DNA of 64,000 bases from Haliotis asinina (lineage: Eukaryota > Mollusca > Gastropoda > Lepetellida > Haliotidae). The notes under the pieces are model-generated. The model worked only from the letters and a program-made list of their open reading frames with translations, was not told the DNA's origin and searched no databases. The translations under genes and the position numbers were made by a program. This document shows positions 1 to 64,000 of the stretch, in pieces; the first letter of the stretch is position 1, and each line of letters begins with the position of its first letter. Where the stretch lies: assembly GCF_037392515.1 (NCBI RefSeq), contig NC_090295.1:19422001-19486000 (forward strand). Reading direction: 5' to 3'.

Positions 1-2230
1 ACCAGACGGCAGGTACCTGGTCGGCAGACCAGAAGGACCGGCACATAATTGTGCTGGAGTTGCTCACCATCCGACTTGCCATCCTCCACTGGCACATTCC
101 CCTCAGGCACCAGATCTTACTGGTCCACACGGACAGCTCGGCCGCAGCCTGGACGATCAGCCGTCAAGGCTCGACCACAGCCACTTCTCTCCTAGACCTG
201 ACACCCTGCCTGTTCGAGCTGGTAGACAAGCTCCACCTGAGCATCCGCGCGGTTCACATCCCTGGCAGATGCTCTCTCCCAACTGGACACGGCTCCTTCA
301 ACGGAGTGGCAACTGAACCCGCGGACGTTTCAGTCTCCAGTTCGGCAGGCCCATGCTGGATCTGTTCACCACAAGGCTGAACAGCCAGCTCCCGATTTAT
401 ATCTCCCTAGTGAGGGCCCAGCGGCCTGGGCCCTCGACACACTATCCAATGTGGCCCGCTTGACCCTGGTTCTTTTCCCTTCACAGACTTTGTCTGCAGG
501 ATTCTATTCAGATCCCTCTCCAGAGGGACCTACTCCCAAGCAAGCCAAACGGCCGCATTCACGAAAACCCTCAGGTATTCGATCTATTCGGGCTTGCATT
601 CAAAGGGGGCTCAGGAATAGCCGATACTCCAAACGAGTAGGCTCTGCCCTGGCTTCCTCACAGAGGAAAACTTCTCAGCTCTACGACTTCTACTTTTCGA
701 CCTTCTGTGGAGACCACGGCGTGGAGGCGGATTCTGCCACTCAGCCTCAGATAGACTACCTGGTTCACCTGCGCAAAGTCAGAGGGCTCAAAGCCTCGTC
801 CATTAACACCAATCTGGCGGCAATCATGTCCGTTGTAAGGAAGAGGTCGACAGGACTGAACATTTCGGGGCTGATGAAACTAATCTAAAGTTTTTCCGAC
901 AGGCGGATGGTCGGCGCAAGCCGAGGGCTCCTGAATGAGATTTTAAGAGCCTCTGGAAGAAGCTTCCCTCCTCCACGTCACTGTCAAATCACCACCTCCT
1001 GAGATCTGAGGCTGCAGACGGAGGGTTTGCATTCCTGGGACTAGCCCTCGACTTCATCTGCAAAAACCAGCAGGCAGATGAACTGGGACGTACCTTCCAT
1101 ATCCCGTCCTTAGGGCCCTTGGTAGACCCTGGAGAGGACGGAGCGCTCTCTCTGTGTGCCCCATCAGGGCTTTGAGTATACACTAACAGCACCCGCTCCC
1201 TCAGACAGGAGCGACGAAGGCTCTTCCTCCCTCATTCCCAGAGGAGCAAACGAGAGATTGACAGGAGAGCGCTTGGGGTCTGCCTTCGGTCCGCCTTGAT
1301 AGAGGCCTACAAGAGTCAGGACAGGCCAGCTCCGCCTCGAACTAACTCACACGATATTAGGGCCGTCTCGGCCACCATGGCTTATCATCACAACGTTTGG
1401 GTGGCGGACATCATGGTTGGTGTTCGCCAACCACTATTTAAGAGCCCTCTCCAATGAGGATCTGGTGGGCATTTCCAGACTAGGGCCCAAGGTCTTTTCC
1501 AAGCAAAGAACGGGTGCTCCTCACCCTTTGAGTTGGCGCGGTGTTGCCCCTCCTTAGGGGACCTACATTTCCCCGCCTCTCGGTAGGTAGCACGCTAGGT
1601 ACCTCAGCTCCTCGCCTTTGTTTGTGTTAATAAACAATTCTCTTGTTTCTCTCCACTCCTTCGGTCTTTTATCATGTTGGGCTTCCACTCCGGGGCTGCC
1701 GTCCGCTCCACCCTCCTTAGCGGAGGTGTCCGGGCAGTGGTTCGTGTCCTACCCGTCCTCTAGTGCGGGGACGGATGCTTTCGCAAGGTCGCTCCCCCGG
1801 GGTTTTCTTGGTTCTTCTTTGCGTAGAGATGATGCACGGTCGAGGTCTCTCGTTCACGCTCTCAGCCCTCCACCTCTTTGCCATTCTGGTCAATGTTGGC
1901 TTTCTTCCCTGATAAGTATGTGAAAAATGTAACAATGCACTCTACATCAATTCAAAACAGTGAGAAGGTTATGTAGTTTTGCATTCAGAAACGTATACCT
2001 ACCTGGTAGAAAGCTAACAGTCGAGAGTTCCCGCCCAGCCTCCCTTCCTGAGGGTTTTATGGCCTGCCTCGCCGGGTATAATGACAGGTATAGGTCATCT
2101 CGTGACCTGGGTGACCTATCGACCGTATGTTGACCTCGTGTCTCTACTTTGTGTTGACTGTGTTATGAGAGAAATTGAGTAAGCGCCACTCAAGTGGGCA
2201 ATGTTGGCTTTCTACCAGGTAAGTATAAAA
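1..2230 (+). mobile_element. DIRS-like tyrosine-recombinase retrotransposon, 3' part, fossil
   Basis: The left edge of the window lies inside the element. Positions about 50-340 resemble the RNase H part of DIRS polyproteins, with a VHTDSSAAAW segment and a later HIPG segment. Positions about 540-890 resemble the N-terminal helical domain of the DIRS tyrosine recombinase, and recombinase-like text continues to about 1540. Downstream, a stretch beginning CAATGTTGGCTTTCT occurs at about 1891 and again at about 2200, with an inverted copy near 1996-2018; these fit the split or inverted terminal repeats of this family. The copy is broken in several places and looks old. The element's 5' part lies outside the window. 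Confidence 0.6.
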
Positions 2231-3129
2231 AATTACATTTAATCAAAAATGTTGAATTTGTTTACACATGACTATAACACAGTGTGTAGGCTATTTAACC
2301 TGCACTGGGGAATGTCAATATGAAGATATGTCTGTTCTAACAAGAAAGAATAAGACCCTCGTTATTCTGACGCATATTTCACATTTGTTGTTTGTATCTT
2401 ACCTATGTCAATGTGAATATATTTGAATCCTTTATGTAAACTCATCTGTGTTACAAAGTTTATACAGATGCTATTTCTATTAACTTACATTGTAGATTTG
2501 AATAGAATTTTGTGATTATCAGATTACGTTTGTGTAATCATGAATTAAATATCTTAACTTTTATTTAGAACTGTGTTAGTCTTTATGAGTGTTGTTAGTG
2601 TAATTATCAGTGTCATAGCAGTGTCTCCATATATGAAAAAAACTGACTTTTGGTACAGTAAACAAATCATGTAATTGTAAATGCTTAAGAACTACTCAAA
2701 TTAAAGTTGGTTGCTTATGAATCACAAAGGTTTAAATGAAAAAACAAAAATAGAAACAGCCATGCTTTGTTATTTACATATTTTATTATATAAGGACATC
2801 AACACAAAGAAGGGATACACACGGACATACATATATAACATAAATACATCCTTGTTAGTGATTAGATATTCAGTGTCATTTTCAACCACAAGTGTTTTTT
2901 CACGAATTATCAAAGTTCATCATCTGAAAGTTCATTGTCAGATGTTCTATATCTTGTTCAGTTTGTTCTCAATCCATCTCTCACTTTTGCTTTTATCTTC
3001 ACATTCCTCCTTCTTTCTCAAGATGTCCCCCTTACAGGTTTTCAGTGTCTGATCCCACATATATTCAATACCTTTCACTTCTCTTTGTCAATGCCAGAGG
3101 CTTTAGATGTTTGAATAGGTCAAAGGATG
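2231..3129. other. AT-rich stretch, nothing recognised
   Basis: AT-rich DNA between two fossil elements. The open frame at 2711-3052 is low in complexity and has no recognisable domain. Confidence 0.4.
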
Positions 3130-3499
3130 TCATGTTCATTTTCTTTGAGGGATTCAGTTTTAGTCCATTTCCTTAAAGGTTCACCTTCATTCTCAGGACA
3201 GCAGGTTCTTACATGACGCTGGAGGTCATGATTGATCTCAACTACAACCTCACACTCGTCACAGGAGGGCATGCTCTCGTCTTCAAACTTGTCTTCAAGG
3301 GTGACAGTATCAGAAGAGTGTCTGCTGGCGTCTGATTCAGGGACTCATTTGGCTCCTCCTTCAAACTTTTCCTGAAAGTCTCAATCTCTCTTGATGCTGG
3401 CGGTCCTTTTGTAATCATTTGAGATGGACCTCTGTCACTTTTTTGAGAGTATATTTGGCTGTAGTCGTTCTGATTCAAAGGTAGTGGGCCGTAGGTCAA

Positions 3500-4030
3500 G
3501 TGTCAGACTGCCATAAGGTTTTTGAAGAGCTGTCTCATACACTGACATAAACCTGTCAGCATTGTTGGGTAGATACGTCTGGCAAACAGTTGGACTTGTA
3601 GTCTATCCACAGGTGAGTTGAACAGAGTCACAAAGTGAGAATTTAGAGCTATGTCACGTGATTTTTTCCCTCGTGGAAACAGAATTTGTAACAGTAGGAA
3701 GATAATGGCATTCTTGTGATGAGAGGTCCGAGTAAATAGCTGAGAAATTCGTCTGTCATCCCTAGCTTCAGACATCATCCAACACCATCATGTTGTTATT
3801 TCTGGCATCCAAGTAGATATCAAGTAGGTTGTAAGGAATTCCTTTCTCAAACTTCACGTTGGGTAACTGGTCAATGATCACCTGGTACAGGGACTGACAT
3901 TGGGTATGGCACCAGATAATGTGATTAGGTTCTGGCTGTATACATCCTTGCATGAAAAGGATGTAAACAAAGATAGATTTACCACTGCCAGTAGGACCCA
4001 CAATGACTGCATTAGAGGGGATGCTAAACT
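3500..4030 (-). pseudogene. Polinton packaging ATPase region (part of fossil)
   Basis: A P-loop, GPTGSGKS, is followed by a Walker B-like MMVLDDV. Downstream text (QLFTRTSHHKNAIIFLLLQ, then GKKSRDIALNSHFV) is typical of the FtsK/A32-like packaging ATPase of Polintons and large DNA viruses. It belongs to the fossil at 3130-5390. Confidence 0.75.
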
Positions 4031-4064
4031 TGAATTGTTCTGAAACATGCTATCCCTGCTGTTG

Positions 4065-4155
4065 CTGTTGGTAGTGGTGGTGGTGGTGTCAGTGGTGGTG
4101 GTGGTGGTGTCAGTGGTGGTGGTGGTGGCACTGGTGGTGGTGGTGGTGGTGGATA
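4065..4155 (+). repeat. GGT/GTG trinucleotide-rich repeat
   Basis: A low-complexity run of GGT units broken by GTCAGTGG. Read on the minus strand it gives the proline-rich stretch inside the Polinton fossil. Confidence 0.8.
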
Positions 4156-4299
4156 TGCTCCACTGGATTTAGTCAAGTGTGTATTCCGCCGGTGACGACA
4201 CATGGCATCCTTCCTTGAAAATACCTTTCCACATTCAGGACATGATATTGACTCCGTAGTGCATAGACATCAACTGAACATATGGATCAGGTTTGTCCT

Positions 4300-5390
4300 A
4301 TTTATGCCTCCTGGAGATCTGTCTCTGGGATCCAGCTGTTAAATTTCTTTGGATAGCCCATCCATTTCACAAACACCCCTCCTTCTCTCCACAAGCCACA
4401 TGGTGTCAGCTTGCTTATCTACTTCTTGAAATTCTTTTGCATAGAAGGGACCACTGACGTGATCCCCTGCCATATCCTTGACTTTATAGAGTGGTATCCC
4501 ATCTCTGTGGTACCGTCTGCTTATAATGAATATTTCCTCGGTCCATTTCTCCTGATAATCACGTTGAAATGTATGCCGTAGATGTGACAGCCTAATCTGG
4601 TCCCCTACTTTGAACTTGAAGGGTTTTCTCTTGTTGGCAATGATTTTTCAGCTTTGGGTTTGACCTTTTTGATGAGGGGATCAATGTACTGTTCCTTCCA
4701 AACAACTGGTTCATTGTTTTTGTTCATATCGGCGGGTGCTCTTTTACTCAGTGATCTGTGGAGCCTATGGTTGTAGTCCCTTACAACATCTTGTAAAATA
4801 TGAAGATAGTGGTATGTTTGCTTGTATGCAAAATATCTGTACATGGTAGTCTTTAGAGTCCGTATGACTCTCTCTGCATAAGATGCCTTGGTTTCATTCT
4901 GTGCAACATAGTAGGTGATACCCTTGCTTTTAAAATATGAGCTCACTTTCTTCTGATCAAATTCTTGACCTTTACCAGACCTTATAATCTGTGGTAGACC
5001 AGCTCTGGAAAATATTTTTTCTTGTGCTTTAATGACAGCATCTGGTGTTTTATTTTTAAGGGGTTCAACCCATAGAAACCATGTAAATACATTGATGCCT
5101 ATTAGCAAGTATTTGACTCCATCATTCTCAGAGGTTATGTTGGATACATCGGCTAGATCCAAACACGTACATACCGCTCTGTTGCGTTTGAACTGGTATC
5201 TCAACGGACGTTGTAGAGAATAGGCATCCTGATTTGATAACCACTTCGTGATGCAATGTGAACCTATATCAATTTTTCCTTCCTTTTTCACGATGTGATA
5301 TAATTTTGATGGACGTGTAAGAGATGTTGGATGTTTGGGATTAAAGTAAATAAGTAATCGCACCAAATAACAGAAGATATGGAACAACTA
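4300..5390 (-). pseudogene. Polinton integrase region (part of fossil)
   Basis: The open part reads like Polinton integrases: a WLSNQDAYSLQ segment, then a stretch around LLIGINVFTWFLWVEPLKNK that matches the family's integrase core, then AERVIRTLKTTMYRYF and YNHRLHRS. A chromatin-binding-like C-terminal part (FKVGDQIRLSHLRHTF) lies at lower coordinates. This is a decayed part of the Polinton at 3130-5390, not a host gene. Confidence 0.8.
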
Positions 5391-5639
5391 AGAGCATTCC
5401 CAAGTATAGTTTTCTTTAATGTCTTCCAAATACTCTTACAGTCTCCATGCTCCCTATCGGCAGACTTCTTCATATTATCACATATTTTTGATATTATAAA
5501 ATCGTTTCTTTTTTTACAACATTATTTTTATATTCCGTTTTGGCATCAACATACAATTTTAAGTTTAAATCACATATTAACAATATGGATACTAAGTACC
5601 TTACATATATGTAGTAGGTTTAAACCATAATTATTAACG

Positions 5640-5900
5640 ATAGTATCTAGCGAATGTCGGGGGCAAGAGAAGTTGTATAGTCATCATCAACTGGTAAATA
5701 ATCAACATCATCATCTATGATGTAATCAAATTCATTTCCAGTTCTGGCATTAAAGTCGCCACACAATATAAATTCCGACAACTCGCCATAATCATGTTTA
5801 ATATCACGCAGTTGTCACTCTTGAATGTCCGTCCCACTCTCTCCACTGTCTGTATAGGCTGGTGACCCCTAAGGGTTAATGTAAACAAACACAAGGAAGA
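5640..5900 (-). pseudogene. LINE endonuclease (APE-type) scrap
   Basis: One minus-strand frame at about 5640-5860 contains FILCGDFNARTGNEFDYI, the conserved GDFNARTG block of the exonuclease/endonuclease/phosphatase domain of non-LTR retrotransposons. The upstream text (YTDSGESGTDIQE, stop, QLRDIKHDYGEL) also fits the domain. The flanking blocks of the endonuclease and the reverse transcriptase are not visible, so this is a short relic. Confidence 0.55.
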
Positions 5901-6284
5901 CTTGGAAGGTTGACAACTCACTTCTTATTCTAAAAAAGAGAGCGTTATGTGCTTGGCATTTCATTTAAACAGAAGATGTATATTTTCAAAAAGTGGTAAG
6001 TTGCTACGAAATATTAAAGAATGGGAGTTAAGGTTAACCTTAGTAAAGGATGCTTCGTGAATGCAGAGCCCTTACCAACAAACGGAGGAAATCGCCCAAG
6101 TTCACCACAGATAACTGCAGCATTTGTACATGATATGATTGTGACTGACACGATCCCTTTACAAAATTTCAAATGAATGTTTCCATCACAGTGTGATTCT
6201 TCATGGACCCATATTTCTGAAGCAAGGTTAAATACTAGCACAACCATATACATCGAATAGCAAAAGTGCATCGTTAGTTTCAGT
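5901..6284. other. Unassigned sequence
   Basis: No gene, repeat or motif recognised between the LINE scrap and the Penelope-like piece. Confidence 0.4.
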
Positions 6285-6490
6285 TTGAATTTGTTTATGA
6301 AGTTTTTGAATGAGAAGATACGTGGACTTCTCAGCTTTCTGTGCAAAGGTTTTTCGATCTTTCGGGGCTATTTAGACGTGCAATGCATACGAAAAGCAAG
6401 ATTTATGGGTGTCAGCTTCGTTATTGTGAATAACACGACGTTTCAGAACGAATACTTGCTTCTTCATCAGGTGTCTTTCAAACACCATGG
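6285..6490 (-). repeat. Penelope-type terminal piece with CTGATGA...GAAACGT motif
   Basis: On the minus strand CTGATGA is followed by AGAA, a loop, TTCT and GAAACGTCGTG (about 6434-6472). This is the layout of the hammerhead-like motif carried in terminal repeats of Penelope-like retroelements. Two related units lie at 8745-9112. No Penelope coding region is visible. Confidence 0.4.
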
Positions 6491-6518
6491 CAATCTTGAT
6501 GTGAAACAGATTCCTATA

Positions 6519-6656
6519 GTGAGAGAGTTTAGTTTTATGCCGCACTCAGCATCATTTTATCCATATGGGGGTCTGTAAATAATCGATTCTGGGACAGGCA
6601 ATCCAGCGATCAAGAGCATGAACATCATTCTACGCAATTTGGATACGATGACAAAT
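6519..6656 (-). repeat. SINE-A copy, partial
   Basis: Diverged 3' part of the dominant repeat (family described at 48439-48698), from the TTTAGTTTTATGCCGC tail to the block before GGATACGATGAC. Confidence 0.75.
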
Positions 6657-7040
6657 CAGCGACAGGCATGAATTACTGCTGATCAATTCTGACACGGATC
6701 TTCACAGGTAACGTCCGGAATCCTAGATACTTATGTGAGCTGACTTTTGCCTTGCGATTTGATATACCACTTTTCACTGCTTTTCACAATGCCACGTCTT
6801 ATGAACACAATAATTCTAAGTTTAGTTTTCTCAAACTGATCTTCACTCCATATCTATCTATCAATGAGCTTCTGCATATCTCCCACTGTCATCAGCAAAC
6901 ATCAGAGAAGTAATGGTATCAAAAGGCTTCCTTTAAAAAACCATTTGCCCTCCTTTCCCTTCAGCATATCTCATTGATGAAGATAATGAAAATCAGGTGG
7001 TTAATCAAACACCCCTGACGGGTGCCAGCTATACATGAGA
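6657..7040. other. Unassigned sequence
   Basis: No feature recognised between the SINE-A copy and the Tc1/mariner element. Confidence 0.35.
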
Positions 7041-7046
7041 AATATA

Positions 7047-8614
7047 CATAAAGAAAAAAATATTGCAACACCTGATTTTCAACATAGTAGTCATATGTAA
7101 ACTCGAAGTGTGGTTATTTCGCGCATGAAAGACCAGACAAAATCTTCTCAGTGAATGTTATCATCTTCAATGAATCTGAATAGCAAGTGAAATTGTTCAA
7201 ATTGAGACATTTAATGCATTTTATCTCTGTAATAAAACAAGGCTAGTTTTCACAAAAACAGCTACACAATTAACCATGGCTGTAGTGGAAATGCTCACTG
7301 GCTCTTCTAACTGCAAATTGTCTCTAATCCAAGGGTAACCATCACAGTTCCTGCTCAGTCAATATCTTGTGTATCTTCCAGCGGCATTCATCCTTCTCCT
7401 CGTACCCTGGATCAGACGTTGGATATGACGTTGCGATAAAAGTCGCCATTCCTCATGTAGCGCCTGTTCCAAATGTGCCAAATTTTGAACTGTACGTTCA
7501 CGTACTCTATATCCCACACATGCTCGATGGGGTTCATATCCGGGCCATGGAAGGGTAGTGATGGCACTTCATCTCAAAACGTCACTGGCAGCTCGAGATC
7601 TGTGTGGCCGGGCATTATCATCCATGTAAACTGGTCTTGTCTGAAGCGGGTGATTGGTCAAAATGTGCAACAACAGCCCTGTCCAAGATTTCCTGTTGAT
7701 ACGGATGACCGGTAAGGTTTCCCCCTAATGTCTGTAGTTCCACCCACACCATTATGGATCCACCCCTAAATGGCACAGCTTCCTGGATGTTCCTTTGAGC
7801 ATGTGCTGTCCCTTGCTGTCTCCAAACCCTTGACCGACCATCAGTGACGTGCAGAAAGGAAGCTGCTCTCGTCAGACCAATGGATCCGTCTCCATAACGC
7901 CAAGTTCCAGTTCAGACGATTGCGACACCAAACGAGTTGCCTTATGTGTAGGTCTCTAGATGGGTCGTCGTGCAAGGTATCCAGCTGCTCTGAGACGATT
8001 GCGAAATCCAATGGTCTTGGTGGATATGGGTCGATTTGGTAACCAATCATGTCGCAGTTGAGTTCTGTTTTTAAATGGGGATCGCCGTACGTGCCTTAAG
8101 AGGGTTGCATCTTCTCTTCTGGATGTTCACCGGGGTCGTCCTGTACGTTTCAGGTCTTTGACGTCATTCGTGTGTTGATGCCTCTTCATTATTCTCCTTA
8201 CAGTGCTAAAATGGTGTCCAATTCTTCGTGCCAATATCACGGCCTGCATCCCTCATTCCAATAATCTGCCATCGTTTGGCTTCGGATACTTGTCATGGTC
8301 CCATCAACGTATGCACAAACGTATCGATAACTCAGTATAAACTTATAATGTTTCTTTGCAATGTAGTCTGACACTCAAATCAACTTTTGTTCTGCCTATA
8401 TCGTGCTTCTTAAGATACTGAAATGTTTTGCATGAGCGGGTAGCTTGCTTCATGTTCCTCTCATGCTCGCAATATAAGCATTGAGACAGTGTTATTTGTG
8501 CTTGATGCTCCATACATGCCATATGTACGATTTTATTCAACAAAAATGTATGGCTTTATTTGAAGTACTTTCATATGTACATATTTTCGGCGTTGCAATA
8601 CTTTTTTCTTTATG
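7047..8614 (-). mobile_element. Tc1/mariner DNA transposon, full length but decayed
   Basis: The two ends are inverted copies of each other: CATAAAGAAAAAAATATTGC at 7047-7066 and, on the opposite strand, CATAAAGAAAAAAGTATTGC at 8614-8595. Each is flanked by TA (7045-7046 and 8615-8616), the target duplication of this superfamily. The 1,568-bp length is normal for a Tc1 element. Between the ends lies a minus-strand transposase relic. Well-matched ends with a broken gene indicate a moderately old, autonomous-type copy. Confidence 0.9.
7365..8340 (-). pseudogene. Tc1-like transposase (DD34E-type), broken
   Basis: Recognisable blocks in order on the minus strand are RLNWNLALWRRIHWSDESSF (first catalytic Asp in WSDES, near 7865), VYMDDNARPHRSRAA (second Asp, near 7600-7625), and DMNPIEHVWD (catalytic Glu, near 7510-7535). 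They occur in more than one frame and are separated by stops, so the gene is dead. The longest intact piece is 7841-8050. Confidence 0.85.
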
Positions 8615-8744
8615 TATAGTTAGTTTATGGTACTTTTCTTGCCATTACGCAAGATTTCAGTTGATAATAAACTGGAGGGATGACTCTCACCATTTTCCCG
8701 TTTGATCGAAGGCGTGGGCGGCATCCCACAAATTACTTCTTTGA

Positions 8745-8927
8745 GTGGCATTTTAGAAGAATGAAGATTTTTTTATGGATATCAACTTCAACACAACGTT
8801 TCGGAGTTTATGCTCATCCACCTGATGAAGGAGTAAGCATTAACTCCGAAACGTTGTGTTCTCATATAAAGAAGTTGATATCCATAAAAAAAATCTTCAT
8901 TCTTATGTATTTCACTTCTAAATGCCC
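8745..8927. repeat. Foldback unit 1 with Penelope/hammerhead-like core
   Basis: A long inverted repeat. The left arm (GAATGAAG, T-run, ATGGATATCAACTT, then AACACAACGTTTCGGAGTT) is mirrored by the right arm. Near the centre sits CTGATGAAGGAG, a loop, AACTCCGAAACGTTG at about 8820-8857, which resembles the CTGANGA...GAAA core with a short stem. No stem III or cleavage site could be placed, so ribozyme activity is doubtful. Confidence 0.65.
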
Positions 8928-8937
8928 TTCAAAGACT

Positions 8938-9112
8938 TGGCATTTTAGAAGTTGGGAAGTACAATACAGAACAGCTTTATGGATAACTACTCGTTTTATT
9001 CTTGAGACGGACGTTTGACGCCTGACAACGGTACAAGAATCTGTATCGAAACGTCGCTTGCACGAATTAAAGAAGCTGTTATCAATAAAGTTTGTTCTGT
9101 ATCCCACAGACA
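8938..9112. repeat. Foldback unit 2, related to unit 1
   Basis: It starts with GGCATTTTAGAAG, as unit 1 does. Arms ATACAGAACAGCTTTATGG and its approximate complement near 9078-9101 flank a centre with CTGACAACGG, a loop, TATCGAAACGTCG. The central stem can form seven base pairs. The two units stand in tandem, as in Penelope-like terminal repeats or hammerhead retrozymes. Confidence 0.6.
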
Positions 9113-9629
9113 ACCCGCAGACACGCCACAAACACCAATGTGCTCGTGTGTGTGTGCCTGTTTATGTGTGTGTGTGTTTATGTGTGTAAAAAACTAAATA
9201 AAAGTAAAGAGAAATATTAAAATTTCATAAAACTATGACTTACAAATATCAATAAAAACTGTAACAGGAATATTGAAAACAATCTCGTATACTTAGACAC
9301 GTGAAAGGTGATTGACTATCTTTCATGTATACATATTTATGTCCCATGTGGGCTTATAATCAACTATACACACATAAAACTGTATTTTTGCTATGATGTA
9401 TTTTCAGCACGGACATAATTCTTATCGTGGTGACCTCGATGGAAAACAAGAGTTTCAATGATTCTTTCATTCATATATAACGGCAGAATGATTGGAATCC
9501 ATGTTGACTTAACGATTATAGTTAACTAATTATAAATAAAATAAAATAAACACTGATTTTCATACAAAACCATGTGTGTGCATGTAGGGAGCTGGAATAT
9601 TTAATGTTGAATTTATTGGTAAATCAATG
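9113..9629. other. TG-rich stretch and unassigned AT-rich DNA
   Basis: A short TG-rich low-complexity run lies at about 9140-9185; nothing else is recognised. Confidence 0.4.
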
Positions 9630-9639
9630 TCAACATTCA

Positions 9640-9905
9640 CAATTTCTGCGTTTCAAGGTCAATATCGAGTGTAACCTCCATGTGACTGTATAAAAGCCAG
9701 CACTGTCCTCCTCATACCCCCGCGTGCCTCCTGATCCTCTGAAGGGGCATCCAACGCCATTCCATGTTTGAAGAAGCTTCCAACTGGGCCAGGTTCTGTA
9801 CAGGAGAGTCCCTTTGTTGCGCACGATGACCAACCATGTCCCAGATAAGCTCTAAAGGGTTAAGATCGGGGCTCGTTCAATCATGAGATGTACCAGGAGG
9901 CATTT
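9640..9905 (-). pseudogene. Tc1-like transposase C-terminal scrap
   Basis: The minus strand reads SPDLNPLELIWDMVGRAQQR and ends in AFIQSHGGYTRY, the catalytic Glu block and C-terminus of a Tc1/mariner transposase. The N-terminal two thirds and the element ends are missing. It differs from the copy at 7047-8614. Confidence 0.75.
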
Positions 9906-10576
9906 AACTGAGCTCCTTGTGTATGTTATAGCAAAGGCCGCCGGTACTGGAGCTGGCCTGACTTGAATGCGATGGGTTTTTTTCTACCCCGCACTCTATC
10001 ACCTCCTCATTATACATGCATATTCAGCTCCTGTGCTGGCACATTCACTGCAAAGAAAGGGCAATAGTAATATGACTGGTAGTGTTAATATATAATGACT
10101 TAATGACGTGTCCATTAACAGGTTTAATACCAATTGTCAGAAAGATCACAATTGAGTACTTTGATACTCTGAAAGCAGGAAATAATCTCCTGAAGCAAAT
10201 AGATGTATTTATTGTCCGCGGTGTTACATGTGTTTCAACAACAGGTCGTAACAGTTTTTCATATGCTTTTTCCGTCTGCGGTTGAATCGGTCCGTTCTCG
10301 TTATGTCTGTTTCAGTACACGAGATCTCGCGTTATCTTAACTGTTCCAGATCGGAAACTGTATGTTCATTTTCTGACCACGTGATATGCCTCCATTTTGG
10401 CTTGCATTTTGTGGTTATGGACTCCGTACTCTCACCGGAAATATATCCACGGGAACATTAAGGGAAGGAGTTACCAGGCACAAGCAAAAGTATCTCATAT
10501 AAGAGATGGAATGGTTCCTTTTCGATTGTTTGTTCCAGAGTTTGTCTTCAGCCAGTACCCCAGTCTTGTAGAAAGA
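9906..10576. other. Unassigned sequence
   Basis: No gene or repeat recognised. Confidence 0.35.
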
Positions 10577-10690
10577 GGCTGTTAACGGCTGGTCAGACTC
10601 ACTGACTGAGTTGACACATGTTATCGTATCCCAATTGCTTAGATCGATGCTCTTGCAGTTGATCACTAGATTGTCTGGTCCAGACTTGAG
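10577..10690 (+). repeat. SINE-A copy, partial
   Basis: Middle part of SINE-A, running from GGTCAGACTCACTGACT to GTCTGGTCCAGACTTGA. Confidence 0.75.
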
Positions 10691-10709
10691 TATTATAAGG
10701 GTACCACTA

Positions 10710-10820
10710 TTTTTCAGGGCATTATCATTTGCAGTAGCCCGAGGTCTTTCATTAACTGCCCGACGAAAGAGGGCAGTTGAAAAGACCGCGGGCTCCAGCA
10801 AATGATAATGCCCTGAAAAA
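10710..10820. repeat. Foldback (hairpin) element
   Basis: A perfect 23-bp inverted repeat (10710-10732 against 10798-10820). Imperfect inner arms around GAGGTCTTTCATTAACTGCC make almost the whole 111 bp one hairpin, as in a foldback MITE. Confidence 0.8.
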
Positions 10821-10835
10821 CAGCGTTATCGTTAT

Positions 10836-11372
10836 TATAGCTAAAATGAATAGATTTTTAATAAAATAAGAATAAAAACAGCGGCATCGGTTTAGAGGCA
10901 CTTACTGCCAACAACAAACTACGGAGGTCACTGACACACATTTTACAAATAAAGATACGTCATAGAACAACACAGATGACGTCACTATTGAGAGTGACGA
11001 CATTCGACCTTGACCTTTGCTCATACTACCAGCCGCCATTGTTTTCAGTGATCAACAACGTTAGACTTCAAGTCGATATTTTCATTGCTGTATGTTGTCA
11101 TTTATGGTACAATTGGTATGGTTGGCACAGGCACATGTGACGAATGTGAGCCAGATATATGGTCAATAATGAACCCAATTTCAAACGAGCCGTAGGTGAT
11201 TGAACTTCAACAGTTGAGCTACTTATGACGTCACATAACAACAGGCTTGATAACGGCCCGTCGTTAAGCAATTTGCGGGCATTATCAAGTTACAGTGGAC
11301 CGCTCATGAATGTCTGATAACGTGCGGTAGTTTTAATGATAATTCTATCCATTTTAGCTATAAAACATACCG
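10836..11372. repeat. Possible MITE with inverted TATAGCTAAAATG ends
   Basis: TATAGCTAAAATGAATAG near 10838 is matched by its near complement near 11350-11366. The interior holds no gene. Target duplications were not found. Confidence 0.3.
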
Positions 11373-11599
11373 CCGCCATAGTAGCTGGAATATATAATAA
11401 CCTGGAAACTATAATAATTCTTCCAGGGTTTGTATTTGTTGTAGTGTAATTATAATACCTAGAATTTGTTGTTGGGGAATTAGGTTGAGACCGCAATACC
11501 TTCATATAAACAAGAGTGCATCGATTAGTAGCCAGTCTTTATTCGGAGCATTTCATGAGTCAAATTATATATTAACACATTCTGGAGTTCAGAGCGTAA

Positions 11600-12640
11600 T
11601 GCTAGAAACAACATCAAAGCCATCAGTTGGACTAGTTGACTGGACAAAACAAGATATCCAGAGTCTTGACCGCCTGACCAGTTGGATCATGTCTGATAAC
11701 AGAGCCCAGAGGTCAGAGTTTAATTAATGTGGAGGCTCTTCATGCTAGAATTTTACTCTGTACTTTTGCACACTGCTATTTACCGGATGATGATCTGGTG
11801 ATGCACGTCAAGACTCAAGATGAAAGCAAGTAATTCCACAGCTATTTACCGGATGATGATCTGGTGATGCACGTCAAGACTCACGATGAAAGCAAGTAAC
11901 TCCACAGCTATTTACCGGATGATCATCTGGTGATGCACGTCAAGACTCACGATGAAAGCAAGTAATTCCACAGCTATTTACCGGATGATCATCTGGTGAT
12001 GCACGTCAAGACTCACGATGAAAGCAAGTAACTCCACAGCTATTTACCGGATGATGATCTGGTGATGCACGTCAAGACTCACGATGAAAGCAAGTAATTC
12101 CACAGCTATTTACCGGATGATGATCTGGTGATGCACGTCAAGACTCAAGATGAAAGCAAGTAATTCCACAGCTATTTTAAGCGTACCAAGGTTGTTGGGC
12201 ACAATCTGAAATTTGAGGGTGATAATACTGATGGTAATGCACTGCTGGACGGCACAGCGATGAGAGTCAACCAGTCTGCTTAGAGTAAGTCATTTGTGGA
12301 GAAGTTTTCTGAGAAGCCACTCCATCGTGTGCACGTGCAGTGTATGGAATAGAATAGCAATCCAATCGACTCCTTCGTCTGGATGAAGTTGCTGGTCTAA
12401 AATGTGAAACTGAGGGTTTCCTTTCTGCTTTTTAGGACCAGTCACTTCTCAATAGCAATCGCCACATGTGAATCTTAAAGAAAATATTAACATGAAATGT
12501 CGACTTTGTAATGAATTTACACATAATGTATTCGAGAAAAATTGGCCAGTAATGTTCACATACGTTAACGTAGATCGACATCAACACTGCCAGTCCGACC
12601 ATCAGACTACCATGTAGAAAGTTAGTGCTAAGAAATGTTG
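11600..12640 (+). pseudogene. LINE reverse transcriptase C-terminal relic
   Basis: Scattered blocks match the C-terminal region of non-LTR reverse transcriptases: VDWTKQDIQSLDRLTSWIMS (about 11630), EKPLHRVHVQ (about 12312-12345), GLKCETEGFLSAF (about 12393-12430) and a zinc-knuckle-like MKCRLCNEFTHNVFEKNW (about 12491). They lie in several frames with stops. A 66-bp tandem array sits inside. Confidence 0.5.
11776..12177 (+). repeat. 66-bp tandem array, about 6 copies
   Basis: CTATTTACCGGATGATGATC recurs every 66 bp from 11776; copies differ at only a few bases. The unit is a multiple of three and reads YLPDDDLVMHVKTQDESK plus a stop in each copy, so it is an amplified piece of the LINE relic. 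Confidence 0.95.
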
Positions 12641-13031
12641 CTTGTTAAAAAGGATATTCAGAGACCCACCATCACCAATGTGATTGGTTTGGATTGTGAG
12701 TAACATAGCTATAAAATAGTGGTGGAACTGTAAAGCTGGTAGTGTCTCAAGGAACTGATCAAACATCTATGATTCCTCGTCAGACTTTATGAGCGTGATT
12801 GTTCCGTTCTGTGAACGAGTTACACATTCTTGTGTACATTAACTAAGGATAAATGCATGCATGGTTATTGGTGCTTTTTAACATTAATAAAACATTTTCC
12901 ACCTCGGCTTCTTGGCCATGATAAGGGGAAAATATAACAATGACTCTCAACCACCCTACCCTACTCCGCCCCACCCAACCTCAACCATCAACCTCCTCCC
13001 AAGAACATTACATTGTCAGCCCAGGAGGTAA
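12641..13031. other. Unassigned sequence
   Basis: Includes a C-rich run (about 12950-13010) and no recognised gene. Confidence 0.35.
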
Positions 13032-14176
13032 CTAGTAGTATTCTTTCGAAATAATAAGGTAGTTGTCATAATTATCATCTCTGAAGGTTTCTGGGTTCAT
13101 ACAAGCTATTCGGTTCTGCACTCGGTCAAAGAAACAGTCAACAATATCTTCTTTCTCAACTTGTGCCCTTGAGTTGGAAAGTCCGGCGATGAATATAAAG
13201 TTGCTCCAGTTTCTGTGGGCTGCCACATACGCCCTGGCAAATCCAACCCTGTCATCGATTCCCTCCAGCTCCTTCTTTTCCTTCCAGGTGGAGTAGTACA
13301 TGTCTCTGACTTTGACGACGTCGGCTGAAACAAGACGCAGACCCGACACCCAGACCGGAGATGATGGATTTTCCAGCGGCGCTTTGACATCTCTGATGTT
13401 GTAGGTTGTAGTGGCATATAGGCACATTTGTGTTGATGAATTCCTCATTTGTGATGGTACCCGAATTGCGGAATCTTTTCCACTCTTCTGTCAAAACAGG
13501 AATAAAGTTTTGCAAAGAATATCTCCTCGATTCCCTAAAGTATTCGCACGACAAGGAGGCAACTAGAACTCCATCTTTCTTGGGTTCTTTACTCCTCACA
13601 AGGATAAACGTCTCCCAGTCTGAACAACCCTGATCCTGTATGGCTTTCCTTTCTTCTGCGCAACTGTCTTGATTAAAGCAAATTGATTCCTTGAAGTGAG
13701 TCGGTGTTTCCCACAACCAGTGAGCAGCGATCATACACATAATAGAATGCGTGGACCTGGACGGTGCACATTGCTTGTAGAAGTCTACCCCAGATGCCAG
13801 AACAAAGACATTATCCATGTCAAGAAGATACGATTTACGGTCAGATATTAATCCAGAGATACATTTGAACAAAGAGTTGAAGTCGTTTAAGGCTCGACCT
13901 TCTTAGATGACATTGAACTGACACTGGGGACTGTCGTTCTTTCAGAGTTGTTAGTATTTTCCTCAGGAATGGCATCGAAGTTGACCCATCTCCTGCGCCG
14001 TAGTCGCCGATGTTGCCAACAGGCTCGTTAAAAGGAATATCCGCTATAAAGGCTTATACCTTGTCAAACGCAGGCTTTGCATATTCTTCAGTTTGCTTGG
14101 AAAATGTTGCGCCATAATGCCCTGACCCTCGTTCACCGTAGTGGGTATAACCTGTATTACCTCGATTCATGGACAT
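13032..14176 (-). pseudogene. SABATH-like SAM-dependent carboxyl methyltransferase, broken
   Basis: Read from an ATG at 14176 the minus strand gives MSMNRGNTGYTHYGERGSGH, then GNIGDYGAGDGSTSMPFL (SAM-binding loop), NDFNSLFKCISGLISD, PSRSTHSIMCMIAAHWLWE, DWETFILVRSKE, and a C-terminal FFDRV...YLIISKEYY ending at a TAG (13034-13032). This block order matches the SABATH family (Methyltransf_7), which methylates carboxyl groups of small acids with SAM. The span of 381 codons is the family's usual size, and no intron interrupts it. It is broken: in-frame TAA at 14056-14054, a frame change near 13925, a TAA at 13905-13903, and a second frame change near 13400-13425. It could be a retro-copy or an old single-exon gene. 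Assembly indels could explain the frame changes but not easily both stops. Confidence 0.65.
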
Positions 14177-14480
14177 GGCTGTTTAAATCAGTTGAAGGCT
14201 GGTCTGACTATAGAAAATCAGTTCTCTGAAATCTGTTGCTTTTGTGTTTTTCTTCTTCAGTGACTTGTCAATGCCCTGTGGTTTCTAAAACAAAATATCA
14301 GTGTGTTAAACCAATTTGAAAGTTTTCATCCACAACATGAGATGGTTGTATGACAGAACGACGTTGTATGATAGTTAAAACGTTTTATCTATCGCGTGAG
14401 ACGTTTCTTTCCATTTTACAGAACGACTTTGCAGTACAACGTCGCAATTGTGTGAAATGAAGGGGCAATAAATTGCAAAA

Positions 14481-14541
14481 GAGGTGAGGTGAGGTGAGGT
14501 GAGGTGAGGTGAGGTGAGGTGAGGTGAGGTGAGGTGAGGTG
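14481..14541 (+). repeat. GAGGT pentanucleotide array
   Basis: About twelve copies of GAGGT directly abut the SINE-C copy at 14542 and probably are its variable 3' tail. Confidence 0.95.
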
Positions 14542-14745
14542 AAATGGGGTTTAACGTCGTACTTCAGAATATTTCGCTCATATGACAACGTGCATGCGTG
14601 TGTATGTGTGGCTGTTTGTACTAGTCTAGTCTTAAACTGGTTTTATAGTGCTAGTTCACTGAGATACCATGCCTCAGTGAAGCATCTATACCTCACTCAG
14701 ACACATTATACTGACACCGACCCGACAAGTCCTTGCTGTTCACCG
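14542..14745 (-). repeat. SINE-C copy, 3' part
   Basis: It shares GGTTTAACGTCGTACTTCAG, ACTGGTTTTATAGTGCTAG and CTCAGACACATTATACTGAC with the longer copy at 63541-63872, but lacks the tRNA-like head. Confidence 0.8.
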
Positions 14746-16888
14746 TTCACTTAACATGTGATGGTAATTGTACAAATTCAGATCTAACCATTTGTATGTC
14801 CTTATTAAGTCAGAGTAATATTCTCTTTCCCTGGCACTTCATAGCAAAACTGTGCCATCATTTGTTTCAGCATTTGTGAGAACTTTCTGTACTAACTGGA
14901 AAATTCTTATACACCTTCATCAAGTGAAACAACTATTTTCACTAACATGTAACTGTGGATTAAACAGAAGCCATTTTACCCTGGTTGTCAAGTATAACGT
15001 TTATCCAATCAAATGGAGTAGTCATCAAAATGCCAACCAGATGACATAAACTGCTTTTTTGATATCCCACAATACTAGTTCTGTATATAGTAGAACAAAG
15101 GCTGTGATTACCTGATATTGTATCTCAAACAATTATGTAACAGAGAATGGGGAAAGGGCGTAGATTCGACTTTTGAGTCAGAAGTAATGCTACAACATAT
15201 ATTTTGATTGTAATTTAGATTGTATTTCAAAATACAAAAAGATGAGGATCGGTGAACATACCAAGGCTCATGCAACACCTCTCTCGTACAACATAAAGAG
15301 AGAAAAAACTATAATGAGAAAACGTCATAAAATAACCAGGTGTGGTGACAAGGGTAAACAATGTAACAATTATAATGTCATAAATCAATCAGACTTATGA
15401 CAGTATGTTAAGTTATATGGCAACATTGTGTAATCATATGTCATATCTAAGCGTCTTTGCGTAATTATGGAGTTAGCATGTTTGATATCTAAGTATATTT
15501 CAAAAGCAGGACATATGCATGATAAAGTAAGCCACTGTCCACTGATTTCAAGATTTCCATATTCGCTTTTAAGTTGAGCTGGAATGACTGTAAACAACAG
15601 ATATTAAATCAAGGCCTTTCACAAACTAATAGAATATCTAGTCTGATCAGGACATAATCGGGACAGGCAAAGATATATTGTATATTGTATTCAGTGTAGT
15701 AGGTTCTCAGCCATATATCTATAAATTTATCAGCATCGAGATCGATACAACCAAGTAGATGGCGGGAGAGAATGATTTGGCAGAATCGTGAACCGTAGTT
15801 AAGAGTTAAGTAATTTGTTTTAATAACGCTGTCCTTTCCAAGTCAAGTCAGTGTTAACGGAGAATCCTGCGTTTTTCACGCAACAAGATAAACAGACAAA
15901 AATAAATGAAAACACGCAAAGACAACATGCCGGATTGTTGAGCTGAAAATAAATGTACAAGCCACGGATGGGGCTGAGATTCTACGCCAGTTTTGCCGGA
16001 TTAGACAGATGCCTTTTATGACAGCTTCCATTGTATAGATTATTATTTTCACGTTTATGACGTTTAAGAGTAGTTCCTTTAATAGTACATATGTGGGGAA
16101 TGAACGCTGCAAAAATGATCTAAAACGAAGATTTGGCCATATATTTGACATTCGTTACAAAAATAACATAAATCAGCGTCCTTGAATTCTGCGTAATTGA
16201 AGTAGGCTCGTTGTTGAGCTATGTCAAACCATACATGTTTAAGACTGCCTTTCATTTGAAGTAGCTATCATATATTGTACCAATGTTTTGTACCCTCACG
16301 TTTGAAAGTAATGACGTCAGTGTCTTGCCACTTGACAAACATCTTATTGCCCTTTATAAAATTAATAATTGATGAAAATATCCCCCTGACTGTGAAATAA
16401 TGAAATACATAGATTTAGTTAGCTAAGCTTAACCATCACGACATATGACAACGTTGAAATGACACCGATCGTATAGCGTAAATTGTACATAAAAGAATTG
16501 ATAGGGTATTTCATCGATGCGTCATTGTACAAAGAAAATGAATCGCGTAAATTTATATCCTCCCAAAAATGTAACTATCATGCTTACGGGATGTTCATGA
16601 CAAACGTTGATGTGGTGATGTTCACCAATTCGAGATTGCTGACCAGAAATGCGCTTCACGCATTATTCGGAGTGACTCGGACCGCATTCGGCAGGGTGAG
16701 GTTGGGGTGCTTGATGTTTGACACACTAATCAACATCACTAATTATCTAAGTGACAAATATACATAATGATCGGTCACATACGGGGTTATCGTTAAAGCA
16801 CGCTCAAATGTGCTGTTAGCCTCTCGATGTTAAGAAGATAGGGTACATTCTCATGACCTTAATGCCGCCCCCTGGTGAACGTAACATC
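14746..16888. other. Unassigned AT-rich sequence
   Basis: About 2.1 kb without a recognisable gene. Open frames such as 16483-16767 have no known domain and no splice context. Confidence 0.35.
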
Positions 16889-16999
16889 TGGGCCTATATT
16901 TTCGAAGCTCTCTTAGCGCTAAGATAGTCGTAACTGACATACATTAACATTAACATACGACTATCTTAGCGTTAAGAGGGCATCGAAAATATAGGCCCA
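16889..16999. repeat. Foldback MITE, TTTTCGAAGCTCTCTTAGCG family
   Basis: A 111-bp near-perfect hairpin from TGGGCCTATATTTTCGAAGC to its complement ATATAGGCCCA. A related copy lies at 44283-44395. Confidence 0.85.
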
Positions 17000-17937
17000 G
17001 GGGGTAGTTTTCCATCTGACCAACGCTGCTGAAAAATATCAAATGGGTTTACATGAGTGATTAGTCTATTGCCTTTGCTAAATGTAGCATTGGTGTATTT
17101 CACGCCGCTTTAGCATTATCACGGATATAATATACAACAAACCAAAATATGGGAACATTCTAAAATTTGATAATCAGATACAAACCTAAAGGTGGTAAGT
17201 TCATTTTATACTCAGAGGTAAATGCAATATTCTGTGCTCTTAATGAGGACTTTAAACGACACATTGGAACATGAGAAACAGCTACTCGGTATGTTTGCCT
17301 GCACGAGTTTTTGGACAGTTGCGTCATCGGGACAATGTTGCGTTTGGGGGAATGCTTTCTGCTAGGGTTCAAACCTGTAACAGTCCATTTGTCTTTTTGG
17401 CAAGTACTTTAAAAGTGACAAATTTCCTTTGCCAGGTAGTTTATTCATCGATTTTATAACACAACTATATTATATTGGTGTATAAATATGTGTGTAGGTG
17501 TCCTTTTAGGAGAACAATTACTAACCCTGAATGTTTAAAGGTCGCTCCATTTATCTGTTGCAATTTAAGCTGGATGATTCAAACCTGATGGACGTTAATA
17601 GCTGTCAGCCGGTGGTCAACAGATCGTCCAGCGCCCACGTGGAGATAAAGGTCAAGGATTTTCATCATTATCTGGAAAATAAACACATAATTCAGTTTAT
17701 TCTGTCAAGTTTGTATATTAATGAAATAATCTGCAAATGATTCCATTGAATTTGGTAGGTTTTTAGTCTCGAAATGATCAGCTCCTGCGCTTTATTCTTC
17801 TGCCGAACGGTGTCAGCAGTTTGCCTTTTGTTTGTTTGTTTTTGTTTCGTTATGCTTTTTTGTTTACAGACGTAGGGATACCGATTATAAAATTAATGGT
17901 TTTTGGTTGTCCTTTATCGTATGTCCATTGTTGAGTA
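17000..17937. other. Unassigned AT-rich sequence
   Basis: No gene or repeat recognised. Confidence 0.35.
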
Positions 17938-18098
17938 ACGCCTCACTCGGCAGTGTTCCAGGTTCATCACGACGATCCGTAAATAATCGAGTCTGGATCA
18001 GACGCCCCAGTGCTTGACAAAATGAGTATCGAACTACGCAAATGGGATACGATGCATGAACCATGTCTCGAGGATGACCACCCGATCCCGTTAGTTGG
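17938..18098 (-). repeat. SINE-A copy, diverged
   Basis: Tail (ACGCCTCACTCGGCAGTGTT) and middle (GTAAATAATCGAGTCTGGAT) are recognisable. Confidence 0.7.
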
Positions 18099-18415
18099 AC
18101 GGTTTGAATCTACGAATCTGTGAGTCTGCAGATCTGCCCCGACACCGGAAAAAGGCGGTTTAAGTCATTATCACTTGATGTCAGTTGATGGTACATATTA
18201 CTGCCTTGAATGGCTTTCGGAAACAAGAACTATTCAGGCGGAATTGGTACAAGGGGTCCGAGTAGGATCTTCTTATTATTAGACTGCGATATGGTATGTA
18301 TTTCAGTTAGTGAATGAGTCAGTCAGTTTTATGGGGAAACGATTCGCAAGGAGAGGAATGAAATGAGTTTTATGGGCTGGAATGATGGAAAACTTCATCA
18401 GTTTCAGTTTCATTC

Positions 18416-18520
18416 AGACCAAGGACGTCAGGTCAAGTGCGTCAGGTCAAGGACGTCAAGTCAAGGGCGTCAGGTCAAGGATGTCAGGTCAAGTGCGTCA
18501 GGTCAAGGACTTCAGGTCGG
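18416..18520 (+). repeat. 14-bp tandem repeat
   Basis: About seven copies of GTCAGGTCAAGGAC with small changes. Confidence 0.9.
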
Positions 18521-18712
18521 GGCAATCCAAATGTATTGGTTCAGAAGAAACAGTGAGAAACATGTTCATGATTTTATTTCCCTATCATGTTCTGTGAGCA
18601 GTTTCGTGTCGTACAAAAGTAGTTGACTGATTTACAGAGACACACAATCATGCAAATGTTTACCCCCAAAACTGACCTTCAAACCTACCGGTCCTTCTTC
18701 TGGTTCGATGAA

Positions 18713-18866
18713 TGAGTGAGTGAATGAGTGAGTCTGATTTTAAGCAGCTTTTAGGAATATTCCAGCAATATCAGTGCGGAGGACCCTGGAAATGGGCTTC
18801 ACACATTGCACCCATGTAGGGAATCGAACGCTGGTGACCAGCGAACACTTTAACCGAACACTTCAA
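18713..18866 (-). repeat. SINE-B copy (tRNA-derived)
   Basis: Tail side (GATTTTAAGCAGCTTTTAGG) through the box-B region (GGGAATCGAACGC), diverged head. Confidence 0.75.
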
Positions 18867-19274
18867 CCGCATTGCTACTCCATCAACTCGGAGATATAAA
18901 CCCATATTGGAAGAGTGAGGCAACAATACACTAGCACAGAAAGTCAGAGATCGAACCCACACAGCCTACCCCACGAACGACTTTGTCTCGGGAAGCGTTC
19001 GAGTATATTAAAAAATACAAGAAAATGTCTACGTTGCTGCATTAACGAATACTAGATTCGTCTTGAAATGCGTCACGTTTAGTTCATCAATACTTCTTTA
19101 TGAAATGTCTTGTCATATACTGTCCACAAATATAAACACCTGGACGAGAAAGTTGTTGCGAAAATGCTGTATTTTCAAGCAACATTTAACTCGTCCACAA
19201 TTAGACTTTAGAGCGTGAAATTGTACACTAGTTTAGAAGAGGGTAATGTCTATATAACCAAGTGGATACTTTTA

Positions 19275-19615
19275 GATAACGGAGACGCTGAGCGCGATGG
19301 TGATGACGTAGCACGACCCCGACGTCGGGTTTCCTGGCTCTCAGAACAATCTCTTTCAGCCTGTTCCGGATATACTCTGTTGTCCAGGCACCCTGGCTGC
19401 TGTGCTCTCACCCGTGGAAGTACGATCACGCAACTGTAGTACCCGGAGATACCGATCTTGTGCTGCAGTGGTAACTCGGAGTGTGCCTGTACGGGGACGA
19501 TCATGTGTTATACCTGTTTGGTTGCAACGAGCTCCAAGCCATGATGTCTTACTCAGACTAACACGCCGGGCATCAAATGATTGGTAATCTCAAGCATGCA
19601 TTCCTCCAATGGCGA
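19275..19615 (-). pseudogene. Tc1-like transposase N-terminal scrap
   Basis: The minus strand reads DRPRTGTLRVTTAAQDRYLR then LRDRTSTGEST, the helix-turn-helix region of Tc1-type transposases, followed by fragments in shifted frames. No terminal repeats found. Confidence 0.6.
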
Positions 19616-20221
19616 TGTTCCGTGTCGCAGAGTCGGGACGTGACGTAGTGATTTGACCTTGAAACTAATTCAAACCGAACGCCGATTTCTGAAAGTAATC
19701 TGGATTTTGTATTGCCAGACAGCGCACTATTTTTACTAGAGGGTGATTTCTGTTGCGTTGATGCGATGCCTTCCTAATCCTTGTAAGAAATCTTAACAAA
19801 ATCAACATTTTGAGGTAAAATCGATTTTTACTTGTCCAGTTGTGTAAAACCATGTTAACATCACTTTTGTTGCATATTTTGACGACTGTTTGAACACAAT
19901 AGGTCATGTATAGATTTCTTTTAAATTACAAATTACCTATGCGTCTCTTTTTGAGGATAGTATATCTTCAGCAATTTTTGTCATTTGTAAATATGACTGT
20001 GTCAAGCTTACAACGACAGGACATGTGCATGCAGGGTTTATACAAAATATACGTATTGCTACGTTCATCTTTTTTCTTATACTCATCAACGTATAAACCT
20101 TACGTAAGAAATTATGTTGAAATCAGTCTGGGTAGTTTTTATAAAATTCTGCCTAGTGCAGGTGGGGTTCACCTCAGATAAATAAAACGCGTTTTGAAAA
20201 CGCACCCTCTTGGGTTTTGTT
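19616..20221. other. Unassigned AT-rich sequence
   Basis: Nothing recognised. Confidence 0.35.
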
Positions 20222-20448
20222 TGTTGTTTAACGCCGCACCTGGCAATATTCCAGCTATATGGCGTCAGTTTGTAAGTAATCGAGTCTGGACCAGACAAAC
20301 CAGTGATTGACACAATGAGCATCGATCTATGCATTTGGGAATCGATGACATGTGTCAACCATTTGAGAGAGTCTGACCACTCGATCCCGTCAGTAGCCTC
20401 TTTCGACAAACATGAGTTGCTGAAGACCAATTCTAACTTGGATCTTTC
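20222..20448 (-). repeat. SINE-A copy
   Basis: Near full length, from TTTAACGCCGCACCTGGCAA to the 5' end near CTAACTTGGATCTTTCCGC. Confidence 0.85.
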
Positions 20449-20746
20449 CGCGTCTACAGACAAGCAGAGATCAGTCTCGTACACTCAATCAAAATATCCG
20501 AAGCTCTCAATGCCAACAGAAGTGCCAACAATTACAACGGCAAACATAAACTAAATACTCTGTAGAGTTGTATTCTCACAGTGCTGCAACGAAAGTCCTC
20601 CACTTATGTTACCAGTCGGCTATTGCCCCGGTGGAAGTGACTAATTTGGGGTAATTTGCAAAGATAATTTACCATCAAAAATGTCAATCAAAGTTATAGG
20701 TCACTGTAGGCGAATATGAAAATGACGAAATTCACGGGCACTTGGC

Positions 20747-20753
20747 TATAAAA
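20747..20753 (+). promoter_or_regulatory. TATA box of the single-module secreted-protein gene
   Basis: TATAAAAAG lies 72 bp before the ATG at 20819, which predicts transcription starting near 20777 and a 5' UTR of about 40 nt. The six-module gene has the same spacing. Confidence 0.75.
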
Positions 20754-20818
20754 AGTTGGCGTTTTTCTAGAACCTCATAACAAAATCAGCACCAGCTGTG
20801 ACAATTCCCGTCAGCATC

Positions 20819-23800
20819 ATGGGCGTCAAAACCATCATCGTGCTTTCTGCTATGGGTAAGTATGACACATGGAGTTAATCTGATGGTATACCACACCTTT
20901 CTCTGTTGTTAATCTCATTGCATGCCAGTCACATGGTGCTAATCTCATTGAATGTCCAAACAACTCCGTGAAATCTGTTATTTTCAAATAACTATTGTTT
21001 GTTTATCGTTTCACGCCGCGCTCGGCAGTATTCCAGCTATATGGCTAGCCATTATTTGACTGTATGCGTTTGAGGGCATTCGAAAGGATCTAATCCCAAT
21101 CAACCCGCTTTGGAAAAGATTTAATAAATCGTATCTCAGTGAGTCAGCATAACGCCGAAGCTCGATCTGAGTCTTACCAAAACGTTTTGAAAGTTAGTAC
21201 GTGGTACTTATTGTTTTCTTTCCTGGTGTTCGGCATTATCAAGACAAGGGCGATGGGTAGCCTGTTGGTCTAATAGTATGATCGTCACGCCAAAACCCCG
21301 AGTTCGATTCCCCACATGGGTACAATGTGTGGAGCTAATTTCATTGCACTAATAATGCAGGAATATTGCTAGAAGCGGCGTAAAATTATACTCACTCCTC
21401 GAAAAAGAAAAAAGGACTTTTTGGTTTGGGGGGTCAGTGTCGGGGCTCAGGCTAAATATTTGCTTGATTGCGCGTCACTGTAAACATGTAAACTACTTTT
21501 GCTCGACACGAAGCTGATACGAAAATTAACTCATGGCGTGAACATATTTTTCGCAAAGTGCTTCGTGTGAATCAATAAATTCGGATTCCCCTAAACTGGA
21601 ATGTCCGTGGTGTGATTGAACATGAAACTACACAAGCGGTTCAAAATTTCTATGCGTCAAGTACTCATCTCAACATATATATACATCTCATCTCATTGTA
21701 ACTGAGAACAATACATCATTAATATGCCGTCTGATGTCAATGTGACTAAACTGTTGCTCACTGGACGCTGTCATGAGAAACGTTCATAGTCCTAAGAATT
21801 CTTAACTTTGATCGTAACCAATGTGTTAAGAATGGACTTAAAAAGTTCGTAGGACTACGAACGTTTCGAAAATAGTTTGTCTGATTTCTAGTATTATTAC
21901 TCCGGATAACCCAGGCTGCCTGTAAGGCGCTAGAAGATTAATCGTCACGTGACCATGACTTATCCCACCGGGTACCCATTTTCTGGGTGAACAGAGGCAA
22001 TGTTCTTGAGAATACTTACTTACCTGAGGCGAGACCATATGTACCCGCACATGGGCTTCGTTGTGGGGCAGGACTGAAGTCTTAGAACTCTCTGGAGTCA
22101 GACGTCAACGGTAACCCATCCATGGACTATCCGCGCTCGACATTGCTGAACTAACTGATTTGTGACCTGGGCCCTTAGCACATGACCACAAAACACCAAA
22201 CACTCCTTTCCTTGAGTAGATTGTCGTGAACTATTTTGGTACTACGACTGTACATAAAATACCTTCCGCACACATTGATGTTTTGAACATATATCAGGAT
22301 AAAAATAGAACTTTGATGGGTTGACATGTGAATTTGCAAATGACAAGGAATGAAACGTAAAGATCTGAATGCAATACTCCCACACTTTATTATCTTTCAG
22401 ACATTAAATTAAATTAAATAAATTAGAACACTTAAATCCATCCTGTCCTGTGGAAAGTACAGACAGCCTTACCACTGAAATCCGAAACAGGAAATAAACT
22501 GTTATTTTCACGAAACATTCTCGATCTCCACGATGATATCAATTCAAGTAACAAGGCTTTTAGGCCGATACGAGTTACGTCCCTTTGAATATCGATCGAC
22601 ATTGTTCATCCGCTCCAACAATAACAGCGAAACGCTTTTTGTCCAACACCGTGTCAGAAACAGGGCAAGTAACTGAGTGTAGTTTAGCGCCGCTTTTACC
22701 ATTTAGCAATATTCTAGCAATATCACGGTTGGGAGACACCAGAAACATGCTTCACACATTGCAACCATGTGAGGAATCGAACCCGACCGTGGACGTGACG
22801 AGCGAGCGCTTTAACCATTAGGCGACCCCACCGCCTCTACAGAAATAGAAGAGAAAAGGGTTACAGAGCATGGCACATACAAATCTAAAGGGTAATAAAT
22901 TCGTTTCACTGCCACTTGCCAGGCAGTGTCGTTCCGAGCATGAACGTCCTCTCACACATGCTATGAACGACGTTTTACTTACTGTGACATACATTGTAAT
23001 CATTAATATATTAAATTACCAGACCTTGTATTTATAATTCATGACGTATCATCTTTAATACCGTTATTTCCTCAGGGACACCTCAATGCTTACCAAACCT
23101 GTGAAGATCCGGGTTTGAACTGGTCTTCAGCACTGAGTGTGAGTGAGTTTATTTTTACGCCGCACTCAGCAACATTTCAGCTATATGGCGGCGGTCTGTA
23201 AATAATCAAGTCTGGACCAGACAATCCAACGGTCAACAGCACGAGCATCGATATGCGCAACTGGGAACTGATGAATCAGTCATCGAGTCTGACCACCCGA
23301 TGCCATTAGTCGACTCTTATGGCAAGCATGGGTTGCTGTGTACCTATTCTACCCCGGATCTTCACGGGTGTGGTCTTCAGCAATCCATGCTTGTCGTTAG
23401 AGGCGACTACGGGATCGGATGGTCGGACTTGGTTGACACATGTCATCGTATCCCAATTGTCAATAATTGTTGCAGGTCAATAATCATGCTGTTTGCTGAT
23501 CACTGGCGTTTCTGATCGAGGATCGAAGGTATACAGACCGACACCACATAGCTGAAATATTGCTGAGTGCGGCGTAAAACTAAACTTATCCACCAACTCA
23601 GCGATTACCAACTTCGGTTGTACCCATGTTCCTGAGTGAATATTGTTTTCCACGTGAACAGTTGACATCCCATCCATCAGGCAATGCATGCCAACAATTT
23701 TCCGATCATCCTTTATGTTCTGAATCTGACGCATGATTATGATCGCCTCTGCTCACACAGCAGAAAATGGGTACCAGGAGGGAGAAGTTTATAACCTTCT

Positions 23801-26800
23801 TTAACGTGACTGTAACCTTCTTAGCATCATGCAGGCAGCTTGGATTATCCGGGGTAAACGTTGTGATGAGGCGTTGGACAGCTTCGAGTTGGATACCAGT
23901 CGGTCACAGAAATCCATTATTAATTATTATAAAGTAATTAAATTGTATCTTGTGACAGGTAAGGTTTCGAAGCAGATGGTCACGGTTTCATATCATGTGC
24001 GTCTATGCACCTGACATTTATGGGACTTCCTTTCCAGTCACTTTGGCCTTCGCATACAACTGTCATAACGAGATGGACATAGCTGCCTGTGGAGCCAGGT
24101 TGAGTGGATTTACTGGTGCTCCTGAACAACTGGAACAGTTTTGCGCGTGAGTTATTGCAGTGACAAAACAAACAAACAAATTTCACTCACAATATTTACA
24201 CCCCTCTTAGAATCAGCATAATTGTAGACGGCAGTCTGCATGTATTTCGTAGTACTGACACGTCGATCGGTGCTCATGATGTTGACTCTGGTTTGTCTGG
24301 TCCAGAGTCGATTATTTACACGCTACAGCCATATAGCTGGATTATTGCCCAGTGCGGCGTAAGTAAAAGAAAACTCACTCACTATCGTTTTAATGATATT
24401 GGATTGGCATATCGAAATTCAGCCAAGATATCTTTTCGGGTAACTATTTCATTTTTAGATATTTTTCATTCCAAAATTAGTGGGCGAGAAGCAGCATCCA
24501 ATATCCCCGAAAAGTGCTTTATACATTCTACTCATTTCGGGAATCGAACCCGGGCTCGGTTTGACGAAATAACGCTTTCACCTCTAGGCTTCATTTATAG
24601 GTCTTCAGCAACCCATGTTTGCCATAAAAGACGACTATATATCGGGTGGTCAGACTAAACTGACATGGCTCACGCATGTTATCGGTTCCCAATTGCGCAG
24701 ATCAATACTCATACTGTAGATCACTTGAATATTTACAGACCGCCGCCATATAGCTGGAACATTGCTGGCTGAGGCCTAAAACTAAAATCACTCACTCTGA
24801 ATGGTCACTCTAAACATGCAGCGTTAGCTGGAATATAGATCTGATTATAAATCGAAAAAACTTGAACACACTATGTTTTTTTCACGTGTGAGGAGTGAGT
24901 GTTACAGAAAAAATACGGTATTCAGGCATGCGTATGCGACGTTCGTGTCAGCCTCCAACAGAAGTAAGCGTGAAGATCCGGGTTAGAACTGATCTTCAGC
25001 AACGCATACTTGTCGAAAGAGGGAGTGAGTGAGTAGTAGTTTTACGCTGCACTCAGCAATATTCCAGCTATATGGCGGGGGTCTGTAAATAATCGAGTCT
25101 GGACCACACAATCCAGTGATCAACAACATGAGCATCGATCTGCGCATATGGGAACCGATGACATGCGTCAACCATGTCAGCGAGCCTGACCACCCGATCC
25201 CGTTAGTCGCCTCTTACGACAAGCTTAGTCGCATTTTATGACAAGCATGGGTTGCTGAAGGCCTATTCTGTGTCAGCGAACCTGACCAACCTCTTATGAC
25301 AAGCATGGGTTGCTGAAGAGCACACCTGTGAACATTCGGGGTAGAATTGGTCTTCTGCAAGCGGTATCGGGTGACTTAGCTGACACAGATCGTCGTATCC
25401 CAATGGCGAAGGTCAGTGCTCATGCTATTAATCATGCTGTCTGGTGCAGAATCGATTATTTACAGACAACCGCTATATAGCTGAAATACTGCTTCAATCA
25501 AACCTGCAGAAGGAAAGTGGTGCACTGGATGGAAGTTTGCCATTCTAACGAAATCGAGCCCAGTTGAACAAGCACCGTGACTGGACCTATCCTATCACTT
25601 CGCAGAACAGTTTACTTGTTCTGTGGTTCAGTTGCAGAGCCATGATTCTGTTCATTTGAGATGTGGAGTTAAATTTCTTCACAGTTGCATTTTGTCCGTT
25701 TTCACCGCAGGGATGTTGTTGCAGTGGGAGTCTGCATGAATACTATAATTGCCGAGTGTCCGAACCTTGCTTCCAGTCAAACAATGCAATACTACCACAT
25801 AATGCGCGGACAGCTGTCCTCCGTATGTGAGTATTTCTTCAGTATTTCAGCTCAAATTATGGAAATCGTAGGTTTGGGCGGCTGAAGCGCTGGTAAAATC
25901 TCCAGTTCTTTCCTCATTGAGGTCACAGAACCAACTCTCCAAATCTTCATGCATTTGGAGGTCACCTTTCAGTGACACCTCTACAACGAAACAATGCAGC
26001 GCTCTAACTATATTTTGTGTATATAGTGCCTATGTCCTCAGAGAATACAACACTACAGGTGATTTAGTGTATATCTGCCATTGTAATTTTTGGCACTTCT
26101 GTTGGCATTAAAAGCTAAGGATATCTCGAATGAGCGTACGAGACTGACCTCTGCTTATCTGCAGACCCGTGACGATCAGAGTTAGAATTGGTCTTCATCA
26201 GCTCATGTTTGTCTGAAGAGACGACTAACGGGATCTTGCGGTCAGGTTCTCTGATTTGATTGACACTTGTCATCGTGTCACAAATAATGTAGATGTTTCT
26301 TGATATTGATGTCGTAGCATACACAGACGTGTGTAGTATCGATAAAGAGCTTCCATGTAACATGAGATGCGCAAAGACGAGCTAAAACGCCCAAATCATC
26401 TTATGCTCACTTGCCTGATGTAACCGAGTGAGGTAGTTTAGTTTTACGCCGCTTTTAGCAATATTCCTGCAATATCACGGCGGTGGGACACCAGAAAAAT
26501 TGGCTTAAAACATTGTACCCATGTGAGGAATCGAACCCGGGTCTTCGGCGTGACGAGCGAACGCTTTACCCACTAAGTTACCCCACCGCCCCGCCTGGAG
26601 TGAGACCACATGTGTGCTTCATTGTGTGGCATGGCAATCAGTCAAGCTGCCCAACACAGTCACCCATCTAAGGATTCTCCGGGACCAGTGTTACTTTACC
26701 TCAACTGGCTTGTGACCATGGGTCTATGCACAAACCCACACACCGCCAAGTTATAAGACAAAATTAATCATTACCGTTGACGCAAATTGTTATCATGACC

Positions 26801-27267
26801 ATCTGGGAAGTCCATTAATGCCGAAAAGACACGGAGAGAGTGTCCATGAGACCAACGGGTGACATGGATTAACTTTTATAATCTTGCTAGTTTATTTGTT
26901 TTCTAGACGACAGTATCGGTTTTGTCTCACTTGGATATTTTGAAGAAAATGATAATCTGTTCAAGAAAGTCCATAACTTCAGATCTAACATATACGACAA
27001 AATGTTATGGACGTCAACTTCTTCTTGATTATTTACACGTTTCTGGGATATTCCTTGTCCCTTCGTCTGGTTCCTCTCAAGAACCTCTTCTGATTTAAGG
27101 TTGAATAAACTGATTTCCAAATATTTTGGATAACCTTAAAACATTGTGTTGTGAAATATGTCATGCTGGCTCATTTGACAAACACTTTATCTCAAACAAA
27201 TGTCTTTTCAACCTATACATGTACTTATAATTCTTGTGTTTGACTTTCTTCAGGCTCGTTTAAGTAA
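20819..27267 (+). CDS. Secreted single six-cysteine-module protein (91 aa, 4 exons)
   Basis: Coding exons are 20819-20855, 24038-24146, 25711-25826 and 27254-27267 (276 nt with stop). All introns are GT-AG, in phases 1, 2 and 1. Residues 1-18 (MGVKTIIVLSAMVTLAFA) form a signal peptide. The mature protein is one module with Cys 21, 30, 48, 57, 65 and 88: C-x8-C-x17-C-x8-C-x7-C-x22-C, then SFK and a stop. The x8/x7 spacing around the fourth cysteine, the intron after the third cysteine and the tiny first and last exons match the six-module gene at 40592-61122, so the two are paralogues. It is probably an extracellular, disulfide-bonded, mostly helical protein. Function is unknown. The spacing faintly recalls T20D4.11-like/DUF19 domains, which I cannot confirm. 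Introns are full of SINEs. Confidence 0.8.
21001..21046 (-). repeat. SINE-A tail fragment
   Basis: Only CACGCCGCGCTCGGCAGTAT and CCAGCTATATGGC remain; intron 1 of the single-module gene. Confidence 0.6.
21250..21396 (+). repeat. SINE-B copy
   Basis: tRNA-like head (GGGTAGCCTGTTGGTCTAAT, box B GAGTTCGATTCC) and tail AAGCGGCGTAAAATTATACTC. Confidence 0.85.
21781..21866. repeat. Foldback element, imperfect
   Basis: CGTTCATAGTCCTAAGAA faces its near complement ending in GTAGGACTACGAACG. A half copy lies at 51178-51225. Confidence 0.45.
21870..22670. other. Unassigned intronic sequence
   Basis: No exon or repeat recognised in this part of intron 1. Confidence 0.35.
22675..22836 (-). repeat. SINE-B copy
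   Basis: Nearly full length, tail AGCGCCGCTTTTACC to head complement GGCGACCCCACCGCC. Confidence 0.85.
23137..23378 (-). repeat. SINE-A copy, left half of an inverted pair
   Basis: Full-length-like copy running from GTGAGTGAGTTTATTTTTAC to the 5' end CGGATCTTCACGGGTG; it abuts an oppositely oriented copy. Confidence 0.9.
23379..23585 (+). repeat. SINE-A copy, right half of an inverted pair
   Basis: From GGTCTTCAGCAATCCATGC to TGAGTGCGGCGTAAAAC. With 23137-23378 it could fold into a hairpin of about 200 bp in intron 1 of the single-module gene. Confidence 0.85.
24283..24390 (+). repeat. SINE-A copy, 3' part
   Basis: Middle and tail only, ending CAGTGCGGCGTAAG...ACTCACTCAC; 137 bp after exon 2 of the single-module gene. 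Confidence 0.8.
24600..24796 (+). repeat. SINE-A copy
   Basis: Near full length, with an altered tail TGGCTGAGGCCTAAAACTAA. Confidence 0.85.
24968..25016 (+). repeat. SINE-A 5' fragment
   Basis: Only GAAGATCCGGGTTAGAACTG and the following 25 bases remain, abutting the next, inverted copy. Confidence 0.7.
25022..25322 (-). repeat. SINE-A copy plus partial second 5' end
   Basis: Full-length copy to about 25268, followed by a repeated 5' segment (ACAAGCATGGGTTGCTGAAG occurs twice), suggesting internal duplication. Confidence 0.85.
25323..25497 (+). repeat. SINE-A copy, diverged
   Basis: From ATTCGGGGTAGAATTGGTCT to ATATAGCTGAAATACTGC; part of a cluster of SINE-A copies in intron 2. Confidence 0.75.
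26155..26290 (+). repeat. SINE-A copy, 5' part
   Basis: GACGATCAGAGTTAGAATTGG through GACACTTGTCATCGTG; the tail is missing. Confidence 0.7.
26430..26596 (-). repeat. SINE-B copy
   Basis: Nearly intact, from TTTAGTTTTACGCCGCTTTT to the head complement CACTAAGTTACCCCACCGCCC. Confidence 0.9.
26600..27250. other. Unassigned intronic sequence
   Basis: No module-type exon is visible between the third and the last exon of the single-module gene. Confidence 0.4.
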
Positions 27268-27355
27268 GGCCATCCATCCACCTTGACTACACTGCCACCT
27301 TGGACTACACGGAAACTTCATACATTTAGAACGCACAGTATTAGGGATAATTTGA

Positions 27356-27361
27356 AATAAA
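27356..27361 (+). promoter_or_regulatory. Polyadenylation signal of the single-module gene
   Basis: AATAAA 89 nt after the TAA stop at 27265-27267. Confidence 0.7.
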
Positions 27362-27454
27362 AGAGTAAATCGTTTGTTTTGTTTGTTTTTTTCATAATGA
27401 ACAATAACAGGAGTTGTAAATTCTTGTTCCTGTGCTCTCTTCAACGGAAAGGAG

Positions 27455-27620
27455 TGGGTGAGTGAGTTGAGTTTTACGCCGCACTCAGCAATATGCCAGT
27501 TATATGGCGGCGGTCTGTAAATAATCGAGTCTGGACCAGACAATCCAGTGATCAACAGCATGACCATCGATCTGCGCAGTTGGGAACCGATGACATGTGT
27601 CAACCAAGTCAGCGAGGCTA
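27455..27620 (-). repeat. SINE-A copy, 3' part
   Basis: Tail to the GTCAACCAAGTCAGCGAGG block; 5' third missing. Confidence 0.85.
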
Positions 27621-27644
27621 CACGTGAGGCATATGTATTTTGTA

Positions 27645-27708
27645 CCCCGCCGTGATATTGCTGGAATATTGCTGAAAGCGTCGTAAAACCATATTCATCC
27701 ACTCACTA
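27645..27708 (+). repeat. SINE-B tail fragment
   Basis: GCCGTGATATTGCTGGAATA then GAAAGCGTCGTAAAACC. Confidence 0.7.
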
Positions 27709-27747
27709 GAAATAATTGGTCAGTGAAGTGACCGAATTGGGCATCAG

Positions 27748-27882
27748 TGAGTGAGTGAGTGAGTGATTTTTGCTTTACACTGCAATATTCCAGCAATATC
27801 ACATTGTGCCCATATGGGGAATAGAACCCGAGCCTTCGGCGTGGCGAGCGAACACGTTTACCACTAGGTCACCCCAGCGCCC
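27748..27882 (-). repeat. SINE-B copy
   Basis: GTGA-repeat tail, internal deletion, head complement CCACTAGGTCACCCCAGCGCC. Confidence 0.8.
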
Positions 27883-28001
27883 TTTAAGTATCTGTATTGC
27901 ACTATTGTATGTGTGTGTCTACCACTATATACAGGTAATATTTCATGGATGGGCAGTTAGCAACTGACGTTCATACACCTTACTTTCATAGATAAAAGAG
28001 C

Positions 28002-28114
28002 GACGTAGCCTTGTGGTTAAAGCGTTCGCGCATCAGGCCGAGGAAACATATTCGATTCCCCACATGTGTACGATGACGTCTGGATGAACAGCGGCGTAAA
28101 CCTAACTCACTTAC
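28002..28114 (+). repeat. SINE-B copy, internally deleted
   Basis: tRNA-like head (GTAGCCTTGTGGTTAAAGCG, box B ATTCGATTCCC) joined to a short GCGGCGTAAACCTAAC tail. Confidence 0.8.
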
Positions 28115-28379
28115 ACTTTAATACAAAAATCATGTTGTGACGGGAAGTATTTAAAAGTATTTGACAACAGATACAGAGCGGGATGATTCCCAAGTTTCTG
28201 CACAAGGCGGTTGTGAATATAACATAAGAAACATTACACCCAATTATATAAATATATTCTTCAAATAAAGAAATGCATATGCCCAACATGAGAGAATCTA
28301 TTACACGTATTCAGCTGCACATCAGTCGATTAAGCATGAACATAGATGACAAAAATTCGACACACAGATGTACACAGAT

Positions 28380-28690
28380 GACACCACCCCTTGCAGCCAT
28401 CACTGTTTGAAGCCGCTCAGATCGTTGGTTGTTTCCTCCTGCAAGGCTGTGGCAAGTTCTTCAAGCGTGTGAGACGATGGTGACACTCACGGGCGCGTTC
28501 GTCCCATAGATGCTCGATCGGGTTCTGATCAGGTATTTGGATGCTGAGGGTATCGCACCGACTTTTGCATTGACGAGAACGACGCCTATCGAACGTTATT
28601 TTGAAACAGCTCCCTCTGGCGGTTAAAAGGTTGGATGAGCGAGGTCGCAGGATTTGGTCGATGTAACGATTTGCCTGAGGCTGCATTGGA
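28380..28690 (-). pseudogene. Tc1-like transposase C-terminal scrap
   Basis: IPDQNPIEHLWDERARECHH, the catalytic Glu block, then RLKNLPQPCRRKQPTI, stop, and a decayed C-terminus. Upstream domains are absent. Confidence 0.65.
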
Positions 28691-29750
28691 CAACCATTGT
28701 AAGATATGGCTAATCAAATATTCCAAGTCCAAAACAGTTTTGCACTTAGACGATTCCGTTACAAAGAGGGTTATTACAAACTGTGTTAGTCTAGTAACAA
28801 ACCTCTATGTAATAACAACGCCCTATGTGAAAAAATCTTCAAAGCCCAAAAACTTTTCTAACTTGGGCGATTTTATCACAAAGCGCGCTGGTACTTTTGC
28901 GTTAACGTGGAAAATGACTGAAGCTCAAAAGTCGAAGATATTACTTCAGACTTCGGCGATTATATTACGTAGTGCGTTGTTATTACGTAGTGCGTTGTTA
29001 TTACATACTGCGTTCTTATTACATAGTGGGCTGCCACAATGCGTACCTGTACTGCAATATAGCAAATCGGTGACGTAGGTGAGACACCCGGATGAACTGG
29101 TCCTGAGCAGGAGTGGTCATTCTTGGCCGTCTCCTTCTATGAAGAATTTGGATCGAGTTGAATTGGGTAAATCAACGCCATACTTCGAGATATGGTGGAC
29201 TGCAATGACAGACTGAGACTCCCCTGCTTCCAAACGTCCTATGTCGATGTTTCGGTTAGTACAACATTCAATCTTGACAGTTGTAAATTTCGGATCGAGA
29301 TGATGAATTTGGTTTAGCCTTTTATAATCGATGTCTCTACTCATGTTTCCGACACATTGCACGTGCATTACGTGAACGTTTTGCATGCACTCTCCATGTG
29401 ACGTAGTGATTGTTCATGACAAACGTTTACAAACACGTGCAATTCATACCCACGACATGGTTAATCGCATTCAACCTTAGGAGCGGTCTTAATGACGATT
29501 GCTTTGAAAATATATCGAAAGGAAGTGTTGAAAGCACCAGTGCGTCTCTTTCCCTTCTAATTGTTTTTCCCTGATTTTGGAGCAGTATGTAATGTACATA
29601 AAACAAGTTGGGGGCTATTACACAGAACAGCTAGGACAGTGAGGCAGGAATTGTCATACCCTGACTACAACAACTGCTCTGACAATACATTCAAGCACAC
29701 ACATTTAACATAACAGCCAACGAACGTAAAGCAATTTGAAATGATGATGA
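28691..29750. other. Unassigned sequence with a short TTATTACGTAGTGCG array
   Basis: Three to four imperfect copies of a 15-17-bp unit lie at about 28965-29035. No gene recognised. Confidence 0.4.
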
Positions 29751-29751
29751 G

Positions 29752-29876
29752 TGAGTGAGTTTAGTTTTACTCCGCACTCAGCAATATGCCAGCTATATGA
29801 TGATAGCCTGTAAATAATCTAGTCTGGAGCAGACAATCCAGTGATGAAGAGCATGAGCATCGATCTGTGCCACTGG
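29752..29876 (-). repeat. SINE-A copy, 3' part
   Basis: GTGAGTGAGTTTAGTTTTAC to GAGCATCGATCTGTGCCACTGG. Confidence 0.85.
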
Positions 29877-30477
29877 ACTTGAAATGATGAAGCTAAACTT
29901 ATTCCCCAAAAACACGAAGAAAGAGAAAAGGCGACAGCCAATTTCGGTCATTTGCATGATCGTCACAGCTCGTATCTGTTACACCCAGTTGGTTTTGTTC
30001 GATATACGTGAAATACATCGAGAGAAATGGAAGCCGGTTCACTGCAGTGTGGCATCTGCATTTTCCGCAAGCCCTACACACTAGTCTGTCTCACAGTCCC
30101 CGAAACCCTATCATCAAGCCCTTTATCCCTATGGCTACTGCCATTCAGCGGCTGTGAATCTCCCATTTTACTGTGGCTGCTTTTCGGTTTAAATGTTGTG
30201 ATTTGTTGCTACCATTTTTTTCATAACGCATTTTCAGAGACGAAACGCTAGTCTAGATTCCTCACGTCCACTTCTGATAATGAGCATAGGTTTAATTTCC
30301 GTTTCGATTTCACAATAATAACATAAGTGTTGTTAGATATATATACTATTCACTACATTTTATGTGCGACACCATGTCTTATTTAAGAGCCAGAAAGCTG
30401 TCATTGGCAGATGTTGTGTTTTGTGGGTTTTACGGTGATTTCAATCCTGGTCAGATCCCCTTGGCACAGATTCTTGA

Positions 30478-30632
30478 GTATGGGTTAAAGCATTTGCTCG
30501 TCACGCCAAAGACCAGGGTTCAATTCTCGACATGGTCATACTGTTTGAAGACCATGGGTGTCCCCCGTTATGACATTGCTCGAATATTGCCAAAAGGCGG
30601 TGTAAAACCCACCTTACTCAATCACTCAGACT
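30478..30632 (+). repeat. SINE-B copy
   Basis: GGTTAAAGCATTTGCTCGTC, box B GGGTTCAATTCTC, tail AAGGCGGTGTAAAACCC. Confidence 0.85.
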
Positions 30633-30687
30633 GCAGTATTGTTTTGTTCAGTGTCAATATATTATATGCATAGGGGAAAGCACGCCT

Positions 30688-30772
30688 CCGAGGTTGTGGT
30701 AGCCAATGTAGAACCGGAGGAGGATTTCCCGACCCCAATGGTTTTACATTGTCTACCAAAACCTCGGAGAAG
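30688..30772. repeat. Foldback element
   Basis: CTCCGAGGTTGTGGTAGCCA is mirrored by TACCAAAACCTCGGAG around a short loop. Confidence 0.65.
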
Positions 30773-30915
30773 TATTTTGTCTAACATATACCGCCAATGA
30801 TGGGTAATTACAATGAAGATGATCATTTAATGAAGCTACATAACAATAACTGAAGCGCACGTAACATCAATTTAATTTCAGTAACTATAAGTAGATAATT
30901 TAACCCCTCCACCTT

Positions 30916-30984
30916 CGTCGGCCCGGTGGCCGTGCGGTAGAGCGTCTGCCTTCATAGGTGAGAATTAGGGTTCCAATCCCGGTA
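30916..30984 (+). repeat. tRNA-like sequence (SINE head or tRNA pseudogene)
   Basis: Box A-like GTGGCCGTGCGGTAGAGCG and box B-like GGGTTCCAATCCC are spaced as in a tRNA. I could not pair an acceptor stem, so a working tRNA is unlikely. Confidence 0.5.
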
Positions 30985-31096
30985 CATAAAACATTTGCAA
31001 TGCGAGTTTAAACTTGAACGATATGTTTCAATTGATTACAAACACTCACGTATCATTTGAATGTTGATGTTCATATAACGTAAGGAAAAGTAATGA

Positions 31097-31385
31097 GTGA
31101 GTGGGTGAGTTTACTTTTACGCCGCACTCAGCAATATATACATTTATATATTTACATTTACATTTACTTGTGGCGGCAGTCTGTAAATAATCGAGTCTGG
31201 ACCACACAATCCAGTGATCAACAACATGAGCATCGATCTGCGCATATGGGAACCGATGACATCTGTCAACCAAGTCAGCAAGCCTGACCACCCGATCCCG
31301 TTTGTCGCCTCTTTCGACAAGCATAGTCGCCTTAAATGACAAGCATGGGTTGCTGAAGGCCTATTCTACCCCGGGACCTTCACTG
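31097..31385 (-). repeat. SINE-A copy with small AT-rich insert
   Basis: Full length except that about 35 bp of TATATTTACATTTACA-like sequence interrupts the tail near 31136-31172. Confidence 0.85.
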
Positions 31386-31534
31386 GTGAGAAAAAGTAAA
31401 GCCTGGGAAGCTGTCTTACTAACGAATAGTAAAACCTGGGAAGTGGTCTTTCCAACGAAAAGTAAAACCTGTCCCTACAAATTAAAAACCTCAAATGCAC
31501 TTATTCTGAGAAAACAAGAGATGACCTAAAGCGG

Positions 31535-31805
31535 GTACAGCAACGTGCAGTAAACTTGGACAAAGTACTTCGACTATATGTTGCAGTCCACCCAGCTGTG
31601 AATGGGTACCTCGTTAGGATGAGAGAGCCTCAATAAACTCGGTGCGCCAAATGGCAACAAGAGTTTTATACTCCCCAGGGAGTTGAGATTGAAATACGAT
31701 GTGCTGTTGAGATTGACATCAAGTGATCTAGGGAAAAATGCCAGCGCCTTGAGCATGCACTAGTGCGTGGTTATGTGCGCTATATAAATAACCTATATCA
31801 TATCA
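31535..31805. repeat. Dispersed repeat D, copy 1
   Basis: It shares CAACGTGCAGTAA, GGACAAAGTACT, CACCCAGCT...GAATGGGTACCTCG and CCCAGGGAGTTGAGATTGAAA with 45120-45375, and ends in GCGCTATATAAATAACCTATATC. SINE-like size, origin unknown. Confidence 0.75.
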
Positions 31806-31851
31806 TTATCACTTTAGGTTTATATATCTGGACAAACGCAGCAATAATCAA

Positions 31852-32045
31852 CTATACGGCGGCGGTCTGTAAATAATTGAGCCTGGACCAAACAATCCAG
31901 TGATCAACATCAAGAGCACCGACCTACGCGATTTGGAATATGGCATGCATCAACGAGCCTGACCACCCGATCCTTTTAGTCGCCTCTTACGACAAGCATG
32001 AGTTACTGAAGATAGATTCAAATCCGAATCTTCAAGGGAACAGAT
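31852..32045 (-). repeat. SINE-A copy
   Basis: Lacks the tail; runs from ACGGCGGCGGTCTGTAAATA to the 5' end CGAATCTTCAAGGG. Confidence 0.8.
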
Positions 32046-32333
32046 TGTCGAGCGTTTTAAGTCCAAGGTCGAAAAGACACAGTGACTAGTGATTGATTAC
32101 ATCGACCGCGTGATTCTTACGTCAGCTACTTGTAATAATTCAGCTGAGCGTTTGATACACCATATCCTGTTACAATAACACGAGTCCAAATACACGCCTT
32201 TCTTAACTTCAGCTTTCGGTTTGTGGTCCGGAGAAAGCTGCTCACTGCGTAGTGCTGTGAGACCGTTTGATCTGATCGTGCAGGTAGACACACCGAAGGT
32301 GAGTGACTGAATATGGCTTAACGTCGCTTTTGA

Positions 32334-32592
32334 GTGAGTCAGTTTAGTTTTACGCCGCACTCAGCAAGATTTCAGCTATTTGACGGTGGTCTGTAAATAA
32401 TCCAATTTGGACCAGACAGTGATCAACAGCATGAGCATCTATGTGCGCAAGTGGGAACCGATGACATGTGTCAGCCACGTCAACGAACCTGACTACACTA
32501 TCCCGTAAGTTGCCTCATACGACAAGCATAGTCGCCTTTTATGGCAAGCATGGGTTGATGAAGGTCTATTCTACCACGGACCTTAACGGGTC
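32334..32592 (-). repeat. SINE-A copy
   Basis: Near full length, from GTTTAGTTTTACGCCGCACT to CGGACCTTAACGGGT. Confidence 0.9.
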
Positions 32593-32699
32593 CGCTTTTG
32601 AGAACATTACAAAGAGGACGCTTGATTATGCATCATCTCCCCTACCCATGTGCTGTTTACGTCACTTCCAGCAAACTAAGTTACCATAGCACCTTGATG

Positions 32700-32776
32700 T
32701 AACTGAGAGACCATGTTCAAATCGAACCTGGACTTTTGGCTTGATGAGCGCACGCTTTTAAAAACTCATGTACCCC
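32700..32776 (-). repeat. SINE-B head fragment
   Basis: CAAATCGAACCTGGACTTTTGG then GATGAGCGCACGCTTTT; diverged. Confidence 0.5.
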
Positions 32777-33012
32777 ATGTTATACAGAAACTATGTTTCA
32801 GTGTCACTCACTGTATTAATCACATTATCTTACCTCAAACATAAATGTCGTTTTCTTATTGGCTGAGCCATTCAATGTACCCCGCTTACAAGCGAGCAAA
32901 AATGCATAACTGTGAGAATTGGTTTGGTTCGTGTTAGTAGTGTTTGGCCATGGGATGTTGCCTAACTCCGGTATTCCTTAAAATGATCCAGTTTCCGTGC
33001 TTCATACCGCTG

Positions 33013-33195
33013 AAAATTAACACTGGGGTACTCGGTAGATAATTAAGTTGTTCACTGGTCCCTCGTGGTCCATGGGTTGATGTACCCTGAACGACGGTAA
33101 CGTAAAGCAACATCGAGCACATATCAACCCATGGGCTCTGAGGGACCAGTGAACAACCTGTTTATCTTACAGAACACCTCAATGTTAATTTTGAA
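33013..33195. repeat. Foldback MITE, about 183 bp
   Basis: Arms of about 74 bp face each other around a 35-bp centre. GTTGTTCACTGGTCCCTC and CCATGGGTTGAT are mirrored exactly at 33122-33165. It lies about 420 bp before the EXD1-like first coding exon. Confidence 0.85.
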
Positions 33196-33619
33196 TTGTT
33201 TGAGGCACATGTTCATTTTGTAGCCATTGTTAGATTTTGTAGACAAGGAAAACACAGTTATCTCCCTTCCATCGATTTACATACGCCAAATATCGGTAAT
33301 TTCCGTACGTCATACGTACGTGATTCAATATTATTCGAGATAGAGAATAACTACCACGAAGAATGAATGAGTTCTGCATTCCCAGCAGTGTACATAGAAA
33401 ATTTGAGAGTGACATTTATGTGTGACTTAAGATAACAACCCTTGCCCTTCTCGCGACCTGAGAACAACTTGGAATGTCTCGTACTGGGCAGGACACAGAC
33501 ACCAGTCTGTTGTGCATACCTTCCTAATTAGGCAGTCGTGTGAATTCCAGTGAACTCACTGATAACAAAGGAACAATGTAAGCAAGGACACGGGGGTTGT
33601 TTTCTATTTGTTTTTGTAG

Positions 33620-36600
33620 ATGGCAGAAGGGGGAACACGGTACAAGGTTGTGGATAACGTCGATGGCTGCGTCAAGGCCGTCGATGACCTCCTTCGGGAG
33701 CCTGTCGTTGCTGTGGACTGCGAGGGGATCAACATGGGACAGAAGGGCCCTCTCACTCTTCTCCAGGTGGCCAAACTAGACGGTTTTGTCTATTTGTTCA
33801 ATGTGTTCGTTGAGCCTAAAGTCTTCACTGAAGGCCGACTGAAGTCGTTTCTGGAAAATCGAGACATCGTCAAGGTATGTCTGTCAAGTGATTGTAGAGA
33901 TCATATTTCTGATTAGACACATAGTCAAAATACATCTTAAATATTCTCACCACTGACTCTATATTCCGCCATGTCGATATACTAGCCGTCTGTACTATGC
34001 ACTTCGGTGTGGTAAGGTAACCTAGTGGGCAAAGCTTTCAATCGCCATATCTAAGATCCGTGTTCGATTCCTCACATAGGAGACCATTTCTGACGTTCCA
34101 GCTGTGATATTGTTGAAATAATCCTAAAAGCTTGGTAAAACCAAACGTACTCGCAATTGCATTTGTAGGTATTTCACGGGTGCAGCGGTGACAGCGCCGC
34201 ACTGAAGTGCCAGTTTGATGTCATGCTGAACAATGTTTTTGACGTGCAGGTATTGTGAAACGATTAAACTTAATACTCACCTTGATCTTTGACAGTAAAT
34301 AAGAAAGTGCTTCACTGTTCAAGGCCACAAATACCCCATCCAAATTGTATCTGTGTACAACCACACCATTCATATTGTATCTGTGTACAACCACACCATT
34401 CATATTGTATCTTTATACAACCACACCATTCATATTGTATCTGTGTACAACCACACCATTCATATTGTATCTGTGTAAAACCACACTATTCATATTTTAT
34501 CTGTGTAAACGCCTATCCATATTGCATTTATGTACAATCACCCCGTCAGTATTGTTACTGCATGCCATGTAACTACAGCATGCACATGTGTACACCTGTG
34601 TCCTTTGTGTCTACAGTATATGTCTTACAACTACAGTGTCCAAACATTTTCGACATGTGTCCGTTATATGTGTATCCATATGTCTCATGTATGTGTACCC
34701 ACGTCTCTGACGCATCTGCACCCATGTGTCTGATGTATGTGTACCCATGTGTCTGATGTATGTGTACCCATGTGTCTGATGTATGTGTACCCATGTGTCT
34801 GATGTATGTGTACCCATGTGTTGATGTATGTGTACCCATGTGTCTGGTGTATGTGTACCCATGTGTCTGATGTATGTGTACCATGTGTCTGATGTATGTG
34901 TACCCATGTGTCTGATGTATGTGTACCCATGTGTCTGATGTATGTGTACCCATGTGTCTGGTGTATGTGTACCCATGTGTCTGGTGTATATGTACTCATG
35001 TGTCGATGTATGTGTACCCATGTGTCTGATGTATGTGTACCCATGTGTCTGATGTATGTGTACCCATGTGTCTGATGTATGTGTACCATGTGTCTGATGT
35101 ATGCGTACCATGTGTCTGATGTATGTGTACCCATGTGCCGGATGTATATGTACCCATGTGTCTGACGTATGTGTACCATGTGTCTGATGTATGTGTACCC
35201 ATGTGTCTGATGTGTGTGTACCATGTGTCTGATGTATGTGTACCATGTGTCTGATGTATGTATGCGTACCATGTGTCTGATATATGTGTACCCATGTGCC
35301 TGATGTATGTGTACCATATGTCTGCTGTGTATGTACTCATGTGTCTGCTATATGTGTCCTGTGTGTCTGATGAATGTTTACCCATGCTGTGGTTGTACCT
35401 GCGTGTCTGTTCATGTGTGCCCCATTAAAGGATGGAATTACAGTACATACATACAGTACAGGTATAACATTCGGTACAACCTTGGAGCAATTAAGGCTGA
35501 TTGTTACTGTAAACTTAGATTGTGTACTTAGTGACTACTCTCTGTGATGTTTCTCTTTTAAAACATCCCATCGGAGTGACTGAGTTTAGTTTTACGTCGC
35601 ACTCAGCAATAATCCAGCTATATGGCGGCGGTCTGTAAATAATCGAGTCTGGACCAGACAAGCATGCGCATCGCTCTGCGCAATGGGAACCGATGACATG
35701 TATCGGCCAAGTCAGTGAGCCTGACCACCCGATCCTGTTAGTTGCCTCGTACGTTAAGCACAGTGGCCTTTCTTGGCAAGCATGGATTGCTGAAGGCCTA
35801 ACCTACCCCGGACCTTCACGAGTTAGATCCTCTCGGAACGTGTGGTATGTATGCAGTATGTAACCAACTAATGCTACTGCCTTTGACAAACATCATATCC
35901 ACTTACCTACCGAGCATCCCATTTGCTCTTTTACTTGTTAATTTCAACCATCCCTATATATACGCTGTATCTTGGTGTTTTAAGAATTGTGTTACTCAGT
36001 ATATGTTTCATGTAACTGCACATTTTCCACAGATGGCTCTTTTCGTCATTGAAAAATCTGAAGGGAGACAACTCCCGTATTCCCGGAAGTTGATGGATGT
36101 TTGCAGCCGCTACACTGACGTCTCTGCCCTTGAGGGAAAAGAAGATGTCAAGGTAGGTTACGCGTAGCTTGTAAGAAAGGAAAGTTATTTCAGTAACATA
36201 CTTGTGTTCGCTAAATAATGCAAGCTACATGACGCAAAAAATGGTGAAAATATTAAATGTATATATACTAACGTTGAAATTAAAGTACACACCAGGTGTT
36301 TAGGGGTGATTTTTAAAAGCAAGCGACAGAATATTTTAATGGACCAAGTCACAGATATTATGTACGTGTAGCGGAAACACATGGTACAAAATTGTGAATT
36401 TGTCAGCGTCGCCCAGCGTGGACGATTTAGTCCGCGTTGGCGGGGCAATGCTAGACCCGTGTGCAGACAACATGAAGTCCTTTCGTCACTTTCTTGCTGC
36501 AAAGTTGCACACTCCGGCACAGTGATGACTCAGCATAACATGGGACTCTGGGTAGGAGTGTGACAAATGCGGTGATCCAACGTTGTTGTTCCTGATGATG

Positions 36601-38701
36601 TCGTCACTGCCTTGCGTTGTCTTAGGTTTGTCAAAAATTAACCCGGTTTGTACTCTCTTTTGTAGATCAGGTTATCTTATAATCAGTGCATCTCGATTCA
36701 TAGGTATTTTAGTTTGTCCCTTTTTGATGGTTTGCTTTTTTTAATAAACCTAACGGGATCGGATGGATGGTAGGCCTTGCAGACTTCATAGACATGTGTC
36801 ATCGTATTCCAGTTGCATAGGCCAATGCTCCTGCCGTTGATTAGTGGATTCTCTATAGTTGGAGTATCGCTGATTGTCGCGTTGAAGAAAATGAAAGCAA
36901 ACAATACCTAGGCACCATCATAATGTAAAACAACCTTTCTGACGAGATTCTATGTTGTATGATTCAGGCCAAATTGTGCAAAAGCAATGCTGCTTATTGG
37001 GCAACAGAAAAATTAACACCGGAAATGATCGACTACGCATGTGCAGATGTACGGATTTTGATACCAGAGGTGTATCAGAAACTGAAAAGGTAAGTCAAAG
37101 ATGTAACTAGCAGGTGTAGTACCTAAGGGGATCTTGAAACAACACAAGGCGTAGTGTCAACAAAGAATGGTAGTTTTGTATTGCTTCACATACAACAGGG
37201 CGAACAGAGGGTCCAAGGGGAAGACGGTGAAGTAATGCTGACACTTGGGTAGTAGATGGCTGGACCAGCTGGTCAGTTCGTAGCTTCAGATCCCTGGTTT
37301 GCCTTTCGAATGGCTTATTTCTCTATGTCTGCTGGTTCTGCCCTGTATTACTATCGTGTCTGCATTGAAAAAGCAGACGAACGACAAACAAGTTGGATCT
37401 GGTTCTCACTGACATAATCTTCGATGGTCGGCAGTTCTCATCGATTTATTCTGCCCACTTGGGGATATTTGACGAGGTTGACAAATGCCCGACAAGTGTG
37501 TACAACAGTAGTGTAACACAGGGTTACCTACTGTATCTCACTTCAACCGGGTTTGATACTCAGATTTATCTACTACAACACATTGCATGTCATACTGACC
37601 AGTGAAGGTCCGGGGTGGAATGGTCCTTCAGGAACCCATGCTTGCCATAAAGGGCTTGTCGTAAGAGGCGACTAACGGGATCGGGTGGTCAGGCTCGCTG
37701 ACTTGGTTGACACACCTCATCAATTGCGTAGAACGATGTTCATGTTTTTGATCATTGAATTGTCTGGTCCAGGCTCGACTATTTACAGACCACCGCCATA
37801 TAGCTGGAATACTGTTGAGTGCGGCGCAGAACTCAACTCACTGACTGCATGCAATACTTACATTATAGCATTACTTATTTGCAGCATACTTGACGATAAG
37901 GATCTCTGGGGAGGTTTCAGGGAAAGGGTAGCTTACGAGCTGAACTTTCGGTGGAACGAAGCAGTTAAGTCAGACAGCGATGACTACATGTTGGTCGCGA
38001 AGAAGCTTCTGCGCCAGTTTCAATCGAAATATGCAAGCGATATTGCGTTTGCTGATATTTCGGATGAAGATGATATCGAAGCTCTGAAAAGAGTCCGAAT
38101 CACAGAAATTGACGGGTTTCCTGTTCTTGTCAAAAGGCTGAAACTCGAATTTCTCAAGAACGAGCTGAAGGCAATAGAAGACGAAATGACGTCACAAGGG
38201 GACTCATTTATTTCGACTACATATTACTTGAATACGTTGTATGCAGCAAAGAGAAGTAACAATTCAGAACTGAAGAACGTAGCTCAAAGACTACAGCAAA
38301 AGGCAAATGACATACTCAAGAAAGACATGATCGTCAAATACACGGAGCTAACTCCAAACAACCATCTCAAAGATATGGAGAGACGGTTGTTGCGAGACCT
38401 TCCAGCATCAACCGGAACCAGTTCAGCTGTCAACCCCGTCCTCCGCCATCTTTACAACGTTGTCATCGACAGCAACGTGGAGGAAATTGAGATTAAGAGG
38501 CAGAAGTTTCGTCATGAAGGCGGTCGTTTCAGACTTAACGATGCTGACGTCCGGCAGTACAAGTACTTCATCAGCAACCCTGGGGTTCCTACCAGGCTTA
38601 AGACTAAAGCTAGGCAATTTCTGAAGGAATTAGAGGACGCTGGCTTGGTGGCAGTTCCTAGGAGGAGGTCACAGTATCAGTTTAGACAGAGTTTGAGTTA
38701 A
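33620..38701 (+). CDS. EXD1: EXD1-like 3'-5' exonuclease-domain protein (464 aa, 5 coding exons)
   Basis: Coding exons are 33620-33874, 34169-34249, 36033-36152, 36968-37089 and 37885-38701 (1,395 nt with stop). All introns are GT-AG, in phases 0, 0, 0 and 2, and the frame closes at a TAA. An acceptor AG directly precedes the ATG, so an untranslated first exon lies upstream. The DEDDy fold spans residues about 28-190: Exo I VVAVDCEGIN (Asp33, Glu35), Exo II HGCSGDSAAL (Asp93), NNVFDVQ, and Exo III YACAD (Tyr175, Asp179). This order and the K-G-x-L-T-L-L-Q-V block after Exo I fit EXD1. The C-terminal 270 residues are helical and charged, with no domain I know. In mouse and silkworm EXD1 is reported as a catalytically dead RNA adaptor of the PIWI piRNA pathway; here the catalytic residues look present. 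An Egalitarian-like or other DEDDy relative is the alternative. Confidence 0.88.
34012..34152 (+). repeat. SINE-B copy in EXD1-like intron 1
   Basis: Head GGTAACCTAGTGGGCAAAGC, box B GTGTTCGATTCC, tail AAAGCTTGGTAAAACC. It ends 16 bp before exon 2. Confidence 0.8.
34322..34515 (+). repeat. 30-bp minisatellite
   Basis: About six copies of a unit containing CCACACCATTCATATTGTAT plus CTGTGTACAA, in intron 2 of the EXD1-like gene. Confidence 0.95.
34660..35400 (+). repeat. 22-23-bp minisatellite, about 30 copies
   Basis: TGTGTACCCATGTGTCTGAT plus GTA repeats for about 740 bp in intron 2 of the EXD1-like gene. It makes long His/Tyr/Thr-rich open frames on the minus strand that are not genes. Confidence 0.97.
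35577..35826 (-). repeat. SINE-A copy
   Basis: Near full length in EXD1-like intron 2, 207 bp before exon 3. Confidence 0.9.
36160..36745. other. Unassigned intronic sequence
   Basis: Intron 3 of the EXD1-like gene; nothing recognised. Confidence 0.4.
36748..36858 (+). repeat. SINE-A copy, diverged
   Basis: CTAACGGGATCGGATGG to GTTGATTAGTGGATTCTC. Confidence 0.6.
37602..37852 (+). repeat. SINE-A copy abutting EXD1-like last exon
   Basis: Near full length. Its tail ends about 35 bp before the exon 5 acceptor, so the last exon's branch-point region is SINE-flanked. The reading frame of exon 5 stays open back through this SINE to 37685. Confidence 0.92.
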
Positions 38702-39220
38702 GTTAAAGCTGTCTCCACCAACCAGCAGCAATGTCTGCTAACAAATATAATTGTGTCTAGTTACAGTATTTCATACCACAAATACATTCACTCTAAATAG
38801 TCCATTTGTGAACGCATTCCATAACTGCACATGCTACGTAAGAAACTGATATGTTTCACCACTTGCAGCTTTCAAATGAATTCAATAACTGCCCTGACAC
38901 GGATGTGCTTCAACCCATGAGGGTTGTCAGTTACCTTTATATATTTTGTATTGTGAAAGTATGATATAGAACACTGATGCTGTGATGCACTGCTCTGAGA
39001 GATACTGTTGGAGGTAGTAGTATAGGGAATGTGGGTTCTAAAAAGGGTGTCTAGATTCGCGTAATTGGCGATTATATGGCTTATACGGATAGTGAGTTAG
39101 AATCCCCATTCCGTATACTACTGAGGTTTTAGAGTTAAAACATGATAACACATGTTCAAAATATTTATGTTCAGGATTCACTAGGGATGAAAAACCCTGA
39201 AAATTGTACATTTTACACTA
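38702..39220 (+). other. 3' UTR of the EXD1-like gene (likely)
   Basis: About 520 bp between the stop and the AATAAA at 39220. No repeat recognised. Confidence 0.55.
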
Positions 39221-39225
39221 ATAAA
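39220..39225 (+). promoter_or_regulatory. Polyadenylation signal of the EXD1-like gene
   Basis: AATAAA followed by a T-rich stretch (GTTTTATCTTTG); the first good signal after the stop. Confidence 0.6.
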
Positions 39226-39301
39226 GGCTCGTTTTATCTTTGAAATGACCCTCATTTTGTCCTAAAAGACACCTACCTTTCTCTACCTCCCATTAAGTGA
39301 C

Positions 39302-39570
39302 CCGTGAAGGTCCCGGGGTAGAATAGGCCTTCAGCAACCCATGCTTGCCATAAAAGGTGACTAGGCTTGTCGTAAGAGGCGACTAACGGGATCGGGTGGT
39401 CAGACTAGCTGACTTGGTTGACAGATGTCATCGGTTCCCAGTTGCGCAGATTGATGCTCATGTTGTTGATCACTGGAATGTCTGGTCCAGACTCGATTAT
39501 TTACAGACCGTCGCCATATAGCTGGAATATTGCTAAGTGCGACGTAAAACTAAACTCACTCACTCACTCC
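39302..39570 (+). repeat. SINE-A copy, full length
   Basis: Complete from CCCGTGAAGGTCCCGGGGTA to AACTCACTCACTCACTC. Confidence 0.95.
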
Positions 39571-39856
39571 CATTAAGTCGTTACTGGAGGAAACGCGTAT
39601 CAAATCTGACGTATACAAACTGATACAATGTCTCCAAGTGAGGAGTATTCATCCGTGGAGTCAGCGTGACAAACGGTCGCTTTAGCCACTGGAGTAACAC
39701 AGCGGCCCCACTCATTCTGACCCCACATTGGAAAATAACACCTCGTCGTCAGTCACATTGCGCAAGTGCGAATACTGTATTGCGATACCCCTTGGTCCGC
39801 GCGGTGAAAGCCAACACTCTCTTACACAGTAGATTAGGCAGGACACAGTAGATTAG

Positions 39857-40109
39857 ACCCTGGTTTCTCGAAACAAACTTAAGTTTTTACTCAAATTTCA
39901 AACTGAGTTTGACAATTGAAGCAGCTGTATTTCAGCCCACATACATTAAGTAATATATCCACCAAAATCAAATTGTCAACTATATTTGAGTTTAATATTG
40001 ATTTCAGTTCATTCTAGGAAATGTATTTTCCCGCATTTTCTCAAATTTGAGGAAAAACACTAACTTAAGTCAAAACTCAGACTTAAGTTTGTTTGGAGAA
40101 ATCGGGACT
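39857..40109. repeat. MITE with inverted ends
   Basis: CTGGTTTCTCGAAACAAACT at the left is mirrored by AAGTTTGTTTGGAGAAATCGGG at the right. Inner AAACTTAAG/CTTAAGTTT pairs extend the arms; length about 250 bp. Confidence 0.75.
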
Positions 40110-40265
40110 AGACTGTACATCGCTTAGTGCAGATTCTGTTAACCAGGGCGCAATTTTTCAAAACCCTCGAGATCGTATTCTGTAAGTCAATATCCCTGAA
40201 GTGCACAGTAAAGTGATACGTCGCAAGTTACCCTGCATCAATATTTGGCTTTCCTCTTGACAAAG

Positions 40266-40418
40266 CTGGGGCGCTGTGATATCAAAGCGTTCGCGCGTCA
40301 CGCCGGGCCCGGGTTCGAATCTCAAGATGGATACAATATGTGAAGCCCATTTCTGGTGTCCCCAGCCCTGATATTGCTGGAATATTGCTAAAAGCGGTGT
40401 AAAACCATACTCATGCAC
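40266..40418 (+). repeat. SINE-B copy
   Basis: GGGGCGCTGTGATATCAAAGC, box B GGGTTCGAATCTC, tail AAAAGCGGTGTAAAACC. Confidence 0.9.
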
Positions 40419-40479
40419 GAATATATGTGGTGGGGAAGTATTACGTATGTTAAAATTATGAACGTCCAAACAAGTTCCC

Positions 40480-40485
40480 TTTATT
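40480..40485 (-). promoter_or_regulatory. Polyadenylation signal of the six-module gene
   Basis: AATAAA on the minus strand about 107 nt after the TGA at 40594-40592. Confidence 0.65.
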
Positions 40486-40591
40486 TCCGTTATCATTATG
40501 TCCTTGTTACAATGAATGACTTTGACAGGGATGGCTCCTTTAATATCATTGATCATTTTTCCGTACTTTCGCTTGAACTTTCCTGGACCTC

Positions 40592-40985
40592 TCACTTTCT
40601 GCCGGGGCCTGTGGGAAAGATGAACATCAATGTCATCGCACGAAAGCTATTCGTCACATACTAAAATCAAAATTTATAGCTTTTTGCATATGGAATTATG
40701 GAACAACATGAACATAATGTTTTTAACCCATGTGATCGTGTTGAAAACAGGGGAACCTGAACTTTCAGTTTGGATGGGAAGTTTAAGCGCTAAAAGCGGA
40801 GTAAAACTATATTCGCTCATTCAATGGCGTTTTTAACGAGCACTTACAGCTGCCAGACAGGGTATCCCTAACTTCATTAATGTCTAACACATCTGTGAAA
40901 GTGACGATACTAGGGTGACTTGGGCAGTTGGCGATCAGTCGGTCGAAACAATCCAGACCCTCGAACATGTCCCTGAAAGAGAAAA

Positions 40986-41029
<44 letters not shown>

Positions 41030-44000
41030 CTCGTTTTACGAAAACCAAAATAAAGGCTACCCGGGGTAATAATATGCCTGCGTTGACTGTTAGTGCTATT
41101 AGCATTCACCTCGTGAGTTGAGTTTGGCGCACTATAAATGCACATATTATTATCATCATCACTCACTTTACACAAGCCAAAATAAAGCCTATCATCGTCA
41201 TCACCACATCATCACCTTTACTATAATTACATAATCATCCGTCATGTTTACACAAACAAAAATATAGATCATTATCATTATCATTATCACCGCAGTAATT
41301 ATCATCATCATCACCATCATCGTCGTCGTCGGCGTCGTCGTCGTCGTCGTTATCATCATCTCTTCACGTTCACGCAAACCAAACGAAATAAAGCAGACCG
41401 GACTTCACAATTTACTTACCGACATTTGAGTCGAAGGGAGGAACTCGCCGACGCGGCGTTTTGCAGCTGACTGTTGCAGTTCAGGAGTTCCTGTGCTGGG
41501 TCATCCACGTGGCAATTGTCGTCGCCGCCGTTAGTTTTGGCGATACCTTAATGGATGAAGTAAGGTTAGTTGTAATGACTGGTGTGAAACAAAGAAGATT
41601 CTATAACAGTGTTATTATGCAGGGAATTTTTATAGGATTTCCACAGAAAAACAGTTATGTCAGTGTCATCCTCACCATCAGCATGCTTACATCTTGGCCG
41701 CCTAACTTGTTACTACTACAACTGCTGTTGCAACTACTAATAATGCTGCTACTGCTGCTACTACTACAGCTACTGTTGCAACTACTACTGCTGCTGCTAC
41801 TACTACAACTCCTGTTGCAACTACTAATACTGCTGCTACTACTACAGCTACTGTTGCAACTACTAATACTGCTACTACTACTACTACAGCTACTGTTGCA
41901 ACTACTACTACTGCTGCTACTACTACAGCTACTGTTGCAACTACTAATACTGCTGCTACTACTACAGCTACTGTTGCAACTACTACTGCTGCTGCTACAG
42001 CTACTGTTGCAACTACTAATACTGCTGCTACTACTACAGCTACTGTTGCAACTACTAATACTGCTGCTACTACTACTACAGCTACTGTTGCAACTACTAC
42101 TGCTGCTGCTACTGCTACTACAGCTACTGTTGCAACTACTAATACTGCTGCTACTACTACAACTACTGTTACAACTACTACTACTGCTGCCACTGCTGCT
42201 ACTACTACGACAACTACGTTCAATGTGACAAATGTTCTACTTACACTGTTTACGAAGCATGTTCCGTATGTGGTCGAAGTTGACTATATTATTCATAGCG
42301 TTTACGTCTGGCTGGTTGGCACATTTGGTCATGATGTCATCCACACAGTCGAAGCCGGTGTTAGCAACCCTTGAAACAGACATCAACACGTTTCTTGAGC
42401 AAATCAAACAAAATTGCAAAAACATTTCCTTTTCCTTCACTCAAGCACTGGCTTCCAACGAGGCGTTACTTGTGGGCTTTGACAAGCCCAAGGACTGTGG
42501 ATAGTGTACATGCTTCGTATGGTTCCCATGATATTTTGTGGTAATGTGTTTGGAAATTTTTGCCACATTTCTTTACTTTATCGTGGAATGTTATTATAGA
42601 GGGAATTGTGCAGACATTACGGACGGCTGGATACAATACCCTTGAATTTCTTTCTCACATTCCGCCAGTACCTCTCCCCAAGTTTGCCAAAGCCTGATCA
42701 TCCTAACGACCCGTGAAGATCCGGGGTAGAATGGGCTTTCAGCTTGCTTGCCATAAAAGGCGACTATGCTTGTCGTAAGGGGCGACTAAGGGGATCGGGT
42801 GGTCAGGCTCGCTGACTTGGTTGATATATGTCATCGGTTCCCATATGCGCATATCGATGCTCATGTTGTTGATCACTGTATTATCTGGTCCAAACTCAAT
42901 TATTTACAGACCCCCGCCATATAGCTAGAATATTGCTGAGTGCGGTGTAAAACTAAACTCACTCACTCCTCATCCTAACGTTACCCAGCTTCCTATCCCA
43001 ACCCAACCTAATCCAGCCTCCCTATCCTTTGTCCGGTCCCCTGTGCCAAACGTTGCCGAAAGGCTCTTTATCCCAACGTTGCCAGAAATCACTCATCTTA
43101 ATGTTACCAAGGCTTTCTCATCCCATCCCAACTCCCAATCTGCGCGTGCCAGCTTTGTTAAGTCGTCCGGTCTCCCGGGTTTATCCCCATCCCAACGTTT
43201 CCCAAAACGTTTCATCCCTGCGTTACCTCCAAACGTGAGTATAATCTTTCCTTTCATGTCGTTGTTTTTTAAGAAAAACTCAACTCATTAACGTTGTTGT
43301 TCTGCGTCTCTGTTCCAAAGCCTCTTCATCTCAACGTAACTCTAGAATCTCCATCCCAAATACCTAGCTCTCCACCCATCTCAGCGTTACTTCCATGCCT
43401 TCTGAAACTCCAAATCCTACGCAAGATGTCTCATCGCCTCCATTATTACTGCAACACCGCATCCACCCATGAACCTCACACATTACACAGTTACATAATA
43501 TACCAACACCATCTTTACTTCATAAAATCTCCCGCATCCCAAAACCAGCCAACACATCCCATCTCACCCCCATTCCCCGCCCATCCAGCATCCCGCCACT
43601 TCCATGTTATGTGATGCTATGTACCCACCTACACATCTCCTGAACACCTATATACGGTGTCTGCTGGAAATTTTGCAGGGGCTCGATACACTCCAAGAGT
43701 TTCGCCTTGTGATCCGACGGGCAGTCGACGTCAACTGAAACAACAGACCCATTTACAGTTCTATCAATGATCGTCAAAATGAGGGGAAAATTATAATGTT
43801 CTTTACCACTTTTGCGAAACAGAAACGACCAGGAATCGACAACTCTCCGATCATAACCGGGGACATTGTGGGCAAGAAGTAATCACTTTCAGCCATTCCC
43901 GGTTAAAGTAAGGGGTCCGTATACAGGACCACCCATTCCTACCACGAGACATGGAAAGAAGGGAAAAAAGAAAACTGATAATTCGAAACGAAGAACCAGA

Positions 44001-47000
44001 AAACACATACATCTCATGAGAAAAGGCACGGCTTAGTCTGTGAACATCGCAAAAGATTTTATCTCACGAAGAGCATCCATTATTAGAGATCGACGGTTAG
44101 CTTCACTTCAAAAAGTTAATAGTAGGTTCTGTGTCAGACATCTTGGTCTGAAGAAATCTTGAATACATTTGCTGTGGCAATGGCTAACTTCACTTGAAAG
44201 GAAACCAATGGGAAATATGGGAACAGAACTGTCCCTCTTGTCATTTAACACGGCGTTTATGTATGAGTGACATTGTGCTTCAGGGCCCAGATTTTCGAAG
44301 CTCTCTAAGATAGTCGTAAGTTAATGTTAACGCATGGCACTTAGGACTATCTTAGCGCTAAGAGAGCTTCGAAAAGCTAGGCCCCGGGTCCTTAGCCACA
44401 AAGCGTGTGTAGAGTTACGACATACGTGAGCCTGGGATAAACTATACAGTTACGACATGTCGTAACCTTACGAATGATTTGTTGATCGGAGCTCAGGGGC
44501 ATGTCATGAGTTACGCTCACCGACATCTATTGTCAGTCATAACCTTTCATACCCCTGAATCTGGTGGGTCCCGAGCTAGACAGTGTTCCCATCGCTATGA
44601 CCCATCGTAGTTCTACGTTTTATTATAGGCTTCAAACTAGCATGATGCTACGGACACTTTGTGGATAGGGTTTCAGACACATATTACATATCAACTATTG
44701 CATAAATCTTCTGGTGAAGCTCTTATCACTTATGAACCAGTCATATTGTCTTATCAACTAAAATACTCACACTCAGGTACAGACAATCATCACTTATGAA
44801 GTACAATACACACCTCATAGTCCAGACACTTTGACTAATGAACTAAATACTCACATTCAGGTACAGACATTTATCACTTATGAAGTACAATACACACCTC
44901 CTGGTCCAGGCGGTAGCGTACCCGATGCACCTGTAAAAATACGAAACAGTCATACAGGTGTGTTATACGTCATGGGACGCTCCTCCTTTGAGATGACGAG
45001 CGATTGTAATGGTGATGGTGATTGAGACAGTTAAGTTTTGAGAAAACGAAACGTTCAAGACAAAATTTGAAAAATGATTGGGCTCAGAATACACAAACTA
45101 TTTGAACATAAATACGTGCATACACCTAGTTGTGGGTACGGCAACGTGCAGTAACCATGGACAAAGTACTGTGACTATGTGTCCCAATCCACCCAGCTAG
45201 GAATGGGTACCTCGTAAGAATGGGGAAGCCACATTAACTCGATGCGCCTAGTTGACTGCAAGAGTTGTATGATCCCCAGGGAGTTGAGATTGAAAATACT
45301 TTGCGCCGTTGTGATGGGCATCCGTCTTCTTGCAATTCCTGTCGGTGGCGTCAATGTGTGAATAGATGTCACCATTCATTATGCATTTATTCACATGTAG
45401 TGACATAGAATTGGAGGGACTGTGGATAGAATTGGTCAGTGAGTGAGTTTAGTTTTACGCCGCAACCAGCAATTTTCCAACTATATGGCGGTGGTCTCTG
45501 TATAACGAAGCCTGGACCAGATAATCAGTGATTAATGTTCCCCATGAGCATCGATCTGCGCAACTGGGATACGATGACATGTGTCAACCAAGTCGGTGAG
45601 CCCGATCTTCCTGTCCCGTCAATCGCATCTTACGGCAAGCTTGGTTTACTGAAGATCAGTCCTAGCCCGGATCTTCACGGGTCTGGATAGAACGGAACTA
45701 TTGTAGACTTCAAACAGTGAGACAATTTCGAAATCGATATATTTGCATTCTTTCAGCAACCGATAAAAAAGGTAGCAGGGGATCGGATACCTTTATAAAC
45801 TAAGTCAATTCTTACATGCATATAGTACACAAAGAGGAAGATGTATTGTGGTTTCCGGATTAGAACTGGCTTTCACCAACACCTGCTTGTCGTAAAATGC
45901 GACAAACCGGACAGTGTGATGAGACTCACATGCGTAGGACTTCGTATCATTGGTCGAGACTCATGACATCTACCACTAGAATGTCGGTCCCAGGTTCTAT
46001 TAATTACAAACTGACTTCACATGTCATGAATATTGTTGTGGTTACGTTGAACAACAAACAAACGGAAACAGTAAGAAATGTTTGAAAGATCTGACAATAC
46101 TGTAGTTGTCTGCAGCTGAGGGTGCAGCTGTGTACATAATGGGACAGTGTGGTAGCTTAGTGATTGACGCGTTCATTCGTCACGCCGAAGGCCCGGGTTT
46201 GAGTCCTCACATGACTACAATGTCTGAAGCCTATTTCTGGAGTCCAGACACCACAGCGACACCTGAGGATCCACATAAGGAGTACTCACAGACATCGCTG
46301 ATCATACTCCGGGCTGCATCCAGGTTCATGAATTGGGTAAACGCCTGAACGCCAGGGTTGTTTCTGCACGCGTCCATGATATCTTCCAAACAGTCGAAGG
46401 CAACGTTAGCAGCACTATTCAAGTAAAAAAATACTCGTTAAAGTTAACAGTTCTGTTCATTTCAGTTTATTTGTTCCACAAATGCAACCCGTAAAATCCG
46501 TGGTAGAATTGATCTTCAGTAACCCATGCTTGTCGTAAGAGGCGATTAACGGGGCCGGTTTGTCAGACTCACTAACTTGGTTGACATATGTCATCGTATC
46601 ACATGCGTAGATAGTTTTTCATGCTGTTGATTACTGAATTGTTTGGTCCAGACTTATTTACAGATAGTCGACTTATAGACGAAAGATTTCTGAGTGCGGC
46701 GTAAAACTAAACTCACTCACTCAGCCATGCTATCCAAACGGGAAAGGGTAATGTATACTTGCTGACCTGGTTGACCACATGTCATCCTCAGAAATTGTAG
46801 AAGGAATGAATCACCGGATGCCTTGGTTTGTGTTTATTCTGTTAGCTTTTATGTTTTGTTTAGTAATTATATAAATTTTTATTTTTTACAGAAAATATAC
46901 CTAATGTTTATAGTGAGCCAGGGGGTGTTTATAGTGTTTGATGTGTGATCGCTCCTGACACTGCGCGCGAAGCATTGTGTTACTGTCAGATTGTGAAATC

Positions 47001-50000
47001 CGTCATTTCGTGAAATGACTAAAAATTTCAGTCATTTCCTGAAATGAGTATGAGGGTCAGTCGTTTGTGTAACAGCAATCAACATGCTTCAGTCATTTCA
47101 TGAAATTTAGTTTCATCTATATATGGTGGACAGGGGTTTGTGAGGTGTGGCTGCCCTGGACACGGCAACAGTCGCTGTCACAATGGTTCTGTTATTGACA
47201 ATAAGTGATGTTGAAAGTTTTTAACTCCTGGAAGTTAAGTTAGTAAGTGAAATTTCATGAAATGACTGGAGTATATTGATTGTTGTTACACAAAATGGCG
47301 CGAAATGGCTGGCCCTCTTAGTCATTTCACGAAATAACTGATTTCACCATACGTCAGGAGCGATATACGAGCGGAGAAGCGACCGTGCGCTCATGTTGTT
47401 TTGTCCATTTAGTGGTCGGTGGGCGGTGGGGTAGCCTAGTGGTTAAAGTGTTCGCTCGTCACGATGAAGACCCAGGTCCGAGTCTCCGCATGGGTACAAT
47501 GTGTGGAGCATGTGCAATGTAAGTGACCCTTCCTACAATTTATGCACATGTACGTTTTCCCCGCGGGGATTGTACATCAGATTCAATACACGATGACATT
47601 TCATGATGTAGGTCCTAAAACTGACACTGGTCACATCCGAGTATGTGGGTAACATACATTATTCTCATTTTGCATGATTCGTCTTGGATAGAAACGGATG
47701 CATGTTGCATGTAAATATCGAATGAACTTTATCAGAACATTACCCCGGGCTGTAATAACACCACTCCATGTCATTTAATTGACAAATCAATTGGTATTTT
47801 TACAATATCCATTTAGTTGGTGTTTTCTTTTTAATTTATACACTCCACGTAATCAGTTTAAAAACTGAAAAATTGCAATCCGTCCACGGCCTCAACCAAA
47901 CATTTACAGAGTGGATGAGTGCGTTTAGTTTGACGCCGCAGTCAGCAATCTTCCAGCTACATGTCGGCGATCTGAAAACAGCGAATGTAGACCGAATCGA
48001 ATACTTTGCATATACAGTTGAACCCCGTGTACTCGGACCCCACACATCCGGAAATCCCGCCTTCCGGGCGATTTTTAAGTGAAACGAAACTTTAGGTTCA
48101 GTAGTTGGACTCGCATAACCGGACCCCGCGCTTCCGGACCCGGAAGGGGAATTTCCAAATCTTTCCCACAGATTTCCATTGGTAAACCGTTGTATTTGTA
48201 AACGTATGGTAATAATAAGGGTGATAAGATCATTATAGATACATATAGAAACATCATCATCGATTGGGAAATTGATTTTTGATTTCGAGAAATTGCAAAA
48301 GTTCGAAACCGACCATCAACCTATATTTATCGTAAAATCTTTAGTTTTGAGGTGATATCTGTTACAAACTCCAAAGCATCTAAAGAGTCAGACTTGAATG
48401 AAATGGATGGCAGGATTGGGGATTGTTTAGAGGCAGTGAGTGAGTGAGTTTAGTTTTACGCCGCACTCAGCAATATTCTAGCTATATGGCGACGGTCTGT
48501 GAATAATGAGGTCTGGACCAGACAATCCAGTGATCAAGAACATGAACATCGATCTGCACAATTGGGAACCGATGACATGTGTCAACCAAGTCAACTAGCC
48601 TGGCCACCAGTTAGTCGCCTCTTACGACAAGCATAGTCGCCTTCCATGGCAAGCATGGGTTGCTGAAGGCCTATTCTAAACCGGGGCCTTCACGGGCCTT
48701 AGAGGCAGTGGGGTAGGCAAGCGGTTAAAGCGTTCAAAGTCATGCGTCACGAGTACAATGTGCGAAGCCATATCTGGTGTCCCCTCCGTGGTGTTGCTGG
48801 TATATCGCTAAAAGCAGCCTAAAACTAGACTCAATGAATCAATCTAATCTGTTTCACGTTGGCACTGCTAACGCACGAGGAATTTCACTTTCTTTACATA
48901 ATTAATGCACAAATCAGTCTTCCAGTCTTCTTTGTGATCGGATCGACATTGATTTTAACTATTTCACCAGTCCACGTTTCTATTGAAAATAAAATTAGTT
49001 TCAACCCATTGCTAAATATACTCTTCAAAAAAGTAGGGATAATAAACTTTCAATTTGGATAGGAAGTGTAAACGTTAATAAACGTTTCAAGGACAGACAT
49101 CTTATGAACGCACCACCATTTCCCTCTATTACCACCCCTGAACACAACGCATGATATGCACATGCACAACGCAGTAACCCACGTGCATGGGGGTCCCATT
49201 TTTTATTTTGACGTTTTTCAAGAAGGTCGAGAAACCACTTATAACATTAATTTTGACACTCATCTTGTATCACACATTGGTTAGAGTTTGTTTCTAGTTC
49301 TTTGTTTTAAAATGAAAATCGTACACATGCAAAGTGCATGCCATACATCAATCATCTTTCAAAAGCGACTACATTCCAAATAACTATGGTTGTAAGGAAG
49401 TGCAAATGGTGATGCACTCTGAAAACATTCAATAATATCATATCAACTTTGATTGACTCCTTAATCTCCTAAATGTTTTTAATCGTAAATAAAATGACGA
49501 TCCCCTACGTTTTTTGAAGAGTATGCTGTGTAATTGGCATTTGTTTGGTTTACTTGCCTGCACGTTTCATCGTCTATGCTATCCACGTTCATGACTTCTG
49601 GGTTCATGGCCTGCATAGGTGCCACGCAGGCTTGTATTCTGTCCTCATACCCAGCTGGACACTCGCTGTCCCCTGAGAAAGAAGATGAGTATAGCTATAC
49701 ATGGTAAGAGGATAATAATACACAGAGAGTCAGTACACGCGCGTATACATTCATATTTCTTCTACATTTGCTGAATAATTCCATTATTTGTTCCATTGTG
49801 AAGTGTCTGTTGTTTCCTTAGAAACAAATAAAAAGTACTAAGGTAAAAGAATTGAAATTCCTGTCTACATTTATAAAGTATTAATACCTTCACATCGAAA
49901 CAGAAATCTAAACAACAATCTTAAAGTGGGTATATCATATACTTGCTCGTCGATTGGCTCAAGTACCACCGATCGTGGTTTATGTAGAAACTAAAAAAGA

Positions 50001-50400
50001 ATCTTGACTCTGAAGTAAACGCAACAAGTTGCGAGACCATGTGGGGAGACAGCAGCATGCACTTGTAGATTGATATAAACTGAATTCAAGATTTCAAAGC
50101 CGTCCCTGTATCAGTACTCATTCACCACTGACAATTCAGAAGATTGTGGATGGAACGCGTGTATAGCAGGAGCGATTTTCCTCAGGGCGTATATTCAGTG
50201 TCTCACGAACAGGACACTCGGGAACACTTCAATCCTAATATGGCTTCAGGTCGAGAGCGCACGAGGACACTAATATTAGATGGTAATTGTCTTATTCATG
50301 AGCTCTGGATTTTGTAGCAGATGTCCAGTGATCCATTCGAATAATTTTATTAGCATTAATCCTTTATGCCAAATACTGCCAAACGGTCACACACACACAA

Positions 50401-50431
<31 letters not shown>

Positions 50432-53400
50432 CTCACTCACACACTCTCACTCACTCACTCACTCACACTCACTCACACTCACTCACTCACTCACACACAC
50501 ATTGTAATACCGCAAACGGTCATTCACACATTGTATTACTGTCAAATGGTCATACACACATTGTATTACTGTCAAATGGTCATACACACATTCTAATACT
50601 GCCAAATTTTCATAAAAACATTTTAATACTGCCAAACGGTAATACACACATTGTAATACAGCCAAACGGTCATACACACATTGTAATTAAACCTACATTT
50701 ATCAGTGTATCCCGTTTATCAGTATAAACACCATAAGTCCTGAGCTTCCAAATATGAAATCCAAGAAGGGACATTGCCACATTGTCATACTTTCTTTGAT
50801 TTTGTCGGAATGGAAATAGCATAATGACCAAACCACCAATGGGATGATATCATCCTCAGCAGAAAATGAAGACATGGCTACCGAGGGATGCTATCGCCCG
50901 CTTGACATTATAACAGAGTGGAAATAGCATGCTATCTTAAGCACCAATGGGATGCTGTCATGCTTAGCAGAAAAGGACAGAGTGGTGCAGAAAATGACAG
51001 AGTGGAGCAGTGCCACAGCACTCACCTTCCTCAGGACCTCCATCAGTTCCAGCACCACCTGCAGGACCTACACAACAATATGGATATCTGTATTAGTCAT
51101 ATCAGTTCTTCTGGCTAGCTTTTGTCGAAACGTCCGAAACCCTACGAAGTTCTTAAACCCATAATTAACACATTGGCTACGATCAAAGTTAAGAATTCTT
51201 AGGGCTACGAACGTTTCGAGAATAAGGGCCCTGTTTCATATTCAGTAATTCCCACGAGATTTCATAAACACATGATACTCCACCATCCCTTATGTTTACA
51301 GGCGTTTTTTTATCATTATTTAACTTGTTTATCATACAATTGATGTAATAGATACGAGGTATTTTGGCACGCTATGAAAGACAGTCCAATGACTGATGAA
51401 CGGGTAAGGAATTTAAACGTCTTACGTCCCTTCGCGTGTAAGGAGTGAGTGAGTATGATTTTAATCCGCATTTAGCAATATTCCAGCAATATCACTGCGG
51501 GAAATACAAGAAATGGACTTCACAGATTGTACCCATGTGGGGAATCGAACCCGGATCTTCGGCGTGCAGAGCAAACGCTTAACCACTGGGCTACTCCACC
51601 GCCCATCAAGAGGACTGAGTGAGTGAGTTCATTTTCACGCTGCTTTCAACAATATCCCAGCAACATCACGACAGAGGACACCAGAAATGGTCTTCACATA
51701 TTTTACCCATGGAGGAATCCAAACCGGATCTTCAGCGTGATTTACTTGTATGCGTTGTGTAGAGTTTAACAATAATGGGATATTTCGTTTTCGTTTATAT
51801 TTGTCTTATTTTGGTCCACATTTTGAAGTAATCGTCTTCCCCTCTACGACAATTCACCAGTCAAAGGTTTATAAAGCTGAATGTGAGTCAAAGGCATACT
51901 GACATATCGTAGCCACATGCGCCCTCATTTGGTCCATGTTCAGCATGCGGGACAGTTGGGCGGTTTCTGGACGGTCACTGCAAGCCTCCATGTAGTCGCC
52001 CACACAGGTCACGGCAGAGTTCAGGGCGCTGCAAACAAGAAGTGATCGTAGAGTATACATATTTTGTCGTTTTTAAGATTGTATTGTACGAATGGCGCCA
52101 ACGTTTCGGTTGGAGATAGACTATATTTTGTAGTGGAAGTGGTTGCAGCGGTGGCAGTAATAGTAGCAGTGATGATAGTAGTAGTGGTGGTACTAGTAGT
52201 AAAAGTAGTAGTGGTAGTAGCAGCAGCGGCAGCAGTAGTAGTAATAGAGGTAGTAGTGGTAGTGGTACTAGTAATGGTGATAGTAGTAGTAGTGAGTGAG
52301 TGAGTGAATGAGTTTAGTTTTACGCAGCACTCAGCAATATTCCAGCTATATGGCGGTGGTCTGTAAATAATCGAGTCTGGACCAGACAAACCAAGTCAGC
52401 GAGCCTGACCACCCGATCCTGTTCGTCGCCTCTTACGACAAGCAGAGTCGCCTTTTAAGGCAAGCAAGTAGTAGTAGTGGTGATAGTAGTAGTCGTAGTA
52501 GTAGTCGTAATCGTAATCGTAGTCGTAGTCGTAGTCGTAGTCGTAGTCGTAGTCGTAGTCGTAGTCGTAGTAGAAATAGTACTAGTAAAGTGGTGATAGC
52601 GGTAGTGTTACCGGGACTATAAAATTCCAAGTGTTGCAATTACACATTGTGTCCGGCATGTTGGACAACTGATATCGCTGCTGCATCAACCTTCTTCTCC
52701 ACTCACCTGCATACATCATTTAAGTCTGCCGACCCTGAACTAAAGCTCGTCATGACGCTGTTCATGTCCTCTACACATCTCTGCATCCGTGACACAAAGT
52801 CAGGGGGACACACTTCCACCTCTTCCTCCCCCTCCTCTTCTCCATCTTCACCTTCTTCTACCTCCTCTCCAATCTGTGGCCCGCCTGTTAATTCTTCAGG
52901 CAGCTCGTTCGTCTCAATGCCTGCAGCAGAAACATGAACATGAAAGTATTCACTGTATCGTACCTTTACATGTAAAGTATGAAGATCCGGGTTAAAACTG
53001 ATCTTCAGCAACCCAAGTTGCCGTTAAGGATGACTAACGGATCGCTGACTTTGCTGACACGTCATCGTATCCCATTTATATAGATCGACGCTCGTGTTGT
53101 TGATCACTGGATTGTCTGGTCTAGACTCGATTATTCACAGACCGCCACCATATAGCTGGAGTATTGCTGAGTGCGGCGTAAAACAACAAAGCAATCAAGT
53201 ATTACAAATCAGATCACAAAATCAAAAGTTCAAAGTGCATCCTTATGTTGATTATTTTTTAATCATTTTATAATTACAGTTCTGCAAGAGCTGTTCTCGT
53301 ATTGTATCCAGAGGCAGTTCTGCAGGGCCCATCCTGTCAGAGCATCGTTGGGTAGTTGTTTCCAGACAATCCATGGTTCTCCGCACTTTACTGTTAACAG

Positions 53401-56400
53401 CGAAAATTCGTTGTAATAACAAGGAAACATGCATTGAGGCAGAGAATACATACACAACATACGGACAAGTGTTTGGATATTTGATATATTCACTTATTTC
53501 ATAATGAGAAAATATACACAGAGAGATTTGTGGTTTTTTGTTTGTTTGTTGTTTTTTGTTTGTTTGTTTGTTTGTGTCTTTGTTTGGGTGGTGGTGTTTG
53601 TTTGGGTTTTTTTGTTTGTTTTGGTTGTTGTTTTTGTTGTTTATTTATTTATTTTTTATATATTTTTTTTTTTTTGGTTGGTTGGTTAGGTGCTTTTTTC
53701 AGATGTTGTTTATCTTTGCTTTTTTCTGGTTTACCCTACCCTAATTCTATACCTGCTGGAATTTTGCTATTAATGGAGTAAAACATTACTCGCTCACTCA
53801 CAAGATAATTACCCGCATTTTACTTGTGATCTGCCCATAAATTTCCGCAGTCTGTTGGCGCATTTTTGCATCCTCCGGACATCCCTACGGGAACACTGGG
53901 AAATAGTGTTGAGATCTGTTGATGGAGCATCTGTTTCGGGAGCTTCTGTCTCGGGAGCCTCTGTCTCGGGAGCCTCTGTCTCGGGAGCCTCTGTCTCGGG
54001 AGCCTCTGTTTCAGGAGCTTCTGTTTCGGGAGCATCTATCTCAGGAGCTTCTGTTTGTACACCCAAACCTGAATAGAATCATCATGTATTATTAAACAAC
54101 CAATCACACTTTAACACGATTAAATGTATTACACGGGGTTTACAAAGGACATTGGTAATTGGCAAGACCAGAAATGTTGTTGTTTGTCCGTTATGTTATT
54201 AAAAAGTTCAATGTAGTTTGAACCAGTGGTCATTATCCTAACTGTGATAATTTGTGTTTGTATGGACGTGAAGATGAATGACAAGGACGTGACATGGCAC
54301 CAAACACTCGGAACCAACACCCTAAAACAGGACCTCCTGTTTTCCAAGTTCTAGCGCTTCATGTCATACACACTACTGTTCACCTTCACATTTGGTTGAC
54401 ATGTATCATCGTATCCTAATTTGTGTTGATCAGTGAACCTGTTGTTGATCACTGGATTGTCTGGTCCAGACCCGATTATTTACAGACCACCGGCATATTG
54501 CGTGAGTATTGCTGAGTGCGGCATAAAACCTATTCGATCTCATTAGTTTGCACATGTACAAAAGTGGCCATATTCCTCATTACAGGTATTTGTGCATAGA
54601 TACAGTTTATTGTATGCAACTGCACATATGCTCACCCGCGGGCATGTAAACGTGTGACTGTTCCCCTACAGAGATGTTCGTGCATGTAAACATGTGAATT
54701 TTCCCCTATCGAAATGTTCGTGCATATAAACACACGACTGTTTCCCTACAGAGATGTTCATGCATGTATACATATGCTATTCCACCACAGAGATGTTCGT
54801 GCATGTATACATATGCTATTCCAACACAGAGATGTTCGTGCGTGTAAACATGTGACTGTTCCCCTACCGAAACGTTCTTGCATGTAAACGTGTGACTCTT
54901 CCCCTTCAGAAATGTTCTTGCATGTAAACGTGTGAAAGTTGGTACCCGGTAGGATAAGTCATGTGACCCTAGGGGTAATAATAATTATATTGTCTGCGCA
55001 CTCTGCAACCGCATGGAAAATGCACTTAACCAATGCACTTATGTTATCTTCTTTATATACTTACACGCTTTGTTGATGTTGTTTTCAATTAGTTCCAGGT
55101 TTCCCCCCATGGCTACTCTCAGCTGTGGGCATTCGTCAAACAGCCTGTACATGCAACTAATAGCTTCGCCACCATCGCTGCAAATATACACATTATATAA
55201 CTACAACTTGCTTGAATCATGGAATAAAGTCAGGATAACAATAATAATAGGAGAACGTCGAAACCTCTTTCCGTTATCCCAGGACTTCTCTGTACACTAT
55301 CCAAGAACTGTTACATACATTATCCCCGAACTTCTCTGTACACTATCCAAGAACTGTTACATACAATATCCCCGAACTTCTCTGTACACTATCCAAGAAC
55401 TGTTACATACATTATTCCTGAACTTCTCAAAATATTATCCAGAACTGTTACACACATTATCCCTGAACGTCTCAAAACATTATCCAAGAACTGTTACAAA
55501 CATTATCCCTGAACTTCTCAAAACATTATCCAAGAACTGTTACATACATTATCCCTGAACTTCTCAAAACATTATCCAAGAACTGTTACATACATTATTC
55601 CTGAACGTCTCAAAACATCATCCAAGAACTGTTACATACATTATCCCTGAACGTCTCAAAACATCATCCAAGAACTGTTACATACATTATTCCTGAACTT
55701 CTTAAAACATTATCCAGAACTGTTACATACATTATCCCTGAACTTCTTAAAACATTATCCAAGAACTGTTGCATACATTATCCCTGAACGTCTCAAAACA
55801 TCATCCAAGAACTGTTACATACATTATCCCTGAACGTCTCAAAACATCATCCAAGAACTGTTACATACATTATCCCTGAACGTCTTAAAACATTATCCAA
55901 GAACTGTTACATACATTATTCCTGAACTTCTCAAAACATTATCCAAGAACTGTTACAAACATTATCCCTGAACTTCTCTGTACACTATCCAAGAACTGTT
56001 ACATACCTTATCCCTGAACGTCTCAAAACATCATCCAAGAACTGTTACATACATTATCCCTGAACTTCTTAAAACATTATCCAGAACTGTTACATACATT
56101 ATTCCTGAACTTCTCAAAACATTATCCAAGAACTGTTACATACAATATCCCCGAACTTCTCTGTACACTATCCAAGAACTGTTACATACATTATCCCTGA
56201 ACTTCTCAAAACATTATCCAAGAACTGTTACATACATTATCTCTAGATTTCTCTTTACATTATCCAAGAACTGTTACACACATTATCCCTGGACGTCTCT
56301 ACACTATCCAAGTCCTCATACATACGTTATCCCTGGACTTCTGCATACATTATCCAAGTACTCTTTCATACATTATGCCTGGACTTCGCTTTACTTTATC

Positions 56401-59400
56401 AAACTCGTTATCCCTAGATCTATACATTATCCAAGGACTCGTACATACATCATTATCCCTGGAATTCTCTATACGTTATCCAAGTACATTATCCATATAA
56501 TGCCCCTGGACGTCGGTACACATTATCCAAGGACTCGTACGGTACATCGTTATCCCCGGACTTCTCTTTGCATTATCTAAGTACTTCTCCATACATTACC
56601 CCTGGAGTTTCCTATGTACTATCCCTAGATTTATTCAGAATTTATCCATGGAATCCCCTAAACAACATCCTTAACGCTCAAACAAAATCCTCTACATTTT
56701 TTCACTGGATTCCTCTGTAAATTGCCACTCGACTCTGTTCTGGACGCATCTGCACATGATCCATCAACTCATACGTACATTAGTCTTCGCTTCCTCTTTA
56801 CTTTGTCCATGGATTCCTTCATACAATATCACTGGACGTCTTCATTTTCTGTCATCAACACACTGACTCACATCCTTCTAAAAGGACACAATGACGCAAA
56901 ACGAGGTGTGGAAGATTTGTGACTCTGAGAAGGATACGCAATTATAACAACTTTAAAAGAATGTAACCCACTTCCACCAAGAGGGTGTTCCATGTGACAA
57001 TCCCCAATGTTCCCGCACTCTCACTTTCCAGCACATCGTTCTCGTCTACACTTTACCCTGGACCACTTTGTCGCGAGGGTATCCATGCGAGGAACTCCCA
57101 TCCCCAACTTTCCACTCTTTCGTTGTCTTGAGCTCTTTTCGCAGGGACACCGTCCTCGAGAGATCGTCCCTGTAAGGTGCCCCCACTCCACTTTCCAACA
57201 TATCGTTCTCGTGTGCACTTCTACTCTCGACACCAACGTCGAAGAACGCCATTCAAGGTGCTCCCACCTACTTTCCACCCTTTCTTTGCCGTAAGCTCTC
57301 TGCTCTGGACGTCGTCCTCGAGAGGTCCTTTATGCAAGATGCCCCCACCACCACCACCACCACCACCCATCTCACATTCCAACACTAGTATATCGTCCTC
57401 GATGGCGCCTTTACAGCAGGTGACTTTGTCGAGGGGTTCGCCCCATATCCCTCTCTTTCGTTGTAGTGAGATCCCTTACCTTGGATGACTTTGTCGAAGG
57501 TATCCCAGACCCTACCCCAAACTCTCACCTGCAGAAGCTGGGCATCCTCTCCGCTGCTACATTCCCCATGGAATACGCTCCCAGTGGTTCAAAACATCTC
57601 GACAGACCCATTGCGGCACTTTGTACACAAGCTTGACTGTGACTGACGCTGGCTGGAAAAATGTATTGTCCGTGAGTTACACGAAGAGGCAAAATGCTGA
57701 TTTTAGACAAATGGTCGAAATTGATCTGAAAAAAATCTCATTATACGATATTTTTTCAATATAAAATTTAACTATCTCAGTCACAATGTTCATTTACTGA
57801 TGTATTGCACAAACAAAAGTAAAGAATTTAAAACTTCATATTTCAGGAAAGAGGAACACGCCGGACAACCATGCATTGACTGCAAAGGGTCAAGCATCAG
57901 TCGATATTTCGTCCAAAGTTTGGTGACGTCTTTGAAACCTGAAAACTGACGCGACTCGGTGCTGCTACAAGTTGGATTAACAATGCCAAGGTACCTTTTC
58001 AAGTTTTGACGTTTTGGGAATCCCAGTCTGCAGTTGTACGTCATTTCAAAATATACACCTGGTACCATATCTCTTTCTTGGAACCTGTACGTCTGTCTCA
58101 GTTCAAACGAAGATTGTATGAAGTGGTGGACAGAGAGTCACCATCCCTGGACAAGATAATAACTGGTCATTACTCTCCGTCATCGACATGCAACTTTCTC
58201 CATAACTGCAGGGCATGTGCTTTGGTTGAGTGAGTGAGTAAGCTTAGTTTTACGCCGCTTTTAGCAATGTGGGGAATCGAACCAGAATCTTCAGCGTGAC
58301 GAACGAACGCTTTAACCACTTGGTAACCTCGCCGCCCCGCCTTGGTTGAGGAAGGCATCGCATCAAACAATCAGGAGTCCACTACGAGAGGTAGAGTCAG
58401 ACTTTGTCCTTTTCCTGCTTGTTTTGATATGGTTACATCTCCAACATAACATGCTATTGAACGCTCTGATTCACCTTAGTGTGCAACAACAGTTCTGATG
58501 GGTCAATGATATAAATCTCCGATAGTATGCTCATCAAATACGATCGCGATTGAAAAACCAATTCAAACTGAAAACGATATCCCCACACTCTCAGTGATGA
58601 ATTTCATAATTCAGCTAGCCTGACTTCTTGAACCTCTTAACGTACTTAACTGATTACACCGAGCTGTTTTGCAGACTTTCCGCTGTTGCCCATATAACAC
58701 TTGCAGTATTATTTCCATTGCGGCCAGAGGTATATTACCTGTTTAGACAAATACGACAAATAACTGACTGTTGTGTGTTAACATAAAATACATTCTAACA
58801 GACTGATTTTCTGTGAAGTTCTTCCAAATGATGCAGTAAACTCAAAATGGGAACGACAGTTTGCTTTCGATGTTTCCGCACATGCACATCTAACGATGTA
58901 AGTCTTTGCCTCAACCCATAAACTTAAGCGCCCGTTCCGACGTATCGTAAAGCTATACCATGAACTTACGAATGGCGTAAATCTACGAACGCTCTGTGGG
59001 TGGGATACCGCAGTCCGTTGCTATGATGATTAACATAACCTTTTTGTCAGATCAATTGGGAAGGTGATTACTCCTGTCAAATACATACTTCCTGCTGTTA
59101 ACCTTTCCGATGCCACTGTATAGGTCGGTCAGTTACATATTAAGACGAAATTAAAGTGATAATGATAGCAGCCATTCCACTCTGTGTGAAAATTGATTGT
59201 ACATATTGCGAAATATTGTTGTTCCAAGTACCTACTCATTGTTAATGTATCTGAACATGAACACGTCTGAAATGTTGGAATGAACGTTCTGATTGGAATT
59301 ATTTTCAACCAGAAAGTTAATATTGCTTTATTTATATAAAAATCTAGTTTGAGTGAGTGAGTTAAGCTTCTACGTCGCTTTTAGCAATATTCCAGCTATA

Positions 59401-61122
59401 TCAAGGCAGAGGGACACGAAAAATGGGTTTCACATATTGTACCCATATGGGGAATCAAAGTCGGGTGTTGGAAGTGACGAGCGAACACTTTAACCCGTAG
59501 GCTACCCTACCGCTCCTTCCTAGTTTGAAACACGTGATGGTCAATCAAAGATCGTGTCATGTATTCTGCTGCTGCGGGTTGTTTTGTTTGGTAGTTGTTT
59601 AACATTCAGCAACATCCTGGTCTGTAAATAGTCGAATCTGGACCACACAACCCAGTGATCATCGATCTACCAGTTGTGATACGATGACATGTGTCAACTA
59701 AGACAGAGACGAATAGCTCCCAATAGTCGACTCGAACAAGCATCGGTTCCTAAAGATCAATTCTGACCCGATTCTTCTCGGGCGCCTGCCTCGGATGTTG
59801 GTTGGTTGACAGATTGATGTAATACCCACATATTTCTAATTTTAAGCATACAGGTCATTGGTAGACAAGTTATCATTAAATCATGTCATACCATTCTGGC
59901 ACCTACAATAATAATTATTATCGATTCTTCACGTGCATATCACGATAACAGAAATCAATTGTAAATACTTTCGAAAACGGCCTAAGCCCCACCTGTTCAC
60001 AAAATTCCTTTCACAGGTTTCTCTCACTCTCTTCTTCAGCGCCGTTGAGAAAAATTAAAACTTTTTGGAGGCAGGCGCCATGTAGATTAAATATCATATA
60101 TCGTATATATCATGTATTATTCAAATGTCTTTCTTTCCTAATGATCCGCCATGTGCAAGAAAGCTGGAATATTGCTCAGCGCTACTTAAACCTAAACTCA
60201 ATCACTCACTCACTTTATCGATGTGGGAGTGAGTTGTTTGAGTTAAGAAGAGCTCAAACAAAGCAAACAAACATGCACTGAGGACTCCTTGAGTAAGTCC
60301 TAAGTAAATCACATGTCACCATTGTCATAATCATCTATACACTCAGTCCTCACCTGTAAACACAGCTGCAATATGTACAAAATGATTCAACTGACGACAA
60401 GGTATAAGACAAAGAGAAAGCACCGACGGATCTGACCAATAAGCGCCCAGATTTCCATAAAAACTTCCCGTGCAATACACGTGTATGTTCCAGCGTTGTG
60501 GCCATCTCCTCATCACACAAAGTACCCTTTAATATCGGTAAACACTGGGTTGATTATTTGAACATATTTTACATTTGTGCAAATATACAATCATGAAGGG
60601 CAACTGTTACGAAACCTTGCAAAAACCTTTGTCACAACTTTCTATTTTACACCAAATGTTGAGATAAATCAAACCTTTGTCAAGATCAAGAGGATATTGA
60701 AATACTTTTAGTAAATACAGAAGCATGTTTATTTTAAATGTCTAAAATTGCCATGAAATCTTATTCACAGAAGCTGGAGCTTCTATAAACCTAGACACTT
60801 TACAATCACTTACAATATATCATGCATACACTGCATGGAATAGCGTAATGTCATCTTTGGGTAATTGGTTTGTTCGCCCTTTTCTATTTTCATTCACAAA
60901 AAAAAGTATTCTCTAATTTGTTTGAAGCCCGAACTTTTGAAGGCAACGATAACACGAGGTACAAGTTTGTATCCAATAGCATTCAGAATATTTCTGCAAC
61001 ATCAACATGTGATTTGACACAACCAGTGATCCATGCGATGTAAATGAATGTTTAAAGGATATGAAATACAACTTTCACTTACCCAACGCCAGTATTGCGA
61101 GGAAGACAAATTTGGACAACAT
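40592..61122 (-). CDS. Secreted protein with six tandem six-cysteine modules (596 aa, 16 exons)
   Basis: Coding exons, in order: 61122-61083, 57652-57529, 55177-55065, 54068-53813, 53390-53278, 52920-52707, 52028-51904, 51058-51026, 49672-49558, 46414-46290, 44930-44898, 43734-43629, 42369-42245, 41546-41420, 40972-40848, 40608-40592. They total 1,791 nt, exactly 597 codons with TGA. All splice sites are GT-AG except a GC donor after 49558. Residues 1-14 or 1-19 form a signal peptide (MLSKFVFLAILALA). Modules span Cys 22-93, 151-216, 253-329, 344-420, 435-508 and 519-592, each C-x(10-11)-C-x(14-21)-C-x8-C-x7-C-x(21-25)-C. The third-to-fourth and fourth-to-fifth spacings never vary. Linkers are acidic (ETEAP repeats at about 99-140; Glu-rich at about 217-250) or Gly/Pro-rich. 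There is no membrane segment. It is probably an extracellular disulfide-bonded protein; function unknown. It is a paralogue of the gene at 20819-27267. Confidence 0.85.
40784..40820 (+). repeat. SINE-B tail fragment
   Basis: GCGCTAAAAGCGGAGTAAAAC only. Confidence 0.5.
40848..41546 (-). CDS. Exons 14-15 of the six-module gene: module 6
   Basis: Exon 14 (41546-41420, 127 nt) carries the linker IAKTNGGDDN and the first three cysteines. Exon 15 (40972-40848, 125 nt) reads DMFEGLDCFDRLIANC onward to the last cysteine, whose codon is split with the 17-nt final exon 40608-40592 (CPGRK, stop). This module has x11, not x10, between its first two cysteines. Confidence 0.85.
40989..41030 (+). repeat. 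ATC microsatellite
   Basis: About fourteen ATC units, 16 bp upstream of exon 15 in its acceptor region (minus-strand sense). Confidence 0.95.
41130..41365 (+). repeat. ATC/GTC trinucleotide-rich stretch
   Basis: Interrupted ATC runs and a TCGTCGTCG run in intron 14 of the six-module gene. Confidence 0.75.
41705..42215 (+). repeat. CTA/CTG trinucleotide-based minisatellite
   Basis: About 510 bp of ACTACT/GCTGCT with a higher-order period of roughly 45-60 bp marked by CAGCTACTGTTGCAACTACT. It lies in intron 13. It creates a Leu-rich plus-strand frame (41461-42228) and a Val-rich minus-strand frame, neither a gene. Confidence 0.95.
42245..44930 (-). CDS. Exons 11-13 of the six-module gene: module 5
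   Basis: Exon 11 (44930-44898, 33 nt) encodes the linker ASGTLPPGPG. Exon 12 (43734-43629, 106 nt) reads VDVDCPSDHKAKLLECIEPL to the third cysteine. Exon 13 (42369-42245, 125 nt) reads VANTGFDCVDDIMTKC onward. Without exon 11 the frame still fits, but the linker and the preceding Cys codon would change, so exon 11 is supported by codon completion. Confidence 0.83.
42708..42968 (+). repeat. SINE-A copy
   Basis: Near full length in intron 12, tail ACTAAACTCACTCACTC. Confidence 0.92.
42970..43620. other. C-rich degenerate tandem sequence
   Basis: Repeats of the type CATCCCAACGTTNCC recur loosely through 42970-43420 (intron 12). No gene. Confidence 0.45.
44283..44395. repeat. Foldback MITE, same family as 16889-16999
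   Basis: GGGCCCAGATTTTCGAAGCT to AGCTTCGAAAAGCTAGGCCCC, with the shared core GACTATCTTAGCGCTAAGAG. Confidence 0.85.
44396..44724. other. Unassigned intronic sequence with short inverted motifs
   Basis: TTACGACATGTCGTAA palindromes near 44450-44470; no further feature. Confidence 0.35.
44725..44900. repeat. 84-bp tandem duplication ending at exon 11
   Basis: ATCACTTATGAAGTACAATA plus CACACCTC occurs at about 44790 and again 84 bp on, with an older partial copy near 44732. The second copy contains the exon 11 donor; the first carries a decoy donor. Confidence 0.8.
45120..45375. repeat. Dispersed repeat D, copy 2
   Basis: Counterpart of 31535-31805; the 3' part with GCGCTATATAAAT is missing. 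Confidence 0.7.
45436..45690 (-). repeat. SINE-A copy
   Basis: Near full length in intron 10. Confidence 0.9.
45845..46050 (+). repeat. SINE-A copy, strongly diverged
   Basis: GTGGTTTCCGGATTAGAACT, ACTTGTCGTAAAATGCGAC-like text and GGTTCTATTAATTAC blocks remain. Confidence 0.55.
46148..46250 (+). repeat. SINE-B copy, 5' part
   Basis: GGTAGCTTAGTGATTGACGC head and box B GGGTTTGAGTCC; it ends 40 bp from exon 10 of the six-module gene, on its donor side. Confidence 0.8.
46290..51058 (-). CDS. Exons 8-10 of the six-module gene: module 4
   Basis: Exon 8 (51058-51026, 33 nt) encodes the linker GGAGTDGGPEE. Exon 9 (49672-49558, 115 nt) reads GDSECPAGYEDRIQAC on to the third cysteine and ends at a GC donor (TGCAG then GCAAGT). 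Exon 10 (46414-46290, 125 nt) reads AANVAFDCLEDIMDAC onward. The 33-nt linker exon has the same length and phase as exon 11. Confidence 0.85.
46495..46722 (+). repeat. SINE-A copy
   Basis: Slightly shortened copy, tail TGCGGCGTAAAACTAAACTC. Confidence 0.9.
46948..47364. repeat. 417-bp foldback MITE
   Basis: Ends ATCGCTCCTGAC and GTCAGGAGCGAT are exact inverted copies. Inside, GTCATTTC-(A/G/C)TGAAATGAC palindromes recur six or more times and GTGTAACA...CAATCAA segments mirror each other. In intron 9. Confidence 0.88.
47424..47516 (+). repeat. SINE-B head copy
   Basis: GGCGGTGGGGTAGCCTAGTG then GTTAAAG and GGGTACAATGTGTGGAGC; tail missing. Confidence 0.88.
47908..48000 (-). repeat. SINE-A tail copy, diverged
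   Basis: GTTTAGTTTGACGCCGCAGT to GCGAATGTAGACCGAATCG. Confidence 0.7.
48010..48165. repeat. Possible pogo/Tigger-like MITE end
   Basis: ACAGTTGAACCCCGTGTACT and repeated CGGACCCCGC/CTTCCGGAC text resemble ends of pogo-like elements. The partner end was not found. Confidence 0.25.
48439..48698 (-). repeat. SINE-A copy with 12-bp target duplication (type copy)
   Basis: TTAGAGGCAGTG flanks the copy on both sides (48427-48438 and 48699-48710), which proves a retroposon about 260 bp long. Sense 5' end is GGCCCGTGAAGGCCCCGG, 3' end is GCGGCGTAAAACTAAACTC plus ACTC repeats. It inserted a few bases into the 5' end of the SINE-B at 48705-48835. No obvious tRNA, 7SL or 5S head. Confidence 0.95.
48705..48835 (+). 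repeat. SINE-B copy split by a SINE-A insertion
   Basis: Head GTGGGGTAGGCAAGCGGTTA; box-B segment deleted; tail AAAGCAGCCTAAAACTAGAC. The SINE-A at 48439-48698 interrupts its first bases, so this copy is older. Confidence 0.85.
48840..49550. other. Unassigned intronic sequence
   Basis: Intron 9; no feature recognised. Confidence 0.4.
49680..50385. other. Unassigned intronic sequence
   Basis: Intron 8; no feature recognised. Confidence 0.4.
50390..50502 (+). repeat. CA / ACTC microsatellite
   Basis: ACACACAA runs pass into ACTCACTCAC runs. Confidence 0.95.
50503..50690 (+). repeat. about 30-bp tandem repeat
   Basis: Six copies of ACACATTGTAATACTGCCAA plus ACGGTCAT with changes. Confidence 0.9.
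50805..50990 (+). repeat. Partial tandem duplication, about 112 bp
   Basis: GTGGAAATAGCAT...CACCAATGGGATG...CAGCAGAAAA-type text occurs at about 50808 and again near 50920. Confidence 0.65.
51178..51225. repeat. Half copy of the foldback at 21781-21866
   Basis: GATCAAAGTTAAGAATTCTT then CTACGAACGTTTCGA. Confidence 0.45.
51443..51604 (-). repeat. SINE-B copy
   Basis: Nearly intact, tail to head complement CTGGGCTACTCCACCGCCC. Confidence 0.92.
51612..51742 (-). repeat. SINE-B copy, older
   Basis: Second copy directly beside the first; the head is missing. Confidence 0.8.
51904..52920 (-). CDS. Exons 6-7 of the six-module gene: module 3
   Basis: Exon 6 (52920-52707, 214 nt) starts with a strongly acidic linker (GEEVEEGEDGEEEGEEEVEV) and then CPPDFVSRMQRCVEDMN. 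Exon 7 (52028-51904, 125 nt) reads ALNSAVTCVGDYMEAC onward. The intron between them holds a SINE-A and trinucleotide arrays. Confidence 0.87.
52138..52292 (+). repeat. GTA/GTG trinucleotide array
   Basis: Interrupted AGTAGTGGTAGTAG run, next to the SINE-A tail at 52293. Confidence 0.9.
52293..52468 (-). repeat. SINE-A copy, internal deletion
   Basis: Tail and 5' part present; the GATCGATGC middle block is missing. Confidence 0.9.
52469..52580 (+). repeat. AGTCGT hexanucleotide array
   Basis: TAGTCGTAGTCG run of about 100 bp on the other side of the SINE-A. Confidence 0.95.
52980..53185 (+). repeat. SINE-A copy
   Basis: From GAAGATCCGGGTTAAAACTG to TGAGTGCGGCGTAAAAC in intron 5. Confidence 0.88.
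53278..54068 (-). CDS. Exons 4-5 of the six-module gene: module 2
   Basis: Exon 4 (54068-53813, 256 nt) holds a linker of about eight ETEAP-type pentapeptides, then QCSRRDVRRMQKCANRLRKF. Exon 5 (53390-53278, 113 nt) reads KVRRTMDCLETTTQRC onward. Module 2 is basic, unlike its acidic linkers, and has the shortest gap (x14) between its second and third cysteines. Confidence 0.87.
53540..53690 (+). repeat. TTTG / T-rich low-complexity stretch
   Basis: TTTGTTTG runs followed by a T-run; the hydrophobic frames here are artefacts. Confidence 0.85.
53746..53803 (+). repeat. SINE tail fragment
   Basis: CTGCTGGAATTTTGCTATTA to CTCGCTCACTCAC, 10 bp from exon 4's donor. Confidence 0.55.
53930..54050 (+). 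repeat. 15-bp minisatellite inside a coding exon
   Basis: About eight copies of TCGGGAGCCTCTGTC; on the minus strand it encodes the ETEAP repeats of exon 4 and keeps the frame. Confidence 0.95.
54395..54530 (+). repeat. SINE-A copy, 3' half
   Basis: GGTTGACATGTATCATCGTA to TGAGTGCGGCATAAAACC. Confidence 0.85.
54640..54935 (+). repeat. 40-bp minisatellite, about 7 copies
   Basis: GAGATGTTCGTGCATGTAAA plus CATGTGACTGTTCCCCTACA, in intron 3. Confidence 0.92.
55065..57652 (-). CDS. Exons 2-3 of the six-module gene: module 1
   Basis: Exon 2 (57652-57529, 124 nt) finishes the signal peptide (ASVSHSQ) and reads ACVQSAAMGLSRCFEPL to the third cysteine. Exon 3 (55177-55065, 113 nt) reads DGGEAISCMYRLFDEC onward. 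Together with module 2 it has the 113-nt second exon, where modules 3-6 have 125 nt. Confidence 0.85.
55275..56640 (+). repeat. 46-bp minisatellite, about 23 copies, with degenerate flank
   Basis: ACATTATCCCTGAACTTCTC plus AAAACATTATCCAAGAACTGTTACAT repeats cleanly to about 56250 and decays to about 56640. It lies in intron 2 and creates the false frame at 55013-55558. Confidence 0.97.
56641..57528. other. C-rich degenerate intronic repeats
   Basis: Loose repeats of TTTCCANCATATCGTTCTCG type (about 160-170 bp apart) and a CCA run at 57345-57368. No exon seen. Confidence 0.45.
58230..58341 (-). repeat. SINE-B copy, internally deleted, with target duplication
   Basis: TTGGTTGAG flanks it on both sides (58222-58230 and 58342-58350). 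Confidence 0.9.
58351..59343. other. Unassigned intronic sequence
   Basis: Intron 1 of the six-module gene; nothing recognised beyond a weak inverted motif near 58930-58990. Confidence 0.4.
59353..59519 (-). repeat. SINE-B copy with target duplication
   Basis: CTAGTTTGA flanks it (59344-59352 and 59520-59528). Confidence 0.92.
59596..59785 (-). repeat. SINE-A copy, diverged
   Basis: ACATTCAGCAACATCCTGGT to CCCGATTCTTCTCGGGC. Confidence 0.75.
59790..61080. other. Unassigned intronic sequence
   Basis: Intron 1 of the six-module gene; a SINE tail scrap at 60158-60214 (AGCTGGAATATTGCTCAGCG) is the only repeat seen. Confidence 0.4.
61083..61122 (-). CDS. Exon 1 of the six-module gene: signal peptide
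   Basis: ATG to a phase-1 GTAAGT donor, encoding MLSKFVFLAILAL plus the first base of Ala14. The single-module gene has a 37-nt exon of the same design. Confidence 0.85.
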
Positions 61123-61189
61123 TGCTCCGTAGCTTGGCACCGCGTGTACCGAGGATGTTGTAATGAAGCTGTGTGAAGACCTATGTTGG

Positions 61190-61195
61190 TTTATA
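61190..61195 (-). promoter_or_regulatory. TATA box of the six-module gene
   Basis: GGTATAAACC on the minus strand, about 70 bp before the ATG; transcription would start near 61160. Confidence 0.75.
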
Positions 61196-61536
61196 CCCCA
61201 ATTCTCTGTCTGAAATGTCAACTGTACATCCGCTTAGTTCTGGCCTCTGTCGCAGTTGACATTATGACTCGTTAATACACAGACCGAGATACCGACATGG
61301 TTTACAATAATTATATAATTATCTTCTAACTTGCCATATGGTCACTGTAACGTGAAAACGGAAAAAACACTGACTGCTAAATTCAGTCTAGGGGAGCTTG
61401 CATAGTATGTACGGTATACGAATACACCATGCTGTTTAGAATGTGGACAAATGTAACACATGCTATATTTGGGATTGTTCTTTCTCAGTAAAACACGGAT
61501 TGTAGCACTTTTGTTAGGTTGAATCACATTCAGAAT

Positions 61537-61620
61537 TCAAGCCCACACCCTCTGAGCCATGCACCTAATCGTCAGCACACAAAGTATGTCGCCTAACCTA
61601 CTCAGCCACCGCGGCTTCAA
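61537..61620 (-). repeat. tRNA-like sequence, Leu/Ser type (SINE head or pseudogene)
   Basis: Box A-like GGTGGCTGAGTAGGTTAGGC and box B-like GGGCTTGAATTC with a long variable arm. I found no matching acceptor stem. Confidence 0.4.
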
Positions 61621-61675
61621 CGATAAATACAACATAAGCAGTAGTACTACGATTCGAACTTTATTCCATATATAT

Positions 61676-61678
<3 letters not shown>

Positions 61679-61720
<42 letters not shown>

Positions 61721-61726
61721 GAGAGT
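61679..61726 (+). repeat. GA microsatellite
   Basis: (GA)n with one CA interruption. Confidence 0.97.
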
Positions 61727-62790
61727 AATGCACACCAATAACAGAGAGTCGAAACCATAATCATTTTTAAACACGAATGTTTATCCTACGTTGAGTACAA
61801 TTTTGAGATTTAATTGTTCATCTGGCAAGGTACACTTATGAGGGCTCGTAGTATTGTTTTCACTTTATTCGACTTAAAGTTTTGTTTAAAGTGAAATTCA
61901 ACAGTAGGTTTCATCCGTTTCATCCATTTCGTGGTACTGTGCCAAATTTGGTTTTGTTACATTAGTTAGATTTTGTATTTGTGAGCAATTCATCGGCCTG
62001 AAATGAAATCAAACGAACTGTACTTCTGTCCGTCCACATCGAAATCGTCTATTATAGCGAGGAAAAAGCCAACACCATCCGTCTTTTTTATCATTTTCAA
62101 TATTTTTGATCGTTCATACATTCATGCATTGTGACAACATATTGGGGGAGAGAGAGAGAGAGAGAGAAAGGGTGGTGGTGTGGGGGGAGGGGATTGGAAT
62201 GTGTCAAGACGGTGACTTGGGCTTCCAATATCTAATCCATTTCCACATTAATATGGAAAAAAATTACGGACACAATTAAAATATGTACCCACGTATATAA
62301 ATTAAAATGTATAAAACAAAAATATCATTCATGTCACATAGTACTATTACTGGATTAGGCTTTCCTCTGTTTCAACTGGAAGGCAGTGGTTTGGTTCGGA
62401 ATATAAACAGGGACCCGTTTCAAGCTCAATTTCCCAGCTGCAATGTGATAAATACTTAAAGACCAAGCCCTCCTAAACTGACAAATACAGATTAAGATAT
62501 ATTTAATTCCATATTGATAGGTGTTGGCTGGTTTGTTTGTTTTATTTCATTGATTTATTTACTTTTTTATTTATTTTTTTCGAATATATTTTTGCTGTAT
62601 ATACGTCTTCGACGGCATCCAGAGAGATTATGCAATTCCTGGTGGGGTAACATGCTTGTAGCACAGGTTCTGTGCAAGGTGCGTTAGATTTGACTCCACT
62701 CACTCACTCACTTATTCACGCTCTCTTCCACCAACCCACTCACACACACACTCACTCACTCTTCCACTCACCAACTTTCACCATCACCTG
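61727..62790. other. AT-rich sequence with simple repeats
   Basis: GA run at 62148-62168 and ACTC/CACA runs at 62695-62765; no gene. Confidence 0.5.
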
Positions 62791-62811
62791 TGATGACGAT
62801 CCAGCCACAAC

Positions 62812-63165
62812 AATCTGAGGTGATGAACATACGGACGAACGGTCTTCACTGCAGCTCTCTACAAGGCTTGTGACTGACTAAAAACGGTGATATTCCCAGG
62901 CCGGACGGAGGAAGCACTACCCTGATAGCCTTTGAACTATAGCTCTTTCCTTTAATCTCTTCTCTATTTTGTGCGCTCTGAGCATGCATAAACATGGATA
63001 TATGAGCGTTACAAGTATGCTATCATTATTATGATTACCGCCTACTCCAGTCGCAGCGATGAGAGGTGATGGACACATGGACAGTCGTGGCTGCAGTTCT
63101 ACAAGGGTTGTGACTGACTAAAAGGGTCATATTCCCAGGACGGACAGAGAAACCACTACCCTAAT
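62812..63165 (+). repeat. Diverged tandem duplication, about 238 bp
   Basis: CTACAAGGCTTGTGACTGAC...ATTCCCAGGCCGGACGGA...CACTACCCT recurs as CTACAAGGGTTGTGACTGAC...ATTCCCAGGACGGACAGA...CACTACCCT. Confidence 0.75.
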
Positions 63166-63411
63166 TACCGCCTACTCACATGTCAGAATGAATGTCAGAC
63201 CCAACAACCCAACACATGGATGTCTGATAACTTAACTACCTCTACTGGACTAGCATGTTGAAAAACCGTGCTCTGCCAAATACGATATGCATATGTCAAG
63301 TGCGTGCAACACATGCATGAAATATCCCAACTGCATGACGACCCAGAACCATCTGGGATCCAGGGTTATGTTGACTTGCAGTTTCTAGAATGAATACATA
63401 GGGCCGTTCTC

Positions 63412-63515
63412 AGAGATCCGGGTTAGAATTAGCCTTCTGCAATCCATGCTTGTAAGAAGCGACTAACGAGACAGGATGGTCAAGCTCACTGACTTGGTTG
63501 ACACGTCATCGTAGC
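63412..63515 (+). repeat. SINE-A copy, 5' part
   Basis: GAGATCCGGGTTAGAATTAG to GACTTGGTTGACACGTCATC. Confidence 0.85.
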
Positions 63516-63540
63516 AAAACAGCCTACATACATGATGCGG

Positions 63541-63872
63541 TTAGGTGAAATTGGGTTTGACGACGCACTTAAGAATATTTTGCACAGATGACGACGTGCA
63601 CTGGTGTGCGGCTGCTGGTACTACATGTAGCTCTCGAGCTGGTTTTACAGTGCTAGCTCCCTTAGATAGCATGCTGCAGTTAAGCAGTAATACCCCACTG
63701 AGACACATTGTACTGACTCCAAGCCGACCAGTCCTCGTTGAAGCCATTAATGCCGAGCGCCATGTTGAGACCAACAAGTGCCAAAGTATATTGTATGAAG
63801 CGACTGGGGGTCGAACCCCGACCTTCCGCTCTCCGGATGGACGCTGTATCCACTACACCACGGAAGTGGTCC
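63541..63872 (-). repeat. SINE-C copy with tRNA-like head
   Basis: On the minus strand the 5' end reads CCGTGGTGTAGTGGATACAG (box A) and GGGGTTCGACCCC (box B); the body matches 14542-14745, and the 3' end carries TCACCT, the same unit that forms the GAGGT array at the other copy. Confidence 0.88.
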
Positions 63873-64000
63873 TATAAACAAGGATGCTTGCACGTATGCA
63901 CGTTGCTGAATTGGTCAAATAATGATGCTATTTAGACGCTTGATCCAAAGACACTTCAGTGCATATACCAGTTCATGTAGAAACTTTTCCTAAGTGAATA

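Follow-up and report, generated by a model that had tools for sequence, protein, structure and literature searches.

The vetigastropod Haliotis asinina carries, on the minus strand of the window analysed here (a stretch of 64,000 nucleotides), a gene for a protein of six tandem six-cysteine modules, and a sister gene lies head to head with it just beyond the end of the window. We refer to the two as genes A and B and to their products as proteins A and B. Our preferred reading, to which we give about an even chance, is that gene A is a functional member of a divergently transcribed abalone pair, and that its product is an acidic secreted protein whose six modules, small bundles resembling the N-terminal domain of RGM, work outside the cell as a multivalent scaffold or binder. 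The most fitting description of protein A is a row of RGM-N-like modules in tandem.

The window covers positions 19422001-19486000 of contig C16 in the 1.14 Gb H. asinina genome (G000). Gene A extends on the minus strand from an ATG at window position 61122 to a stop codon at 40592, and comprises 16 exons whose phases agree across all 15 junctions, both as given by the initial annotation. The exons of the splice model are, in window coordinates:

61083..61122, minus strand: exon 1, ATG and hydrophobic leader, phase out 1
57529..57652, minus strand: exon 2, first half of module 1 (C1-C3), phase 1 to 2
55065..55177, minus strand: exon 3, second half of module 1 (C4-C6), phase 2 to 1
53813..54068, minus strand: exon 4, EAPET linker repeats and first half of module 2
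53278..53390, minus strand: exon 5, second half of module 2
52707..52920, minus strand: exon 6, Glu-rich acidic linker and first half of module 3
51904..52028, minus strand: exon 7, second half of module 3, the most RGM-like slot
51026..51067, minus strand: exon 8, linker-only, phase 1 to 1
49558..49672, minus strand: exon 9, first half of module 4, followed by a GC-AG intron as in the paralogue
46290..46414, minus strand: exon 10, second half of module 4
44898..44930, minus strand: exon 11, linker-only (SGTLPPGPG), phase 1 to 1
43629..43734, minus strand: exon 12, first half of module 5
42245..42369, minus strand: exon 13, second half of module 5
41420..41546, minus strand: exon 14, first half of module 6
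40848..40972, minus strand: exon 15, second half of module 6
40592..40608, minus strand: exon 16, final 17 nt with the TGA stop

The coding sequence amounts to 1800 nt with the stop codon and specifies 599 residues, so that the 597 codons counted earlier fall two short. Of the introns, 14 have GT-AG borders; the remaining one, GC-AG, begins at the donor of exon 9 (window 49557-49556, AG/GCAAGT). The splice search was confined to 16 blocks picked by eye and to GT donors; the top model of that search departed from the final one at exons 9 and 12, the correct acceptor of exon 3 came second in rank, and exons 3, 9 and 12 were set by hand from phase and from the cysteine pattern. Afterwards, the finished model proved identical (100% identity over 100% of the 599 residues) to an entry that is already public at NCBI as "uncharacterized protein [Haliotis asinina]". 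Gene A is a real gene that encodes a real six-module protein. The contrary view, that the model is an artefact or the gene a pseudogene, could appeal to a model built from genomic sequence alone; it is contradicted by the identical NCBI protein, by the open paralogue and the counterparts in Haliotis rubra, which keep all 36 cysteines, and by a dN/dS below 1 overall between gene A and its paralogue, and we regard its probability as negligible.

The introns of gene A and the rest of the window hold several other features. Intron 2 contains a minisatellite with 24 copies of a 46-bp unit (window 55274-56387). A dispersed repeat, which we label SINE-like, occurs in nine copies on both strands (window 23152, 25039, 27471, 35589, 39511, 42914, 48453, 52317 and 53145) with at most 3 mismatches over 40 bases, where no copy is expected by chance; those at 42914, 48453, 52317 and 53145 are inside introns of gene A. 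A 23-bp array of 32 copies occupies 34654-35386, and a 341-aa open frame on the plus strand (37676-38701) has no Pfam match at E <= 0.01. A 260-aa frame on the minus strand (4605-5387), probably the remnant of a mobile element, weakly matches the integrase core (rve, E 2.6e-4) without reaching the cut-off. Finally, a 216-aa frame on the minus strand (13252-13902) matches the SAM-dependent carboxyl methyltransferases (PF03492, E 6.7e-17), a family found chiefly in plants. This copy contains a stop within the match and looks truncated; the genome holds at least 35 matches to the family at E <= 1e-3, including on contigs C1, C11 and C15, many of them clustered and each contained in one uninterrupted frame of some 390-470 aa.

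Protein A consists of a leader and six modules of the form C-x10/11-C-x14..21-C-x8-C-x7-C-x21/25-C, located at residues 22-93, 151-216, 253-329, 347-423, 438-511 and 522-595 and holding 36 cysteines in total. From module 1 to module 6, the first gap measures 10/10/10/10/10/11 residues, the second 20/14/21/21/18/17 and the fifth 21/21/25/25/25/25, and the third and fourth are invariably 8 and 7 (six of six modules each). When the four inner cysteines were placed at random, both middle gaps were constant in 0 of 200,000 trials, which bears out the earlier statement that this constancy goes beyond chance. The other parts described at that time, namely the leader, the six modules with their 36 cysteines and the acidic and Gly/Pro linkers, are all found in the spliced product: the first exon has 13 codons and holds a hydrophobic leader, and the linkers comprise EAPET repeats, a Glu-rich run and Gly/Pro runs. 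For the mature protein the pI is calculated at 4.24, and N-glycosylation sequons are absent from it; the paralogue and H. rubra LOC124287172 have two each. The leader is the only hydrophobic segment: the best 19-residue Kyte-Doolittle mean past residue 25 is 0.88, as against 1.83 in the leader, and the C-terminus has no hydrophobic tail suited to a GPI anchor, in agreement with the previous finding of no transmembrane or GPI segment. Protein A is described here as putatively secreted.

The exon structure follows the modules with great regularity. In both gene A and its paralogue each module is encoded by a pair of exons with phases 1 to 2 and then 2 to 1; the inner junction follows the third-cysteine codon at a distance of exactly 2 nt, and at the outer junction the sixth-cysteine codon is interrupted between its first and second bases. 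Both rules hold in 6/6 modules of gene A and 6/6 of the paralogue. The linker-only exons (exons 8 and 11 in gene A, three in the paralogue) run from phase 1 to phase 1, and could therefore be gained or lost without a change of frame.

A search of the whole genome with protein A gave 24 exon matches, of which 12 belong to gene A, nine to gene B and three, all beginning in the EAPET linker, to places elsewhere. Gene B is on the plus strand, head to head with gene A, and the two start codons are about 6.6 kb apart; the initial annotation was right about the six-module gene itself and could not have included this neighbouring paralogue, which lies outside the window. We rebuilt gene B from C16:19489758-19511953 (+) as 17 exons encoding 678 residues and six modules, and this model is a reconstruction of the present analysis, for which the database searches returned no protein entry. 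It possesses a GC-AG intron after exon 9, in the same place as gene A. All 36 cysteines of the two proteins are aligned (36/36), and identity is 56% over 586 aligned codons. Between the two genes, dN/dS by the NG86 method is 0.36 overall, 0.43 for the modules and 0.21 for the linkers plus leader; the YN00 method gave 0.48 overall, 0.53 for the modules and 1.06 for module 2 alone, and failed for three of nine subsets. Given the value above 1 for module 2 and the failed subsets, selection on single modules has not been uniformly strong.

The likeness of the two genes continues upstream of their start codons:

61168..61198, minus strand: proximal promoter block with a TATA box (TATAAA, 61190-61195, located 73 nt upstream of the ATG); gene B has a conserved counterpart of the block

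Between -188 and -25, 113 of 165 alignment columns are identical, the TATA box included, and the alignment score of 54 compares with a best of 28 among 300 random 200-mer pairs. The block has no second match in the window at up to 3 mismatches.

Counterparts of both genes are present in H. rubra. By BLASTP, LOC124287173 is 75% identical to protein A and represents the counterpart of gene A, and LOC124287172, at 54% identity to protein A, that of gene B. Both have the same six modules with all cysteines kept, and differ from the H. asinina proteins in the lengths of their linkers. The same longest contig (7,398,166 bases) is listed for both entries, so the two loci probably lie on one contig in H. 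rubra too. At least two species of Haliotis thus have the module array. A tree of 24 modules, six from each of the four proteins, groups them by slot with the minimum possible number of changes (five), with 3 of its 21 inner branches well supported and with slot 5 alone needing two changes; the layout of six modules was most likely in place before genes A and B arose by duplication.

Searches of the protein database with full-length protein A returned only the two H. rubra proteins as other module-bearing relatives. Modules 3-6 of the four proteins retrieved no further relative at E <= 1, nor did residues 251-626 of LOC124287172 at E <= 10. These searches need shared words of five residues, and a wider spread of the module is possible. 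Neither six peptide strings nor the two H. rubra locus names were mentioned in the literature searched.

No Pfam family matched protein A or any of its six modules over the cut-off, in keeping with the first reading of the gene, which could name no family. When all 24 modules were compared with Pfam, RGM_N, CPG4 and LRR_2 each matched two of them at E <= 1, and nine more families, including DUF1397 and C_GCAxxG_C_C, matched one each. The best match was that of RGM_N (PF06535) to module 3 of gene B (E 9.4e-5, 23.0 bits, where the cut-off is 24.2); the second RGM_N match, of 13.8 bits, fell on module 3 of an H. rubra protein (P0002), and 0/6 modules of gene A matched this family at E <= 1. The top rows for module 3 of gene A were C_GCAxxG_C_C (E 0.0052) and CPG4 (E 0.0075). 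Among 60 shuffles of gene B module 3 with the cysteines held fixed, RGM_N and CPG4 were matched by none at E <= 1, and the best match to any family had an E of 0.011. Values of about 0.005 to 0.01 consequently mean little, and only the RGM_N match stands out. The family had been left without a name, which holds as far as Pfam cut-offs go, but this overlooked that C-x8-C-x7-C is the spacing of the RGM N-domain.

In that domain (PF06535; RGMB structures 4UHZ and 6Z3J) the last five cysteines are spaced 22-8-7-21, compared with 14..21-8-7-21/25 in the abalone modules. H. asinina has an RGM N-domain of its own (C3:84841359-84841565, 64.7 bits), with gaps of 4-22-8-7-21 as in RGMB. The modules share the gaps of 8 and 7 in 24/24 cases, and their last gap is 21 in eight and 25 in 16. 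A profile of the 24 modules aligned by hhalign to three RGM N-domains scored 24.0, with a probability of only 46%; the maximum was 17.1 among 400 column shuffles with fixed cysteines (200 within segments, 200 global) and 17.5 among 200 shuffles of the RGM side. Against single RGM sequences, shuffles did as well in 0/200 cases for RGMB and 5/200 for the abalone RGM. Module 3 of gene B was also compared with PDB sequences: the first three of four matches were RGMs, at E values of 0.35-0.66, with C-x8-C-x7-C aligned free of gaps. Taken slot by slot, the RGM score was reached by 0/100 of the slot's own shuffles in slot 3 (where one shuffle scored 24.7 against the real 25.1) and 0/100 in slot 4, by 5/100 in slot 6, 11/100 in slot 2, 16/100 in slot 1 and 95/100 in slot 5. 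The likeness to RGM therefore reaches beyond the cysteines in slots 3 and 4, is borderline in slot 6 and is absent from slots 1, 2 and 5; the two RGM-like slots may speak for the whole array.

These results also bear on the alternative that the module is a lineage-specific fold, which reached independently a helical C-x8-C-x7-C spacing that it has in common with RGM. Slots 1, 2 and 5, with no RGM signal past the cysteines, fit such an origin, as does the lack of a Pfam family over the cut-off. Neuritin, with gaps of 9-24-8-7-27, provides an example of the spacing without profile similarity to the modules (24/200 shuffles as good), and the weak matches of CPG4 (E 0.0075) and DUF1397 (E 0.031) point in the same direction. 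On the other hand, independent convergence has to contend with the cysteine-fixed shuffles, none of which reached the RGM score (0/400 and 0/200), and with the 0/60 shuffled module-3 sequences that matched RGM_N at E <= 1. We consider it possible, if rather unlikely.

An AlphaFold model of the full-length protein, based on a three-protein alignment, has three helices in each of modules 1 and 2 and four in each of modules 3 to 6. Its mean pLDDT of 58.3 and pTM of 0.25, with module 6 the best, make it too weak for a claim about the fold; Foldseek found no PDB match to it at E <= 0.001, and a VIA structure comparison gave no telling match. In our preferred reading of an RGM-N-like array, each module would most likely form a small helical bundle comparable in general type to the RGM N-terminal domain, with three disulfides holding together three helices in modules 1 and 2 and four helices in modules 3 to 6.

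According to PMC7354924, the N-domain of RGMB, built of three helices with three disulfides, binds both GDF5 and BMP2; in the RGMB-GDF5 complex Gly101 and Leu103 are situated in the linker past the fifth cysteine and His106 on the third helix, and published variants at these three residues weaken or abolish binding. Counted from the fifth cysteine they occupy positions +2, +4 and +7. Among the 24 abalone modules, Gly is found at +2 in one, a hydrophobic residue (L, I, M, V, F) at +4 in four and an aromatic residue or His (H, Y, F, W) at +7 in none, and +4 is Pro in 16/16 of modules 3-6. With the BMP-contact residues missing, BMP binding of the RGM type is not expected. The near absence of equivalents of Gly101, Leu103 and His106 likewise speaks against a role as an RGM-type BMP co-receptor. 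The same counts, including the proline at +4, tell against a soluble array that traps BMP/TGF-beta ligands multivalently, in the way in which the N-domains of RGM and Twisted gastrulation bind them singly. Such a trap would draw on the RGM_N similarity of the modules and on the binding of GDF5 and BMP2 by the RGMB N-domain described in PMC7354924; we think it improbable. A related scenario, in which an RGM-N-like domain became a six-bead secreted array, was doubled head to head and traps growth factors of the TGF-beta family or others through a surface different from that of RGM, we judge just as doubtful.

A further possibility is that the modules belong to a broad superfamily of secreted invertebrate proteins (DUF19, CPG4, DUF1397 and their kin), with roles in egg coat, cuticle or haemolymph and a nematode egg proteoglycan as the nearest functional analogue. 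CPG4, DUF1397 and DUF19 are secreted animal Cys-rich domains. CPG4 (PF15481) matches 2/24 modules at E <= 1 (best E 0.0075) and DUF1397 (PF07165) one (E 0.031), and the acidic, possibly O-glycosylated linkers would suit such roles. Human neuritin, recognised by hmmscan as NRN1 (E 6.9e-40), weakly matches DUF19 (E 0.0027), and such families may therefore be linked. All of the module matches, however, remain below the cut-off (17.2 of 32.7 bits for CPG4, 14.1 of 25.7 for DUF1397). DUF19 (PF01579) itself, which the initial annotation had put forward as the first lead in the form PF01579/T20D4.11-like, disappoints: it has no match to protein A at E <= 10 and matches 0/24 modules at E <= 1. No frame in the genome passes the cut-offs of CPG4, DUF1397 or DUF19, a weak result coming from an exon-by-exon search in which control genomes were also silent. 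The NRN1 profile (PF15056) matches 0/24 modules at E <= 1, and DUF19 is named in a table row of PMC3534327. Membership in this superfamily seems unlikely to us; a remote kinship of RGM_N, NRN1, DUF19, CPG4 and DUF1397 within a single helical fold with six cysteines is possible, and is offered as a lead.

Under the preferred reading, the modules of protein A would be strung like beads on acidic linkers rich in Thr/Pro or Gly/Pro, and the protein might serve as a multivalent scaffold or binder in extracellular matrix, mucus, egg coat or haemolymph, rather than as an RGM-type BMP co-receptor; this scaffold role is our best guess from the architecture alone. Shell matrix, immunity and egg coat were each considered as a settled function and set aside, because each is a guess among which the evidence does not choose; twelve passages of PMC6003135 compared with a shell matrix role contain nothing that fits protein A. 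A pair of proteins called only uncharacterized in the database searched now has a module defined by fixed cysteine gaps and intron positions, and this module is tied, within the limits given above, to the RGM N-terminal domain.

The array departs from RGM itself in several respects. The first cysteine gap is 4 in RGM, in contrast to 10 or 11 in 24/24 abalone modules. RGM has a C-terminal RGM domain and a GPI anchor, whereas the whole of protein A has no Pfam match to the former at E <= 10 and no hydrophobic segment near its C-terminus. The RGM N-domain of the abalone is contained within one open frame, whereas an intron interrupts every module past C3. Neuritin, a single GPI-anchored domain, is nearer to the modules in its first gap of 9; its profile likeness to them does not exceed that of cysteine-fixed shuffles (24/200 as good), and the abalone protein has six tandem modules in place of one domain. 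In one or two of the abalone proteins, module 3 is weakly matched, below the cut-offs, by CPG4 and DUF1397. To our knowledge, RGMs carry their N-terminal domain singly, unlike the six tandem copies of the abalone protein. The N-domain of Twisted gastrulation, as described in PMC11167000, is a compact, secreted three-helix domain locked by disulfides, similar to our reading of the module, but it packs seven disulfides into about 50 residues and is found in no row of the Pfam or PDB matches of the modules. If the proposed fold holds, tandem arrays of RGM-N-like modules would represent a new way of using that domain.
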